DNA of 48,789 nucleotides. Source: a virus. Positions 1 through 48,789 of the stretch are shown piece after piece. The stretch covers positions 1-48,789 of the IMG/VR virus record IMGVR_UViG_3300042323_000574, one strand, 5' to 3'. A program made the position numbers and the translations under genes. A model generated the notes under the pieces. It saw only the letters and a list, made by a program, of their open reading frames with translations, did no database searches and was not told where the DNA came from. The number at the start of each line of letters is the position of its first letter. The first letter of the stretch is position 1.

Positions 1-2
1 AG

Positions 3-1661
3 CGTTACGCAGCACTCGCTGAAGATGCCCGCAACGCCGACCCGAGCATGGCAGGAGAGTTGAACGAACGGCTCGCAGTGCTCGACGCTGAAATCCTTAA
101 GCTCGGGGAGAAGGCTGGCACTGCTCACTTCGAAGCTGCCGGTGCCGCAGAGGATGCCGTGAAGAGGCTCGGCCCCATCCCAACTAAGACCACTGAAACT
201 GCCGCAACGCCGCCCGTGGTCGAAACCAAGCCCGCTGCTGGCAAACGTGGAACAAAGCCACCGGCCGAGAAGCCAGCTGCTGCGAAGCCCGCCGCCGAAG
301 AGGGGAAGCCCTTGCGTGGTGCAAAGACGACCGAGCAGTGGGGCGACGACATCTTCCGCCGCATAGTGACTGAGGAGTGGGAGAAGGCACGCAAGGCGCG
401 AGGCGGCAACCACGTTCCGAAGCCAGCTGCACCTGCACCTAAGCCCGAGCCCAAGCCGAAGGCTGCTCCCAAGCAGGAGACTCAGGTTGGCGTTGCCGAC
501 GACGCTGCTGGCGGTGACGGCAACCTCGATGTGACGGCCAAGCCCAAGCAGACCCGAGTTCGCAGTCGGCCCCAGCCAGACACCTCCGAGATGGAGGCGG
601 CACGCATGGCAGACGAGGGCGGCATGGAGCCTGTCGGCCCGAACCCGCGGCGCTATGAGCGAGAGTGGGATGAGAAGCAGTCGCAGCTGGAGGACGCGGC
701 ATACGAGGCCGACCTCGCTCGTCGTCAGCGTGCTGCCAGTGACGCAGCCGCTAAGAAGGTTGCCGACGAGCAGGCCCGCAGGGCCCAGTACTCATCGCAG
801 TGGGACAGCGCCGGGTCTGCCGTTGATGATGCTCACACCAGCCGACTTGAGGCCATGGCTCGCAGGCAGGCCGCTGACCAGTTCGCTGACGAAGACGCTC
901 TCACCCGGATGGACGACGAGGGGTTCTCCAGCCCCGAACCAGCCGACACCGTCGCCGCCCGCATCGAGGCCCGACGGGCCGCAGAGATGGCCCGCAGGCA
1001 CGCCGCCGATCAGGTGTTTGATGAGGACGGCATGTCCCGTATGGACGACGAGGGCTTCTCGCAGCCGACCCCGGTGCGGGAGCTTGACCGCAGGAGGAAC
1101 CACGCTCAGGTTCTGGAGGACAGCGACATCGACCGCATGGAGGGCGAGGGCTTCTCTATGCCTACGCCGGGGGCCGTCAGCAACGTCACGAGGCGGGCTG
1201 ATGAGGCCCGACTCCGCAGGAACTCGCTCACGGCCGCTGCCGCCCTCGCCGCTGCGGGCGGCTTCTACGCAGCCAACGAGGAGGAGCGGAAGGCAGCTGC
1301 CCCGGCAGAGCCGCCAGAGCAGGTGCCTGACCGTCCGACCGAGACACAGGTGGGCCTGCCCGATGACGGCCCCGACCTTATGGAGGACGTATCCATAGAT
1401 GCACCTCCCCCTCCCGGCCGACGCCTACCCCCGGGCTACCGTGCCCCGCAGGCCGCTCGCTACCAAGCGCCGCCGGAAGAGGAATTAGTACTCGCTAACC
1501 CGAACCACGACGACCTTGTCCTGCCAGACCCGCACGCCGGTCGTGACCTGTTCCTGCCTGATCCGAACGCTGGCCGTGTTTCCATGGGGCCGGAGCGGGC
1601 CAAAAACTCTGATGACCCGCGGGCCAAACTCTCCCGCCTCATGAAAGCACTGGGACGCTGA
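3..1661 (+). CDS. Ala/Pro/Glu-rich probable virion protein, 5' partial
   Basis: The frame is open to the left window edge, so the ATG at 48 is probably internal and the gene is cut. No known family is recognised. The visible 552 residues are low-complexity: an Ala/Pro/Lys-rich first third, then a charged region with a repeat of about 44 residues. The core RMDDEGF occurs twice (near nt 910 and 1040) and as RMEGEGF near 1135, each preceded by an AADQ- or DED-type acidic segment. A hydrophobic Ala-rich stretch lies near nt 1225-1275. The C-terminus holds two PDP-AGR units near nt 1515-1570. The next gene overlaps its stop (TGATG). Its place before a 1239 aa protein, in the same direction as the fibre genes at the other window end, suggests a structural or ejected protein; that is inference. 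Confidence 0.7.
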   Translation, partial: RYAALAEDARNADPSMAGELNERLAVLDAEILKLGEKAGTAHFEAAGAAEDAVKRLGPIPTKTTETAATPPVVETKPAAGKRGTKPPAEKPAAAKPAAEEGKPLRGAKTTEQWGDDIFRRIVTEEWEKARKARGGNHVPKPAAPAPKPEPKPKAAPKQETQVGVADDAAGGDGNLDVTAKPKQTRVRSRPQPDTSEMEAARMADEGGMEPVGPNPRRYEREWDEKQSQLEDAAYEADLARRQRAASDAAAKKVADEQARRAQYSSQWDSAGSAVDDAHTSRLEAMARRQAADQFADEDALTRMDDEGFSSPEPADTVAARIEARRAAEMARRHAADQVFDEDGMSRMDDEGFSQPTPVRELDRRRNHAQVLEDSDIDRMEGEGFSMPTPGAVSNVTRRADEARLRRNSLTAAAALAAAGGFYAANEEERKAAAPAEPPEQVPDRPTETQVGLPDDGPDLMEDVSIDAPPPPGRRLPPGYRAPQAARYQAPPEEELVLANPNHDDLVLPDPHAGRDLFLPDPNAGRVSMGPERAKNSDDPRAKLSRLMKALGR

Positions 1662-4162
1662 TGGACATCCAAGACCGCATCCGAAGACTGCAAGCCAACG
1701 TCGTCAGGCCCGGCGTAAACTCCGCTGGCGTTCGTCCTCCTGCCCAGCAGGCGGCACCCGAGACGCCCGAGCAGCGGTCGGACAGGCTGTCTGGCGAAGC
1801 CGCCGCCATGTCGGAAGATCAGTTCACGAACGCCTTCAAGAACCAGCTGCGGGCCCGTGATGCGAAGCTGACGGCGAAGGCTGCCGACTCCAACGCCATG
1901 ATCGACCGGATTCGTGCGGCCCGCCAGACCGGGATGGGCGATGCGCCACAAGTGTCCGCGCTCGCGCAACAGATGATGTACCTCCCCGACGGTTCCAAGC
2001 GGCCACTCCCGAGCCGAGAGATGCTCGACAAGTGGTCGGACATCGACGCACAGGCCGGAAGGAATCGTCGTGACGGCGGGCATGTGGCTGTTCCGCCATC
2101 GATGCCCCGCACTGCCGCACCTCCGCGGCCACAAAGGGAGGTCAGCGCCCCCCCTGCCGAGACGGTCGTCGGAAACACGACAGACCGCGACACCTTTGCC
2201 GAACGCACCCAGCAGCTGATCGACGCTGGGTACACCGAGGAGGAGTCTCGCCGTCTGGCCGAGAGCGAGAGCCGACGGGCCGGAGGTCTAGACCCACGAC
2301 TCCTCGACCTTTGGAACACGCCCGCTGAGAGAGCGAAAGCGAAAGAGGATGTTGTAAGAGTGCGAGGGATGGAGCGGCGTCAGGACGAATACGCTCGCAG
2401 CCAGCTGGGTGGTCACCTCACCGGACGAGAGTTACTTGAGGAGCGTGCCAAGCAGGAAGGTCTGCGTGGTGCTCCGGCAGCCAAGCCGCAAGGGTGGCAA
2501 CCCATCTCTCTTCAGGACTTCACCGAGCGTGCAGCTGGCTACGGCCTGACCCCAGAGGAAGCGGCCCGTGCCTACAGCGAGAAGCCCAAGGCAACGCCAG
2601 CCAATCCGGGCCTTGGCATGAGCAACGCCCAGCAGGCGCAGGAAGCACGCCGTGAGGCTGAGTGGCTGAAGACCATGCCGGGCGTCCATCGCAAGCACGC
2701 CACCAACGATCAGGCGAAGTACGGCGACGGCACACCCGCCGACAAGATCACGCCCGAGCAGTACAACGCACGCATCGAGCGGCGTAATGCCGAGAAGGCC
2801 GCACGCGACCCTAACTTCGCCGCCGACCGTCAGGTGGCAAAGCTTGCTCAAGCGACCGGCAAGACGCCCGAAGAGGTCGAGAAGGAAATGTTTCCGGGTG
2901 GCAGGCCGCAGGCCAGCAAGGAGTTTCTTGAGCGACAGGCCGCACGCAAAGCCCAGCACGCCCGTGCCAACGAAGCGATCTGGGAACGCAAGGGATACAC
3001 GGGCCACCTCGATGAGAAGACTCGGTCAGCCGACCCCGCCACTGTGCGTGAGGGCTTGAGTCGCTTGGGCCAGATCACCGGCAACCCGATGTACCAAGAG
3101 CGGATGGCGGCGATGGACGCTGCCGATGCGGAGGCAGCGAAGCACAAGAACACCGTTGACCTGCGTGGAATCGATAACACTCAGGCCGACAAGGCTCGCG
3201 AGGACGATCAGCTGCACGAAGGAGAGATGAAGGATAGGGACACCGCCGCGGCGAAGGACGCTCGCGGTGACGAGATGCAAATCCGCCGCGAAGGCTGGGA
3301 GCACGACCGGACGCTGGCTAAAGACCAGCATGGCTATGCTCTATCGCTTGCCGAGCAGGGCCTCAAGCTGCGTCTGGAGGAGAAGGAGAAGACTAGCGAG
3401 CTAACCGTCCAAGAGGCGGAAGCTCTGCGAGTAATCAACGAGAAGGTGGCCGACCACGCCGCCCGACTCGCGGAAGCAAAGGCCGTTAAGGATGCGGAGC
3501 GCCAGCTGACGCAGACCGCGGCCGAAGGCGATCAGGCCGTGCGAGTCAAGCAGGCAGAGAGGGCCGCAGCTGGCACGCCGCAGTCCACTGCCAACGGCTA
3601 CGCTGACGAGGCGTTCGCCAACCCAGCGCTGTCTATGGGGAACTCTCGGAACGAGATGGCTGCCCAGCTGCGGAGCAATCACCCGCACCTCTCCGAAGAT
3701 CAGGCGTTGGAACTGGCAACCAGTACTCTCCGACGGCGGGCACTGATGAACGCCGCTGGTGGCAGCATGCACCCGGGCGTGCGATCCCACCTTACCAACG
3801 AGATGAAGAGGTTGGGCGATGACGGTAAGCCGACTGTCGATCCGGTAACTGGCAGGCCGTCTGCGCCGATGACTCAGGAGGAGTTCCGGGCCTACGCCAA
3901 CACGCACGCTGGCATGAGCCCCGAGCAGGCCGACGCGGTGTACAACGATCTGAACGGCGTGACGCCATCTGCTGGCAAGGCAGAACTACCGCCCGTACCT
4001 GCTGGCCGAGTGGGCCCGCCACGCCCGGCAGGCCAGCGACGATCCGGCGGTGCGTGGAGCCAGCCAACTCCAGAAGAGGTTGAGAAGGCACGGGCAGATC
4101 GCAAGAAGGCTGCCGAAGACGCCAGCAAGGGACGCCGCAAGCACCCGTACTCTAAGGAGTAG
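1661..4162 (+). CDS. Charged helical probable internal virion protein
   Basis: An 833 aa protein of unrecognised family. It is dominated by Arg, Glu, Ala and Lys with long predicted helices; the stretch from about residue 430 to 660 is strongly coiled-coil-like. No signal peptide or membrane segment is visible. The ATG overlaps the previous stop by one base, so translation is probably coupled. The stop is two bases before the start of the 1239 aa gene, whose Shine-Dalgarno (AAGGAG) lies in the last codons here. The trio resembles internal or ejection protein clusters of short-tailed phages in size and composition only; no sequence motif proves it. Confidence 0.75.
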   Translation: MDIQDRIRRLQANVVRPGVNSAGVRPPAQQAAPETPEQRSDRLSGEAAAMSEDQFTNAFKNQLRARDAKLTAKAADSNAMIDRIRAARQTGMGDAPQVSALAQQMMYLPDGSKRPLPSREMLDKWSDIDAQAGRNRRDGGHVAVPPSMPRTAAPPRPQREVSAPPAETVVGNTTDRDTFAERTQQLIDAGYTEEESRRLAESESRRAGGLDPRLLDLWNTPAERAKAKEDVVRVRGMERRQDEYARSQLGGHLTGRELLEERAKQEGLRGAPAAKPQGWQPISLQDFTERAAGYGLTPEEAARAYSEKPKATPANPGLGMSNAQQAQEARREAEWLKTMPGVHRKHATNDQAKYGDGTPADKITPEQYNARIERRNAEKAARDPNFAADRQVAKLAQATGKTPEEVEKEMFPGGRPQASKEFLERQAARKAQHARANEAIWERKGYTGHLDEKTRSADPATVREGLSRLGQITGNPMYQERMAAMDAADAEAAKHKNTVDLRGIDNTQADKAREDDQLHEGEMKDRDTAAAKDARGDEMQIRREGWEHDRTLAKDQHGYALSLAEQGLKLRLEEKEKTSELTVQEAEALRVINEKVADHAARLAEAKAVKDAERQLTQTAAEGDQAVRVKQAERAAAGTPQSTANGYADEAFANPALSMGNSRNEMAAQLRSNHPHLSEDQALELATSTLRRRALMNAAGGSMHPGVRSHLTNEMKRLGDDGKPTVDPVTGRPSAPMTQEEFRAYANTHAGMSPEQADAVYNDLNGVTPSAGKAELPPVPAGRVGPPRPAGQRRSGGAWSQPTPEEVEKARADRKKAAEDASKGRRKHPYSKE

Positions 4163-4164
4163 TA

Positions 4165-7100
4165 ATGGCTCTCGGGCCCAGCACCAGCTTTGGCGCACGA
4201 CGCCAGCGTGGCAACTCCACGCCTATGCCCGAGCCTGTGCAGCGGAGCCTCCTTTCTAAGCTCGGCCAGCAGAGCAGTCAGGGCGTTAGCAATCTGCTCT
4301 GGGGGCTCGACACTCCGAGAGCACTGATCGCCAGCGGTATCGACTACTTGCAGGATGGCAGTTGGAACAACCCGCTCGACGCAGAGCAGCGTGTGTCCAG
4401 CGAGCAGCTGCTGGATCAGGCTGGCTGGAAGGACGACAGCACTGCCCGGTGGGTCACCGGCATGGCCCTCGATCTCGGCACCGACCCGCTGACGTACCTC
4501 ACGCTTGGTGGGTCTAGTCTGACTAAGGCTGGCAAGGCGGCTAAGGCAGCTGGCCTGCTCGACAACGCGACGGTATCCGCCAGCCAGCGTCTGCGGAGCA
4601 AGGTGCTTGAAGATGCAGTGGCTGCCGCCCCCACCAAGATACCGTTCAGGGCTGGGCTCGATGACGCCGCGGTCGAGGCACTCACTCCAACGCTGCCGGG
4701 CCGGGCACAACGGACGCTCACCGCACTCAAGACGAACATCCGAGACTTCGCGGAGCACACCACTCGCCCGCTGGTCGGGAAGCGAGAGGCTCTCCGCACG
4801 ACCACGCTAGACGATGCACTCAAGGCTGCACCAGCTGACGCACAGAAGGCTCTCAAGGAGCAGTTGGATGCGTACCTGACTAAGAACAAGCTGACCTACG
4901 ATCAGGTGAAAGACCAGACGCTGGGCAAGTCGTTCGGTCTTGGGTTCGGTTCCGCTTCAATCGTCGGTGATCCGCTCGGTGCTGCTGCTGGCGAAGCACT
5001 CGCTCGTGGTGCTGACCGTTTTGGAGAGTCCATCCGATGGTCTACGCCCGGTCTGTACGCCCACGCCATGTTCAACAAGGCAGCAGGCGGGCAGACAGAC
5101 GCCGCGGCTCAGGCGGCAGCACTCAGAATCAACCAGACCGCTGACATCAGCGAGGCGAAGGGGCGGCGTGAGGCGGCAGAGATGGCCGACATGCTGCGGG
5201 TGGCGAAGATCGACCCTGCTGTCGCATCGAGGACAGGCATTGACGACGTTATGTCAGCCAAGGCGGGCGAGGCAATCGACCGCTACCTTGAGAAGAACGC
5301 CGCCACGGCAGCCGACATCGACTTCGTTGAGAACACACCGGGGGTGCGGGCATTCGTTGATCGCTGGGGGCACCTCGCCCCGAAGATTCTCACTGAGTCC
5401 GAGGCGATGGGCCTGCGTGCCCACCAGTTGCAGCACAACTATGGTGCTGGCTACCGACCGTACCAGCTAGAGCACGTCCTCGACCGGGTCGTGGGCAAGA
5501 AGTCGCGGCAGCCTGCACTGTTCGACACCGTCACGGGCGACATGCTCGCTCGGTCGAAGGCTCTCCAGCTGCCCGGCGGAATCGACCAGCTGCGGAAGTT
5601 CTCTCAGGACAGAGACTTCGTTGGGCTCGGGGATGCATTCAAGGAAGACGAGGTTGCCCAGAAGCTGTACGAAGCCATCAACGACCCGAGCCATAAATAC
5701 TATGCGGCGATGGCTGACTCTCCGGTCGGCAAGGCCGCTGCTCAGTCGGCTGCGGATCGGGCGGCTTTGTCGGCAGCTTGGTCATCCGGCGCAATGTCAA
5801 CGGCTGCGGCTAAGAAGGCAGCTGCGGTTCCCGCGGCGGGATACTCCAAGGCGAAGGCACGCCAGCTAGCGCGGTTCCTCAACCAGATTGAGGTGCCAGA
5901 CGCCGGAGACATCTCGCCCGTATTCGGCAACCACCCGCTGGAAGCCACCACCCGATATGTCTACGGACGTAAGCGTGCCATCGGCACCGCAGACGAACTC
6001 ATCAACACCATCGCCTCTCGTCTGGTCAATCAGACACCGGGTCAAGTGGAAGGCGGCAAGCACATCTCGGCCCTCTCCGCACTACAGAAGGCTGGACTGA
6101 AGTCTCCGAAGACCGTGCTGGCTGACGGCACGAAGGTTCGCGGTGGAGCAGCCGCCGAACTACGCAGCCGCATGGCAGAAGTACTGGGCGACTCCGGCCT
6201 TCAGGGAGCGGAGGGCCGGATCACCGCCGACGAGATTGACCTGTCGCAGTACTCGATCCCGCTTGAGACACTCAACCAGCTGACGCGAATGCACGATGTG
6301 TTCGCTGCTCCGAAGGCAGTGAGCGAGATCGGCAATCTCGTGGAACAGTACACGAAGATGTTTAAGGCCGGTGTATTAACATGGCCGAGTAGGTATACAC
6401 GCGATCTTACTAGCGGCTTTATATCTAATGTAATCGAGGCTGGCCCCGAAGCGGTGAAGGGCGGATACCACGCAGCCAAGTTACTAAATGGTCAGTATGA
6501 CAAGGTACTACCTTACATCAAGAAGATGCCCCTATACGCCGCAGCATCTAAGGCTGGGCTGTCCGACGATCAGCTGATTAGCAAGTTCCTCGCTGACACC
6601 GCAGAGGCAGGCATCCTCAAGGGTGGTGCAATCATTGATCGCACTAACGCCGACCGCACGGCCGAAGCAGTGAAGGAACTGCTGCCCGGGTTCAAGCCGC
6701 AGTCCATCGCGGGCTCATTCGCTGGCGATCCATCTCGCACCTACGGGCAGTTTGCCAAGCAGGCCGTCAATCCGTTCGGCGTGAAGGGCGTGCTCGGAAA
6801 CAAAGACACCACGAACCCCTTGTACAAGACCGGCGAGAAGCTGGGCGATTGGACTGACAGCGTCAATCGCATGGGTGGTTACATGGCATTGCTTCAGAAA
6901 GGTTTCGCCCCGAAGGAAGCGGCGCGCCGCATGATCGCGGCCCACGTTGACTATGGGAATCTCTCCGAGGTCGAGAAGACGATCAGGAAGTGGATGCCCT
7001 TCTATGCCTATGAGAGCCGCATCCTGAAGTACGCCGCAGAGAAGATGGCGTCGAAGCCCGGCGGTGCGTACACCCAGATGCTGAAGGTTGCTGATAAGGC

Positions 7101-7884
7101 GCAGCAATCAGACGACGACACCTATGTACCTCAGACGTTGCGTGAGCAATCGGGCTTCCTGCTCCCCAAGGAACTCGGTGCTGCGACCGAAGCGCTCGGG
7201 CTAGGCAACGTGGCAGAGCCCGGCCCCGGCCTGCGTCGTGCCGTCACCAACATCGACCTGCCCGGTCTGTCCGCGTTGAACCGCGTGTCGATAGCGAAGA
7301 CCGGCGGCAAGTTCGATCCCAACGCCAGCATGATCTCCACGATCCAGAACTACGCACAGCAGCTGGGGCCTCTGCCGAAGACACTGATCGAGGCAGCCAC
7401 GCAGCGTGACATGTTCACGAAGCGCAAGCTCGGTGAGGTGCCCAGCGAGATCGACACCATCGTCGGTGCATGGACCGGCAACGAGGACTTCCGCCTGCCG
7501 TCCATGGTGCAGTCTGGTGCCGACATGCTCTTCCCGGGGCAGGGCCGACTGCTCAGTGCTGGTCGCCAGCTGGCCGACCAACGCACACCTATGGCATCCC
7601 GTGCCTCGACGCTGCTGTTCAACACCTTCAGCCCGGTCAAGCTGCGGGTCATCGATGAGAAGCGTCAGAGGGCCGATGCACTGCGACAGTTGAACGCCGA
7701 GATCGAGCGCTACCCGGGGGCGAAGGGGTTCGAAACGACGAGCATCCCGAAGGAAGAGGTCGAGCAGCTGCCGCCTGAAATGAGGCAGTACTACGAACTA
7801 CGGCAGGCCCTCCAGAAGAAGAACCAAGCCGAGGCCAAGCAGAAGAAGGACGCAGCCAAGAGGGCTGCTCGATTCGGGCTCTAG
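4165..7884 (+). CDS. Large (1239 aa) putative DNA-ejection/internal virion protein
   Basis: The largest gene in the window. The N-terminus is followed by an Ala/Gly/Leu-rich region (residues 80-130) that could be amphipathic. The middle is Ala-rich and helical. Residues around 730-760 contain a W-P-S-R-Y-T-R-D-L segment of the kind seen in large polyvalent phage proteins. The C-terminus is a Lys/Ala/Gln-rich charged helix. No peptidase or lysozyme motif was found. Length, position at the end of a structural block and helical character fit a gp16-like ejection protein of podoviruses, but this is by analogy. Start: ATG two bases after the preceding stop, with AAGGAG seven to twelve bases upstream. 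Codon use between about 6360 and 6510 shifts to A/T-ending codons. Confidence 0.75.
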   Translation: MALGPSTSFGARRQRGNSTPMPEPVQRSLLSKLGQQSSQGVSNLLWGLDTPRALIASGIDYLQDGSWNNPLDAEQRVSSEQLLDQAGWKDDSTARWVTGMALDLGTDPLTYLTLGGSSLTKAGKAAKAAGLLDNATVSASQRLRSKVLEDAVAAAPTKIPFRAGLDDAAVEALTPTLPGRAQRTLTALKTNIRDFAEHTTRPLVGKREALRTTTLDDALKAAPADAQKALKEQLDAYLTKNKLTYDQVKDQTLGKSFGLGFGSASIVGDPLGAAAGEALARGADRFGESIRWSTPGLYAHAMFNKAAGGQTDAAAQAAALRINQTADISEAKGRREAAEMADMLRVAKIDPAVASRTGIDDVMSAKAGEAIDRYLEKNAATAADIDFVENTPGVRAFVDRWGHLAPKILTESEAMGLRAHQLQHNYGAGYRPYQLEHVLDRVVGKKSRQPALFDTVTGDMLARSKALQLPGGIDQLRKFSQDRDFVGLGDAFKEDEVAQKLYEAINDPSHKYYAAMADSPVGKAAAQSAADRAALSAAWSSGAMSTAAAKKAAAVPAAGYSKAKARQLARFLNQIEVPDAGDISPVFGNHPLEATTRYVYGRKRAIGTADELINTIASRLVNQTPGQVEGGKHISALSALQKAGLKSPKTVLADGTKVRGGAAAELRSRMAEVLGDSGLQGAEGRITADEIDLSQYSIPLETLNQLTRMHDVFAAPKAVSEIGNLVEQYTKMFKAGVLTWPSRYTRDLTSGFISNVIEAGPEAVKGGYHAAKLLNGQYDKVLPYIKKMPLYAAASKAGLSDDQLISKFLADTAEAGILKGGAIIDRTNADRTAEAVKELLPGFKPQSIAGSFAGDPSRTYGQFAKQAVNPFGVKGVLGNKDTTNPLYKTGEKLGDWTDSVNRMGGYMALLQKGFAPKEAARRMIAAHVDYGNLSEVEKTIRKWMPFYAYESRILKYAAEKMASKPGGAYTQMLKVADKAQQSDDDTYVPQTLREQSGFLLPKELGAATEALGLGNVAEPGPGLRRAVTNIDLPGLSALNRVSIAKTGGKFDPNASMISTIQNYAQQLGPLPKTLIEAATQRDMFTKRKLGEVPSEIDTIVGAWTGNEDFRLPSMVQSGADMLFPGQGRLLSAGRQLADQRTPMASRASTLLFNTFSPVKLRVIDEKRQRADALRQLNAEIERYPGAKGFETTSIPKEEVEQLPPEMRQYYELRQALQKKNQAEAKQKKDAAKRAARFGL

Positions 7885-8312
7885 TCCCTCTTTGCTATCA
7901 GTCTCTTATCAGCTGCAACACTGTCTCCCCTGCACCGGAGTTGCCTCTTAGGAAACGCTGAGTGAGTGCGCAGGGATACTCTCCTGACCTACCCTTGAGG
8001 GCACTGTCAGGGAGTCCCTGTCGCACTCGATCCCGGCTGCCTCTTGAGGTATCCGCGTCGTTTCATGCGGCCACAGTCGGGTGACGATCCGCTGTGACTA
8101 GTCGCTGCTGTGTGGCGATGGCACCGCCACCCTGACTTGCCCCCTCGACTTTGGGCTGGGGCTTATGCGTGGGTCAGGCTCCCGTCTCGCCAGCTTATTG
8201 GGCTGGCCCTCCGCTAATGGCACGCACACCGATGATCGCGGCCCATCAGTCCTACCGCGACACCTACGGTTGTAGCGCCCTTCTGGTGCCACGCAAGCGA
8301 GTATTCCGAAAC
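7885..8312. other. Structured non-coding spacer between convergent genes
   Basis: About 430 bases with no supportable gene, between the large virion protein and the 3' end of the integrase. It is rich in inverted repeats: ACTCTCCTGAC near 7979 faces GTCAGGGAGT near 8008; CAGGGAGTCCCTG near 8010 is self-complementary; GTGGCG/CGCCAC lie near 8112; GCCCC/GGGGC flank 8140-8163. These may be terminators for both convergent transcripts, or a structured RNA. No uridine run typical of an intrinsic terminator follows the stems. Confidence 0.4.
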
Positions 8313-9158
8313 TCAATCCAGCATCGGGCCAGACGGCAATCTCTCCATTAGCTGGCTCATATCAAGGTAGTGCTGGCGGGTTAGCTCGGGCCCACCAGAG
8401 CCACGGTGATCGAGCAGCTTGGAGCCCGCCCCCTCCTGCATCATCTCTGCGTGCGTGGCGGCTGCACGGCGCAGCCACTGTGAGCGTCCACCCTTCAGGC
8501 CAGCCATTTCGAAGTACCGCTTGATGTTGGCGAACGCCCATCGCCTACTCACTGCCCAGCTGAACACCGTGCCATCGGGTGACATGTCGGCCAACTTCTG
8601 CAATAGCTCGCTGGTTCGCGGGCTCACCCGCCTGACCACCGGCTGCCCGGTCTTCGATGCCACGAACGCCACGCCGCCGGGAACGAGTGCTTCCGCACGG
8701 AGTGAGTGTGCGTCACCCATGCGTGCCGCAGTCTCATAACAGAACCTCGTCCACGCCTCCATCCAAAGGGACACTGGACACAGGGATTTCTGAAACACAT
8801 GGTTTTCTCGGACGAAACTCTCATCTGAGAAAAACTTGACAGCCATGGTAAGATCGCTGCGAGTGAAGGCACGAACGACTTTCCTCGTCTTGCGAATCTT
8901 CTTGACTCGCCTGATGGGATTCACGATCACGCCTTCCTCGATGCCCCAGCGCCACAGGGTGAGGGCGGTGCAAAGCTCGGATGCTTTGGTGGTTGAACTG
9001 GTTGTCAAGGAGGAGAGCCACATGTTCACGACAGGCCCATCGATGTTCGCCGCGGTGATTCCCGCCGCCGCCATCTTGCGTGCCGTTCGTCGGACGTTGC
9101 TTGCGTAACCAGAGCTAACGTCTCGACCCAAAAGAAACCCTTCAGCGACCCCTATCAT
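8313..9158 (-). CDS. int: Tyrosine recombinase (phage integrase)
   Basis: Site-specific recombinase expected to integrate the phage at a host tRNA gene. The C-terminal catalytic domain is clear: an A-R-M-G-D segment carrying the first Arg, a beta-strand Lys (S-K-T-G), then R230 in W-L-R-R-A, H251 in L-D-H-R-G and nucleophile Y264 in Q-H-Y-L-D. The usual HxxR histidine is Gln here (Q-W-L-R). The N-terminal region looks like a SAM-like core-binding domain. The reading frame extends upstream to 9359, but the ATG at 9158 has AAGGAG at good spacing and begins a typical integrase N-terminus, so I prefer it (281 aa). It points away from the adjacent partial tRNA-Pro attachment site at 9373, the usual int-attP arrangement. 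Confidence 0.9.
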   Translation of the reverse strand: MIGVAEGFLLGRDVSSGYASNVRRTARKMAAAGITAANIDGPVVNMWLSSLTTSSTTKASELCTALTLWRWGIEEGVIVNPIRRVKKIRKTRKVVRAFTRSDLTMAVKFFSDESFVRENHVFQKSLCPVSLWMEAWTRFCYETAARMGDAHSLRAEALVPGGVAFVASKTGQPVVRRVSPRTSELLQKLADMSPDGTVFSWAVSRRWAFANIKRYFEMAGLKGGRSQWLRRAAATHAEMMQEGAGSKLLDHRGSGGPELTRQHYLDMSQLMERLPSGPMLD

Positions 9159-9300
9159 CGATCCGCTCCTTACTGTACAACCGTCCACAACATCCTTGCC
9201 AGTGGTGGAGAGAGTACTCACTGCGAAGGAACCAACAACCCCCCGGTTTCCCCCTTTCAAGGGGCCGCTTCCACTGTCTGAGGAATTCAAGGAATTCAGA
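9159..9300. promoter_or_regulatory. int/early intergenic control region
   Basis: This stretch separates divergent integrase and early genes. It holds a palindrome CCCCTTTCAAGGGG (9251-9264) and a tandem 9-bp repeat AGGAATTCA (9281-9289 and 9290-9298), the second copy overlapping a Shine-Dalgarno-like AAGGA before the ATG at 9301. Promoters for both directions are expected here, and the repeat and palindrome could be integrase arm sites or operators. No convincing -35/-10 pair was identified. Confidence 0.4.
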
Positions 9301-10293
9301 ATGTCGTCACAATCATCGCCGTCGAAGAATGACGTTGCGGAAATCGAGCAGGAAGCCATAATGCACCCAGATCGGGGCGTAGCTCAGTCTGGTAGAGCGC
9401 TACGTTCGGGACGTAGCGCACTCGCAGAAGAGATAGCCGCGCTTTCTTTTGGTTACCCGCTCGTCCTGAGAGGGTTGCCTAACGACCAGTACCATAGTCT
9501 TCCGGTGCCGTCGAAGAGCCCCCTGTGGGCTTTTCGCAGACACGGCCCGGTGTGGTACTACGAGCAGTTCGTTGCTCGCTCCCATCCTCCGTTCGCGTCG
9601 GACTCCCTCGCAAGAGGGACGCTTGTCCACCTAGTCTTCGAACTAGGCGAGCCTGAATTCCGCCGTCGGGCAGTGCTCGTTCCCGAGAAGTTCTGCACCG
9701 CCACCGGGACACTTAGCTCAGGTAAGGAAGCACGGGCGTGGCTGGCCGACCAGCCCAAGGACGCCATCCTCCTGACCCCGGCAGACGACGCCGTGATCAC
9801 CGGCCTGTGGAAGCAGGCTCAGGACAACGCCGCTGTCCGCGAGATCATCGAGTCCATTGAGGAGCACGAACTCTCGGTGGTATGGGAGCGGGAGGACGGC
9901 CACCGTCTCCGCTGCCGGTTCGATGCTGTCACCCGTGATGGCAGGCTGATCGATTGGAAGACGAGCCGCGAGGCTCGCCCTCTGGAGTCGTGGATCGGGC
10001 CAGCGATAGAGCACGGCTACCACTACCAAGCCGCCCTCTACGGCAGCGGTGCAATCGAGGCTGGCATCTCCGACCGGCCGATGACGTTCATCGTCCTCTC
10101 GACTACCCCCAGCTATCAGGTGCAGGCCGTCACTCTCCCGGCCCCTGTCGTGGACATGTGCCACGACATGATCACACGCGACCTCGATGAGATCGCCATC
10201 CGCACCGAGACAGACAACTGGCTCCCCGCCGGATACGGGGAAGTCCACGAGTTGGCTGTGCCCGATTACCTGCTGCGGAGGTTCCACTCATGA
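9301..10293 (+). CDS. PD-(D/E)XK exonuclease (RecE/lambda-exo-like)
   Basis: Likely 5'-3' double-strand DNA exonuclease that makes single strands for the Erf annealing protein two genes downstream. With the 9301 start (330 aa), D208 in C-R-F-D-A-V and D218-W-K220 form the D...D-x-K nuclease signature, followed by an H-Y-Q-A-A helix typical of RecB/Cas4/RecE-type nucleases. Start choice is uncertain: ATG 9301 (AAGGA upstream), ATG 9361 (AGGAAG upstream) or TTG 9196. All place the partial tRNA-Pro (9373-9417) inside the reading frame, so about 15 N-terminal residues are translated tRNA sequence. After integration the upstream starts would be replaced by host DNA. The stop overlaps the next ATG (ATGA). 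Confidence 0.82.
   Translation: MSSQSSPSKNDVAEIEQEAIMHPDRGVAQSGRALRSGRSALAEEIAALSFGYPLVLRGLPNDQYHSLPVPSKSPLWAFRRHGPVWYYEQFVARSHPPFASDSLARGTLVHLVFELGEPEFRRRAVLVPEKFCTATGTLSSGKEARAWLADQPKDAILLTPADDAVITGLWKQAQDNAAVREIIESIEEHELSVVWEREDGHRLRCRFDAVTRDGRLIDWKTSREARPLESWIGPAIEHGYHYQAALYGSGAIEAGISDRPMTFIVLSTTPSYQVQAVTLPAPVVDMCHDMITRDLDEIAIRTETDNWLPAGYGEVHELAVPDYLLRRFHS
9373..9417 (+). other. attP: Probable attP core: 5' half of a tRNA-Pro gene
   Basis: The sequence reads as a tRNA 5' half: acceptor CGGGGCG (9373-9379), TA, D-stem GCTC (9382-9385), D-loop with GG, GAGC (9395-9398), G, then a perfect anticodon arm CTACG-TTCGGGA-CGTAG (9400-9416) with anticodon CGG (proline). After the anticodon stem the sequence departs from any T-arm and no acceptor 3' strand follows. 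A truncated tRNA beside an integrase gene is the standard sign of an attachment core. Unusually, the phage carries the 5' half rather than the 3' half. Confidence 0.8.
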
Positions 10294-10823
10294 TCGGAAG
10301 GCTCAATCGTCAGGGTCGCATCAACCCGGTGTTCTTCGTGGACGAGCAGTTCGCGGAGGAAGTGTCCAAGCACAGCTGGTGCAGACACGCCAAGGGCTAT
10401 CTCCAGACCCGCATCAACGACCGCATGGTGCTGCTGCACCGATTCATCTGGGCTCTCGTCCACGAGAACTCAGCTGCCCAGCTGGATCACATCAACGGCG
10501 TGAAGTGGGACTGCCGCCTCACCAACCTTCGCCCGGCCACGGGCTCGTTGAACATCCGCAATCGCAACAGCAGGCGTCGTCTAGCCGACCGTGCTCACTT
10601 GCCCGCGGGCGTCGAGGACATGCGTCTCTACGACAGCATCGAGCGAGACAAGCCGTACCGGGTGGTCATCAACGTGCATGGCCGTCGGAAGTATCTCGGG
10701 TACTTCGCGACCGCCGAGGAGGCAGGCGCTGCCTACCAGCAGGCGAAGGCGTCCGAGATGGCACAGGAAGAGACACGTTCGTGGGAGTTGTTTCACCAGC
10801 AGAAGGAGAGCGTCAATGGCTGA
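10290..10823 (+). CDS. HNH homing endonuclease with AP2 domain
   Basis: Free-standing homing-type endonuclease, 177 aa. The HNH core runs from about residue 50 (H50 in L-L-H-R-F) through D66-H67-I-N to N79-L-R-P-A, followed by N-I-R-N-R. The C-terminal part (about 118-152) is an AP2 DNA-binding domain with Y-R-V-V-I and the Y-L-G-Y-F-A-T-A-E-E-A strand-helix pattern. The start overlaps the exonuclease stop by four bases. It sits between the exonuclease and the annealing protein and looks like an insertion into that pair. It is a paralogue of the gene at 28744. Confidence 0.9.
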   Translation: MIGRLNRQGRINPVFFVDEQFAEEVSKHSWCRHAKGYLQTRINDRMVLLHRFIWALVHENSAAQLDHINGVKWDCRLTNLRPATGSLNIRNRNSRRRLADRAHLPAGVEDMRLYDSIERDKPYRVVINVHGRRKYLGYFATAEEAGAAYQQAKASEMAQEETRSWELFHQQKESVNG

Positions 10824-11487
10824 TCAAGAAGTTCTCGATATCGTCCCCGTCCAACCAATCCGCGACCCGCGTCTCAAGGGGCAGACCTCCATGCTCCCGG
10901 CAGCAGAGAGCGAGTTCACCGACCTGCTGTGTGCTGCGAAGTGCAAGGCCCGGCCGGAGATCAAGAAGATTCACAAGAACGCCAAGGGGAACTTTGGCCC
11001 CTACGCCACGCTTGACGAGGTGATCGATGCGGTGTGTGAGTCGCTGCCCAAGTACGGGCTCGACCTCTCATCGAAGACCATCATCATCGGGGATCAGGAA
11101 TGGCTCGTCTCCACTCTGCGTCACGTCAGCGGTCAGTTCGAACGCTCGTTCAGTGTGCTGAACTACAACCGCTCCAAGCCGCAGGACAAGCTGGCGTGGA
11201 CGACGTACTTCCGCCGCAACGACTACGCCTGCCTCTGCGGGATCGCGGCTGAGAGCGACCTCGACGGTGCCAACCTGAAGAGCGCCGCCCCTCCCGCCGT
11301 GAACCCGGTGGTGGGCATGGCACGTCAGGCACTGCGTAACGCACGCACCGAGCAGGATCGCAACACCGTGCTCGCTAAGGCTGCCCTCTCAGTTGCAGCT
11401 GGCCGGATGAGTGAGGAGCAGATGCTCTCGCTGAAGGAGGAGCGGGAAGCCATGGCCCCGATAGCGGAGGTGAAGCGTGCTGAGTGA
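10816..11487 (+). CDS. erf: Erf-family single-strand annealing protein
   Basis: 223 aa. The segment F-G-P-Y-A-T-L-D-E-V-I-D-A-V (about residues 55-68), then L-P-K-Y-G-L-D-L and a W-L-V-S-T-L-R-H-V strand, matches the ERF superfamily of recombination mediators. These bind and anneal single-stranded DNA during phage recombination and genome circularisation. It would partner the exonuclease upstream and the SSB at 29505. The ATG at 10816 has AAGGAG seven bases upstream and overlaps the HNH stop, so the longer upstream open frame is not needed. Confidence 0.85.
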   Translation: MADQEVLDIVPVQPIRDPRLKGQTSMLPAAESEFTDLLCAAKCKARPEIKKIHKNAKGNFGPYATLDEVIDAVCESLPKYGLDLSSKTIIIGDQEWLVSTLRHVSGQFERSFSVLNYNRSKPQDKLAWTTYFRRNDYACLCGIAAESDLDGANLKSAAPPAVNPVVGMARQALRNARTEQDRNTVLAKAALSVAAGRMSEEQMLSLKEEREAMAPIAEVKRAE

Positions 11488-11893
11488 TCGTCAGCTGGCA
11501 GATATCGAGGAGCGGGCCAGCAACCTGTTTCTGGAGAACATGCCTCAGATCGTAAACGTCGATGTTCCTGCCCTCTTGGAGGAGGTCAGGGCCCTGCAAG
11601 CAATGTGTTTCGTAACCAAGTTTCTGCAAGGAGTACCAGCAGATGAGCACGAGCGACAAGTTGAAGAAGGCAGTGGCGATCTACCAGAAGGGCGAGACGC
11701 TGAAGAACACGGCGATGAGGGCGGGCCTGCACTACAGCCTCGTGTACAAGCACCTCCGGTTCGCAAACCTGCTGCGAACAGTAAGGGTCGTCAAGGGCAA
11801 CGTCGATCCAACCCCAGAGGAAATCGCCGCAAGGTGCGCGGAGATTCAGGCGGGGTGGAGCGTGGAGGAAACGAGCCGCAGGTGGGTGGGTAG
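11477..11893 (+). CDS. Small phage protein overlapping the downstream HTH gene
   Basis: A GTG start overlaps the erf stop. The first 45 or so residues (L-A-D-I-E-E-R-A-S, then D-V-P-A-L-L-E-E-V-R-A-L) match a small acidic helical protein type common in phages. The frame then stays open for a further 250 bases out of phase with the HTH gene at 11643, giving an Arg/Gly/Glu-rich tail with no family look. Either this is a real long overlap or the gene once ended near 11640 and lost its stop. The N-terminal part is better supported than the tail. Confidence 0.5.
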   Translation: MLSDRQLADIEERASNLFLENMPQIVNVDVPALLEEVRALQAMCFVTKFLQGVPADEHERQVEEGSGDLPEGRDAEEHGDEGGPALQPRVQAPPVRKPAANSKGRQGQRRSNPRGNRRKVRGDSGGVERGGNEPQVGG

Positions 11894-11948
11894 GATCGGC
11901 ATTCGTCGCTGCCCGACCAAGGTGTTGGTGCCGGGGAGGGTTGCCTGA
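11643..11948 (+). CDS. Helix-turn-helix DNA-binding protein
   Basis: 101 aa. Residues about 8-40 (K-K-A-V-A-I-Y-Q-K-G-E-T, then T-A-M-R-A-G-L-H-Y-S-L-V-Y-K-H-L) form a helix-turn-helix like those of small phage regulators and transposase-type HTH_psq proteins. The C-terminal part (E-E-I-A-A-R-C-A-E-I-Q-A-G-W-S-V-E-E) resembles a second HTH-type helix pair, often seen in phage proteins that start with such domains. AAGGAG lies nine bases before the ATG. The stop overlaps the helicase ATG. It may regulate the early operon; target unknown. Confidence 0.7.
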   Translation: MSTSDKLKKAVAIYQKGETLKNTAMRAGLHYSLVYKHLRFANLLRTVRVVKGNVDPTPEEIAARCAEIQAGWSVEETSRRWVGRIGIRRCPTKVLVPGRVA

Positions 11949-13501
11949 TGGCCCAGCACGGCACGCTCGATCTGTTCAACGACCCGAGGCCACGGCCCCG
12001 GCCGATCCAGACGGCCATCGTGAACGCCGTCCTCGATCACCTGCGGACTCACGACCGCATGGTGGTCGAGGCGGCGACGGGGCTGGGCAAGTCTTTGATC
12101 ATGGCGATGCTGGCCGATAGCTACAAGAAAGTGTTGGTCATCGACCCGCAGGTGAACCTCGTCCACCAGATCGCACGCTCCATGGAGAAGTGGCTGCTGC
12201 ATGATGTTGGCATCGAGCAGTCCGACAACTGGGCCGACGTTGATCAGCACTGTGTCGTCGGCTCCCTCCAGACCCTGACCATCGGGGATCGTGGCCGTCG
12301 GTTCACTCCCGATCTGGTCATGGTGGACGAGGCCCACTGGGGTCTGGGGGAGAAGACTCGCGAGTTGCTTGATTACTACTCGGCCATGGGTGCGAAGGTC
12401 GTGGGGCTGACAGCAACGCCTCACGCTCGTGCCGACGGCACTAGCATCCTCGACTACTACGGACGCTGCCCTATCCAGTACGGCGTGGCCCCGGCCATCG
12501 ACCACGGCTGGCTGGTTACGATCCGCGGCAAGCGTGTTGTCCTGAAGGGGGTGGACTACGGCGACATCCGGCACGGCATGGCCGACTTCGATGGCAAGAG
12601 CGCCGGTGAAATCCTGCGTGAGGAACGACCACTGCACGAGCAGTGTGCCATGGTGGCAGCGAACCACTCCCGGCCAGCTGCTGTGTTCTGTTCCTCGATC
12701 CCACATGCCACCGACTTCAGGCACATGATCGCCCGGTATGGCATCACTGCCAGCCTTGTCCATTCCAAGATGCCACTGAGCGAGAAGGCCGAGGAGATGA
12801 AGGCTTTCGAATCGGGCAAGGTGGACATGGTGGTTAACGTCGCCACGCTCGTGGCTGGGTGGGACAGCCAGAGGGCAGCCGAGGTTCATATCCTGCGGCC
12901 CACATTCTCACTCCAACGCTATATGCAAATCTGCGGTCGCATCCTGCGGCCAGCTGCTGACGCCGCCGTTGACAGCCAGCCGACTGACTACCTGCGCAAG
13001 CTGGCTATCAGTAAGAGCAGCAAGCCATACGCCACCATCGTGGACTACACCGACACGCATCGCTTCCACAAGTTGTGCTCGTCCATCGACATCATGGCCC
13101 CGAGCCCGAAGGTGAAGAAGTACAGAGAGAAGCTGTTGGCTGCCGCCGAGGAAGGCGAGATCAAGGTCGAGGACATCGACGCCATGGCAGCAGCTGAGGA
13201 GAAGCTGGAGGTCGAGCGGGCCCGGGCCGAGCAGGAGGCCGAGCGTCACCGCCGCCGCCAGCTGGTGGTGGGGATCACGTTCGACGCCACCTCATCCGAC
13301 CCATTCGCCAAGCCCACCGCGGCCAGCCCGAAGAGGCGTGAGGCACGCATGCTGTGGGGCCCGTTCAAGGGAGAGCCGATCCGGCTCATCCCCCGCAAGG
13401 AACTGGAACGCATCGTCCGCGGGATGAAGAGGACGCCGGGCAACGAGTGGCTGGTGAAGGCGATCAAGCGCGAGCTAGAGAAAGGGCTGTCTCATGGTTG
13501 A
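11948..13501 (+). CDS. SF2 DEAH-box helicase
   Basis: 517 aa ATP-dependent nucleic acid helicase of superfamily 2, similar in layout to UvsW/RecG-like and type III restriction helicases. Motif I is A-A-T-G-L-G-K-S (42-49), motif II is D-E-A-H (127-130), motif III is T-A-T-P (155-158), and motif VI is Q-x-C-G-R-I-L-R near residue 326-333. A V-A-G-W-D segment precedes motif VI, as in many SF2 enzymes. A charged coiled region follows at about 390-440. It could remodel recombination intermediates or replication forks with the Erf and nuclease set. The start overlaps the HTH stop; the next gene starts inside its end. Confidence 0.9.
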   Translation: MAQHGTLDLFNDPRPRPRPIQTAIVNAVLDHLRTHDRMVVEAATGLGKSLIMAMLADSYKKVLVIDPQVNLVHQIARSMEKWLLHDVGIEQSDNWADVDQHCVVGSLQTLTIGDRGRRFTPDLVMVDEAHWGLGEKTRELLDYYSAMGAKVVGLTATPHARADGTSILDYYGRCPIQYGVAPAIDHGWLVTIRGKRVVLKGVDYGDIRHGMADFDGKSAGEILREERPLHEQCAMVAANHSRPAAVFCSSIPHATDFRHMIARYGITASLVHSKMPLSEKAEEMKAFESGKVDMVVNVATLVAGWDSQRAAEVHILRPTFSLQRYMQICGRILRPAADAAVDSQPTDYLRKLAISKSSKPYATIVDYTDTHRFHKLCSSIDIMAPSPKVKKYREKLLAAAEEGEIKVEDIDAMAAAEEKLEVERARAEQEAERHRRRQLVVGITFDATSSDPFAKPTAASPKRREARMLWGPFKGEPIRLIPRKELERIVRGMKRTPGNEWLVKAIKRELEKGLSHG

Positions 13502-13808
13502 TCACGAGGCTATGTGCGTGGTGAGGGGCGAAGGCCAAGCGGTGATGACCGCGGTCTACCGCAATGGCGAGAGGCACAGCGTGTTCGACTCTCTGGCGAT
13601 TGAAGACCTTCTGCCAGACGGTGGCGAGATCAGTCAGCGTGACGCACAGATGCTGGACGTGGCTCGTCCGACTGACCGCCCATGCGTGCGTCTCTCGCTC
13701 TACGGTGGCTTTACCTTCACCGACCCCGACCAAGTCTACGCCCTCGCTCAGTGGCTGGTGGCTGCCTCCATGCAGCTGGCGACCGACACCGAGATGGAGG
13801 AGTTCTGA
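13494..13808 (+). CDS. Hypothetical phage protein, 104 aa
   Basis: No recognised family. The sequence is a compact mixed alpha/beta protein with a Y-G-G-F-T-F strand and an acidic C-terminus (E-M-E-E-F). The start lies inside the helicase end (overlap eight bases) and the stop overlaps the ATG of the small membrane protein at 13808, so it belongs to the same coupled early operon. Confidence 0.75.
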   Translation: MVDHEAMCVVRGEGQAVMTAVYRNGERHSVFDSLAIEDLLPDGGEISQRDAQMLDVARPTDRPCVRLSLYGGFTFTDPDQVYALAQWLVAASMQLATDTEMEEF

Positions 13809-13912
13809 TGCTCACTGCTTGCTGGGTCGCGGCCTGCGACTTCCTTGCCTTCGCACTACTGATCGCGACCGCGGTCATCCTGTTCAGTGTTTTCATGGAT
13901 GAGAACGACTAA
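13808..13912 (+). CDS. Small single-span membrane protein, 34 aa
   Basis: The ATG overlaps the previous stop (TGATG). Residues about 5-29 are one continuous hydrophobic helix (A-C-D-F-L-A-F-A-L-L-I-A-T-A-V-I-L-F), ending in the acidic tail D-E-N-D. Tight coupling on both sides supports expression. Function unknown; the adjacent gene also starts with a membrane segment. Confidence 0.55.
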   Translation: MLTACWVAACDFLAFALLIATAVILFSVFMDEND

Positions 13913-13926
13913 CCCGAGGAGAACCT

Positions 13927-14664
13927 ATGTGGATCAACTTCGCTGCTGTGCTTGCCGGTGCCGTGCTCGCTGTCATGTTCCTGTGGGGGATGGAGATTGT
14001 CGCCGTGCCGCCAGCAGCCCGGCCGGGGCTGGAGCAGAGGCTGGGCATGGACGACTACCCTCCGACGCTCCGAGACATTGCCCGCCACCTGCCCCCGCAG
14101 GATGTGCTGAAGGCGAGGCACGACGACGATTGGATTACTTGGGCACACGAGGCACACCACTTCTTGAACAGCCGACTGAGTGACGCACAGAAGCGTGGCT
14201 TCTACCTGCTCGACAACACGGTCTACAGATTCCCCATCCCCGAGAAGACGAAGCTCTCGATGGTGGCTGCGGCCATCCCGGAGGACTCTCGCGGCTCGGT
14301 CTATAAGACCTACCTGATTGATTCGCAGAAGGATTGGGAAGGCATCCCCCTCTACCTGTTCGATGAGGCCATCGCCTATTGGTCGGGTGCGATGGTGCGG
14401 CAGGAGATCGGCCGCAAGGATCGGCAGGAGACAGAGCGGTTCGGCGTGGAGTTGTTGGTGTACTCGATGTATGCCGCTCAGGAAATCTGCAAGAGGGAGT
14501 CAGAGGACTACCCCAAGCAGGAGTTACTGGAGTTCCTCGATCTGCTTATCGCCCGGGCCCGCATGATCTGCCCTGAGTTTGATCACCAGACCCACGCCAA
14601 GGAACTGATCCAGCTGGGCCGCACGCTAGAGATCGCGGAGGTGGATAGAGATGGGGAAGAGTAA
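13927..14664 (+). CDS. Membrane-anchored HExxH zincin-like protein
   Basis: 245 aa. Residues about 3-25 form an N-terminal membrane anchor. H74-E75-A-H-H78 is an HExxH zinc-protease motif in W-A-H-E-A-H-H-F-L, and F-D-E-A-I-A-Y-W near residue 144 could supply the third, glutamate ligand as in gluzincins. This suggests a membrane-tethered metallopeptidase facing either side of the membrane; substrate unknown. An alternative is an inactive helical protein with a chance motif. It follows AGGAG-type ribosome binding DNA after the 34 aa membrane gene and overlaps the next HNH gene by 14 bases. Confidence 0.65.
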   Translation: MWINFAAVLAGAVLAVMFLWGMEIVAVPPAARPGLEQRLGMDDYPPTLRDIARHLPPQDVLKARHDDDWITWAHEAHHFLNSRLSDAQKRGFYLLDNTVYRFPIPEKTKLSMVAAAIPEDSRGSVYKTYLIDSQKDWEGIPLYLFDEAIAYWSGAMVRQEIGRKDRQETERFGVELLVYSMYAAQEICKRESEDYPKQELLEFLDLLIARARMICPEFDHQTHAKELIQLGRTLEIAEVDRDGEE

Positions 14665-15013
14665 GCAGCTGGAAGACTACGCCTTCAGCCACGACCGATG
14701 TGCCGTGTGTCACTACCGGAAGTATCGGCCGGGCAGAAGGATGGAGATTCACCACATCCAAGGACGCCGCGGAAAAGATCCGCACGATCATCGAGGTCTG
14801 ATCCTCCTGTGTAACGAGTGCCACTACGGGTTCCATTCGGGTGGCAAGAAGAACCTAGACATCTGCCAGATCATCACAGCCAAGCAGGAGGAAGACGGTG
14901 AAGTGGACATCGAGTACTTGGCTGGCCTTCGACATCGTCGTGCCCTCCCGTGTGACCCACAACCCCTGCCCAGCTGGGCAATCAAGGAGCGAGAAGACAA
15001 TGACCATCAATAG
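14651..15013 (+). CDS. HNH endonuclease with zinc-binding cysteines
   Basis: 120 aa. C17-x2-C20 and C54-x2-C57-H58 flank the catalytic H34-H35 and H62, the standard zinc-stabilised HNH fold (E-I-H-H-I-Q-G then L-L-C-N-E-C-H). It lacks an AP2 domain and is not related to the two homing enzymes in this window. It could be a DNA repair or packaging-associated nicking enzyme. The start overlaps the zincin gene and the stop overlaps the next start. Confidence 0.85.
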   Translation: MGKSKQLEDYAFSHDRCAVCHYRKYRPGRRMEIHHIQGRRGKDPHDHRGLILLCNECHYGFHSGGKKNLDICQIITAKQEEDGEVDIEYLAGLRHRRALPCDPQPLPSWAIKEREDNDHQ

Positions 15014-15371
15014 CCGAGCCAAGGGAGCAGCTGGCGAGCGCGAACTAGCCGAGTGCTTCCGCTCGATGGGGTACACAGCGAGGCGCTCGCAGCAGTACTC
15101 CGGTGCGGATGCAACCAGCGATCTGTTGGTGGAGGAACTCCCGGGCGTGCTCGTGGAGTGCAAGAGGGTGCAGCGGCTGAACATCGAGGAGGCCATGGCA
15201 AAGGCAGTGCTCGATGCGGCACCGCACCTGAAGACGCCGATGATCTGCCATCGCAAGAACGGCAGCGAGTGGCTGGTCACGGTACGCATGAAGGATTTGC
15301 ACACGTTCATCGAGCGGATGCAGAGGGGCATGGCAAGGCGCTCGACCGGCCCGGCACATGAGGTGAAGTGA
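15000..15371 (+). CDS. Holliday-junction-resolvase-like PD-(D/E)XK nuclease
   Basis: 123 aa. The N-terminal A-K-G-A-A-G-E-R-E-L-A helix, then S-D-L-L-V-E-E-L-P-G-V-L-V-E-C-K-R (D...E-C-K) and a helix with E-E-A-M-A-K-A match small Hjc/VRR-type nucleases that cut branched DNA. AAGGAG about ten bases before the ATG at 15000 decides the start; an earlier in-frame GTG at 14898 lies inside the HNH gene. The stop overlaps the next nuclease ATG. Likely resolves recombination intermediates made by the Erf system. Confidence 0.8.
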   Translation: MTINSRAKGAAGERELAECFRSMGYTARRSQQYSGADATSDLLVEELPGVLVECKRVQRLNIEEAMAKAVLDAAPHLKTPMICHRKNGSEWLVTVRMKDLHTFIERMQRGMARRSTGPAHEVK

Positions 15372-15874
15372 TGGACATCCTCACGCCCAAGGGGCAGCAG
15401 ACCGCACGGGATGAGCAGGCAGCAGCTGCCATCTTTGAGAAGGCCACTGGCTGCCGGTATGTGGGCACGCCGAAGGATCAGCCTGCAAAGGTGGATGCCG
15501 TGGTTGTCGGCCCGTCTGGCGAGATCGTCGCGGTCGTGGAAACCAAGTGCCGGTACAAGCTGTCGAGGAATGCCCTGCGTCAGGGGTGGAATGACGAGTG
15601 GCTGGTCACGATGGAGAAGCTGGACGAGGGGAGAGAGGCAGCCCGACTGCTGGCTGTCCCCCTCTACGGATTCCTCTACCTCGTGGACGAGCAGTTGCTC
15701 CTCACCAAGCTGATCGCTGACCCCTCTGGGCAGTACTGCTGCAAGCTGCGAGTGGATCAGACAGAGACGCAGGCCACCGTCAATGGTGGCAAGGCAACCC
15801 GAGCTAACGCATTTGTTGATATGTCGGATGCAAGAGAGTGGTCATTAACCAAGGAGAGTAAGCATGTGGGGTAA
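15371..15874 (+). CDS. Second PD-(D/E)XK nuclease-like protein
   Basis: 167 aa. K-V-D-A-V-V-V-G followed by V-E-T-K-C-R-Y gives the D...E-x-K signature. An E-W-L-V-T stretch after the catalytic Lys also occurs in the upstream nuclease, hinting at distant duplication. The start overlaps the preceding stop. Possible roles are DNA processing, restriction-like cleavage or host DNA breakdown; the sequence does not say which. It overlaps the next gene by 11 bases. Confidence 0.7.
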   Translation: MDILTPKGQQTARDEQAAAAIFEKATGCRYVGTPKDQPAKVDAVVVGPSGEIVAVVETKCRYKLSRNALRQGWNDEWLVTMEKLDEGREAARLLAVPLYGFLYLVDEQLLLTKLIADPSGQYCCKLRVDQTETQATVNGGKATRANAFVDMSDAREWSLTKESKHVG

Positions 15875-16244
15875 ACCGCAAGTGACGAGCGGAGTGGCGA
15901 CGTTCCGCTCTGGTGCCAAGCGCAGTGCGAAGGACGTGAGATTCGAACTGCTGTCGCCCATCGGGCTGCGTCGGATGGCGCAGGCCAGCCACGAGGGTGC
16001 CGAGAAGTACGGTGCTCTGAACGTGGAGAGGGGGCTGCCGATCTCGGTGTTCCTGAACCACGCCTTGTCGCACATCTATAGCTACTTGGAGGGGGATCGC
16101 TCGGAGGATCACCTCAGTCACGCTGCTTGGAACCTGTGCTTCTCGATGCACTCCGAGGAACTGTGGCCCCATTTGAATACCGACCTGCGTCAGGCCGGTT
16201 GCAAGATTCCCAAGGACGGGGAGGTGCCGAGCGATGTTGAATAA
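15864..16244 (+). CDS. dATP/dGTP diphosphohydrolase N-terminal-domain-like protein
   Basis: 126 aa. The segment R-F-E-L-L-S-P-I-G-L-R-R-M-A then H-E-G-A-E-K-Y-G, V-F-L-N-H-A-L-S-H-I and D-H-L-S-H-A-A-W-N-L matches a phage family annotated as dATP/dGTP diphosphohydrolase N-terminal domain (MazG-like all-alpha fold). It would alter nucleotide pools. Glu, His and Asp residues in those helices are the probable metal ligands. AAGGAG precedes the ATG. Confidence 0.75.
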   Translation: MWGKPQVTSGVATFRSGAKRSAKDVRFELLSPIGLRRMAQASHEGAEKYGALNVERGLPISVFLNHALSHIYSYLEGDRSEDHLSHAAWNLCFSMHSEELWPHLNTDLRQAGCKIPKDGEVPSDVE

Positions 16245-16554
16245 CTTGACCGCCGATGAGATCGAGGGTGGCTACCGCCGACTGTGCGGCAGCCTGCTAG
16301 TGAGCACGGCCTACGCTCTGGCAGAGAGGCCGCGTAACCACAGCAGCCGTGAGATGCGTCCGTTCATCCGAGAAGTCCAGCGTCAGCGGGAGGTGGCCCG
16401 CGGCTGGATGGACGGTGGTGGAGCACTCAGTTTCGGTGAGTGCTGCGAGGCACTGGGTGTGGACGAGGATCGAATGCGGGCCGACCTGCTGACCCACTGC
16501 CAGCCGGGCACCCGGAGGGGGTGGAAAATCCAGCAGCCGGGGGCGAAGCCATAA
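16234..16554 (+). CDS. Hypothetical protein with possible C-terminal HTH
   Basis: 106 aa, unrecognised. The C-terminal half (L-S-F-G-E-C-C-E-A-L-G-V-D-E-D-R-M-R-A-D-L) looks like a helix-turn-helix. The start overlaps the previous gene by 11 bases. A short gap with no gene follows. Confidence 0.65.
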   Translation: MLNNLTADEIEGGYRRLCGSLLVSTAYALAERPRNHSSREMRPFIREVQRQREVARGWMDGGGALSFGECCEALGVDEDRMRADLLTHCQPGTRRGWKIQQPGAKP

Positions 16555-16593
16555 GATCAGTGGGTATGTACGGGCGTTCACATTGGGGGTACG

Positions 16594-16926
16594 ATGGTTT
16601 ATGAAGAGTACTCGGCGGCGCACCCATTCTCAGGCGAGGATGGTGCCCGCCCGGCAACCAAGGAGGCGTTGCCCGGCATCGTGCTGAAGCATGTCGCAGA
16701 ACTGCTCTGCGTCGTGCTGCTGGTCATGCTGCTTGGGTCGGTTCTGTATGGAGTCAGGCAGGCGAAAGCCATCGGGGCGTTGCAGCAAACGCTCGACTCG
16801 GCCAAAGGCGAAGTCGTCTACGAACCCCTCTCCAAAGCGGGGGACGGGAGCTACAAAGACGGCACGCCCGGTGGCAAAAGCAAAGCCGTCCTCCAGCGTC
16901 TCAAAGGCTGGCGTAAATCCCACTAG
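16594..16926 (+). CDS. Single-span membrane protein, 110 aa
   Basis: A cytoplasmic-type N-terminus of about 30 residues is followed by one strong hydrophobic helix (L-L-C-V-V-L-L-V-M-L-L-G-S-V-L-Y), then a coiled segment and a Lys/Gly-rich C-terminus. Unrecognised family. Its 3' end overlaps the zinc-ribbon gene in another frame. A holin or spanin-like role is possible but unsupported, given its early-operon location. Confidence 0.6.
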   Translation: MVYEEYSAAHPFSGEDGARPATKEALPGIVLKHVAELLCVVLLVMLLGSVLYGVRQAKAIGALQQTLDSAKGEVVYEPLSKAGDGSYKDGTPGGKSKAVLQRLKGWRKSH

Positions 16927-17074
16927 CCTGTGCCCCCACTGTGGCCTCCGGCCTGCGTCTGTGAAGGTTGATAGCTCGGGCCTGCCGTCGGACACCCCGG
17001 TGTGCGAGCGGTGCCACGAGACGCTCTGTGCTCGCCGCTGGCGGGGCGAGGTGTGGGTGAGGACGCTGCAATGA
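16871..17074 (+). CDS. Small zinc-ribbon protein, GTG start
   Basis: About 67 aa. C-P-H-C-G and C-E-R-C-H form a four-cysteine zinc ribbon typical of small phage transcription or DNA-binding accessory proteins. The GTG at 16871 is a probable, not proven, start; the same frame is open further upstream inside the membrane gene but reads as non-protein there. The stop overlaps the ATG of the sigma-like gene (ATGA), which supports it as real. Confidence 0.55.
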   Translation: MAKAKPSSSVSKAGVNPTSLCPHCGLRPASVKVDSSGLPSDTPVCERCHETLCARRWRGEVWVRTLQ

Positions 17075-17616
17075 GACGGCTCACCGACGAGCAGAAGAGG
17101 TTGGCTGAATCAGCACTCCAGTATGTGCCGGTGTGCGTGGCCGCGTTCATTGCCCAGCACCCCAGCTACCGCCGCCTGCTGCGGCACTGTGATCTGGACA
17201 GCACCGCCCAGCTGGCCGTGGTGCAGGCGAGCCTGACCTACGATCCAACTAAGAGCCAGCCGCAGACTTACTTTGGGTCGGCCATCAAGCACGCCCTACT
17301 CAAAGAGGTGAGGCGTGCCAAGCGTAGCCGCGAGGGCGACGACGGCAGGGTTAACCTACCCAAGGCGCTCGGCCTCCAGCTGAAGGGGGCAGGCAGAGAG
17401 GATGCACTCCGCTGCCTTGAGGCGCTCCCCTCCTACTCACGATCTGTGGTGCAACGGCATGTCCTCCACCACAGATCGATGGCACAGATCGCACGCGAGG
17501 ATGGCGTGCAGTGGCAGACAGTCAAGGCTAGGCTGACGCAGGCGTATGATCAGCTTTCGGCTTGCGTGAGCGAGAGTTTAGGAAGCACTTTGGATACCCC
17601 AGATCACGAGCCCTGA
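17071..17616 (+). CDS. Sigma-70-family-like transcription factor
   Basis: 181 aa. An A-V-V-Q-A-S-L-T-Y-D-P-T-K-S, then T-Y-F-G-S-A-I-K-H-A-L-L-K-E-V-R stretch (about residues 48-85) matches sigma region 2 (the A.D....Y....I...L..E.R pattern). Residues about 120-165 (L-P-S-Y-S-R-S-V-V, then S-M-A-Q-I-A-R-E-D-G-V-Q-W-Q-T-V-K-A-R-L) match region 4, a helix-turn-helix. It could steer host RNA polymerase to phage promoters. The ATG at 17071 overlaps the zinc-ribbon stop. The last 89 bases run antisense to the serine recombinase 3' end. Confidence 0.75.
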   Translation: MRRLTDEQKRLAESALQYVPVCVAAFIAQHPSYRRLLRHCDLDSTAQLAVVQASLTYDPTKSQPQTYFGSAIKHALLKEVRRAKRSREGDDGRVNLPKALGLQLKGAGREDALRCLEALPSYSRSVVQRHVLHHRSMAQIAREDGVQWQTVKARLTQAYDQLSACVSESLGSTLDTPDHEP

Positions 17617-18301
17617 ACGCCAGCCGGATGTAGCGTGGCGTCCACCTCTTGCTCACCGCGTACCGTCGGACGAACTGACTACGCAGGTCTGGCTTGTTGA
17701 TCATCTGCTCGATGCGGGCCGGGCTCATGCCCGAGTCACGCATGACACACAGCTTCTCGACCTGCTCCCTTTCGTCGGGTGCCTCGATCCAGCCCAGCCC
17801 CGACTGACGCCAGCCGATGGGTGCCCCCGTCCTCTGCCCAGCGTGCGGCTTGCCCATCGCCAGCTTGTGCTGGATCACCTCCCTCGTTCGCTCCGCGATG
17901 TACCTCCGCTGCATCTGGGCAGCAGCGAGGAAGATGTGCAGGGCGAACTCACCCATCGGGGTTGATGTGTCGAGCCCGAGATCGAGTGCGACGAAATGCA
18001 CACCCCGATGCTTGAGTCCCTCGATGCAGTTGGCCCCATCGATCAGCGAGCGGAACGCCCGGTCGAGGTGGCTGACCACGATGTAGTCCCCCCTCCGGGC
18101 CGACACCCAGACCTGCACGCCAGCTGGTCGGTCAGCGAATCCCTTGCTGCCCGACACGGCTGCGTCATAGAACCAGCCCGCAAGCGTGGCCCCCTTGGGC
18201 TTGAGCGTCAGCTTGAAGTGCCGCTCGCACGCTTCCTTCTGGACATCCTCCGTAGCACTCTGCTTCGCGGTCGAGTGCCGACCGTACATAAAGACCTGCA
18301 T
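17528..18301 (-). CDS. Serine recombinase (resolvase/invertase family)
   Basis: 257 aa site-specific recombinase. The N-terminus M-Q-V-F-M-Y-G-R-H-S places catalytic Ser at residue 10, followed by S-G-S-K, R-P-A-G and V-S-H-L-D-R-A-F-R-S motifs of the resolvase domain, a long helix (A-A-A-Q-M-Q-R-R-Y-I-A-E-R-T), then a helix-turn-helix C-terminal part. The length fits resolvase/invertase-type enzymes, not large integrases. AAGGA six bases before the ATG at 18301 decides the start. The substrate sites are not visible. It is a second recombinase besides the tyrosine integrase and overlaps the sigma-like gene tail-to-tail. Confidence 0.88.
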   Translation of the reverse strand: MQVFMYGRHSTAKQSATEDVQKEACERHFKLTLKPKGATLAGWFYDAAVSGSKGFADRPAGVQVWVSARRGDYIVVSHLDRAFRSLIDGANCIEGLKHRGVHFVALDLGLDTSTPMGEFALHIFLAAAQMQRRYIAERTREVIQHKLAMGKPHAGQRTGAPIGWRQSGLGWIEAPDEREQVEKLCVMRDSGMSPARIEQMINKPDLRSQFVRRYAVSKRWTPRYIRLAFRARDLGYPKCFLNSRSRKPKADHTPASA

Positions 18302-18312
18302 GTAACGTCCTT

Positions 18313-18387
18313 TCACTTAGTGCTTTCGTTGCCGATGAGAACAGCCCAGACCACGCCGAAGAAGATACAAGACAGTATGAGTTCCAT
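18313..18387 (-). CDS. 24 aa single-span membrane peptide
   Basis: An ATG preceded by GGGGTGG starts a peptide E-L-I-L-S-C-I-F-F-G-V-V-W-A-V-L-I-G-N ending in Lys, one short hydrophobic helix. It lies between the 223 aa gene and the serine recombinase and ends just before the recombinase start. Size makes it uncertain. Confidence 0.45.
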   Translation of the reverse strand: MELILSCIFFGVVWAVLIGNESTK

Positions 18388-18396
18388 TATCCACCC

Positions 18397-19068
18397 CTAT
18401 GCTGAAGGTAACATGCCGAATGCGAGGCGACACCGCACGGTATCAATGACCTCGTCTATCTGACCAAACGTGACCGCCGTCCCCATGGACTCGTGGCGGT
18501 AGTGCAACCGCGGGCAGGCCGTGAGGTTGAGAAGGTAGGCATCCCCCTTCCTCACGGTATCCCGATCCGCCAGCTGGTCGAGCGTGACCGGGAGCACTTG
18601 CCCCTTCGACCCCTCGATCTCCTGCTTGACGGGGCAGAGTCGCGTCCACCCGTCCCACACCGGGAGCTTGACCCTCCCCGCCGGAGTACTCAGTACCCAC
18701 GGCAGCCAGTAGTTGCTGGCACATGGGATGATGACGTACCCGGCGGTCATCGCCACGCCGTCCTCGCTGGGCATGGAGATCGCAGCGTAGGGCCAGAGCG
18801 GCTTGTTGCCATACCGTATCGAGCGAGGCGATAGCTTGATGCCGCTGTAGCACATGCCGACTTCGACCTTGGCACCTAGCTCCTTGCCCATGGACACCAT
18901 CCTCCGCTGAAGGATGGCCGTGTGATCCCGCACCAGCCCCTTGAGGAACCACTGCGAGTCGCACTCCTTGAGCAGGGCAGTCCTGCCCAATGGCACCAGC
19001 ACGTTGCCGTAGTTGGATACGGAAACGAACTGCTCGACCCAACTCTCTTCTTTCTTCCGAGCCATCAT
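18397..19068 (-). CDS. Unknown 223 aa protein coupled to the VWA gene
   Basis: No recognised family. It begins M-M-A-R-K-K-E-E, is a mixed alpha/beta protein with several aromatic strands, and has no membrane segment. Its start overlaps the VWA-metallopeptidase stop (ATGA), so it is probably made together with the MoxR-VWA pair and could be a partner or substrate. The longer upstream open frame lies inside the VWA gene and is not used here. Confidence 0.7.
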   Translation of the reverse strand: MMARKKEESWVEQFVSVSNYGNVLVPLGRTALLKECDSQWFLKGLVRDHTAILQRRMVSMGKELGAKVEVGMCYSGIKLSPRSIRYGNKPLWPYAAISMPSEDGVAMTAGYVIIPCASNYWLPWVLSTPAGRVKLPVWDGWTRLCPVKQEIEGSKGQVLPVTLDQLADRDTVRKGDAYLLNLTACPRLHYRHESMGTAVTFGQIDEVIDTVRCRLAFGMLPSA

Positions 19069-20606
19069 GCACCTGCTTTCTTGGTTAGGTCTACGAACTT
19101 TGCCCATGCCGGGACGGGGTAGTAATCGCACGGTGCCTTGACACCAGCGATCACCACCTTCGCCCGCGGCTTGTCACACCACGCTGTCTCAAGGTCTGTC
19201 ACCACGAGGATGGCATCCGGCCGCACCTCCTTGTCCAGCTGCTCGATCAGCTGTCCCATGTCGGTGCCGCCACCACCCTCGATCTTCATGCGGCCGACCG
19301 ACCGCACGACCTGATCGTTATGCAGTGCTGCGTCACCGCAGATCACACGCACTGACTGCAACCGACGCACCCCCTTGGCGATGCAGTCGAGTGCCCGAGT
19401 GGTGAGGTCATGGTCATAGCCCCACCCCATCGAGCCGCTCGTGTCGAGCAGCACCACCACGTTGGGCATCTCCTTCTTGATGCCACGCAGACGCGGCCCA
19501 TTGGGATCACCCTGCCTGCGGGACAGGCGGCGGAACGTGTAGTCGGGTGACCCGAGCGGTGTTGCCACTGCCCGTGCCACTGCTGCACGCAGCACATCGA
19601 AGGGGTCGGGCTGCGGTCGCAGCTTGAACTCGACCGCCGCCTTCAGTTCCCCGGGGACTGAGCCCGGAGCCTTAGCCTCCTGCTCCTCGATGGCTTTCTC
19701 AAGCTCACTCACCATCGAGTACTCGCGGTCGGCGTGACCCGCGTCGGGCGGGAGTTCGTAGCTGCGGGGCTGGCCGTCGGCACCGCTTCCACCGGCACCC
19801 TCTACTGGCTCCGCATCCCCGCCATCACCAGACTGATCTCCGCTCTCCTCGCCATCCCCGCCCTCGCCACCCGCACCATCAGCCTCGCCATCTTCCTCGT
19901 CGCCATCAGCTTCGCCGTCGGATGATGCATCCTCCTCGCCGTCCTCCGAGTCGGAGCCAGCACCGGACTCCGCATCGTCTTCGCCTTCCTCATCACCGGG
20001 TTCGTCCGACTCGCTATCCCCATCACGATCTCCATCTCCCTGCTGCTGATCGTCATCGTCGTCCTCCTCGCTGGTGGAATCGTCCTCGTCCTGCTCGTCG
20101 TCCGACTCCGAGTCGTCCGACTCCTGCTGCTGCTCACGCTGCTGCTGCTTCTCCTCCTCCTGCTGCACGAGCAGGCGGTAGTACTCAATCGCGGACAGCT
20201 TGGGCGGGAAACCCATGCGCTGGTAGGTGTAGACACCTTCCGGTGCATCCTGCCCCCACGCATCGAGCAGCTGGTTGACCACGATATCGCAGGCGATGTT
20301 CCACAGCAGGCACATCTGTGCCGTGGGGTTGTCGCCCAGAACACGCTTGCCGAGGCGGCAGTGGCCGAGCACCACATGCAGCACCTCGTGCAGGATCGTC
20401 CATCGCCCCGTCTCAGGCGTGACGCGGTTGACGTAGGACGGGTCGTAGTAGAGCCGACCATACTGATCAACCGCCATCGTCTTGCAGCCCGGGGCACGCA
20501 CGGGGATCAGCCCGTAGATTGTCTGAGTGAGGTAGGGCACGACCGCCTTGCAGCTGGTGCGAAACTTCGCCACCTTCATCCGCGTCTCGTCGTTCACATT
20601 GTCCAT
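19065..20606 (-). CDS. VWA-like metallopeptidase (partner of MoxR ATPase)
   Basis: 513 aa. The N-terminal domain has H73-E-V-L-H77 with H82 nearby (H-E-V-L-H-V-V-L-G-H), a zinc-peptidase motif. The C-terminal VWA domain has MIDAS residues D388-T-S-G-S, T448 in G-G-T-D and D471 in V-T-D-L. Between them lies a linker, about residues 155-300, made almost only of Asp, Glu, Ser, Gly and Gln. This two-domain layout matches predicted metal-dependent peptidases of the DUF2201 type that work with MoxR AAA ATPases. The MoxR gene is directly upstream in the same operon. AAGGAG precedes the ATG. Substrate and role in the phage are unknown. Confidence 0.85.
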   Translation of the reverse strand: MDNVNDETRMKVAKFRTSCKAVVPYLTQTIYGLIPVRAPGCKTMAVDQYGRLYYDPSYVNRVTPETGRWTILHEVLHVVLGHCRLGKRVLGDNPTAQMCLLWNIACDIVVNQLLDAWGQDAPEGVYTYQRMGFPPKLSAIEYYRLLVQQEEEKQQQREQQQESDDSESDDEQDEDDSTSEEDDDDDQQQGDGDRDGDSESDEPGDEEGEDDAESGAGSDSEDGEEDASSDGEADGDEEDGEADGAGGEGGDGEESGDQSGDGGDAEPVEGAGGSGADGQPRSYELPPDAGHADREYSMVSELEKAIEEQEAKAPGSVPGELKAAVEFKLRPQPDPFDVLRAAVARAVATPLGSPDYTFRRLSRRQGDPNGPRLRGIKKEMPNVVVLLDTSGSMGWGYDHDLTTRALDCIAKGVRRLQSVRVICGDAALHNDQVVRSVGRMKIEGGGGTDMGQLIEQLDKEVRPDAILVVTDLETAWCDKPRAKVVIAGVKAPCDYYPVPAWAKFVDLTKKAGA

Positions 20607-20678
20607 CGTCAGTCTCCTTGTCTCATGTGGTCTGGCCGGGCAGGCAACGCACCTGCCCGGCTACTAACAACCAGCCGT
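20607..20678 (-). promoter_or_regulatory. Leader element: box plus hairpin (VWA gene)
   Basis: Read on the minus strand, the MoxR stop TGA begins the box TGAACGGCTGGTTGTT, followed by a hairpin GCCGGGCAGG / CCTGCCCGGC (plus 20635-20661) and then AAGGAG before the VWA ATG. One of a repeated set in this operon. Confidence 0.6.
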
Positions 20679-21794
20679 TCAGCGAAGCGACTTCGCCAAC
20701 TCGACAATCGGGGCCAGCACCTTGGCGGGCGGGGCATACTTCCTCGACGCCGCCGCCTGATTGAGCAGGCCGGTGTAGCGGAGGGGAATCTCCGGCCCCG
20801 TGTCCTTCGCCAGCCCGGCGAAGAACCCAGCTGCTGCGTTCCATCGATCCTCACTGAACCCCTGACCGAGCATGGCCGAGGCGATGGATGCACACACGCA
20901 GAACGTCAGGTCGGGACGAGCCGGGTTGTGCTTGAACTTCGCAGTGCCATCGACCACCGCGAGCGGATCGACCAAGTCGAACGCCGCGTTGAACTGGCAG
21001 AACTGATCGGCTGCCACCTCACCGACGTTGCCCGCCACCATCTTGCGGACGAACGACTGATCGCTGATCAGGTCAGCACCAGCTGCATCGGCAGCGGCCA
21101 CGCACTTGACTGCGTTGTGCCACGACCGCTGCGATGGGTAGGCCCGGCTCTCGTCGGAGGGCGGGACGTTGTCCAGCCCGTCGGCCCGACGCAGGAAGGC
21201 AGAGAACCTGCCGCCCCACTTGGGGATCATCGACTCCCAATCGGACGGCACGAGCGGGAAAGTGGGAGCCGCCCACTGCCCGGTCGCCATGCCGTCGAGC
21301 CACTCCTCCCGCTCCACCTTCCACTCGTGGTGGTAAAACCGATTGTTCATCGCCAGTTCCAGCGGCGTGCCATTAGGGCACAGTTCCTCTGGGTTGCAGG
21401 CCGCTGCCATCAGCGTGTCGTGGTCGAGGTGAACGCTGCCGACGTGACGCTCAGTGATGAGCGTGAGCAGGGCAGCCCGCACTGACGGGGACACGGCGGT
21501 GATCTCATCGAGGAAGAGCAGACCACCCGGGGTGAGGAACGCCTCGACCCACTCGGCAGGCATGAGGCGGCAGAGCTTCGCCTTCAGGTCGGGCACCGGC
21601 ATGCCACCGAAATCCTCCGGGGCACACTGACTACCGATCAGTGCGACGAACCGACGGCCCATCGCAGCGGCGAGTGCCGCCATGATGGTGGACTTGCCAG
21701 TACCCGGCAGACCCCGGGCGAGGGCAGGCACGCGGGCCTGCAAGGCAATGAAGAACGCAGCGTTGACGTTGGCGAACGCATTGAAAGCAACCAT
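20679..21794 (-). CDS. MoxR-family AAA+ ATPase
   Basis: 371 aa. G-L-P-G-T-G-K-S-T (28-36) is the Walker A site and L-L-F-L-D-E (92-97) the Walker B site; a C-N-P-E segment is the sensor 1 region. MoxR ATPases act with VWA proteins as chaperone-like remodelers that insert metal or switch partner complexes. The adjacent VWA-metallopeptidase is the obvious partner. The start at 21794 is chosen because AAGGAG lies nine bases upstream; an earlier ATG at 21803 touches the Shine-Dalgarno. A 300 aa protein is encoded just upstream. Confidence 0.85.
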   Translation of the reverse strand: MVAFNAFANVNAAFFIALQARVPALARGLPGTGKSTIMAALAAAMGRRFVALIGSQCAPEDFGGMPVPDLKAKLCRLMPAEWVEAFLTPGGLLFLDEITAVSPSVRAALLTLITERHVGSVHLDHDTLMAAACNPEELCPNGTPLELAMNNRFYHHEWKVEREEWLDGMATGQWAAPTFPLVPSDWESMIPKWGGRFSAFLRRADGLDNVPPSDESRAYPSQRSWHNAVKCVAAADAAGADLISDQSFVRKMVAGNVGEVAADQFCQFNAAFDLVDPLAVVDGTAKFKHNPARPDLTFCVCASIASAMLGQGFSEDRWNAAAGFFAGLAKDTGPEIPLRYTGLLNQAAASRKYAPPAKVLAPIVELAKSLR

Positions 21795-21885
21795 TGGAAT
21801 CATCTCCTTGAAGAACCGTGAAAGAACAGGGGCAGGCCGGAACACCCGGCCTGCCCCGACGCAGCACACAGAATCAATCAGCCGT
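21795..21885 (-). promoter_or_regulatory. Leader element: box plus hairpin (MoxR gene)
   Basis: On the minus strand the stop TGA of the upstream gene starts the box TGAACGGCTGATTGATT. A perfect 12-bp hairpin GGGGCAGGCCGG / CCGGCCTGCCCC (plus 21830-21858, 5-base loop) follows, then AAGGAG before the MoxR ATG. The short TTCTTTC tract after the stem is a weak terminator tail. Confidence 0.65.
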
Positions 21886-22788
21886 TCACGCAGAGAGGTC
21901 GTTCAACTCCGCGAGAGCGAGGGCACTGTCGGTCGCAGCCAGCAGCTGCTCGATCTCGGTCAGGCCCACGCCGAACATGGCGGCGTAGCCCTTGACCTTC
22001 TCCATCATCGAGGCGAGCCGATCCTTCCTCGACTGCACGCCCTGCTTGGTCATGCCGAGCGAGTTGGTATCGTCGGTTGACGTAGCCCCGGTGCCGAGCA
22101 GGTCGGCATTGATCTCAGCCGACAGTGCCTTGGCATCCTCGATCACCGACGCCATCGCATCGCGAGCCACCTCCGGGTTGTCGCACAACTGGAACTGACC
22201 GAGGCTGAAGATGCACTCGCTGTCAGGGTTGGTGGCAGACCGCTCCAACTCCGAGGCCAGCTGCCGGTAGCGGTCGATGTACGCACCGGGCAGGAACCAC
22301 AGACCGCCGTTGCCCTTGACCGACGACGCATACATCTCAGACTCGATGGCCTTCTTGATCAGCGCACCCGTGGTGGTGGGGCAGTAGTAGTTGACCCTCT
22401 CCAGATAGCGGTCGCTCAGGTCACGACTCATCTGCGGGTCACCCGGCAGACCATCGAGGGTGATCCACGCATGCCGCTCGTCGGCCTTGGCCGTGAGCAG
22501 GTAGGGCAACTCCGACTTCTCCGCACCCGGGATGTGCTCACGCACGTCGAACCCGAGGACACGCCGGTCAAGGGGGAAGACACGCAGCTTCTTCCGCTTG
22601 CCGTAGTGCTCTCGCAGCGTGTCGAGCAGTGCCGAACGCAGTGCGATGGCACGCTTCTCCCTGCGGGGAAGGAGCTTCTTCCACCCCATCTTCGTGAAGA
22701 CCTGCTGCATCACGATGCAGCGAACCTTGCCAGCCGTCAGCCAAACCAGACCGCCCTTTGTGGACGGGGGAATCTTCTCGATGTTCAT
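21886..22788 (-). CDS. Unknown 300 aa protein upstream of MoxR (possibly DUF6744-like)
   Basis: The N-terminal half is alpha/beta with a W-F-L-P-G-A-Y segment; the C-terminal half is helical (D-R-L-A-S-M-M-E-K-V-K-G-Y-A-A-M-F). The overall layout recalls phage proteins labelled DUF6744, but I cannot confirm this. It is the first gene after a promoter-like motif (22862-22896) and precedes MoxR and VWA, so it probably belongs to that module. The ATG at 22788 has AAGGAG six bases upstream; the ATG at 22794 directly abuts it. Confidence 0.7.
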   Translation of the reverse strand: MNIEKIPPSTKGGLVWLTAGKVRCIVMQQVFTKMGWKKLLPRREKRAIALRSALLDTLREHYGKRKKLRVFPLDRRVLGFDVREHIPGAEKSELPYLLTAKADERHAWITLDGLPGDPQMSRDLSDRYLERVNYYCPTTTGALIKKAIESEMYASSVKGNGGLWFLPGAYIDRYRQLASELERSATNPDSECIFSLGQFQLCDNPEVARDAMASVIEDAKALSAEINADLLGTGATSTDDTNSLGMTKQGVQSRKDRLASMMEKVKGYAAMFGVGLTEIEQLLAATDSALALAELNDLSA

Positions 22789-22861
22789 CGCCATCTCCTT
22801 GTGATGGGCAGCGACATGCCACCCATAGGTAATCAGCCGTTCGTAAATGAGTACTTCGTTT
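22789..22861 (-). promoter_or_regulatory. Leader element: box and weak hairpin after promoter motif
   Basis: On the minus strand, about 25 bases after the promoter-like motif, the box GAACGGCTGATT occurs, then an imperfect hairpin ATGGG...CCCAT (plus 22804-22826), then AAGGAG. Here the box is not tied to a stop codon, which argues that it belongs to the leader of the following gene. Confidence 0.5.
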
Positions 22862-22896
22862 CCCCATTATCTAGACGTGTCAACTTTTCCAGACTT
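22862..22896 (-). promoter_or_regulatory. Promoter-like motif, copy 1 (minus)
   Basis: Minus strand reads AAGTCTGGAAAA, G, TTGAC, seven bases, GATAATGGG. A second copy at 29428-29461 on the plus strand matches at 28 of 34 positions. GATAAT resembles a -10 hexamer; the TTGAC lies only 12 bases upstream of it, too close for a normal -35, so the site may use another factor or overlap an operator. It starts right at the upstream gene stop and would drive the MoxR-VWA operon. Confidence 0.6.
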
Positions 22897-23210
22897 CAGG
22901 CTTTCGCCCGTGATCCACGCACAGTTCCGGTGATGGAGTACTTTCTGAGCACCATCGCTGCCGTCACCTTGCGTCGTCGCCCCGCCACATGCAGCGGTGC
23001 GTAGTTTCCATCGCGGTCGAGGGCGTCGAGCCACTCGCATGTGCCGCGCTTGCAGTGCCTGACGAAACGGAATGGCCCCTTCGCAGACATCGCCACTGTC
23101 TCCCCGGTCGAGAGGCGGATCATCGGCCCGCCTCTCGCCCGGAACCGGGTGCCCGGGGTGAGCACCACCCGCGGGCTGACCCGGTACGATTCGGAGTACT
23201 GCGTCTTCAT
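22896..23210 (-). CDS. Hypothetical basic protein, 104 aa
   Basis: Unrecognised. A beta-rich N-terminal half with G-T-R-F-R-A-R-G-G and a basic C-terminus (R-R-R-K-V). GGGAGG precedes the ATG at 23210, which overlaps the stop of the 26 aa peptide. The longer open frame upstream lies inside the TGT-like gene. Confidence 0.65.
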   Translation of the reverse strand: MKTQYSESYRVSPRVVLTPGTRFRARGGPMIRLSTGETVAMSAKGPFRFVRHCKRGTCEWLDALDRDGNYAPLHVAGRRRKVTAAMVLRKYSITGTVRGSRAKA

Positions 23211-23287
23211 GTCGCACCTCCCAGCGTGAGCAACTCGATCACCAACCGCAGGATCGTGACGACGATCCAGACCTGAGCCTCTGTCAT
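23207..23287 (-). CDS. 26 aa single-span membrane peptide
   Basis: GAGGAGGT precedes an ATG that overlaps the upstream stop (ATGA), and its own stop overlaps the next ATG. The peptide is almost all hydrophobic (V-W-I-V-V-T-I-L-R-L-V-I-E-L-L-T-L). The strong ribosome site and double coupling make it credible despite its size. Function unknown. Confidence 0.55.
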   Translation of the reverse strand: MTEAQVWIVVTILRLVIELLTLGGAT

Positions 23288-24117
23288 GCAGCACCTCCTC
23301 TGTGTGCAGACCACCACCCACCGACGAGCCCAGCCAACGCAGCTGGACTCTCGACCCGATCCAACCTGTTGCAGCTGGCATCCGCCCGCCGCTTGATGCC
23401 ACCCGCCATGCGTGCCACATGGTTCTCGCCGGGGTTGACCCGCCGCCATGTGTTGTGGTTCACCGCCACGTTGCATGAGTCGCAGCTATCGAAGGGGTAG
23501 AGGTGGAACATGGACTGCCCCCGCATGAGGTGCATCCACGGCCTCCGATACCCGCTGCCCTCGCAGCACAACTCATCCATCGCAGCGAACGCCTCGCGGA
23601 TGCGGGCGTGCCATGCAGGCGTGCCCACCTTGGCGTACTCACCGCTGCTACCCACGGCTATCCACTGGTAGCCGCCCTCGATCATGCCAAGCAGGTGATC
23701 GATGGGTTCGTGCATGTGCCAGACCATCATGCATCGATCCACCAGATCAGCCCGCCCGTAGACCACCGACAGACCAGCGGTGAACTCGCACGCCAGCTGG
23801 TGGTTCTGCTCGACTGACCCGCCGATCACGTCGGGGATAACGAGCACTGCCTGCGGGCAGGCGTCGAGGATGCGGATGCCCCATCGGGCGAACGCATCCC
23901 AATGCTGCTCATCCAGCGCCTTGCCCGAACGCCACGCACTGAACGCTCCGTTGTCCACCATGAGCAGCTGGTCGTCGCCAACCAGACTGATGGCCTGCTG
24001 CAACTGCCGCCCCAGCTTGGAGCGGTGGTAGTAGCTGACGCAGAACGAGTGCCCATCCAGCTGGTCGAGCAGGTGGGCAGGGTTGAGAGGCAACCCGAAC
24101 ACAGTCCGCTTCTTCAC
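23284..24117 (-). CDS. TGT/DpdA-like TIM-barrel protein
   Basis: 277 aa. The order of motifs, V-D-N-G-A-F-S (54-60), I-P-D-V-I-G-G-S, W-I-A-V-G-S-S-G-E-Y and H-L-M-R-G then P-F-D-S-C-D-S, follows the layout of queuine tRNA-ribosyltransferase-like (TGT, DpdA) barrels, where the DxGxF aspartate and a later Asp act in base exchange. Such enzymes swap guanine for a 7-deazaguanine in RNA or DNA. No queuosine or dpd synthesis genes were seen nearby, so the activity is uncertain; it could be an inactive or divergent barrel. The start overlaps the 100 aa gene stop. Confidence 0.55.
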   Translation of the reverse strand: MKKRTVFGLPLNPAHLLDQLDGHSFCVSYYHRSKLGRQLQQAISLVGDDQLLMVDNGAFSAWRSGKALDEQHWDAFARWGIRILDACPQAVLVIPDVIGGSVEQNHQLACEFTAGLSVVYGRADLVDRCMMVWHMHEPIDHLLGMIEGGYQWIAVGSSGEYAKVGTPAWHARIREAFAAMDELCCEGSGYRRPWMHLMRGQSMFHLYPFDSCDSCNVAVNHNTWRRVNPGENHVARMAGGIKRRADASCNRLDRVESPAALAGLVGGWWSAHRGGAA

Positions 24118-24416
24118 TCGTCACCCCCTTCCATCAAGGCGTAGAAGTTCGACCGCTCCAGCAGGAAGACGAACGCATCCTCCCTGCACCACTGCTGTGC
24201 GTCGGCCTGCTTGGCGAACACCTTGCATCCGACCACGCAGTTCGACCCCTCCTCGTGCCGCTCCGCACACCACCCGCGGAATGGCACCTCCCTCACGCGA
24301 TAGACCGCACCCCTGCCCACGTTGGCGACGAGCAGCGTGCGTCCCCGTGCTCCCTTCTTGCAGAGGTTGGGGATCACACGCCGCGTCCACGTCAGGTTGA
24401 AGCTGCCGGTGCTCAT
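24114..24416 (-). CDS. Hypothetical protein, 100 aa
   Basis: Unrecognised small basic protein with beta-rich N-terminal half and several cysteines (C-K-K, W-C-A-E, N-C-V-V-G-C), no obvious zinc motif. Both ends overlap neighbours by four bases, so it is translationally coupled. Confidence 0.7.
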   Translation of the reverse strand: MSTGSFNLTWTRRVIPNLCKKGARGRTLLVANVGRGAVYRVREVPFRGWCAERHEEGSNCVVGCKVFAKQADAQQWCREDAFVFLLERSNFYALMEGGDE

Positions 24417-24736
24417 GTGGCACCCCCTTCCTGAAGCATGCGGACATACGCCTTGGCATCGATCAGCCGGGAGAACCGGCGGCTCTTGCCATCGGGCAGA
24501 CGCAGGTCATAGGCCACGACCTTGACCTCCCTGTGCTGCGAGATGGGCAGCGACCGGCCAGTGCGGTCGAACTCCACCGTGTAGGTGCCCTCGCAGCGGT
24601 CGATGGTGTACGGAGCGATGCCCCGCAGGTTGACCATCGACCACCGCTGCGGTTCGAACAGCACGCCCGTCCGCTCATAGTTTCGACGCTCGGTCGCACG
24701 CTGCCGCCGCATCGCTTGGTAGTTCCGATTCCTCAT
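24413..24736 (-). CDS. Hypothetical basic protein, 107 aa
   Basis: Unrecognised. An Arg/Asn/Gln-rich N-terminus (M-R-N-R-N-Y-Q) is followed by a beta-rich part and a C-terminal helix (S-R-L-I-D-A-K-A-Y-V). TAGGAGG before the ATG at 24736 decides the start. First gene of a coupled group that begins with a leader element. Confidence 0.7.
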   Translation of the reverse strand: MRNRNYQAMRRQRATERRNYERTGVLFEPQRWSMVNLRGIAPYTIDRCEGTYTVEFDRTGRSLPISQHREVKVVAYDLRLPDGKSRRFSRLIDAKAYVRMLQEGGAT

Positions 24737-24820
24737 CGCTCGTCCTCCTAGAAACACAGCGACCCCGGTCAGGTCACTCGCCTGCCGGGGTCACTGCTGT
24801 GTGTGAAATCAATCAGCCGT
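24737..24820 (-). promoter_or_regulatory. Leader element: box plus long hairpin
   Basis: Minus strand: stop-linked box TGAACGGCTGATTGATT, then CACAGC and a hairpin GACCCCGGCAGG / CCTGACCGGGGTC (plus 24761-24792) extended by CACAG/CTGTG, then TAGGAGG. Among the strongest hairpins of the set. Confidence 0.65.
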
Positions 24821-25267
24821 TCAGCTAATCACCTTGCCGCCCGTCACGAACCCATCACCCTTCCGCACCTGAGCGAGAGCCATCGCCCGCACCACGTCTT
24901 CCGGTGCATCGGAGAACACCCGAACATCCACCTGCATGGTCACGTTCACCGTCCGCGTGACGGGGCAAGGCGGATCGACACGCTTGAGGAGGGAGTCAAT
25001 GTCGCAGCGTGTCGAGTGATGCACCTCGCTGTCGTGCGTCAGTTCGTGCTGCACGTTACGCAGGGCGGCGATCATCTCCGGCACCGCTGCGATCTGGTCG
25101 ATGATCGACTGCCACTGCTCGTCGGTGGCCGAGGCATGGCCGGGCGTCGATGCCAGCCCGTAGTTCATGCGCTCCAGCTTGACAACCCCTTGCCCCTCGT
25201 CGTTCTCAATCCACGCCTTCTGCTCGCACACGTCGCTGCCCATCACCCACTGGCTGCTCTTGCCCAT
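24821..25267 (-). CDS. Hypothetical protein, 148 aa
   Basis: Unrecognised. The N-terminal half is charged helical; the C-terminal part has a V-T-M-Q-V-D-V-R-V-F strand and D-A-P-E-D-V-V-R. Its 5' leader is a near-twin of that at 26240. The ATG follows GGGAG. Confidence 0.7.
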   Translation of the reverse strand: MGKSSQWVMGSDVCEQKAWIENDEGQGVVKLERMNYGLASTPGHASATDEQWQSIIDQIAAVPEMIAALRNVQHELTHDSEVHHSTRCDIDSLLKRVDPPCPVTRTVNVTMQVDVRVFSDAPEDVVRAMALAQVRKGDGFVTGGKVIS

Positions 25268-25357
25268 GATTCAGTACTCCCTCTTCGTGTCATCACTCAA
25301 CCTGCGAAGGTGCAGGGATGCAGGCTGTGCCCATGCCCAGCCTGCGACCGCGTACCC
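25268..25357 (-). promoter_or_regulatory. Duplicated two-hairpin leader, copy A
   Basis: Minus strand: TGAGGGTACGCGGTC, hairpin GCAGGCTG / CAGCCTGC (plus 25320-25345), hairpin CCTGC / GCAGG (25301-25316), then GGGAG, AGTACTGAATC and the ATG. The same layout and flanks occur at 26240-26344 with compensatory stem changes. It lacks the CGGCTGATTG box. Confidence 0.6.
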
Positions 25358-25810
25358 TCAAGACCTCGACGCCCGTATCACTGTGGGTCGGTACTCGACC
25401 TGCTCACAGTCGGTCACCCAGACACGCCCGTACCCGGTGCCCCGATACTGCGACGGCTCCAGCACCTCGCAGTTGTCACGCCACCCGCTGGAGAGATCAG
25501 CCACAGTCCACCCGTACTTGGGCTTGTCATCCCGCCACCCATAGAGCGGGTCGTCGGGCGTGACGAGGTGCCGATCAGCGTCGAGCAGCCACTCATCGCG
25601 GGTGCGGTACAGCTTCCAGCCATCGAAGCGCACCACGCCCACGATCATGCCGCGATCCCCCGTCCTGCGGTGCTCACGCCGCGGAGTCTCGATGATGTAG
25701 ACCAGCTTGCCGAACATGTGCTCGGGCAGCTTGTAGCTGCGTGTCTCAATCGTCTTGCGTCCATGCACCAGAGACGAGGCGAAGGGACGTTGAACAAACA
25801 GACCGTGCAT
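25358..25810 (-). CDS. ASCH-domain protein
   Basis: 150 aa. The N-terminal pattern Q-R-P-F-A-S-S-L-V-H-G-R-K-T-I-E-T-R, then V-Y-I-I-E-T and G-M-I-V-G-V-V-R-F matches the ASCH fold, a PUA-like beta-barrel that binds or acts on RNA or modified bases. Nearby TGT-like and Gp88-like genes make a nucleic-acid modification theme possible, but that is inference. Confidence 0.75.
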   Translation of the reverse strand: MHGLFVQRPFASSLVHGRKTIETRSYKLPEHMFGKLVYIIETPRREHRRTGDRGMIVGVVRFDGWKLYRTRDEWLLDADRHLVTPDDPLYGWRDDKPKYGWTVADLSSGWRDNCEVLEPSQYRGTGYGRVWVTDCEQVEYRPTVIRASRS

Positions 25811-25891
25811 GCGAAACCCTCCCGTGTGTGAATGACCCCAGCCAGCCCGAGCAACGTGCCCGGGCTGGCGACCGCGTGCCCCTACTACCGA
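25811..25891 (-). promoter_or_regulatory. Leader element: hairpin with degenerate box
   Basis: Minus strand: a diverged box (CTGATCGG), CACGCGGTCGC, then hairpin GCCAGCCCG / CGGGCTGGC (plus 25841-25869) whose loop ends in GCACGTTGC, then GGGAGG. The GCACGTTGC loop also occurs in the leader at 26756. Confidence 0.5.
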
Positions 25892-26239
25892 TCAGACAAC
25901 CATCCCGAGGTCGAGCTTGCGTGCCACCTCCAGCGACCGGACGAACTCCTCCAGCCGCAGCTTGACCCGGGTCAGGTCAACCTCCTCGACCAGATCGTTG
26001 GCGACCTGCGTCAGGTAGACGCCGTCGCCTTCGATGCCCCACAGCGAGGCGTGCCCGTCATCGACCAGCACCCCGTTGCACCGGATGGAGATCACCACCC
26101 CGACGTGCATCCACTCGCCGCTCGACTGCGAGTATTCGTCTTCCACGATGGTGGCTCGCACCTCGACGCTCTGGAGGTGCTGCGACAAGTAGTGCCCGGG
26201 TTGGGCGTCGTCGCGGAACTGTGCTGCAAACTTGTTCAT
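25892..26239 (-). CDS. Hypothetical protein, 115 aa
   Basis: Unrecognised alpha/beta protein with an acidic middle and a helical Leu/Val-rich C-terminus. GAAGGAG and a TACTGAATC segment precede the ATG, as for the gene at 24821. Confidence 0.7.
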   Translation of the reverse strand: MNKFAAQFRDDAQPGHYLSQHLQSVEVRATIVEDEYSQSSGEWMHVGVVISIRCNGVLVDDGHASLWGIEGDGVYLTQVANDLVEEVDLTRVKLRLEEFVRSLEVARKLDLGMVV

Positions 26240-26344
26240 GATTCAGTACTCCTTCGTGCCATCGAACACCGCGAAGATGCGGGGATGCGGGCAGCAGCCG
26301 ATGCCACTGCCCGCGACCGCGTACCCTCACAATCAATCAGCCGA
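26240..26344 (-). promoter_or_regulatory. Leader element with box and two-hairpin leader, copy B
   Basis: Minus strand: stop-linked box TGATCGGCTGATTGATT, TGAGGGTACGCGGTC, hairpin GCGGGCAG / CTGCCCGC (plus 26287-26314), hairpin CCGC / GCGG (26269-26282), then AAGGAG, TACTGAATC, ATG. Compared with copy A, three stem pairs differ on both sides and stay paired. Confidence 0.65.
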
Positions 26345-26755
26345 TCAATGGCCGATGTACTTCCCGGGCAGCAGATTCTGCTGTGCTCCGAATAGGCTGC
26401 GACCGTAGGACATGACGCAGTAAAACCGTGTGCCATCCAGATCGGTGCCATGCTGGTCATGCCAGTGCGGCATGATGCGGGGATTGAATCGCACCTCCCC
26501 GGGCCAGTTGCTGTACGCAGGCACCCACGGCGTGAACGCGAACGACACGTTCCGGCACAGCACCCAAGCGCACACGTCTTTGTTCGCGCCGCCGTGGATG
26601 CGCTCGGCTACCTTCCGGCTGTTGCGCAGGTAGCACCCCGCCATGACCAGCGTGGACGTGTCGGGGTCATGGTAGGTGACGTGCCCATCGGGGTGACGCA
26701 CCTGCCACTTGCGGAAGTTCTCACCCTTGGCGAGATGGAATCGGACGCGGTACAT
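26345..26755 (-). CDS. Hypothetical protein, 136 aa
   Basis: Unrecognised. It contains a Y-H-D-P-D-T-S segment and several aromatic strands, no membrane helix. GAGGAG precedes the ATG at 26755; the in-frame ATG at 26770 overlaps that site. Begins after a leader element. Confidence 0.7.
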   Translation of the reverse strand: MYRVRFHLAKGENFRKWQVRHPDGHVTYHDPDTSTLVMAGCYLRNSRKVAERIHGGANKDVCAWVLCRNVSFAFTPWVPAYSNWPGEVRFNPRIMPHWHDQHGTDLDGTRFYCVMSYGRSLFGAQQNLLPGKYIGH

Positions 26756-26842
26756 GGTTCTTCTCCTCATGAAATGCCACGACCCCGGTCAGGCAACGTG
26801 CCAGCCGGGGTCGTGACGGTGTGTTGAAATCGATCCGGTCAA
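26756..26842 (-). promoter_or_regulatory. Leader element: box plus long hairpin
   Basis: Minus strand: the box CACGGCTGATTGA contains the upstream stop codon (GGC-TGA), then hairpin CACGACCCCGG / CCGGGGTCGTG (plus 26778-26815) with inner stem GGC-ACGTT-GCC, then GAGGAG. Confidence 0.65.
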
Positions 26843-27823
26843 TCAGCCGTGGTTGCCGATGGCGACGATGCCGCCGAACACGAACGAGCCGTCATCCTTC
26901 CGGGCACCGCAGGCGTGTGCGTTCGCGCCCTTGTAGCCCACGCAATCGCCGCACTTGCCGGAGCACGACAAGGCCCGCTCATAGCCCAGTGCCCGGGCAG
27001 CCTCACGCACAGCGGCGTGGTACGCGGGGTCGTCATAGCGGTTGTAGCCCTTCTCCTTCCGCATGAACTTCTTGTCGATGTTCACGGCAAGGAACCGCTC
27101 CCGGGTCACGGGCAGGCCGAGCATCTTCTCCATGAACTCGGCATCGCCGTCATAGATCGACCCGCTCGACACGTTGAGAACGTAGTTCGTGGGAAATGCC
27201 GCCCCGGTGCCGTGCCAATCCACGAACAGCTGCCACGATTTCGAGTACCCGTAGCACAGAATGTCCTGACGCTGGCGCAGCAGGTTCCACCAGAATTGCA
27301 TGGTGGACATGGAGTCGAAATCGCCGTCAACGTACAGCCGGAACGTGATATCGACGGGCAACACCTTGAAGGCGTCGATGATCGCTCGCCGGTTGAAACG
27401 CAGCAGCAGCGTGTTCATCAGTTGGCGAAGGTAGCCGCCGGGCGTGCGCCACGCCTTCTTCGAATAGCACCATTCCGCACAGTCTCCCGCACCCGGGCAG
27501 GTGACGATGGGGAGAGCGGAGAAGGCCACGAACGGCAATTTCATGTTGCCATGCATGGCGAAGATGGAGAACGGCAACGTGCCCGCCCGCATGCAGGCGA
27601 CAAACCGCGTCATCTCCTCCCGCCAGCCCCGCGGGGTGGCCGATCCGGCACGGCGTGCGGCCTTTCGCACCTTCTTTTTCATCGACGCCCCGGGCAGCGT
27701 CACGGGCAGCGTCAACGCGACACGCTCAATGGCGGTCAACGCATCTTCCATCGATCCGGCCCGCATGCATTCCCAAGCAAGGGCAAGGGCAGCAGCGTTC
27801 GAAAACTTAGGCTTGTATCCCAT
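26843..27823 (-). CDS. Gp88-like Cys-rich phage protein
   Basis: 326 aa. C109-P-G-A-G-D-C115-A-E-W-C119-Y and a C-terminal C-S-G-K-C-G-D-C cluster follow the layout of a phage protein family known as Gene product 88, which looks metal-binding (possibly an iron-sulfur or radical-SAM-like fold). Its biochemical role is not established. The N-terminal 90 residues are basic and helical. AAGGAG precedes the ATG at 27823. Confidence 0.6.
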   Translation of the reverse strand: MGYKPKFSNAAALALAWECMRAGSMEDALTAIERVALTLPVTLPGASMKKKVRKAARRAGSATPRGWREEMTRFVACMRAGTLPFSIFAMHGNMKLPFVAFSALPIVTCPGAGDCAEWCYSKKAWRTPGGYLRQLMNTLLLRFNRRAIIDAFKVLPVDITFRLYVDGDFDSMSTMQFWWNLLRQRQDILCYGYSKSWQLFVDWHGTGAAFPTNYVLNVSSGSIYDGDAEFMEKMLGLPVTRERFLAVNIDKKFMRKEKGYNRYDDPAYHAAVREAARALGYERALSCSGKCGDCVGYKGANAHACGARKDDGSFVFGGIVAIGNHG

Positions 27824-27915
27824 CGTCGGTACTCCTTGAAATGAAACGACCCGCCGAGGGGAAGTTCCCGGGCGGGCCGCATAGGGTTTGTGGGTCGTCA
27901 GAAACAATCAGCCGA
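27824..27915 (-). promoter_or_regulatory. Leader element: box plus hairpin
   Basis: Minus strand: stop-linked box TGATCGGCTGATTGTTT, then hairpin CCCGCC / GGCGGG (about plus 27850-27876) with an alternative ACGACCC / GGGTCGT pairing, then AAGGAG. Confidence 0.55.
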
Positions 27916-28182
27916 TCACGGGCCAACCATCACGATGCGGTCATAGAACCGCCATTTCTTGGCGTCCCCGCGGCCGTGGGCGTAGCCGTCGATCATGTCG
28001 CCCACGTCCATGCTTCGAAGCTTGTGGGGCAGATACGTCACGACGAAATGCAGCAGCCCCGGATTCCAGTGCTCCTCCGCGTGGCGGATGACTCCGGCGA
28101 GCGATGCATACTGACGGGACATGCTCCCGTCTTCACTGTCGGTAGTGATGATCACGAACGATTCACGTTGGCCGTGTGCCAT
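27916..28182 (-). CDS. Hypothetical protein, 88 aa
   Basis: Unrecognised small alpha/beta protein. The ATG at 28182 has AAGGA eight bases upstream; the open frame to 28254 would translate the leader element and is not used. It is the first gene of the long minus-strand operon. Confidence 0.65.
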   Translation of the reverse strand: MAHGQRESFVIITTDSEDGSMSRQYASLAGVIRHAEEHWNPGLLHFVVTYLPHKLRSMDVGDMIDGYAHGRGDAKKWRFYDRIVMVGP

Positions 28183-28252
28183 GGTCTGATCCTTTGCATG
28201 GATGGTGGCGGGGAGTCTCAATCGCTCCCCATCCATGAACAACCAGCCGATC
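28183..28252 (-). promoter_or_regulatory. First leader element of the minus operon
   Basis: Minus strand: box GATCGGCTGGTTGTT, then hairpin ATGGATGG...GGGGAG / CTCCCC...CCATCCAT (plus 28192-28237), then AAAGGA. No gene ends here, so the box belongs to the leader of the next gene. Confidence 0.55.
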
Positions 28253-28743
28253 AAGAATGAGCACTAAATAACGGCCACAATCGTGCCGCTTGTCACAAGC
28301 CGCGGGAATGCACGCCCCGCCGATTGAATGTCCCCCCGATGGCATGCATCGCACCACGTCGCAGCATGCTGTGGATGGTGCCGCGGTGGTGCCGATGGGC
28401 GAAGCCTGCGGCGATGCCTGCCGCGGCGACGAATGGCAGACGATGTAGAGAAGGAGAGGGGGCGGATGGGGAATGGTGACGAAAATGCCTTGTTTTATAG
28501 GGTTTGCAGCACCCTGAACCTACGCTGCAACGGGCGTTTCCCCCGCATTCGCAGGCATCGCACCGGCGGCGGCGGCGGGCGATGGGGACAGGCCCCTGCC
28601 CCCATCGTGAATCCCATCCCATCTACATTCGTCACCCGAAATTTCTGTCAGAAAAAGCTGACCCCCCCTTCCGAGGGTCTATTACAATATTGACTTCTTT
28701 GGACGCCCTTCTCGCCTTAGCGTTTTGCGACAGGAGGGAAGCT
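28253..28743. other. Strand-switch non-coding region with hairpin array
   Basis: About 490 bases between divergent operons. Inverted repeats include TTGCAGC / GCTGCAA near 28503-28536, CGATGGGG / CCCCATCG (28580-28607), GTCAG / CTGAC near 28647-28662 and GACCC / GGGTC near 28659-28680. A TACAAT at 28683 with CTGACC 19 bases upstream is a weak plus-strand promoter candidate. An open frame from ATG 28466 (AAGGAG upstream) to 28693 reads as low-quality protein and I do not call it. Candidate roles are promoters, regulatory RNA or an origin. Confidence 0.4.
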
Positions 28744-29208
28744 ATGTACAAGATCGACCATGACTTCAAGTGGGCCGTGTCGCAGTACACATGGCAACAG
28801 GACAGCAAGGGCTACTGGAAGCGCAGCGGCGGCAAAGGGCCGCAGAGCCTGCACCGCTTCGTCTGGTGGCTGGCTCATGGCTCGTGCCCGGCCCAGCTGG
28901 ATCACATCAATCGCGACCCGTCCGACAACAGGCTAGAGAACCTGCGACCGGCCACGCCGACGCTTCAGTCACTCAACGTCCGACGCAACAAGCAGTACAT
29001 CGAGCCAAAGCACCTCACGCGAGGCGGCACTCCCCGCTGGCGTGTCAGGGTCGGCTACCGTGGCAAGAAGATTCACGTCGGGACGTTCCGATCCGAGGCA
29101 GAAGCTCAAGCCGCCCGGGAGGCTTGCATAGCCCGCCTGATCGAGGTCGAGGCCAGCATCGCGATTAAGGGCCCTAGCTTCGTGCCTAACGCCATTTCAG
29201 CCACCTAG
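28744..29208 (+). CDS. HNH homing endonuclease with AP2 domain, second copy
   Basis: 154 aa, paralogous to the gene at 10290. H37 in L-H-R-F, D53-H54-I-N and N66-L-R-P-A form the HNH core; residues about 95-130 (W-R-V-R-V-G-Y, then H-V-G-T-F-R-S-E-A-E-A) form the AP2 domain. AGGAGGG five bases before the ATG at 28744 decides the start. It sits right at the edge of the strand-switch region, a typical place for a mobile free-standing nuclease. Confidence 0.88.
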   Translation: MYKIDHDFKWAVSQYTWQQDSKGYWKRSGGKGPQSLHRFVWWLAHGSCPAQLDHINRDPSDNRLENLRPATPTLQSLNVRRNKQYIEPKHLTRGGTPRWRVRVGYRGKKIHVGTFRSEAEAQAAREACIARLIEVEASIAIKGPSFVPNAISAT

Positions 29209-29353
29209 CCTTACGGGTATACACCCGTCCACTAGTTGAGCGCACGCCTCAAATTTGGAGGCCGGGCTCCCCAGTGTGACAAAAGCTCGGCACTCAGTCC
29301 TGACAACCGCGGTTTCGTCACACCCACCCATAACGTCAGGGGAGGGCTGCTGC
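29209..29353 (+). terminator. Intergenic hairpins after homing endonuclease
   Basis: A perfect stem ACGGGT-ATAC-ACCCGT (29213-29228) lies just after the stop and may end transcription, though no T-run follows. Farther on, GTGTGAC (29274) and GTCACAC (29317) form a spaced inverted repeat that could be an operator. No gene seen. Confidence 0.4.
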
Positions 29354-29428
29354 ATGTGGGACTTCGATGACTGCGATGACGAGGACGCCATGGACGATTT
29401 CATCGTGTTTCTCCGCGCGAAACCATGA
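29354..29428 (+). CDS. 24 aa acidic peptide
   Basis: GGGGAGGG before the ATG starts a short peptide W-D-F-D-D-C-D-D-E-D-A-M-D-D-F-I ending K-P. The stop lies at the first bases of the promoter-like motif for the SSB gene. The strong ribosome site suggests it is real, but length keeps this tentative. Confidence 0.4.
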   Translation: MWDFDDCDDEDAMDDFIVFLRAKP

Positions 29429-29461
29429 AGTCTGGAAAACTTGACGAGCGTGGATAATGGG
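29428..29461 (+). promoter_or_regulatory. Promoter-like motif, copy 2 (plus, SSB)
   Basis: AAGTCTGGAAAA, C, TTGAC, seven bases, GATAATGGG. It matches the minus-strand motif at 22862-22896 at 28 of 34 positions, and both are followed by CGAAG and TACTCA within 25 bases. It lies 44 bases before the ssb ATG. Confidence 0.6.
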
Positions 29462-29504
29462 TCGAAGGTAGTGACTACTCAAGACCCTATCCAAGGAGGC
29501 TCGC

Positions 29505-29870
29505 ATGATTCGCGCAGAGGTGGTTGGAAACGTCGGCCAGAAGCCGGAACTCAAGGACACGAAAACCGGCAAGCAGATGTGCCGCTTCAGTGTCGCCAGC
29601 ACCAAGAAGGTCGAAGGCCGTGAGCCGGTGACCAGCTGGGTGTCTGTCCTGTGCTTCGATGAGCAGGCAGTACTCGTTTCCGAGAAGGTCGGTGTCGGTG
29701 ACCGGGTGATGGTCACCGGGCGGCTGGAAGTCGAGAAGTACGAACAGGACGGCGTCGAGCGGACGAGCGTCACCCTCGTGGCCGACGACGTGGGCCTGAG
29801 CCTCAAGTGGCCGAAGCGTGCCCAGCAGGCCGCTAGCGCTGGCGAGGAGGATTGGAAGAACCCCTTCTGA
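29505..29870 (+). CDS. ssb: Single-stranded DNA-binding protein
   Basis: 121 aa OB-fold protein: V-V-G-N-V-G-Q-K-P-E-L (strand 1), F-S-V-A-S, W-V-S-V-L-C-F-D, and G-D-R-V-M-V-T-G-R-L-E-V. The C-terminus E-E-D-W-K-N-P-F resembles the acidic SSB tip that recruits partner proteins. It coats single-stranded DNA in replication and recombination. AAGGAGG precedes the ATG. Confidence 0.93.
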   Translation: MIRAEVVGNVGQKPELKDTKTGKQMCRFSVASTKKVEGREPVTSWVSVLCFDEQAVLVSEKVGVGDRVMVTGRLEVEKYEQDGVERTSVTLVADDVGLSLKWPKRAQQAASAGEEDWKNPF

Positions 29871-29977
29871 TGACCCCCGAAGAAGTACTCCAAAAGCTCC
29901 GAGAGGAAAACCGGAGGCTTCTACAGGAAGTGGAGCGTCTCCGCGATCTTCTCATCAGAGCCGGATGGCCGGTGTGA
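29870..29977 (+). CDS. 35 aa leucine-zipper-like peptide coupled to SSB
   Basis: The ATG overlaps the ssb stop (TGATG). Residues 4-30 form a heptad-rich helix (L-Q-K-L-R-E-E-N-R-R-L-L-Q-E-V-E-R-L), a short coiled coil. A terminator hairpin follows directly, so ssb and this peptide form one unit. Function unknown; SSB partner is a natural guess. Confidence 0.55.
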   Translation: MTPEEVLQKLREENRRLLQEVERLRDLLIRAGWPV

Positions 29978-29990
29978 AAACGGATTTTCG

Positions 29991-30032
29991 CGACCCAGCT
30001 GGGCGAGGCATGACGCCCGCCCAGCTGGGTCG
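29991..30032 (+). terminator. Perfect 14-bp hairpin terminator after ssb unit
   Basis: CGACCCAGCTGGGC (29991-30004) and GCCCAGCTGGGTCG (30019-30032) are perfect reverse complements with a 14-base loop, followed by GTCTTCTT. Best terminator candidate on this side of the window. Confidence 0.75.
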
Positions 30033-30049
30033 GTCTTCTTGGAGGTGCC

Positions 30050-30565
30050 ATGAGCATCGAGATGTTGGCTGAGTTGAATCCCGAGGCCCTGACCCCGGAT
30101 GGTCTGGAAGCGGCCTATATCGGGTTCACCATGAACCACCACCACGCCCATGTAGCGGTCTACTCCTATGAAAAGTGCGTCGGAATCCTCGTGGATCGCG
30201 ACGGCATGACGCCGGATGACGCCGAGGAATTCCTGTCGTTCAACACGCTCGGCAGCTTCGTAGGCGAGAACGGCCCGCTCTTCGTATCGGCAGGTGTGCC
30301 CGAGATGGACTCGGGGGCTGATCGTAAATCAGTCGCCACGCAAGGGAGTGCGCACTCCTGTGGACAGCCGTTCGATTCGGCCCCTGCCACTCAAGTCTGC
30401 CCGCACGTTCGCGGCACGGTCACGCAGCATTGCAGCTTGAACTTCACGCTCACCGACGAGGAGCAAGAGGCGATTGAGCTTCTTGTGGAATACTCTTCGC
30501 TGCGAGCAAAAGACGAAATGGTTTTCCGGTCGCTACTCAAAAGAGCACGCGATCAATCTAAATAA
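30050..30565 (+). CDS. Modular hypothetical protein with LTDEE C-terminal module
   Basis: 171 aa. The first 85 residues are a compact phage-type domain (D-D-A-E-E-F-L-S-F-N-T-L-G-S-F-V). A linker (C-P-H-V-R-G, Q-H-C-S-L-N-F) leads to an L-T-D-E-E-Q-E-A-I module that ends R-S-L-L-K-R. The same module ends the gene at 30845. GGAGG precedes the ATG. Confidence 0.7.
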   Translation: MSIEMLAELNPEALTPDGLEAAYIGFTMNHHHAHVAVYSYEKCVGILVDRDGMTPDDAEEFLSFNTLGSFVGENGPLFVSAGVPEMDSGADRKSVATQGSAHSCGQPFDSAPATQVCPHVRGTVTQHCSLNFTLTDEEQEAIELLVEYSSLRAKDEMVFRSLLKRARDQSK

Positions 30566-30587
30566 ACTGACAGAAGCAATGTATTTA

Positions 30588-30660
30588 TGAGGGGTGGTGT
30601 AGGTGGTGCAGCACATTGGCAGGAACGCCAAAGGCCCGCGTTCGAGTCGCGGCCTCTCAA
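30588..30660 (+). tRNA. Degenerate tRNA-like sequence
   Basis: Acceptor TGAGGGG (30588-30594) pairs with CCTCTCA (30653-30659, one G-T pair). D-arm GTGT / GCAC has a GG-containing loop. The T-arm CCGCG-TTCGAGT-CGCGG (30636-30652) is canonical. The anticodon arm TTGGC-AGGAAC-GCCAA has a 6-base loop without U33, so it cannot act as a normal tRNA. CCA is not encoded. It could be a decayed tRNA or a structural mimic. Confidence 0.5.
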
Positions 30661-30725
30661 TTGAAAAGTCTTGCCGAAAGCGGCTTGCGCAATTGGATCG
30701 CGGCATTTGTTGGCTAGACCAAGCG

Positions 30726-30848
30726 ATGGCGTGCATCCTTGTGCAAACTAACGAAAAGCGGATGTCGCGGCTACAATCGGAGCGATCAAAATTGGACGCT
30801 CGCCGGAAGGAACTGCGGTTGTCCATGAAATGCAGAGGGTCGAAATGA
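30726..30848 (+). CDS. Short charged peptide after tRNA-like sequence (doubtful)
   Basis: A 40 aa Arg/Lys/Ser-rich helix whose stop overlaps the ATG at 30845. No good ribosome site. The open frame upstream reads through the tRNA-like sequence and is not protein-like. Low confidence. Confidence 0.25.
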   Translation: MACILVQTNEKRMSRLQSERSKLDARRKELRLSMKCRGSK

Positions 30849-31399
30849 CAGACAATCAATTGCCAGAAGGGTTTATGACTCAAGCAGAAAGGCTGCGTGC
30901 AATCGTCGCCCACGCCGATAGACACTGCATTTCATCGGATGTTCTTTTCTCCGTGCTTGTTGCTCTTGAAGATGCGTTTTTCATTCAATCCGACGGCGAT
31001 GAATACAACAACGACGAAGCCATTGCGGCGTTTAAGGCGTTGGAGGCAGAGATCGCCACGCAAAACAACGCTGTTCCGTCAGCAGGCAGTGACGGCAGTC
31101 ACTCAGATGGCAATCGGGTAAGAGCCTCCGATCCGCCAGCCGGAAATACAACGGTGCAATTCACTCACGGCGACGACATCGCGGTGCGTCTGACACGGTG
31201 GTGCGAGCAGTTTGCGGACAGGGCGGAGACTCAGGCGTTGATGGATCAGGCTGCTTGCGAGATCGAGCGTCTGCGGCTCACCGACGAGGAGCGGCAGGCG
31301 ATTGAATGTTTTGCCAAGGCGGAATGGACGAACCATCGGTGGAGTAAGGTGGAAAAATACAGCACCACCCTCCGCAACCTGCTGGAGAGAACCAAATGA
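30845..31399 (+). CDS. Modular hypothetical protein (RWC-EIELR and LTDEE modules)
   Basis: 184 aa. A helical N-terminus is followed by D-D-I-A-V-R-L-T-R-W-C, M-D-Q-A-A-C-E-I-E-R-L-R, then L-T-D-E-E-R-Q-A-I and L-R-N-L-L-E-R. The first module recurs in the gene at 31786, the second in that at 30050. The upstream half is more AT-rich than its neighbours. The ATG has AGAGG upstream. Confidence 0.7.
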   Translation: MTDNQLPEGFMTQAERLRAIVAHADRHCISSDVLFSVLVALEDAFFIQSDGDEYNNDEAIAAFKALEAEIATQNNAVPSAGSDGSHSDGNRVRASDPPAGNTTVQFTHGDDIAVRLTRWCEQFADRAETQALMDQAACEIERLRLTDEERQAIECFAKAEWTNHRWSKVEKYSTTLRNLLERTK

Positions 31400-31620
31400 C
31401 CCTCCCCCACGAACGCACCCGCTCAGTAATCCGCACCCGGGAGTTCCTCGCCCGGCTGGTGAGCCCGTATGTGCCCGGCGGCTACAAGCGAATCCCGAAG
31501 CCCGTCCGAGAAGAAGCACTGCGTCTCCTGCGGCACTTCCCCTCAGTGGTTGACCTGAAGTACGCCGAGGACTCGTTCTCCCCGGAAGAGGCTGACCGGA
31601 TCATGGCCGAACGGGAGTGA
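31396..31620 (+). CDS. BPSL0761-like small protein
   Basis: 74 aa. M-T-L-P-H-E-R-T-R-S-V-I, then T-R-E-F-L, V-R-E-E-A-L-R-L-L-R-H-F-P resembles a widespread small phage/bacterial family known as BPSL0761-like. Function unknown. The start overlaps the previous stop (ATGA). Confidence 0.75.
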   Translation: MTLPHERTRSVIRTREFLARLVSPYVPGGYKRIPKPVREEALRLLRHFPSVVDLKYAEDSFSPEEADRIMAERE

Positions 31621-31666
31621 CCTCCCGGTTAGTTGCACTTTTACGGAACTTCTGTGGAGCGATGAC

Positions 31667-31780
31667 ATGAGCGCCTCCCTCTCATGGGTGGTTGGAGTTG
31701 TGGCCTGCATGGTGGGTATCGCCTGCTTGGTGACGGGCGGATACGCCCTCCTACTTGAGATTTTTAGCCGGAGAAAGTGA
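31667..31780 (+). CDS. 37 aa single-span membrane protein
   Basis: A hydrophobic helix (W-V-V-G-V-V-A-C-M-V-G-I-A-C-L-V) followed by a second short hydrophobic run and a basic end (S-R-R-K). GTGGAG upstream. The stop overlaps a possible GTG start of the next gene. Function unknown. Confidence 0.5.
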   Translation: MSASLSWVVGVVACMVGIACLVTGGYALLLEIFSRRK

Positions 31781-31785
31781 CTGAC

Positions 31786-32151
31786 ATGACCGACATCACC
31801 GAACGCCTGCGCCGCTGGTGCCACGACGTGTACGCTCAGTCTGCCCAAGACATCATGGATGAGGCAGCCCGGGAGATCGAGCAGCTGCGGCGGAACGCCC
31901 GGTACTGGCAGGCCGTGCACGATCACAACTCGCACGAGCCGCAGTGGATGGATCGCTCTCAGGTCGAGCCGTCAGACCCCACCCGTCAGTGCCTACTCTA
32001 CACCGACAAGCTGGAGGGGTTCATGTGGATCGGCCGAAAGGGGCTGCTCCCGAATGACGTAAGTCACTGGATGTTTCTGCCCGAGCCGCCTAGTGCGGGA
32101 AGATCATTGCCCCGCGGGGAAGCCACGAAGACTCCTTCCTCTGCTCCCTGA
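31786..32151 (+). CDS. DUF551-like protein with RWC-EIEQLR module
   Basis: 121 aa. The N-terminal D-I-T-E-R-L-R-R-W-C and M-D-E-A-A-R-E-I-E-Q-L-R module is shared with the gene at 30845. The C-terminal half, ending H-W-M-F-L-P-E-P-P, resembles the DUF551 domain common in phages. GGAG before the ATG at 31786 favours it over the GTG at 31777. The last 62 bases overlap the convergent gene on the minus strand. Confidence 0.7.
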   Translation: MTDITERLRRWCHDVYAQSAQDIMDEAAREIEQLRRNARYWQAVHDHNSHEPQWMDRSQVEPSDPTRQCLLYTDKLEGFMWIGRKGLLPNDVSHWMFLPEPPSAGRSLPRGEATKTPSSAP

Positions 32152-33400
32152 GCTTGGCGGCGTCCTTTAGTGCTTGATCACGCTCGACCTGCTGCTGGGC
32201 GTAAGTCTCTTTGGCGTCCTCTGGGATCGTGTCCGCATCCGGCCGCTTGAAGCTCGCAGCTGTCTTCTCTGGGAGCGACATCAGCGAGATGGCATTCATT
32301 GGGCTCGTGACCTCGTCCCAGCCTTCTCGGCCGACCACGCCACCGACTGCCTTGAGCCCGGCACCCGTGGCACCCTTGAATAGCCCGAACCCGAGCGAGG
32401 CGGCTGACGTGGGGTCAACAAACTCATGGGCAGTGTCGTTGAGCCATGTCTCCATGTCGGAGTACGTCACGCCCTTTGAGTGCCCGTAGTCGGCCAACTC
32501 CGGTGCTCCCGACGGCTCGATCAGCCCTCGCAGCGAGTTGATGTAGCCCGCTCGTCTTACCGGCGACAGCCCTTCTGGCACCGGGACGCTAGCTCGATCT
32601 ACGGCAGTCCTAGCACCCTCGTGCGTATGGCTATCGATCAGGCCACCGATGATATTCTTTCCCCACTTGTACCCATGGTTGACCAGATCACCAGCTGCTC
32701 GCACAGCTGTGTTGGGCATGAACGGCAGATCGGGCTGGTCGTTCTTGAGCAGCTGCGGCTCGTCACGCCTGCTGGCCCGCATGCTCCCGGTGGGCCACGC
32801 ACCCATCTCGGACATCACCTGCCCGAAGGCCGTGTCGCCATTGGTTTCCACATTCCAGAATGAGTGCTGCCCCGGGTAGTAGGTGGTGAGCGCGTTGGAG
32901 TGGTGGCTCGGGTCTGCCTCCGCGGCTTCGTAGTAGCCAACGGCATCGTTCAGCCGCTGCGCCTGAGTTACCGGAGACAGAGCGGTGTCCTTCCCCCACG
33001 CTGACTGCGGCAGTGGCAGCTGGGCGGGCTGCCAGTATCTATCCACTCCGTAGTTACCGCCGCCGATCAGGTGTCGCGAGGACTGAACGGGCTGTCTGTT
33101 GAGCACTGCGTTGAGGAGGTTTGAGTCCCTGAGTGCGGCGTAGACCTTTTGGTCGCCCGGCCCGAGGGAGTACCAGCCGTTTCTTTCGCTTTCTGCGATC
33201 CCGGGGGTATGGCCGGAGGCTGATTTTGGGATGGCGTCATCGAGGAGGTCGATGAGGCTGTCGCGATCAGGATGCTCAGGGTCAAAAAGAATGCCAGCAG
33301 CAGTATCAGGATCGATGTTAGGAGCATATCGCTGCACCATTCTCGCGAGATGGGGGGAGATTCGCTGACGCGCTGAGATCAAATAGTCGGGTTCAGACAT
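32090..33400 (-). CDS. Unknown 436 aa protein, possible virion protein
   Basis: No known family. A charged N-terminus, a Pro/Gln/Tyr-rich middle, a Gly/Ala-rich weakly hydrophobic segment (about residues 330-360) and a coiled Lys/Glu/Gln C-terminus. GGAGG precedes the ATG at 33400. It is the only minus-strand gene in this stretch, isolated between plus-strand modules, with a convergent 62-base overlap. Confidence 0.7.
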   Translation of the reverse strand: MSEPDYLISARQRISPHLARMVQRYAPNIDPDTAAGILFDPEHPDRDSLIDLLDDAIPKSASGHTPGIAESERNGWYSLGPGDQKVYAALRDSNLLNAVLNRQPVQSSRHLIGGGNYGVDRYWQPAQLPLPQSAWGKDTALSPVTQAQRLNDAVGYYEAAEADPSHHSNALTTYYPGQHSFWNVETNGDTAFGQVMSEMGAWPTGSMRASRRDEPQLLKNDQPDLPFMPNTAVRAAGDLVNHGYKWGKNIIGGLIDSHTHEGARTAVDRASVPVPEGLSPVRRAGYINSLRGLIEPSGAPELADYGHSKGVTYSDMETWLNDTAHEFVDPTSAASLGFGLFKGATGAGLKAVGGVVGREGWDEVTSPMNAISLMSLPEKTAASFKRPDADTIPEDAKETYAQQQVERDQALKDAAKLREQRKESSWLPRGAMIFPH

Positions 33401-33482
33401 GGTGCCTCCAAAGAATTTATGGAGCATTTCTCGATTGTCGGGCCAGAAAGTCAGAAACCCTTACCCCGAGGAGAGGTTTTTG

Positions 33483-33938
33483 ATGAAACGGCTATGCATT
33501 GCCGCCCTTCTGGTGGCCTGCCTTTCGCAGTTCGCGAATGGCGAAACTGGCAATCGTCTCTACCGCACTGAGTGCAAAGACGGTGTTTGCACTCGCGTCT
33601 ACGTCGGCTCCGGCTGGGAGAACGAGATCGCTGATCGCGTTAACAGTGAGCGTGGCATGCGTGGCATGCGTCCTCTGAAGGTAACGCTGTCGCTGATGCA
33701 GTCCGCACGCAGCTGGTCTGGCCGTCAGGCGAGCGAGCGTCGGATGTACCACAGCAACTGGCCCGGCATGGGTGAGAACGTGGCATACGGCCAGAAAGAC
33801 CCGGCCGATGTGATGCGTGCGTGGATGAATTCACCCGGCCATCGGGCCAACATCCTCAACGCCAAATACACCGAGATCGGCGTTGGCGTCGTCATCGCGA
33901 GTAACGGCCAAGCGTTCTTCACGCAGCAATTTAGGTAG
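33483..33938 (+). CDS. Secreted CAP (SCP/PR-1-like) domain protein
   Basis: 151 aa. Signal peptide (residues 1-20, hydrophobic A-A-L-L-V-A-C-L then A-N-G). H90, E98 in M-G-E-N-V-A-Y-G and H120 in S-P-G-H-R-A-N-I-L are the CAP-domain cavity residues. CAP proteins are secreted and act at cell surfaces. Such proteins are common in some bacteria but unusual in a phage. GGAGAGG precedes the ATG. It may be a morphogenesis or host-interaction accessory gene. Confidence 0.85.
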   Translation: MKRLCIAALLVACLSQFANGETGNRLYRTECKDGVCTRVYVGSGWENEIADRVNSERGMRGMRPLKVTLSLMQSARSWSGRQASERRMYHSNWPGMGENVAYGQKDPADVMRAWMNSPGHRANILNAKYTEIGVGVVIASNGQAFFTQQFR

Positions 33939-33976
33939 TCCCCGAGCGTCCCCGAAGCACCCCGAGCGAGAGAAAT

Positions 33977-35059
33977 ATGTCTGACGAAATGATTGATGAT
34001 GCAGAGCTTGAAGACGATTCCCCGGATCAGGACTCCGTAGACGAGTCCTCCGAAACGGAAGAGGTTGAGCAGCCCGAGGAACGTGAAGTCGCCCCGCAAC
34101 CAACGGTGTGGGATGCGTTTAAGTCACTGCCCGACTTTCAGGGTCAGGACGAGCGTGCGATTGCACAGCGGCTGTATCAGAGTCTGGAGCGGGAGAAGCA
34201 GGCGACACACGCCCTCTCGCAGTACCAGCAGATGATGCCGGTCGCCCAGCAGTACCTTCAGCACCGGCCTCAGTTCGACAAGTGGCTTGCGGAGCAAAGG
34301 GCGGGAGCCGCCCCGCAGCAGGCTCCCGTGCAGGCGGCACCCCAGCCGCAGGAAGAGAAGTGGTGGAACCCGCCGCCGATGCGTGACGCCTTCAAGCGTT
34401 ACATCGTCAAGGACGAGAACGGCAGGGACACGATTCATCCCGACGCACCGCTCGATGCGAAGCACGCTCTCACCGAGTTCTTCCAGTACAAGCAGGACTT
34501 CGCTGAGAAGTTTCTGACCAACCCGGAAGACGCTCTCGCACCGATGGTGTCGCGTCTGGCACAGCAGCAGGCACAGCAGATTGTGGCCGAGCAGCTGGAG
34601 CAAGCGGGCCGTCAGCAGTACATCCAGACGCTGGAAGAGCAGAACAAGGATTGGCTCTACAGCGATCCTGTGAACAAAATTTCTTCGAAAGAAGGAGAGG
34701 CTGCCAAAAGATACATAGAGCAGGCAGCACAGCTGGGCATCTCCTCACCGGAAGCCCGCTGGCAGTTTGCTCTGGAGAAGGTTGAGCGTGACCTCCTGCA
34801 TCAAGTGCTTGACGCACAAGCAGGTCAGGCCCGTCAGCAGTCCTTCCAATCGCAGCTTGACCGCGTCCAAGCTCCGGCTCGCACCATAGTGCCGCCGCAG
34901 CGCACGCAGGCCGAGGCGAACATGGAGTATCTGCGACGAGCAGCCTCGCGCACGGCCAACCGGGCTGGAGTGCAGACGAATAACCCCGAAGCTGGTCGCA
35001 AGGGGATGTCTTTTGAAGAACGGCTTCGTGCCGACGCATCGGACGCAGGTCTTATTTGA
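33977..35059 (+). CDS. Scaffolding-protein-like, precedes capsid
   Basis: 360 aa. A very acidic N-terminus (first 45 residues), then Gln/Ala/Glu helical regions and a basic C-terminus. This composition and its place directly before the major capsid gene fit an internal scaffold. No protease motif seen. No sequence family recognised, so the role is by position. Confidence 0.65.
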   Translation: MSDEMIDDAELEDDSPDQDSVDESSETEEVEQPEEREVAPQPTVWDAFKSLPDFQGQDERAIAQRLYQSLEREKQATHALSQYQQMMPVAQQYLQHRPQFDKWLAEQRAGAAPQQAPVQAAPQPQEEKWWNPPPMRDAFKRYIVKDENGRDTIHPDAPLDAKHALTEFFQYKQDFAEKFLTNPEDALAPMVSRLAQQQAQQIVAEQLEQAGRQQYIQTLEEQNKDWLYSDPVNKISSKEGEAAKRYIEQAAQLGISSPEARWQFALEKVERDLLHQVLDAQAGQARQQSFQSQLDRVQAPARTIVPPQRTQAEANMEYLRRAASRTANRAGVQTNNPEAGRKGMSFEERLRADASDAGLI

Positions 35060-35093
35060 CCTGCCTAACTGAACAAGAAAGGTTGCTCTGATT

Positions 35094-36212
35094 ATGGCGA
35101 GTACCACTGACTGGGCCCGGGCTATTGGCACATCGATCACGAACTATTTGCGTGAGGAAGAGATTGCCGTCCTCCGCAAGTTCCGCATCTACGCAGCCCT
35201 TGAAGGCAGCGGCAATGTGCTCACCAACCAGAGTGGCAGAGGCTTCTCGTGGGAGGTCAGATTCCGCAACCAGCCCGTGTCGTCCAATAATGGAGAAACT
35301 CCTCGCGTTTTCAGCCGCCAGAATCTCTGGAAGACGGCGAAGCTCGATTGGCGCGGCTACCAAGTGACGGATTCGATTCTGCGGCGCGAGATGCTGGAGA
35401 ACCGTGGTCAGCAGGCGTTGATCAACGTCGCTGGCAAGATGAGCGCGCGTCTTCAGGAGAGCATGGAGCAGCACCTCTCAAGGGAGGTATACGTTGACGG
35501 TTTTAAGGCTGGCAACGAGCATCGCTTCTGCGGCCTCGACTCGATGTTCAACTACGATGGCACGGTCAACGTGACCACCGGCGCGAAGCGTGCGGCCAAC
35601 GCTGCTGATCCGTTCGCTTGGGCGAAGGATGAGTACGCTGGCCTCTCCACCGAACTCGGTGCGGAAGCGGGCTCGCAGCTGGAGACGGGCAGCTGGCCCA
35701 ACGTGGCGTGCGATGAGTCCTACGATTATTACACGCCGATTATCTGCAACTACACGAGCACCTTCTTCAAGGGTGCGACCGCGACGTGGAAGGATCAGTG
35801 CGTCGAGGCGACTCGTGAGGCGATTCATCAGACAAAGAGAAATGATTCGAAAGACGCCGCCGTCAACCTCGTGATCATGGATCGTCGGATGTTCATCGAC
35901 TACATGAACCGTCTCGACAGCAAGGAGCGGGCCATCGTCACGAAGACGAACGGCCTGAAGTCCTACGGCTTCTCGGACGTGTTCGAACAGGACGGTGTTG
36001 AAATCTCGACCGAATACGCTGTGCCAACGGGCTGTGCGTATGGCCTCAGCATCGACAACATGTACCTCCACTGCATGGAGTCGCAGCTGATCACGGCCGA
36101 AGGCCCTTACTTTAATCAACACAACCAAGCATACGAATACGTCGCTTCGGTTTTAGCAAACCTCCGTTTTGTCAGTCCGAGGAATTTTTTCAAGCTCGCG
36201 GCCGTCGCCTGA
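35094..36212 (+). CDS. Major capsid protein (HK97-fold-like)
   Basis: 372 aa. An N-terminal helical part (W-A-R-A-I-G-T-S-I, L-R-K-F-R-I), an E-loop-like region with R-F-R-N-Q-P, and a C-terminal domain with D-R-R-M-F-I-D-Y fit a phage capsid protein in size and position. It follows the scaffold-like gene and precedes a decoration-like protein. The exact subfamily cannot be told. Confidence 0.75.
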   Translation: MASTTDWARAIGTSITNYLREEEIAVLRKFRIYAALEGSGNVLTNQSGRGFSWEVRFRNQPVSSNNGETPRVFSRQNLWKTAKLDWRGYQVTDSILRREMLENRGQQALINVAGKMSARLQESMEQHLSREVYVDGFKAGNEHRFCGLDSMFNYDGTVNVTTGAKRAANAADPFAWAKDEYAGLSTELGAEAGSQLETGSWPNVACDESYDYYTPIICNYTSTFFKGATATWKDQCVEATREAIHQTKRNDSKDAAVNLVIMDRRMFIDYMNRLDSKERAIVTKTNGLKSYGFSDVFEQDGVEISTEYAVPTGCAYGLSIDNMYLHCMESQLITAEGPYFNQHNQAYEYVASVLANLRFVSPRNFFKLAAVA

Positions 36213-36248
36213 TCCACACCTTCACTCCAGTTCCAAGGAACAGTTCGC

Positions 36249-36827
36249 ATGTCCTACACTTTCGATCCCAGCTTCGGTCGTGGGTTGGTGCTCGGCGCTC
36301 TGTGGGCTCACCCCATCGAGAAGACCGACCCGTCCACCGGGAACTCCACCGTCGGCCGCAAGAAAGAGTTCACTGACGTGAACGCCAAGACGGGTGTCCT
36401 CCTCTCCAACGAGGTCGTCACCTGCGTGGCTCTTCGCAACACCACCGCTGCTGCCGTGCTCCCGGGCACGAACCAGACCCTGTCGGGTTATGTCGGCGTG
36501 GTGGACGAGTACGTCAAGTCCACGGGCGTGCCTGTGGGCGAGGTGTTCTGGCTCGTCATCAACGGCCCGACCCAGCAGCCGCTGGGCACCCGTGTCAATC
36601 TGATGACGAACGGAACGCCGGTTCCGCGTCTGCTTGTGGTGGACGGTAAGGAAGTGCCGGAAAACACCGACACGAACCCTTCCGTTCGCGTGGTGTTCGA
36701 AGAGGCGGAAGGCGAGACGGCCGATGCCGCCGCGACCACGCCCGATGCCACGGCCACTCCGACCACCGAGCCGGTGGTCGCTCCGGTCGCTGAGACTGTC
36801 CCCGTTGATCCCACTGTAACCCCGTAA
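36249..36827 (+). CDS. Probable head decoration protein
   Basis: 192 aa. A beta-rich body is followed by a low-complexity Thr/Pro/Ala/Val/Glu tail of about 40 residues. Position after the capsid gene suggests a capsid decoration protein. AAGGA precedes the ATG. Confidence 0.6.
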   Translation: MSYTFDPSFGRGLVLGALWAHPIEKTDPSTGNSTVGRKKEFTDVNAKTGVLLSNEVVTCVALRNTTAAAVLPGTNQTLSGYVGVVDEYVKSTGVPVGEVFWLVINGPTQQPLGTRVNLMTNGTPVPRLLVVDGKEVPENTDTNPSVRVVFEEAEGETADAAATTPDATATPTTEPVVAPVAETVPVDPTVTP

Positions 36828-36841
36828 TGAGGAGGTGATCC

Positions 36842-37054
36842 TTGCGGTATGTCCTCTGTCTTCTCTGTGTTGTCTCTGCGTCTCTGGCGGTTGCTGGTGA
36901 TGCCGATCCTCGCGACTACCTCGACATGAAGTCGCAGTTGAAAGAGGTGAAGCGTGAGAGCCGCAAGGAGCGGGCCGCGATTCACCGCAAGCTTGTCGCC
37001 AAAAACTTGGAATCCCGTGCCGAGAAGGTGCGGGCCAAGACGGTTACGAAGTAA
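36842..37054 (+). CDS. 70 aa secreted-like protein, TTG start
   Basis: TTG start right after AGGAGGTGATCC (36830-36841), a 12-base perfect complement of the usual 16S rRNA 3' end. A signal peptide-like stretch (C-L-L-C-V-V-S-A-S-L-A-V-A) is followed by a Lys/Arg/Glu-rich coiled region. Function unknown. Confidence 0.65.
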   Translation: MRYVLCLLCVVSASLAVAGDADPRDYLDMKSQLKEVKRESRKERAAIHRKLVAKNLESRAEKVRAKTVTK

Positions 37055-37081
37055 TCAGTAACCAAGGAACGATGCGATCAC

Positions 37082-37115
37082 AGGCGGCGGGACGAGTAGC
37101 CCTCTCCCGCCGCCT
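37082..37115 (+). terminator. Perfect 11-bp hairpin terminator
   Basis: AGGCGGCGGGA (37082-37092) and TCCCGCCGCCT (37105-37115) pair perfectly over a 12-base loop, followed by CTTCTCT. It separates the head genes from the following small genes. Confidence 0.7.
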
Positions 37116-37132
37116 CTTCTCTAGGTGCCCAT

Positions 37133-37519
37133 ATGCCATTCCTCGACCCAAGCCAAGACTTCAAAGGCGGGGCGGCAAAGTTTGGATCAAAGCAGTCGCA
37201 GTCTACGGACATCGACTTTGACCACACAGGGCACGACCTCGCCGCCAAGAAGGGCGACGAGCTTTCAAAGCTCAGGGCCTCTAAGAATCAAGCACTGCTT
37301 GACGACCCGCTCTCCACGCTCGACACGAACGAGCGTATCCGAGGATTGCAGCGGTACTTAAACGCATACCACACCGGAACGCAGCTGGGGGACGACGCCG
37401 TTCTCCCGGGCACGCGAGTCAAGGGCATTCGCGAGTCCTCTAGTACCGACAGTGATGGCTCTACCGCAGTTGACTACTTTGACCCGCACATGCGTGGTCA
37501 GGACAGAACAGGGAAATAA
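37133..37519 (+). CDS. Hypothetical protein, 128 aa
   Basis: Unrecognised, charged and Gly/Asp/Ser-rich, mainly soluble. Located in the head/packaging block between the capsid genes and terminase. AGGTG-type weak ribosome site. Confidence 0.6.
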   Translation: MPFLDPSQDFKGGAAKFGSKQSQSTDIDFDHTGHDLAAKKGDELSKLRASKNQALLDDPLSTLDTNERIRGLQRYLNAYHTGTQLGDDAVLPGTRVKGIRESSSTDSDGSTAVDYFDPHMRGQDRTGK

Positions 37520-37521
37520 AC

Positions 37522-37968
37522 ATGCCAAGCGGACGTTACGTCACCCAGCGTGATTACAACAACGACGCCAGCCACTTCCAGCGGGCCGCGTTTGCGACCC
37601 GTTCCGACCCCGGGTCGGCGCAGCTGAACAACTTCATGAACACCGGCGCTGCCCAGAATGCCGCCGAGCATTTTGGCAACACGCAGGCCGAAACGAACCT
37701 CTGGCAAACGCAGCTGTTCGACGAGCGTGCGATGCAGCAGGTCGGCCATGAGCGGAGCCTCCAGAACGAAGCCATGCGGATTCGTGGCGAGGATGTGGCT
37801 GGCCGCAATGCGGCAGAGATGGCTAAGGCAGGTGCCATGGGTCGGGTGATGGGTGGGGGTGGCCTGTTGAGCGGCCTCACCACGAGCGCTCCGCAGCAAA
37901 CCGCAGTGAACCTCTACGGTAGTAGCGGTCGCAGGATTGGCGGGACGCCGCTCGCTGGGTTGGCCTGA
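37522..37968 (+). CDS. Hypothetical protein, 148 aa
   Basis: Unrecognised. Gln/Asn/Ala-rich N-terminus, helical middle (E-R-A-M-Q-Q-V-G-H-E-R-S-L), Gly/Met-rich segment and a C-terminus rich in Gly/Ser. Possibly a virion structural protein by location only. Confidence 0.6.
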   Translation: MPSGRYVTQRDYNNDASHFQRAAFATRSDPGSAQLNNFMNTGAAQNAAEHFGNTQAETNLWQTQLFDERAMQQVGHERSLQNEAMRIRGEDVAGRNAAEMAKAGAMGRVMGGGGLLSGLTTSAPQQTAVNLYGSSGRRIGGTPLAGLA

Positions 37969-37972
37969 AATA

Positions 37973-37990
37973 GTCCCGCTGGTGCGGGAC
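37973..37990 (+). terminator. 7-bp hairpin after small head genes
   Basis: GTCCCGC-TGGT-GCGGGAC is a perfect stem with a four-base loop, five bases after the stop. No T-run, so possibly an RNA stabiliser instead. Confidence 0.4.
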
Positions 37991-38047
37991 GCTCGGGGCC
38001 GGTCTGGCGGGGACGCCCGTCGGATCGGTTCTTAGTTGGAGTTCATC

Positions 38048-38584
38048 ATGGCTATTCGGGTGTGCGAAGACTGCGGCGAGCAGCTGGAAGACACGACCAT
38101 CAACTTCCCCGTCTACAAGAGGCGGGTGCAGAAGTGCATTGGATGCGTTGTTCGTCTGCGGCGAGCAGCTGCTGATGCCAAGCGAGAGAAGCGTTCCCGG
38201 CAGATGGGGCGGATGGAGGAAGCAGCTGTAGACACGCTGCTCCAAGCCTCACGCAAGGGCGGCACGAACATCCCGCACTCCGCGGAGTTGCTTGAGCAGC
38301 TGATGGTCTGCTTCGGCGGCGTGAACGGATTCAGCCAGCTGCTGCTAAAGAACTACTTCGACGCCCCGGCCGGATCAGCCCAGCGAACCAAGATCATGGA
38401 GATGATCACGAAGCTCGTCACGGTCAACGCCGATCAGGGCGGCTCTAAGAAGCCTCTCGCCTTGTGGAGCGAGGAGGAGCTTGAGGGTGAGCTAGACCTC
38501 CGCATTCGGCAGGCGATTGGTGCCCCGATGCTAACTCTGGAGGTGGTCAGTGAACCCGCTGCCGTCGATCCCGGTAACGTCTAG
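38048..38584 (+). CDS. Zinc-ribbon protein, possible small terminase
   Basis: 178 aa. C-E-D-C-G and C-I-G-C near the N-terminus form a zinc ribbon, followed by a basic helix (R-R-A-A-A-D-A-K-R-E-K-R) and a helical body. It directly precedes and overlaps the large terminase start by 35 bases, the usual place for the small terminase subunit. GGAG six bases before the ATG at 38048. Confidence 0.6.
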   Translation: MAIRVCEDCGEQLEDTTINFPVYKRRVQKCIGCVVRLRRAAADAKREKRSRQMGRMEEAAVDTLLQASRKGGTNIPHSAELLEQLMVCFGGVNGFSQLLLKNYFDAPAGSAQRTKIMEMITKLVTVNADQGGSKKPLALWSEEELEGELDLRIRQAIGAPMLTLEVVSEPAAVDPGNV

Positions 38585-40253
38585 TTACCAGAAGGACAAG
38601 CTGCGGGAGCTTCAGGCGGAACTTAACGACCGCCGCATCGAGGCCCTGCGTCTGTACCGCCCGTCTCCGTTGCAGGACAGGATGCACGCCGACACGGTCA
38701 GCGAGCGTCTGGTCATCGGAGGCAATCGTTCAGGCAAGACGATGTGTACCGCCATCGAGGTGGCACGGGCTGCCACCGGCACTGACCCGTACAACAAGTA
38801 TCCCAAGAGCGATGCGGTGATAGCGGTGATCGGTCGCAGCTATTCCCATTTGGGTATGGTCTGCGTCCCTTACCTCCTCCGGGCTGGTGCGTTTCGCATC
38901 ATCCGCGACCTGACCACGAAGCAGTGGCGTGCGTTCGATCCCAAGACAGATGCGGATCGTAAGAGCGAGTCCAAGCCTGCGCCGCCCCTGATTCCGCCGA
39001 GGATGATCAAGTCGATCAGCTGGATACAAAAGTCGGCCAACTACGCCAACTGCATCGAGCTAACCAACGGCACACGCATCTTCTTCTTCTCAGCCGAATC
39101 AGAGCCGCCCCAAGGCTTTTCCGCCGACCTCGTGTGGGTGGACGAGGACATCCCTCAAGACAACCTCATCCCTGAATTGCAGGCGAGGCTCGCTGACAGG
39201 AAGGGCCGATTTCTGTGGTCGGCCATGCCGCATTCCCGGTCGGAGTCGCTGCTGGGCTTGTCCGAGCGTGCCGACCGTGCCGCCGAGAGCGAAGACCCGA
39301 ACCCGAACATTAGGAAGTACGTTCTCCGCTTCCTTGATAACGATCACATTGAAGATGGAGAAAAAGCCAAGGCCATCGAGCGGTGGGCCGCGGCGGGCGA
39401 GGACGTTCTTCGGATGCGATCCGAGGGCGAGTTCCTCACCGACTCTGTGCTGGTTTACCCACGCTTCCACATGAGCGTGCATGGGATGGATCGGGCACAG
39501 CTGCCCAGTGGCACGATCCCCCAAGAGTGGACTCGATACCTCGCGGTAGACCCGGGTCATCAGGTCTGCGCAGTACTGTTTCTCGCCGTCCCGCCTGACA
39601 GCACATATGCAGTCATCTATGACGAACTCTACATCCGGCAGTGCAATGCCGTGACGTTCGGGGAAAAGCTGGCAGAGGTCGTGAAGGGACAGACGTTCTA
39701 TAGCTTCATCATCGACATGCACGGCGGAAGGCTGCGAGATATAGGCTCCGGGCGACAGGTTGTCGTTCAATATGTAGAGGAGCTTAGGAAGCGTGGGGTA
39801 CGCTCGCTCTCTACGGGGTCTGCGTTCATGGCTGGCTGCGACGAAGTAGCCGCACGAACGAGTGCTGTTCGCTCCGCGTTGCACGTTCGACCGGACGGCA
39901 AGACCAAGCTCCGGGTGCTGCGTGATGCATGCCCGAACCTTGAGCGTGAACTCAAGCGATACCGGAAGAAGACCGTCATCGTTAACGGCACGCCGGTAGT
40001 TACTGACGAGCCCAACACGAAGGGCGAGTGCCATGCTGTGCAGTGCATGGAGTACCTATTTGCAGCCGAGCCTAAGTACGTTCCACAGAAGAAAACTGAC
40101 TTGGAACCCGAGATGCCTCAGTGGATGATTGACTTTATGGAGCGCCGCCGTAAACGGATGGGCCCGGCGAAGTTCACTTATCTCGGCCCACAGTCAGACC
40201 TCTCGTCTCAGGAAATGGAGGATAGTGCGCATGACATCTCAGAATGGGTCTAG
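38550..40253 (+). CDS. Terminase large subunit
   Basis: 567 aa packaging motor. G-G-N-R-S-G-K-T (57-64) is the Walker A site, L-V-W-V-D-E-D (about 194-200) the Walker B site with catalytic Glu, and A-V-D-P-G-H (about 332-337) begins the RNase-H-type nuclease domain. It drives DNA into the procapsid through the portal and cuts it. GTG start at 38550 preceded by GGAGGTGG. Length is typical. Confidence 0.93.
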   Translation: MNPLPSIPVTSSYQKDKLRELQAELNDRRIEALRLYRPSPLQDRMHADTVSERLVIGGNRSGKTMCTAIEVARAATGTDPYNKYPKSDAVIAVIGRSYSHLGMVCVPYLLRAGAFRIIRDLTTKQWRAFDPKTDADRKSESKPAPPLIPPRMIKSISWIQKSANYANCIELTNGTRIFFFSAESEPPQGFSADLVWVDEDIPQDNLIPELQARLADRKGRFLWSAMPHSRSESLLGLSERADRAAESEDPNPNIRKYVLRFLDNDHIEDGEKAKAIERWAAAGEDVLRMRSEGEFLTDSVLVYPRFHMSVHGMDRAQLPSGTIPQEWTRYLAVDPGHQVCAVLFLAVPPDSTYAVIYDELYIRQCNAVTFGEKLAEVVKGQTFYSFIIDMHGGRLRDIGSGRQVVVQYVEELRKRGVRSLSTGSAFMAGCDEVAARTSAVRSALHVRPDGKTKLRVLRDACPNLERELKRYRKKTVIVNGTPVVTDEPNTKGECHAVQCMEYLFAAEPKYVPQKKTDLEPEMPQWMIDFMERRRKRMGPAKFTYLGPQSDLSSQEMEDSAHDISEWV

Positions 40254-40572
40254 CGATTTCGAAATGCCGTCAGTCGAGCTTGGCGACATGGTTCTGTACT
40301 ACTCGTCGTCGCTCGATCTCACCGAGCCGGTTCTCGGCTGGGTATGCCGTCGGCCGGGCGTGAAGACTGTTTCAGTCCTGATCTTCAGTCCCGACCTTGG
40401 TTTCATCGAGAAGCCGAGCGTGCGGCATCTGGAAGACCCCGGTCTTCAGGAGAACCCGCAGTGGCGTCAGTGGGGAGCGTGGGTGCTGCACCCGAAGACC
40501 GCACTGCTGAAGCGTCTGGAGTCGATCCTCCCGCAGATGGTGACCGTTCTGGCGAAGCACAAGAAGGACTAG
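40231..40572 (+). CDS. Hypothetical protein between terminase and portal
   Basis: 113 aa, unrecognised. A beta-rich N-terminal half (L-G-W-V-C-R-R, V-S-V-L-I-F-S-P) and a helical C-terminus. It overlaps the terminase end by 23 bases and ends three bases before the portal start. Possible packaging or connector accessory protein. Confidence 0.6.
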   Translation: MTSQNGSSDFEMPSVELGDMVLYYSSSLDLTEPVLGWVCRRPGVKTVSVLIFSPDLGFIEKPSVRHLEDPGLQENPQWRQWGAWVLHPKTALLKRLESILPQMVTVLAKHKKD

Positions 40573-40575
40573 CGA

Positions 40576-42708
40576 ATGGAAGACAACGGCTTTGAGGTCA
40601 AGGACGACGGCCCGCTCAACGAGAACCCCAAGCAGGCGAAGCTGCCTCCTGAGTCTCCCCTTCGCCCGATTGCGGCCAGCTGGCTCCAGAAGATCGCTTC
40701 CGCCAAGCGGGCTAAGTCGCAGTTCGACGCCGACGCCCGAGAGGGCATGGCGTTCTTCGACGGGCTCGGTGCATGGTCGATGAACCAGAGCAATGTTCGC
40801 GGCCAGAGCATCATGTCCCGGCCGACACCTGCCCCTGCGTTTCGTCTCTCCATCAACCGTGTCTTCGAAGCCGTCAAGCTCATCGGCGCGGTGCTGTACG
40901 CCCGGAACCCGGTGCGTACTGTCACGCCGCGGAAGTTCCCTGCCGTGCCGCCGGAGATGCTGGGCCTGAGTCCCGAGTCCATGCAGATCGACCCGATGAC
41001 CGGGCAGCCGATGCCCGATCCGGCGTTGCAGACCTACATGGACACCTCTCAGGCTGTGATCCTGCAAGAGGAGAAGAAGAAGCTGCAAGCCGAACTGCTG
41101 TCGGCCTACCTGAATTACACGCCCGTCGAGAACGACTTGAAGGGGCACTCCCGACGAGCCATCGATGAGGGCATCATCAAGGGGGGCGGTGTGCTGTGGA
41201 CTGAGGCAGTGCAGGTAGAGAACGTGCCGCCCGCACAGCCGACACTCCTCATCGGTTCGTTCATGGATAGCGTGGACAACCTACTGCTTGACCCAGACGC
41301 TCAGGTGATTCAGGAGATTCAGTGGTGTGCCAAGCGGTGCGTGCAGCCTATCGATCAGGTGGCTCGACAATTCGGCCTGTCTCGCGACGACCTCAAGCCC
41401 AACCTTGAGAGCTACTCGTCCGCATCGCGGCAGGTGGACGACCGGCGTAACGACTACAACGGCTCGCAGAAGCACCGCACAGGGAAGAGCAACGACCTCG
41501 TCACCTACTGGAAGATTTGGTCGAAGTGCGGTTTTGGCGACCGTCTCAAGGGTGCAAAGAAGGAAGACAGGGGCATCTTCGATCCCCTTGGAGACTTCTG
41601 CTACCTAGTCGTGGCCGATGGCGTCGAGTTCCCGTTGAACATCCCGCCCGAGTGCTTGAAAGAGCCGACCGACGAAGAGGGCCTGCCGCAGTCGCTGCGT
41701 GCTCGCTCCAGCTGGCCGATACCGTTCTGGGCAGCTGACGCTCAGGGTTGGCCGTTCTCGATGTGGGCACCCAACCCTAAGCCGAACTCGCTGTGGCCGC
41801 TCTCCTACATCAAGCCCGGAATCGGTGAGCTACGGTTCATGCAATGGGCTTTCTCGTTCCTCATGCAGCGAGTCGCCATCAGCTGCGAGACGATCATCGG
41901 CGTGAGCAAGGCAGCTGACTATGACCTCAAGCAGCAGATTCTTGCGCCCAGCGAAAACGGGTTCAAGATCGTTGAGATCAGCGAGGCTCTCGGCAAGTCG
42001 GTCAACGAAATCATGTCGGTATTTCAGTCCCCTAACGTCACGTCGGATTTGCCCAACCTCATCAACGAGGTGTCGCAAATGTTCGACAAGCGCTGTGGGC
42101 TTACGGAATTGGTCTACGGCCAAACCCGCTCGGCACTGAGAAGTGCTAGCGAGGCGCAGGTCAAGGCTGACAGCATGCAGATCAGGCCAGACGATCTGGC
42201 ATCGAGCGTGGAGGATTGGCTCTCCGACATAGCGAGGAAGGAAGCAATGGCTGCCCGGTGGCTGTTGCAGCCGCAGGACGTTGCCCCGGTGCTCGGCCCG
42301 CTTGGTGCCGAGGCGTGGTCGATCCATCTCACGACCTCCGGCGGTGACCCAGCTGGCGAGATCGCACGCGAGTTCACTTACCGCATCGAGGCGGGCTCCG
42401 CTAAGAAGCCCAACAAATCCTTCAAGCAAGAGAACATGAACGCGGCCCTCCAGACGCTGGGGCCGATGTTGCAGCAGCTGGCGGGAGCCGGGAATCCGGG
42501 GCCGCTCAATGCCCTTCTTTCCGATTGGGCTGACGCCAACGACCTCGATGTACGCCCCTACCTTCTCCCGCCTCCTCCACCCCCACCTCCCCCGCCACAG
42601 CCCATGCCGCCCCCCGGTGCAGCGCCTGATGCTCCTCCTTCATCACCCGCGCCCGGGGCGGCGGCTGGCAATCCCGCGCAACCACCACCACCGCAGCAAG
42701 GAGGCTAG
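40576..42708 (+). CDS. Portal protein
   Basis: 710 aa. Long helical body with an N-R-V-F-E-A-V-K segment near residue 95, a W-M/F-rich middle, and a C-terminus (from about residue 656) of poly-Pro (P-P-P-P, about 10 in a row), Ala and Gly. The size and position after terminase fit the portal ring through which DNA passes. The Pro-rich tail is unusual and likely flexible. Confidence 0.88.
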   Translation: MEDNGFEVKDDGPLNENPKQAKLPPESPLRPIAASWLQKIASAKRAKSQFDADAREGMAFFDGLGAWSMNQSNVRGQSIMSRPTPAPAFRLSINRVFEAVKLIGAVLYARNPVRTVTPRKFPAVPPEMLGLSPESMQIDPMTGQPMPDPALQTYMDTSQAVILQEEKKKLQAELLSAYLNYTPVENDLKGHSRRAIDEGIIKGGGVLWTEAVQVENVPPAQPTLLIGSFMDSVDNLLLDPDAQVIQEIQWCAKRCVQPIDQVARQFGLSRDDLKPNLESYSSASRQVDDRRNDYNGSQKHRTGKSNDLVTYWKIWSKCGFGDRLKGAKKEDRGIFDPLGDFCYLVVADGVEFPLNIPPECLKEPTDEEGLPQSLRARSSWPIPFWAADAQGWPFSMWAPNPKPNSLWPLSYIKPGIGELRFMQWAFSFLMQRVAISCETIIGVSKAADYDLKQQILAPSENGFKIVEISEALGKSVNEIMSVFQSPNVTSDLPNLINEVSQMFDKRCGLTELVYGQTRSALRSASEAQVKADSMQIRPDDLASSVEDWLSDIARKEAMAARWLLQPQDVAPVLGPLGAEAWSIHLTTSGGDPAGEIAREFTYRIEAGSAKKPNKSFKQENMNAALQTLGPMLQQLAGAGNPGPLNALLSDWADANDLDVRPYLLPPPPPPPPPPQPMPPPGAAPDAPPSSPAPGAAAGNPAQPPPPQQGG

Positions 42709-42710
42709 CG

Positions 42711-43193
42711 ATGACCGAGGACGAGTTCGACGCAGAGGTAGCGGCGATCAGTAAGCGTGGCGTAGAGCCGAGGCCGCTTTGCGGCCGGAAGCGTGATTGC
42801 ACGCCCGAGACGTGGGCGGCATATCTTGAATACGAGCGTCTTCGGAGGGCGGCCCCTCGACAGCGTCTGCGCAGGAGACACGCCAACCTGTGGCGTCACT
42901 ACGCCATCACGCCTGCGCAGTACGAAGGCTTGCTGTCGGGGCAGAAGGGCGTGTGTGCGGTATGCGAGGAGCAGTGCGCAATCCAGCCCCGCCTCTGCGT
43001 CGATCACAGCCACGAGACGGGCGAGGTGAGGGGCCTGCTGTGTCAGCCGTGCAACACTGCTGCCGGGAAAATGCAGGACTCACCGAAGCTTCTTCGAAAG
43101 CTTGCCGACTACATCGAGGCGGGCGGCACGCCTGCGTTCGACCTCGTTACCTTCTACAAACGAGCTATGGAGACGACCAATGCCCGTAACTGA
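42711..43193 (+). CDS. Recombination endonuclease VII-like nuclease
   Basis: 160 aa. C82-x2-C85, D98-H99-S-H and C111-x2-C114-N match the T4 endonuclease VII (gp49) zinc-HNH fold, which resolves branched DNA before packaging. The basic N-terminal half is extra. It starts two bases after the portal stop; the next gene overlaps its end. Confidence 0.9.
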   Translation: MTEDEFDAEVAAISKRGVEPRPLCGRKRDCTPETWAAYLEYERLRRAAPRQRLRRRHANLWRHYAITPAQYEGLLSGQKGVCAVCEEQCAIQPRLCVDHSHETGEVRGLLCQPCNTAAGKMQDSPKLLRKLADYIEAGGTPAFDLVTFYKRAMETTNARN

Positions 43194-43725
43194 AACCCTC
43201 CCGCCCGACATCGCGACCGCCCCTGCCCCCGTCCGAGAGCACTTTCTCAAGGTGCTCGCGCTTGGCTACGGCGAACGCTGGGCCACGATGGTCGCACTCC
43301 AGCAGCCGCCCGGCGTGTCTGGCGTTGACAGGACGTTTCAAGAGGGGCACCTCGACGGCAACTGGTTAGACAAGCTGCCCAAGAAGCAGGCCCAGCGGAT
43401 GATCCGCGAGGCCAAGGAGGCCGGGATATCCACGGCTGGCAAGTTCTACTTCTCGGGCATCGCGGACAAGCGTGGTGCCCGTGACCCCAAAGCTTGGGTG
43501 AGCAGCCGGGACGACGTGCTTCAGGTCTGCAAAGATCGCAGGCTGGAGATCAAGGGGACGATCAACTACAGCCCGGGCGAGGCCCCGCCGCCCAAGAGGA
43601 TTGACATGGCCCCGCGGCTGGTCAACGAGCTAGTCCGCAAGGAGCTAGCCGCCAACCCCAAGATGAAGCGGGCTGACGCTGTAGAAGCCGTGAAAAAGCG
43701 GCACGCCCTGAAGCGGAAGCTCTAA
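43180..43725 (+). CDS. Hypothetical protein, 181 aa
   Basis: Unrecognised. Early segment with P-P-G-V-S-G, a basic C-terminus (R-R-H-type; K-K-R-H-A-L-K-R-K). Overlaps the endonuclease VII end by 14 bases. No clear domain. Confidence 0.6.
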   Translation: MPVTETLPPDIATAPAPVREHFLKVLALGYGERWATMVALQQPPGVSGVDRTFQEGHLDGNWLDKLPKKQAQRMIREAKEAGISTAGKFYFSGIADKRGARDPKAWVSSRDDVLQVCKDRRLEIKGTINYSPGEAPPPKRIDMAPRLVNELVRKELAANPKMKRADAVEAVKKRHALKRKL

Positions 43726-43784
43726 TTCCAGATCGCCCCTTCCGGGCCAAAAACCCAGTGGAACACACCCACTGGAGGCCCGGC

Positions 43785-44099
43785 ATGGCCCGCATTGAAC
43801 GGCTCAACAGCAGTGCTGCTGTAAAGATCACGACCGATCCCTCGACCTCCCAGAAGATTCCCTACGGGGCAGTCGCGGGCGGCGTACTGATGGTCACCTC
43901 TGGTAGCGGCACGATCACTTGGCACTGCCAAGCCACACCTGATGGCGACCTGTTCCCGATGTTCGACGCAGACGGTGCCGCCTGCGAGACGGCGGTGTCG
44001 GAAGGCAATGCCTTTGATATGCCCGCTTGCTTGTTCGGCTGCCCGTTCATTGTCGGTGGAGGCTGCGACATCGAGGGCTTTATCGCGGTGAGTTCCTGA
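43785..44099 (+). CDS. Hypothetical beta-rich protein, 104 aa
   Basis: Unrecognised; M-A-R-I-E-R-L-N-S then a beta-rich body with G-S-G-T-I-T-W and a Cys pair. TGGAGG precedes the ATG at 43785. Its stop overlaps the next ATG. Possible small virion protein. Confidence 0.6.
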   Translation: MARIERLNSSAAVKITTDPSTSQKIPYGAVAGGVLMVTSGSGTITWHCQATPDGDLFPMFDADGAACETAVSEGNAFDMPACLFGCPFIVGGGCDIEGFIAVSS

Positions 44100-44260
44100 T
44101 GCCCCAAGATCAGCGACTCCTGCGACCCATCAAAAAGACCGATGGCGGCGGGCCGATTGGGCCACCACCTCCGGCCGTGACGTACCGCATCCTGCAAGAG
44201 GATGGCTTCAAGATTCTGACCGAGTCTGGCACACCACTCCGTAAGGAGCAACGCACCTGA
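44099..44260 (+). CDS. 53 aa hypothetical protein
   Basis: ATG overlaps the previous stop, and its stop overlaps the fibre ATG (TGATG). Contains a G-G-G-P-I-G-P-P-P-P segment. Double coupling argues for expression. Function unknown. Confidence 0.55.
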   Translation: MPQDQRLLRPIKKTDGGGPIGPPPPAVTYRILQEDGFKILTESGTPLRKEQRT

Positions 44261-45879
44261 TGGCTGACTCCAAGATAACGCAGCTGCCAGCTGGCACAGC
44301 AGTCGCCACTACGCTTCTTCCGGGCGTGAACGGTGCTGTCACGCAGCGAGTGACAGTTGGTCAGATTCTTGACCTCGTCGGGACTGTAGCTGGCCCAGCT
44401 GGCCCTCCGGGTGCGGACGGTCAGCCGGGCAAGGACGGTGCGGATGGGGCACCGGGCAAAGACGGCGTTGATGGCAAGGATGGGGTTGACGGTCAGCCGG
44501 GAGCCGATGGCGCACCGGGCGTCGATGGTACGGACGCACAACACATCGTCTCTGATGTTGAGCCGCCGCCGGGCGTGGAGATTGGCGACCTGTGGATTGA
44601 CCCCACCGGCACGACCGAGAATGCCACTGGCACGGTTGACCTGTCGGCTTACGCGACGACTGCATACGTCGATGGCAAGACCGACGAGATCAAGGCCGCT
44701 TGTACGGTTGCGTTCGTAGAGCGGTACACCAAGCAAGAGGTAGATGCAAAGGTTGCTGCCCTTCAGCAAGGCGTGGATGATGCCAATCTTGGAGTGCAGG
44801 GTGTTGCCGACCAAATCCCTTTCGTTGCAGAACAGATCGGCATCCAGACCGCCGCCAAACTCGACCTGAAGGCCGACAAGGCCACCACCTACACCAAAGC
44901 TGAAGTTGACGAGGCCATTGGCGACTCCATCAGTGGTCAGCTTACGCAGGCCCAGATCGAGGAGATCATTTCTCAGGTCGGCCCTGTTGACCTAACCGCT
45001 TACGCGAAGATCAGCGACAACGCACAGGCCATCCTCGCCAAGACTGTCGTGACGCAGGCTGTCGGCTTTGGTGACTCTGCACTTCCTCCTGCTGCTCTGA
45101 CCTACACCGACACTGGCGAAGGCTACGGCCCGCGTCTTGTGTTCGCGGTCGGCTTGGTCAACGACTATGTGGCACTGCGGTCGGACTTCGACCCCTTCGC
45201 TGACCGCATCAACGCACTTGAGAGCAAGGCCGCTCCGACGATTGATGCCTACACGAAGACTCAGGCCGACTCCAAGTTCCTGACGCTTGTGGACGTTGAC
45301 AGGTTCGTCTTTCAGTCTGACGTTTACACGCAGAAGCAGTGCGACGACCGCTTCATGCGGATCGACCAAGCGTTCAGCAAGATCGACTTCGACAACCAGA
45401 TGGCCCTGATGTTGTACTCCCGCAAGCAGGTCGATGACCGGCTGGCGGCGATCAACCCGATTGGTGCGTCTTCGATCAACAATCCCGCACTGGCTGACTT
45501 CAAGCAGTCGGTGCTGGATGAAGTCAAGAAGATGATGGCGGGCGGGAAGACTGTCCCGGCTGACATCGACTGGACGGTTTGCCAGCAAGTCGCCGGGGCC
45601 GGGACGGTTGAGGCCCGCGTCCTGAACGGCATTCTCCAGCTTCGCGGCGAGGTGACGATCAATGTCTCGGCCACAGGCTCGTTCACGCAAGTTCGCAGGC
45701 TCCCGGCGAACTTCCCGAAGCCGCTGGCTGAATACAACAGCCTTGTCTACGGGATTCAGACAGGCAGCACCTACCGTCGCGTGTTTGTCCGCTGGGGGAC
45801 TGACGGCTCAATCGGCATCTGCCCAGACGGCACCATGACCGCAGCCACCCTCACTGGAGCTACGGCATACGCCTACTGA
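44260..45879 (+). CDS. Collagen-like tail-fibre protein
   Basis: 539 aa. The N-terminus (S-K-I-T-Q-L-P-A-G-T) is a typical fibre start. Then come about 15 uninterrupted Gly-X-Y triplets, a G-D-L-W-I-D-P segment, coiled regions and a C-terminal beta-rich domain. Gly-X-Y runs form trimers. It probably belongs to the tail fibre that binds the host. Confidence 0.85.
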   Translation: MADSKITQLPAGTAVATTLLPGVNGAVTQRVTVGQILDLVGTVAGPAGPPGADGQPGKDGADGAPGKDGVDGKDGVDGQPGADGAPGVDGTDAQHIVSDVEPPPGVEIGDLWIDPTGTTENATGTVDLSAYATTAYVDGKTDEIKAACTVAFVERYTKQEVDAKVAALQQGVDDANLGVQGVADQIPFVAEQIGIQTAAKLDLKADKATTYTKAEVDEAIGDSISGQLTQAQIEEIISQVGPVDLTAYAKISDNAQAILAKTVVTQAVGFGDSALPPAALTYTDTGEGYGPRLVFAVGLVNDYVALRSDFDPFADRINALESKAAPTIDAYTKTQADSKFLTLVDVDRFVFQSDVYTQKQCDDRFMRIDQAFSKIDFDNQMALMLYSRKQVDDRLAAINPIGASSINNPALADFKQSVLDEVKKMMAGGKTVPADIDWTVCQQVAGAGTVEARVLNGILQLRGEVTINVSATGSFTQVRRLPANFPKPLAEYNSLVYGIQTGSTYRRVFVRWGTDGSIGICPDGTMTAATLTGATAYAY

Positions 45880-46052
45880 TGCACCTTAACTTCCACATCG
45901 TCGGTGCGGGTGCAGCCACGCTCGGCTTCGTGCTGGTGTGCTACCTGTTCGCACTCGCCTGCGATTGGTTCATGGCGGCAGAGCAACGCGCCCTTGAGAA
46001 ATGGCTAGACGAACACGCCCGGCAACACCCTGACGACAAGGACAAGAAGTAA
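45879..46052 (+). CDS. 57 aa membrane protein, holin candidate
   Basis: ATG overlaps the fibre stop (TGATG) and the stop overlaps the next fibre start. One membrane helix (G-A-A-T-L-G-F-V-L-V-C-Y-L-F-A-L-A-C) with a charged C-terminus (D-D-K-D-K-K). Size and topology recall small holins, but no endolysin is next to it. Confidence 0.5.
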   Translation: MHLNFHIVGAGAATLGFVLVCYLFALACDWFMAAEQRALEKWLDEHARQHPDDKDKK

Positions 46053-47743
46053 TGGCTGCGATGTACTACTGGTCGGGCACGGCTTGGCTCCCCATCTCCA
46101 CAGGTGGCGGCGGCTCCGACTCCGCACACATCGTCTCCGACACCGAGCCGACCGGCGTGGCGGCTGTGGGTGACTTGTGGATTCAGCCGAACGGCACTGC
46201 CCCTCCGGGTTCGCCGGGTGAAGGTGAACCCGGCCCCCAAGGTGAACCGGGCCTTGCTGCCACAATCGAAGTAGCCGAAACGATCACGATTGAAGGTGGA
46301 CTCCCAGCCGAAGTGATCAATGTCGGTAACGAGAACAAGGCATCCCTGTCGTTCAAGATTCCGCAGGGCTTGCCCGGTGTGAAGGGCGAAGCTGGTGTAG
46401 CTGGTCCCGCTGGTCCTCAGGGTGTTCCCGGCGTGGCTGGTGAAGCTGGCCCTCAGGGCGAGCAGGGCATTCAAGGCCCAGAAGGCGTTCAGGGTCCTCA
46501 AGGCATTCAAGGTCAACCGGGCCTTGGCATTAAGTACATGGGCACGGTCGCTACCCAAGGCGACCTTCCAGCTTCTGCCACTCAGGGCGATCTCTATGTT
46601 GTCTCGACCCCCGAGCCAGCTAGGGGATTTGTTTGGGATGATACCAAGGCTGCATGGCAAGACTCTGGCCCAGTGCAAGGCCCACAGGGTGTTGCTGGCC
46701 CCCAAGGCATTCAAGGCATTCAGGGCGAGCCCGGGGTTGCTGGCCCCAAGGGTGATTCTGTCACTGGCCCCGCTGGTCCGCAGGGTGAAGTCGGACCCGC
46801 TGGCCCTACCGCTATTGCCACTGCCACTGTGCTTGGTGGCGTGAAGATTGGTAGTGGAATCACGGTCACGGCTGACGGCACCATCAGTGCAAGTGCTGGT
46901 AGTGACTATGTTTTGCCTAAGGCCAGTGCTGCAATTCTGGGTGGCATCAAGATTGGCACTGGCTTGGCAATTGATGCCAATGGAGTTTGCACGGCTTCCC
47001 TTGCTGGCAACTATGTCAACAAGGCAGGGGATGTCATGAACGGCCCCCTGCGGTATGCGCCAAACGCCGCCCCCGCTGGGTTCAACGGGACCGACGTTTA
47101 TACATACTACGACGGTTCCTATTACCGTCTGTATATGCCGGGTGGCAAGCAGGCTTTTGTTGCTGCTCCAGACACGGCTGTTGTGCAGTTCCTCGGTGCG
47201 AACCCACAGACACCCTTCACCCCAGCCGTAGACAACGACCTCACAAACAAGAAGTACGTTGATGGGGCTGTCTCAGGAAGCACGGCATTCCTGAAGACTA
47301 CCGGCGGGACTATGACGGGCACCATCGTGGCCCCCACCGCAGTCAACACGATGACTTGGGCCACGACCTACAACATCTTTGGCTCCAGCGGTGGCGTTGC
47401 TTTCCGCAACAACAACTCCAACTTGCTGCTTGTGACCACTACCAGTGTCGCTGCGGTGGTGCTGCTTGAGGTGCGGGCAACCGGTACAGCCATTCGGTTT
47501 GGCTCAGGTGGCCCGACCGTAACCAATGCCTCTGGCGTTGTGTCTATTTCCGCGAACGTGGAGTCCACCGCTGCGGCCCCTACGGCAGCCAGCCACCTGA
47601 CCCGCAAGGACTACGTTGACGGCAACTTCGCTCCAAAGTTCGTGGCTGATGAGTTGACCCTAGTGGACGAGTTGACGGCATTGCGGGCGGCACTCACGCA
47701 AGCGCAGGCTGACATTGCAGAACTCAAAGCAAAGGTTGCGTAA
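46052..47743 (+). CDS. Collagen-like fibre protein
   Basis: 563 aa. The N-terminal module reads Y-Y-W-S-G-T-A-W-L-P-I-S, then Gly-X-Y stretches (18 triplets in one block, others interrupted), repeated A-A-I-L-G-G-I-K-I-G / V-L-G-G-V-K-I-G segments, N-K-A-G-D-V-M-N-G and a coiled C-terminus. All fit a trimeric tail fibre. The start overlaps the membrane gene stop. Confidence 0.85.
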   Translation: MAAMYYWSGTAWLPISTGGGGSDSAHIVSDTEPTGVAAVGDLWIQPNGTAPPGSPGEGEPGPQGEPGLAATIEVAETITIEGGLPAEVINVGNENKASLSFKIPQGLPGVKGEAGVAGPAGPQGVPGVAGEAGPQGEQGIQGPEGVQGPQGIQGQPGLGIKYMGTVATQGDLPASATQGDLYVVSTPEPARGFVWDDTKAAWQDSGPVQGPQGVAGPQGIQGIQGEPGVAGPKGDSVTGPAGPQGEVGPAGPTAIATATVLGGVKIGSGITVTADGTISASAGSDYVLPKASAAILGGIKIGTGLAIDANGVCTASLAGNYVNKAGDVMNGPLRYAPNAAPAGFNGTDVYTYYDGSYYRLYMPGGKQAFVAAPDTAVVQFLGANPQTPFTPAVDNDLTNKKYVDGAVSGSTAFLKTTGGTMTGTIVAPTAVNTMTWATTYNIFGSSGGVAFRNNNSNLLLVTTTSVAAVVLLEVRATGTAIRFGSGGPTVTNASGVVSISANVESTAAAPTAASHLTRKDYVDGNFAPKFVADELTLVDELTALRAALTQAQADIAELKAKVA

Positions 47744-47985
47744 TGGCAAACAACCTCTACTACTTCGACGGCACGGGCTGGCAACCGATTTCATCGGGTG
47801 GCGGCGGCAGTGTTGGCCCTCAAGGCCCACAGGGCGAGCCGGGCAAATCAATCAACGTCTTCGTTCAGACCACCATGCCCACCACTGCCAGCGTGGGTGA
47901 CCACTGGATTAACGAAGAAGCGAAGAAGGTTTATCGAACTCTCGACCAACTGAAGACCTACCGAACTCTTGATGACTTAACTTGA
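47743..47985 (+). CDS. Short collagen-like protein, 80 aa
   Basis: N-terminal module Y-Y-F-D-G-T-G-W-Q-P-I, a few Gly-X-Y triplets, then G-D-H-W-I-N-E-E and a C-terminal R-T-L-D repeat. It looks like a shortened fibre: start module and dock without the long shaft. Confidence 0.75.
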   Translation: MANNLYYFDGTGWQPISSGGGGSVGPQGPQGEPGKSINVFVQTTMPTTASVGDHWINEEAKKVYRTLDQLKTYRTLDDLT

Positions 47986-47998
47986 AAGGAACCTGAAC

Positions 47999-48604
47999 AT
48001 GGCTGATGTCCTTTGCTTTAATGGCGTTGAGTGGATTTCTCTGCGTGGCCCCGCTGGTACGGCTGGTGCGGATGGTCAGCCCGGTGCTGACGGCGCGCAG
48101 GGCGAGGTCGGCCCCGCTGGCCCTGCCGGTGCGGACGGTGCCGCTGGTGAGGCTGGCCCGAAGGGCGATCCGGGCGAGCAAGGCCCTGCCGGTGAGAAGG
48201 GTGACAAGGGCGACTCGGGCAGCGGCGTGACCATCAAGGGCACTGCCACTACCTACCCGCCTGATGCTGCTCCCGATGTTGGTGATATGTGGCTTGCTGG
48301 TGATCCGGTTCCGGTTGGCACTCCCGCCAGCGCGAGCGGCCCTGCCCAGCCCGGCGACGGGATCGTGTGGGATTCGGCGGCGTGGATCAACGTCGGCCCC
48401 GTGCGTGGCCCGGTTGGCCCGCAAGGCCCCGCTGGTGCGGACGGCGATGACGGTGTTGCCGGTGCCGATGGTGCGAAGGGCGATCCCGGCGAGAAGGGTG
48501 AGGCTGGTGCGGACGGTGCCGATGGCGTGTCGCAGGAAGTCTATGGCCCGCAGGCCGCTGAACCTACGGGTGCCGCGAAGGGTGCTATCTGGTTTCAGGT
48601 CTAA
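47999..48604 (+). CDS. Collagen-like fibre protein, 201 aa
   Basis: N-terminal module C-F-N-G-V-E-W-I-S-L, then about 20 Gly-X-Y triplets, a G-D-M-W-L segment, and a second run of about 13 triplets before the end A-I-W-F-Q-V. GGAA-type ribosome site. Part of the same tandem fibre array. Confidence 0.8.
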   Translation: MADVLCFNGVEWISLRGPAGTAGADGQPGADGAQGEVGPAGPAGADGAAGEAGPKGDPGEQGPAGEKGDKGDSGSGVTIKGTATTYPPDAAPDVGDMWLAGDPVPVGTPASASGPAQPGDGIVWDSAAWINVGPVRGPVGPQGPAGADGDDGVAGADGAKGDPGEKGEAGADGADGVSQEVYGPQAAEPTGAAKGAIWFQV

Positions 48605-48664
48605 GTAGGGGTCACTGCCGGGATGGCAATCTCGCCTCCCGGCCCAGAACACTAGGGCAATCCA

Positions 48665-48789
48665 ATGGCTGATCCAAAACCACACATCTTCGACGGCACC
48701 AAGTGGCTACCCCTTCAGGGAGCCGATGGGGCAGAAGGCCCGACCGTAGTCAGTGCCGATGCCAAGAACCTTGCCAAGCTAGGCACAGA
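48665..48789 (+). CDS. Collagen-like fibre protein, 3' partial
   Basis: Starts M-A-D-P-K-P-H-I-F-D-G-T-K-W-L-P-L-Q-G, the shared N-terminal module, and is cut by the window end after 41 codons. A 6-bp GCCGGG/CCCGGC hairpin lies just upstream (48617-48643). Confidence 0.75.
   Translation, partial: MADPKPHIFDGTKWLPLQGADGAEGPTVVSADAKNLAKLGT

Follow-up and report, generated by a model that had tools for sequence, protein, structure and literature searches.

Phages that integrate into tRNA genes usually carry the 3′ half of their target, an arrangement that lets the host tRNA retain its own promoter, and this is the usual explanation for the dominance of 3′ halves. The locus described here raises the question of what a phage has to add when it carries the other half. 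It lies in the genome of an uncultured phage (IMG/VR record IMGVR_UViG_3300042323_000574, positions 1–48,789; the whole of this 48,789-nt stretch is referred to as the window), in which a sequence-only reading had placed the 5′ half of a tRNA-Pro, as an attachment site, inside the frame of an exonuclease gene. The premise of that reading, that 3′ halves are the rule and 5′ halves the exception, agrees with the Islander collection, where 3760 of 3919 islands have 3′ tDNA fragments and 159 have 5′ fragments (PMC4383910). The reading that we favour, at a probability of about 0.82, is that the phage attachment site (attP) is recombined within the anticodon loop of a host tRNA-Pro gene, that its 5′ half derives by reversal from a 3′ half, and that integration would rebuild the tRNA from the phage side whilst cutting the exonuclease gene off from its start.

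A fuller version of the window genome (IMGVR 3300044643_000906, here G003) is colinear with it at ~99.5% identity and has a 127-bp end repeat, which suggests a circular map of ~61.6 kb. The attachment site is internal and intact in G003, and it therefore represents the free form (attP) and not an integration junction. The features of the locus are collected in Table 1.

Table 1. Features of the integrase/exonuclease locus, in window coordinates.
Feature	Position	Strand	Remarks
Tyrosine integrase, 281 aa	8313..9158	-	Divergent from exonuclease; PHROG integrase E 2.5e-13
Integrase/exonuclease intergenic region	9159..9300	.	Alignment and motif check against 3′-half sisters
Exonuclease VIII/RecE-like gene, 330 aa	9301..10293	+	phrog_412 E 2e-38; PF12684/PF12705; holds attP in frame
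Candidate promoter for rebuilt tRNA	9335..9362	+	TTGCGG 9335-9340, 16 nt, CATAAT 9357-9362
attP core = tRNA-Pro(CGG) 5′ half, tRNA bases 1-44	9373..9416	+	Exact match to a complete tRNA-Pro gene
8-bp inverted repeat GCGCTACG / CGTAGCGC flanking 7-bp loop	9397..9419	.	Sequence, inverted-repeat search; probable core-type integrase sites
Minimal shared core CTACG-TTCGGGA-CGTAG, anticodon stem-loop	9400..9416	+	Long block invariant in 5′- and 3′-half carriers
Predicted 7-bp crossover	9405-9411		Within anticodon loop
Erf-like ssDNA-annealing protein	10591..11487	+	phrog_2324 E 2e-19; downstream of exonuclease, presumably in one early operon with it

The tRNA-Pro 5′ half and its independent copy

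The segment at issue reads CGGGGCGTAGCTCAGTCTGGTAGAGCGCTACGTTCGGGACGTAG and matches tRNA-Pro(CGG) at 44 of 44 nucleotides, from the first base of the tRNA through to the end of the anticodon stem. The sequence-only reading had ended it at 9417; the 5′ half is real, but its end is one base earlier, because 9417 is a C where the tRNA has an A. Comparison with a CGG-anticodon tRNA-Pro gene had been proposed as a check, and in a 257-Gb genome collection the 44-mer was indeed found exactly once, within a complete tRNA-Pro(CGG) gene (L002, 6701–6777, minus strand) of an alphaproteobacterial metagenome-assembled genome that is perhaps not the host; by chance, about 1e-15 exact matches would be expected in that collection. 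The Rfam tRNA model scores 28.9 bits (gathering score 29, E 4e-4) from 9373 as tRNA position 1, the fit lying in the 5′ part, and ARAGORN called no tRNA at 9373–9416 because the 3′ half is absent. The core lies 214 bp upstream of the divergent integrase gene and occupies codons 25–39 of the exonuclease gene, in frame, as had been claimed.

The same arrangement is present in an independent phage, L003 (IMGVR 3300034200_000772), whose integrase is 63% and exonuclease 70% identical to those of the window. Its core agrees with that of the window at all 44 nt and at the two preceding bases, and the flanks have diverged. All 14 whole codons of the core are identical between the two phages; elsewhere in the exonuclease gene this holds for 140 of 207 codons that could differ synonymously (Fisher p 0.007).

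Relatives with 3′ halves and the proposed reversal

Four further phages with the divergent integrase/exonuclease module were reached through terminase neighbours, and an integrase profile then extended the set to 80 loci. In phages L133–L137 this place in the exonuclease frame is taken by the 3′ half of the same tRNA-Pro(CGG) (for example CTACGTTCGGGACGTAGAGGTCGCTGGTTCGAATCCAGTCGCCCCGA in L137), and their integrases are 54–57% identical to that of the window, those of L133 and L134 being identical to each other. In more distant relatives the 3′ half comes from tRNA-Met(CAT), from tRNA-His(GTG) or from an anticodon-GAC tRNA that is read as tRNA-Val. Among the att-bearing relatives, 5′ halves are found only in the window lineage (window and G003) and in L003. 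No tRNA fragment was recognised in L143, L155, L203 or L209, in which the divergent exonuclease is present, and a whole-looking tRNA-His before the exonuclease of L234 was rejected as a prophage junction, the integrase lying directly upstream. Separately, L146, L149, L161 and L174 have no obvious exonuclease frame upstream of the integrase and seemingly represent another gene context.

When six tRNA-Pro phages were aligned, the sole long block to be invariant was CTACG-TTCGGGA-CGTAG, in which inverted arms of 5 bases enclose a 7-base loop, as would be expected for a crossover in the anticodon loop. The phages with the 5′ half have extra sequence to the left of this block, which holds a new exonuclease start, a promoter-like motif and the tRNA 5′ half, and both the window and L003 have lost the ancestral exonuclease ATG and the −35 (TTGAC) common to the 3′-half phages. 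A tree of the integrases places the two 5′ carriers together (98/95) within the tRNA-Pro clade, and L136 falls outside at 99/91; an AU test did not reject a single clade of 3′-half tRNA-Pro phages (p 0.10), and that the 5′ carriers are nested is therefore a weaker statement than that there was one reversal. Position, frame, identity, conservation and phylogenetic pattern of the core are all matters of direct observation, and the 5′ state is best read as the outcome of one reversal, since a single change of state suffices. The ancestral state would be the one still seen in the sister phages, a 3′ half within the exonuclease frame; we infer that in the lineage of the window and L003 the segment to the left of the loop was then replaced by tRNA 5′-half sequence and that the 3′ half decayed. 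To the right of the loop L003 reads AGAGGTCGCT, with 10 bases matching the 3′ half of L137, and this could be a remnant of the lost half.

In the 3′-half sisters L133–L137, the exonuclease promoter (TTGAC-N-17-TACACT) is strong and lies in the region between integrase and exonuclease. Since it overlaps the region of the integrase start codon, there may be competition between the divergent genes, or joint regulation of them.

Predicted rebuilding of the tRNA and the candidate promoter

The integrase of this presumably temperate phage is proposed to recombine in the anticodon loop of a host tRNA-Pro(CGG) gene, with 9373–9416 as the attP core. On the integrase side, integration would fuse the phage 5′ half to the 3′ half of the host gene, such that the tRNA would be rebuilt behind phage DNA, and the host promoter and host 5′ half would be left facing the truncated exonuclease and the early genes. 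The event itself, the base of the crossover, the activity of the promoter and the effect on exonuclease expression are predictions made from sequence. An in-silico exchange with a stand-in tRNA-Pro gene, joined at the loop, yielded, for the window, a whole tRNA-Pro at the integrase-side junction alone; for L133–L137 the whole tRNA-Pro lay at the exonuclease-side junction (an extra short call in L135 is spurious, and a 92-nt tRNA-Pro called by ARAGORN in L003 was rejected as an artefact in which the 5′ half is fused to unrelated sequence). The phage of the window would therefore have to put phage DNA in front of the host tRNA, and the earlier claim that phage DNA has to supply the promoter of the rebuilt tRNA holds on the sequence, with the same arrangement in L003.

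Transcription of the rebuilt tRNA would probably start from TTGCGG-16-CATAAT, embedded in the exonuclease codons. CATAAT ends 10 nt before the tRNA, the same motif is found at the same place in L003, and a −10 element of 5/6 at the right place occurs at 0.27% of window positions; the evidence for a promoter here is suggestive. A competing explanation accepts the attachment site and holds the phage promoter to be irrelevant: tRNA-Pro(CGG) would be dispensable, given that the UGG isoacceptor reads CCG, and would be lost or weakly read through in the lysogen. CGG tRNAs are generally dispensable where a UGG isoacceptor exists, and the motif is weak, with 8 of 12 matches; about a third of the synonymous shuffles score as high (the shuffle test alone is non-supporting), and a consensus promoter/terminator scan reported nothing. 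However, where the segment has otherwise diverged between the window and L003, the longest stretches to be conserved are those with the −35- and −10-like blocks (clustering p about 0.03), and the whole 5′ half is exact in both phages, which would be needless were the tRNA expendable; we regard this explanation as rather unlikely, whilst taking it to be the strongest of the rival accounts. A third match to the promoter-like pattern, in L040, was rejected as belonging to an unrelated phage.

The exonuclease frame around attP

As the crossover would lie past the point at which the exonuclease gene starts, a prophage would carry that gene cut off from its start and upstream region, which excision would restore. 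In each of the 21 att-bearing loci, a few of which are near-duplicates (L133/L134 and L148/L151), the exonuclease frame is open across the anticodon loop and has an ATG in frame upstream of it. The tRNA-Pro core is translated as LRSGRRGR in some phages and as YVRDVEV in others; as it is read in different frames, it is the DNA that is constrained, with the exonuclease frame kept open around the core. It is possible, and we put it forward tentatively, that throughout the group attP sits in the 5′ coding part of the exonuclease so that integration disconnects the recombination operon and excision reconnects it, and that in addition one lineage swapped its tRNA half, with the result that its outward-facing phage DNA now acts as the promoter of a host tRNA.

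The exonuclease body might instead be started downstream of the core, in which case integration would leave it intact and the N-terminal frame would be incidental. There is an in-frame TTG at window position 9475, and an ATG, GTG or TTG is found in the same interval of L133–L137; yet 11 of the 21 loci have none of these codons between the core and the conserved nuclease domain, the frame is open to an upstream ATG in every locus although the cores read in different frames, and several of these ATGs have good Shine–Dalgarno (SD) sequences. An internal start of this kind is accordingly improbable, and loss of the exonuclease start on integration is the reading that we retain.

Search for integrated copies and for the host

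Neither an integrated copy nor a relative of the integrase turned up among 398 Pseudomonadota genomes or in the order to which the L002 genome belongs, and phage and plasmid collections yielded no integrated copy either. The lack of an integrated copy would also fit a captured tRNA fragment with some other role (decoy, regulatory RNA or remnant) and a real attP elsewhere, but such a reading is very improbable, as the segment adjoins the integrase, shares its 17-bp core with other tRNA-Pro phages, has other tRNA halves as counterparts at the same place in relatives, and ends where the crossover symmetry of anticodon-loop integrases would have it end. The L002 genome, the sole source of an exact tRNA match, is without this integrase. 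The 3′ halves of the relatives end at the discriminator base without CCA, whereas CCA is encoded in the L002 gene, as it is in other proteobacterial tRNA genes. A bacterium whose tRNA genes lack CCA may accordingly be the true host, and the match in L002 may be coincidental, the tRNA being a conserved one.

Comparison with known systems

The site resembles the Islander 5′ tDNA islands in that attP is the 5′ part of a tRNA gene and element DNA comes to lie upstream of the rebuilt gene (PMC4383910); among these islands, no 3′-to-5′ change on one tRNA inside a single phage clade was found described. Archaeal pTN3-like integrases also target a tRNA gene by its 5′ half, and expression of the rebuilt tRNA is there attributed to the promoter of the integrase (PMC8371274, PMC5495485); a review describes 5′-half use as seldom seen in bacteria, citing Williams 2002 (PMC8371274). 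The likeness to pTN3 is one of site architecture, with a tRNA 5′ half as attB, a core of about 41 bp, a tRNA parted from its promoter and a split coding gene, but in pTN3 the integrase gene itself is split (suicidal), whilst here it would be the exonuclease gene of a bacterial phage. In mycobacteriophage BPs, attP lies inside the repressor gene and immunity is integration-dependent (PMC4557955). The present site is similarly placed within a phage gene whose product integration would alter; however, in BPs the 3′ part of the repressor gene holds attP and here the 5′ part of the exonuclease gene does, where a regulatory role is only possible. A further parallel is tRNA-dependent lysogeny, in which the phage supplies a whole tRNA (PMC10865867): in both cases it would fall to the phage to keep a host tRNA functional after integration, but in that system the host copy is destroyed and the whole phage-encoded tRNA takes its place, and here the tRNA is predicted to be rebuilt across the junction.

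Thus 5′-half sites are rare but already known. Within the part of the literature covered, no description was found of an attP in an exonuclease gene, of a 3′-to-5′ reversal on one tRNA, or of such a reversal with attP fixed in the exonuclease frame. Two sister lineages that use the same tRNA and crossover with opposite halves offer a clean natural comparison for the choice of half and for what a phage must add on switching, namely a promoter and a new gene start. That attP lies within the exonuclease frame throughout suggests a possible role of integration as a switch for lytic recombination genes.

The integrase and neighbouring genes

The integrase ATG at 9158 is preceded by an AAGGAG SD. 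Its match to Pfam PF00589 (E 0.001) is under the curated cut-off, and the R, K, H and Y positions are conserved in a six-sequence integrase alignment. The usual tyrosine recombinase form is H-x-L-R; at this place the family has (Q/R/K/P)-W-(L/F)-R-R, and the box II histidine is seemingly absent. A direct-repeat search gave no convincing arm-type sites.

Elsewhere in the window, ARAGORN called a tRNA with a two-base anticodon (ga) at 30588–30660, which is also present in G003 and is probably spurious. Between the exonuclease and Erf-like genes lies an HNH endonuclease gene (window 10290–10823), which looks like a recent insertion because the next open reading frame of L003 begins directly at the exonuclease stop (5564).

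What the first reader, a model, noticed from the sequence alone, without database searches (positions are those of the whole stretch)
18397..22788. Phage-encoded MoxR / VWA-metallopeptidase module with an acidic linker
A 300 aa protein, a MoxR ATPase, a VWA protein with an HExxH zinc motif and a long Asp/Glu linker, and a 223 aa unknown form one co-directional unit behind a promoter-like motif. MoxR-VWA pairs are mostly known from cellular genomes, where they remodel or activate other enzymes. Their task in a phage is unknown; possibilities include protein activation, host takeover or defence against other phages.
Basis: partly seen in the sequence, partly recalled or inferred. Interest (0 to 1): 0.7.

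Follow-up and report, generated by a model that had tools for sequence, protein, structure and literature searches.

The report
Phage MoxR ATPase–VWA protein-remodelling module
This stretch of a phage genome carries a known but functionally uncharacterised pair of phage genes, an ATP-driven ring motor and a metal-binding partner protein, flanked by two genes of unknown function; the same pair is common in phages such as N4, so the new parts here are its unusual acidic tether, its flanking genes and a repeated control element, not the pair itself.

Summary
Four minus-strand genes lie at 22788-18397: a 300-aa orphan (P0004), a MoxR-type AAA+ ATPase (P0003), a DUF2201 protein with an HExxH domain, a 144-aa acidic linker and a VWA/MIDAS domain (P0002), and a 223-aa orphan (P0001). 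All ATPase, MIDAS and zinc motifs are intact.

The framing as a mostly cellular pair does not hold. P0003 and P0002 match phrog_1297 and phrog_1314. These are the families of N4 gp24/gp25, core genes of N4-like phages; tblastn with the N4 proteins finds 803 and 651 phage records. In 71 of 79 other viral loci a MoxR gene lies within 1.5 kb upstream of the VWA gene. The 'HNH endonuclease' label on phrog_1314 is unsupported.

P0004 has a probable syntenic counterpart with weak DUF6744 similarity in one relative (L031). P0001 is an orphan, 68% identical between two genomes that are otherwise ~99% identical.

Most likely mechanism: a MoxR/VWA remodelling machine in which the ring pulls on a client held by the MIDAS face, with the acidic linker as tether, as in Rea1. 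The client is unknown.

Also found: a repeated intergenic element (10-mer plus hairpin) before three of the four genes. New member of a known kind; interest moderate.

The parts
21886..22788 (-). P0004, 300-aa orphan; first gene of the module, position of a DUF6744-like gene in relative L031
   Evidence: ORF with AAGGAG 6 nt before the ATG. No Pfam, PHROG, NCBIfam or PDB match. Weak alignment to the syntenic gene of L031 (10 of 1000 shuffles reach the score).
20679..21794 (-). P0003, MoxR-type AAA+ ATPase, 371 aa (phrog_1297; N4 gp24 family)
   Evidence: phrog_1297 3.7e-43; AAA_5 7e-8, bpMoxR 1.2e-6. Walker A GLPGTGKS 28-35, Walker B LLFLDE 92-97, sensor-1 N134, Arg finger R152, sensor-2 R223 conserved.
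19065..20606 (-). P0002, DUF2201 protein, 513 aa: HExxH domain (residues ~20-145), acidic linker (149-292), VWA/MIDAS domain (383-507); phrog_1314, N4 gp25 family
   Evidence: PF13203 2.2e-27, PF09967 4.7e-12; phrog_1314 2e-44. H73 E74 H77, N103 A105 D107 N111, D388 S390 S392, T448, D471 invariant over 12 aligned phage sequences.
19731..20162 (-). Coding region of the acidic linker of P0002 (residues 149-292)
   Evidence: 63 D/E and 4 K/R in 144 residues. The same place holds long disordered inserts in L031, L038 and L069.
18397..19068 (-). P0001, 223-aa orphan, overlapping P0002 by ATGA; N-terminal half diverged between two near-identical phages
   Evidence: 68% aa identity to the G001 allele while flanks are ~97-99.5% identical. 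In residues 167-223, 13 of 14 differences are at third codon positions, so it is coding; residues 2-108 are about 42% identical.
22804..22839 (-). Intergenic element before P0004: CGGCTGATTA (22830-22839) plus hairpin (22804-22826)
   Evidence: 10-mer scan, 8 hits against 0.4 expected, all at gene ends on the minus strand; fold.
21829..21884 (-). Intergenic element before P0003: CGGCTGATTG (21875-21884) plus 12-bp hairpin (21829-21857)
   Evidence: fold z-score -3.0
20635..20677 (-). Intergenic element before P0002: CGGCTGGTTG (20668-20677) plus 10-bp hairpin (20635-20661)
   Evidence: fold z-score -3.0

Best explanation
The module is a phage version of the MoxR/VWA protein-remodelling machine, in the lineage of phage N4 gp24/gp25. 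P0003 forms an ATP-driven AAA+ ring (inferred). P0002 is its adaptor: the VWA domain sits on the ring, its MIDAS metal grips an acidic residue on a client protein, and the N-terminal HExxH domain acts as a second client-binding or clipping domain. The acidic disordered linker is a long flexible tether, as in Rea1/Midasin and NorD. ATP hydrolysis then pulls on, strips or activates a phage or host client during the early/middle phase of infection. P0004 and P0001 are accessory or client-selecting proteins of this phage lineage. Shown: gene order, domains, intact motifs, conserved pairing in phages, recurrence of the linker insert. Inferred: ring formation, VWA docking, pulling, timing. Unknown: the client.
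For: Domains and motifs. Pairing: adjacent or nearly so in N4, Delftia phage RG-2014, Rhodothermus phage RM378, cyanophage S-TIM54, Moorella phage MTATph1, Rhizobium, Sinorhizobium and Vibrio phages; MoxR within 1.5 kb upstream in 71 of 79 further viral loci and 13 of 24 cellular loci. Solved relatives of the P0003 family by sequence profile include Midasin, CbbQ, NorQ, CobS and RavA, remodelling or chelatase motors that work with VWA/MIDAS domains. NorQ/NorD: ATP hydrolysis and MIDAS both needed, VWA assigned to the ring pore, disordered linker in NorD (PMC9976466). Rea1: a flexible D/E-rich region connects to the client-binding MIDAS domain, which can dock on the AAA+ ring (PMC11603028). N4 gp24/gp25 are middle transcripts (PMC4193335).
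Against: No client, ring or activity is shown for any member in the papers read. The Midasin match is partly a sum over several AAA modules (best single module only 13 bits for P0003 alone). HExxH conservation suggests that catalysis may matter in most members, so a pure adaptor reading may be incomplete. P0001 and P0004 may be unrelated cargo. The linker may do more than tether.
Confidence: 0.62

Rival explanations
1. ATP-dependent protease: P0003 unfolds or feeds a client held by the VWA domain into the HExxH domain of P0002, which cuts it as a zinc metallopeptidase.
For: H73, E74, H77 and the N-x-A-x-D-xxx-N motif are invariant over 12 aligned phage sequences; Pfam names the domain 'putative metallopeptidase'.
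Against: RM378 has EEIIH in place of HExxH, and L123 lacks a regular HExxH match, so catalysis is not universal. No proteolysis has been shown, and HExxH alone does not prove activity.
Confidence: 0.22
2. Anti-phage or conflict system carried by the phage (MoxR-vWA ternary type), excluding competing phages.
For: bpMoxR Pfam match just over cut-off (28.2 against 27 bits). P0001 differs strongly between two near-identical phages, as genes under conflict often do.
Against: No PADLOC match for P0001, P0002 or P0004, and only weak AAA matches for P0003. No beta-propeller, VMAP, iSTAND or effector domain found. The pair is a core gene set of N4-like phages (PMC4193335).
Confidence: 0.07
3. Cofactor or metal insertion (CobS/CobT- or NorQ/NorD-like chelatase or metallochaperone) acting on a phage or host enzyme.
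For: Distant matches to CobS and NorQ and phrog_249 'porphyrin biosynthesis' 4.7e-8. An acidic linker before VWA is also known in CobT/ChlD (own knowledge).
Against: No CobN-like or other chelatase subunit and no metalloenzyme client identified; NCBIfam finds no CobS/CobT equivalog.
Confidence: 0.06
4. P0002 is an HNH endonuclease, as phrog_1314 and many RefSeq phage records label it.
For: PHROG annotation and RefSeq product names.
Against: Pfam finds DUF2201_N and DUF2201/VWA only, in P0002 and in N4 gp25 (3.1e-87 and 1.4e-46), and no HNH domain.
Confidence: 0.01

Closest known systems
Phage N4 gp24/gp25 family (phrog_1297/phrog_1314; core genes of N4-like phages, Schitoviridae)
   Same: Same families by profile, same gene order, same motifs, phage-borne.
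   Different: Window proteins are only ~24-27% identical to N4; long acidic linker; flanked by P0004 and P0001; the phage shows no close cultured relative (terminase matches named phages only distantly).
NorQ/NorD and CbbQ/CbbO (MoxR/VWA activators)
   Same: MoxR-type ATPase next to a VWA protein whose N-domain and VWA are joined by a disordered linker (NorD).
   Different: N-terminal domain is DUF2201_N with HExxH; no known client; distant in sequence.
Rea1/Midasin (Mdn1)
   Same: Best PDB profile match of the AAA family; flexible D/E-rich tether to a MIDAS domain.
   Different: Rea1 is one giant eukaryotic chain with six AAA modules and a ~1700-aa linker; here the ATPase and MIDAS are separate genes.
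MoxR-vWA ternary conflict systems (VMAP, iSTAND, beta-propeller; PMC7159879)
   Same: MoxR plus vWA core.
   Different: No third component or effector domain detected; DUF2201 is not mentioned in that paper's main text.

Membership tests
N4 gp24/gp25 (phrog_1297 + phrog_1314) pair | ATPase in phrog_1297 | tested here: met
   3.7e-43 over residues 12-309
N4 gp24/gp25 (phrog_1297 + phrog_1314) pair | DUF2201_N + DUF2201 VWA protein in phrog_1314 | tested here: met
   2e-44; PF13203 and PF09967 in both P0002 and N4 gp25
N4 gp24/gp25 (phrog_1297 + phrog_1314) pair | ATPase gene directly upstream of the VWA gene, same strand | tested here: met
   72-nt gap in the window; same order in N4
MoxR/VWA remodelling machines | Complete AAA+ motifs and MIDAS motif (DxSxS, T, D) | tested here: met
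MoxR/VWA remodelling machines | Hexameric ring, ATP hydrolysis, complex with VWA, client remodelling | not testable with these tools
   needs biochemistry
Zinc metallopeptidase | HExxH plus further ligand | tested here: met
   HEVLH 73-77; D107 in NIACD is a candidate third ligand, invariant; ligand role inferred
Zinc metallopeptidase | Proteolytic activity | not testable with these tools
   none shown for the family in the papers read
MoxR-vWA ternary conflict systems | Third component (VMAP, iSTAND, beta-propeller, FtsH type) or effector domain | tested here: not met
   no such Pfam match in the four proteins; P0003 only touches bpMoxR
DUF6744 (for P0004) | Match to PF20529 | tested here: not met
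   no match at E<=10; only the syntenic L031 gene, 5e-4 and below cut-off
Known anti-phage defence systems | PADLOC family matches | tested here: not met
   only weak generic AAA matches for P0003, nothing for the other three
HNH endonuclease | HNH domain | tested here: not met
   no Pfam HNH match in P0002 or N4 gp25

The most novel reading that the evidence does not exclude
The four genes form one machine in which a conserved motor pair (P0003/P0002) is aimed by P0001, a fast-changing adaptor exchanged or diverged between otherwise near-identical phages in answer to a variable host or rival target, with P0004 as a lineage-specific partner: a phage-borne, re-targetable protein-remodelling or counter-defence machine.
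Probability: 0.07. Interest if true: 0.75.

Novelty: new member of a known kind. Interest (0 to 1): 0.36.

Why it matters
The gp24/gp25-type pair is among the core genes of N4-like phages without an assigned function and is mislabelled 'HNH endonuclease' in many public records; a culturable member (N4 in E. coli K-12) makes its function directly testable. Correcting the label and showing the motor/MIDAS architecture and its spread outside Schitoviridae turns an overlooked core phage gene pair into a clear hypothesis: a protein-remodelling machine with an unknown client.

Tried and rejected
DUF6744 for P0004: no direct match. HNH nuclease label: rejected by Pfam. Defence: no convincing PADLOC match. 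AlphaFold2 of P0001 (2 sequences) and P0004 (alone) gave pLDDT 33 and 44 and were not used for fold searches. Homologues of P0001 and P0004 in named phages: none; in IMG/VR by single-protein scan only the sister contig G001. Large alignments A3/A4 could not be used for collection scans; a three-sequence alignment (A6) worked. P0001 against the two genes downstream of the VWA gene in L031: no similarity. Sigma-70 promoters: none found. Intrinsic terminators: the hairpin between P0004 and P0003 scores terminator-like but its tail (TGTTCTTTCA) is weak. Rfam: no match. CRISPRi-ART paper (PMC11879866): its genome-wide screens were T4, T5, SUSP1 and PTXU04, so it gives no gene-fitness data for N4 gp24/gp25.

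Full report
OBSERVATION. The window is a 48,789-base virus record. The four genes lie on the minus strand, in the order P0004 (22788-21886), P0003 (21794-20679), P0002 (20606-19065), P0001 (19068-18397). P0002 and P0001 overlap by ATGA; the other gaps are 91 and 72 nt. P0002 contains PF13203 DUF2201_N (2.2e-27) and PF09967 DUF2201/VWA (4.7e-12); P0003 matches AAA_5 and, just above cut-off, bpMoxR. In PHROGs, P0002 is phrog_1314 (2e-44) and P0003 phrog_1297 (3.7e-43). P0001 and P0004 match nothing significant.

MOTIFS. Aligned with phage homologues, P0003 keeps Walker A, Walker B, sensor 1, arginine finger and sensor 2. P0002 keeps H73-E74-H77, N103, A105, D107, N111, and the MIDAS residues D388, S390, S392, T448, D471. 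The linker at residues 149-292 holds 63 acidic and 4 basic residues. Long disordered and often acidic inserts sit at the same place in L031, L038 and L069, and L066 has a similar insert by eye; N4 gp25 has none. The linker is therefore a recurrent, variable insert; the window version is the most acidic of those compared.

THE PAIR IS KNOWN IN PHAGES. N4 gp24 and gp25 are annotated 'ATPase' and 'HNH endonuclease', but gp25 is DUF2201_N + DUF2201 by Pfam (3.1e-87, 1.4e-46), with no HNH domain. Both are in the 14-gene core of N4-like phages ('24 Unknown; 25 vWFA domain') and are middle transcripts in N4 (PMC4193335); PMC2784036 lists them as AAA ATPase and vWFA protein. tblastn with N4 gp25 and gp24 finds 651 and 803 phage records. 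Order and adjacency are kept in Rhodothermus phage RM378, cyanophage S-TIM54, Moorella phage MTATph1, Rhizobium phage RHEph22, Sinorhizobium phage Phosso, Ruegeria phage V13 and Vibrio phage 1.238.B; in PA5oct-like phages an annotated homing endonuclease and small genes lie between, and in Vequintavirinae and Bacillus phage G the genes are further apart. In 79 further viral loci found with the DUF2201 alignment, 71 have a MoxR gene within 1.5 kb upstream on the same strand; 4 of the 6 without one have the VWA gene near the contig start. In 24 cellular loci, 13 do. Many loci are close relatives, so these are not independent counts.

THIS LINEAGE. G001 (IMGVR_UViG_3300044643_000906, 61,753 bases) has a 127-base terminal repeat, so it is probably a complete circular or permuted genome, and matches the window at ~99% except at P0001 and at 25.9-27.8 kb. 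L031 (contig G002, 65 kb) has a terminase 42% identical to the window's, a MoxR 34% identical to P0003 and a VWA protein ~34% identical to P0002. Its gene upstream of MoxR matches DUF6744 at 5e-4, below cut-off, and aligns weakly with P0004 (10 of 1000 shuffles reach the score). P0004 is therefore probably, not certainly, a conserved third component. P0001 has no counterpart detected there. In the MoxR tree the window pairs with L031 (0.95) and then RM378 (0.95) on long branches. Named phages give no match to P0001 or P0004.

P0001. Between the window and G001 it is 68% identical, inside DNA that is otherwise ~97-99.5% identical. Residues 167-223 differ at 14 nucleotides, 13 of them third positions, so it is a constrained coding gene; residues 2-108 are about 42% identical, with changes spread over all codon positions. 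Allelic replacement or fast divergence of the N-terminal half fits; the cause is unknown.

EXPRESSION. CGGCTGRTTR occurs 8 times in the window, all on the minus strand and all at gene ends between 20668 and 28249 (0.4 expected, no shuffle reached 8). In most gaps the 10-mer follows (once overlaps) the stop codon and is followed by a GC-rich hairpin of differing stem sequence, a Shine-Dalgarno sequence and an ATG. Copies precede P0004, P0003 and P0002. Folding z-scores of ten gaps run from -0.7 to -5.5. No Rfam match. The 10-mer was noticed by eye before it was counted, so the chance estimate is optimistic. The hairpins lack clear T runs, so they look more like processing or translation-control sites than terminators (inference).

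MECHANISM. Profiles of the P0003 family match Midasin best in the PDB, then CbbQ, NorQ, CobS and RavA, among general AAA+ proteins such as Clp and VCP; with P0003 alone the best single Midasin module scores only 13 bits, so this places it in the MoxR/Midasin group rather than proving a special link. NorQ/NorD shows that ATP hydrolysis and the MIDAS are both needed, and the authors assign the VWA domain to the ring pore (PMC9976466). Rea1 shows a flexible D/E-rich tether to a client-binding MIDAS domain that can dock on the ring (PMC11603028). The simplest model is a split Rea1/NorQD-like machine with an extra HExxH domain. Whether that domain cuts is open: it is conserved in most members, but RM378 has EEIIH.

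VERDICT. Observation confirmed; the 'mostly cellular' framing is wrong; remodelling is the best reading, with a protease as main rival; the client is unknown. The pair is a new member of a known kind. Interest 0.36, lifted a little by the unknown function of a widespread core phage pair, the P0001 divergence and the repeated intergenic element.

Noticed in passing
window 20668-28249, minus strand: Repeated intergenic element: 10-mer CGGCTGRTTR (8 copies, 0.4 expected) at gene ends, followed by GC-rich hairpins of differing stem sequence before the next start codon; no Rfam match.
   Followed up: partly
window 18397-19068 against L013:2854-3495: P0001 is 68% identical between two phages that are otherwise ~99% identical; divergence is concentrated in the N-terminal half.
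   Followed up: partly
window 25896-27831 against L015 15657-16998: Second divergent patch between the two near-identical phages, with different gene content and length (1936 against 1342 nt).
   Followed up: partly
window 23284-24117, minus strand: 277-aa protein matching phrog_887 (queuine tRNA-ribosyltransferase, 2.4e-29); possibly DpdA-like, i.e. 7-deazaguanine DNA modification.
   Followed up: no
window 17002-17616 (+), 17528-18283 (-), 8313-9359 (-): A sigma-70-like factor, a serine recombinase (PF00239) and an integrase (phrog_1) in one phage genome; the first two overlap at their 3' ends.
   Followed up: no
public records of phrog_1314 members, e.g. N4 gp25 (L007:3165-4307): 'HNH endonuclease' label on DUF2201/VWA proteins is unsupported by Pfam; in PA5oct-like phages an annotated homing endonuclease sits next to the gene, a possible source of the label.
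   Followed up: partly
L011 (MT835968.1) 4345-7330: Record labelled 'Bacteriophage sp.' looks bacterial (sugar-kinase-like gene, phosphatase-like genes) and carries a MoxR next to a DUF2201-like protein with two copies of the HExxH-type region (one of them NxxxH).
   Followed up: no
window 25358-25810 and 26843-27823, minus strand: ASCH-like (weak, 0.016) and GP88 (1.7e-15) proteins in the same block.
   Followed up: no
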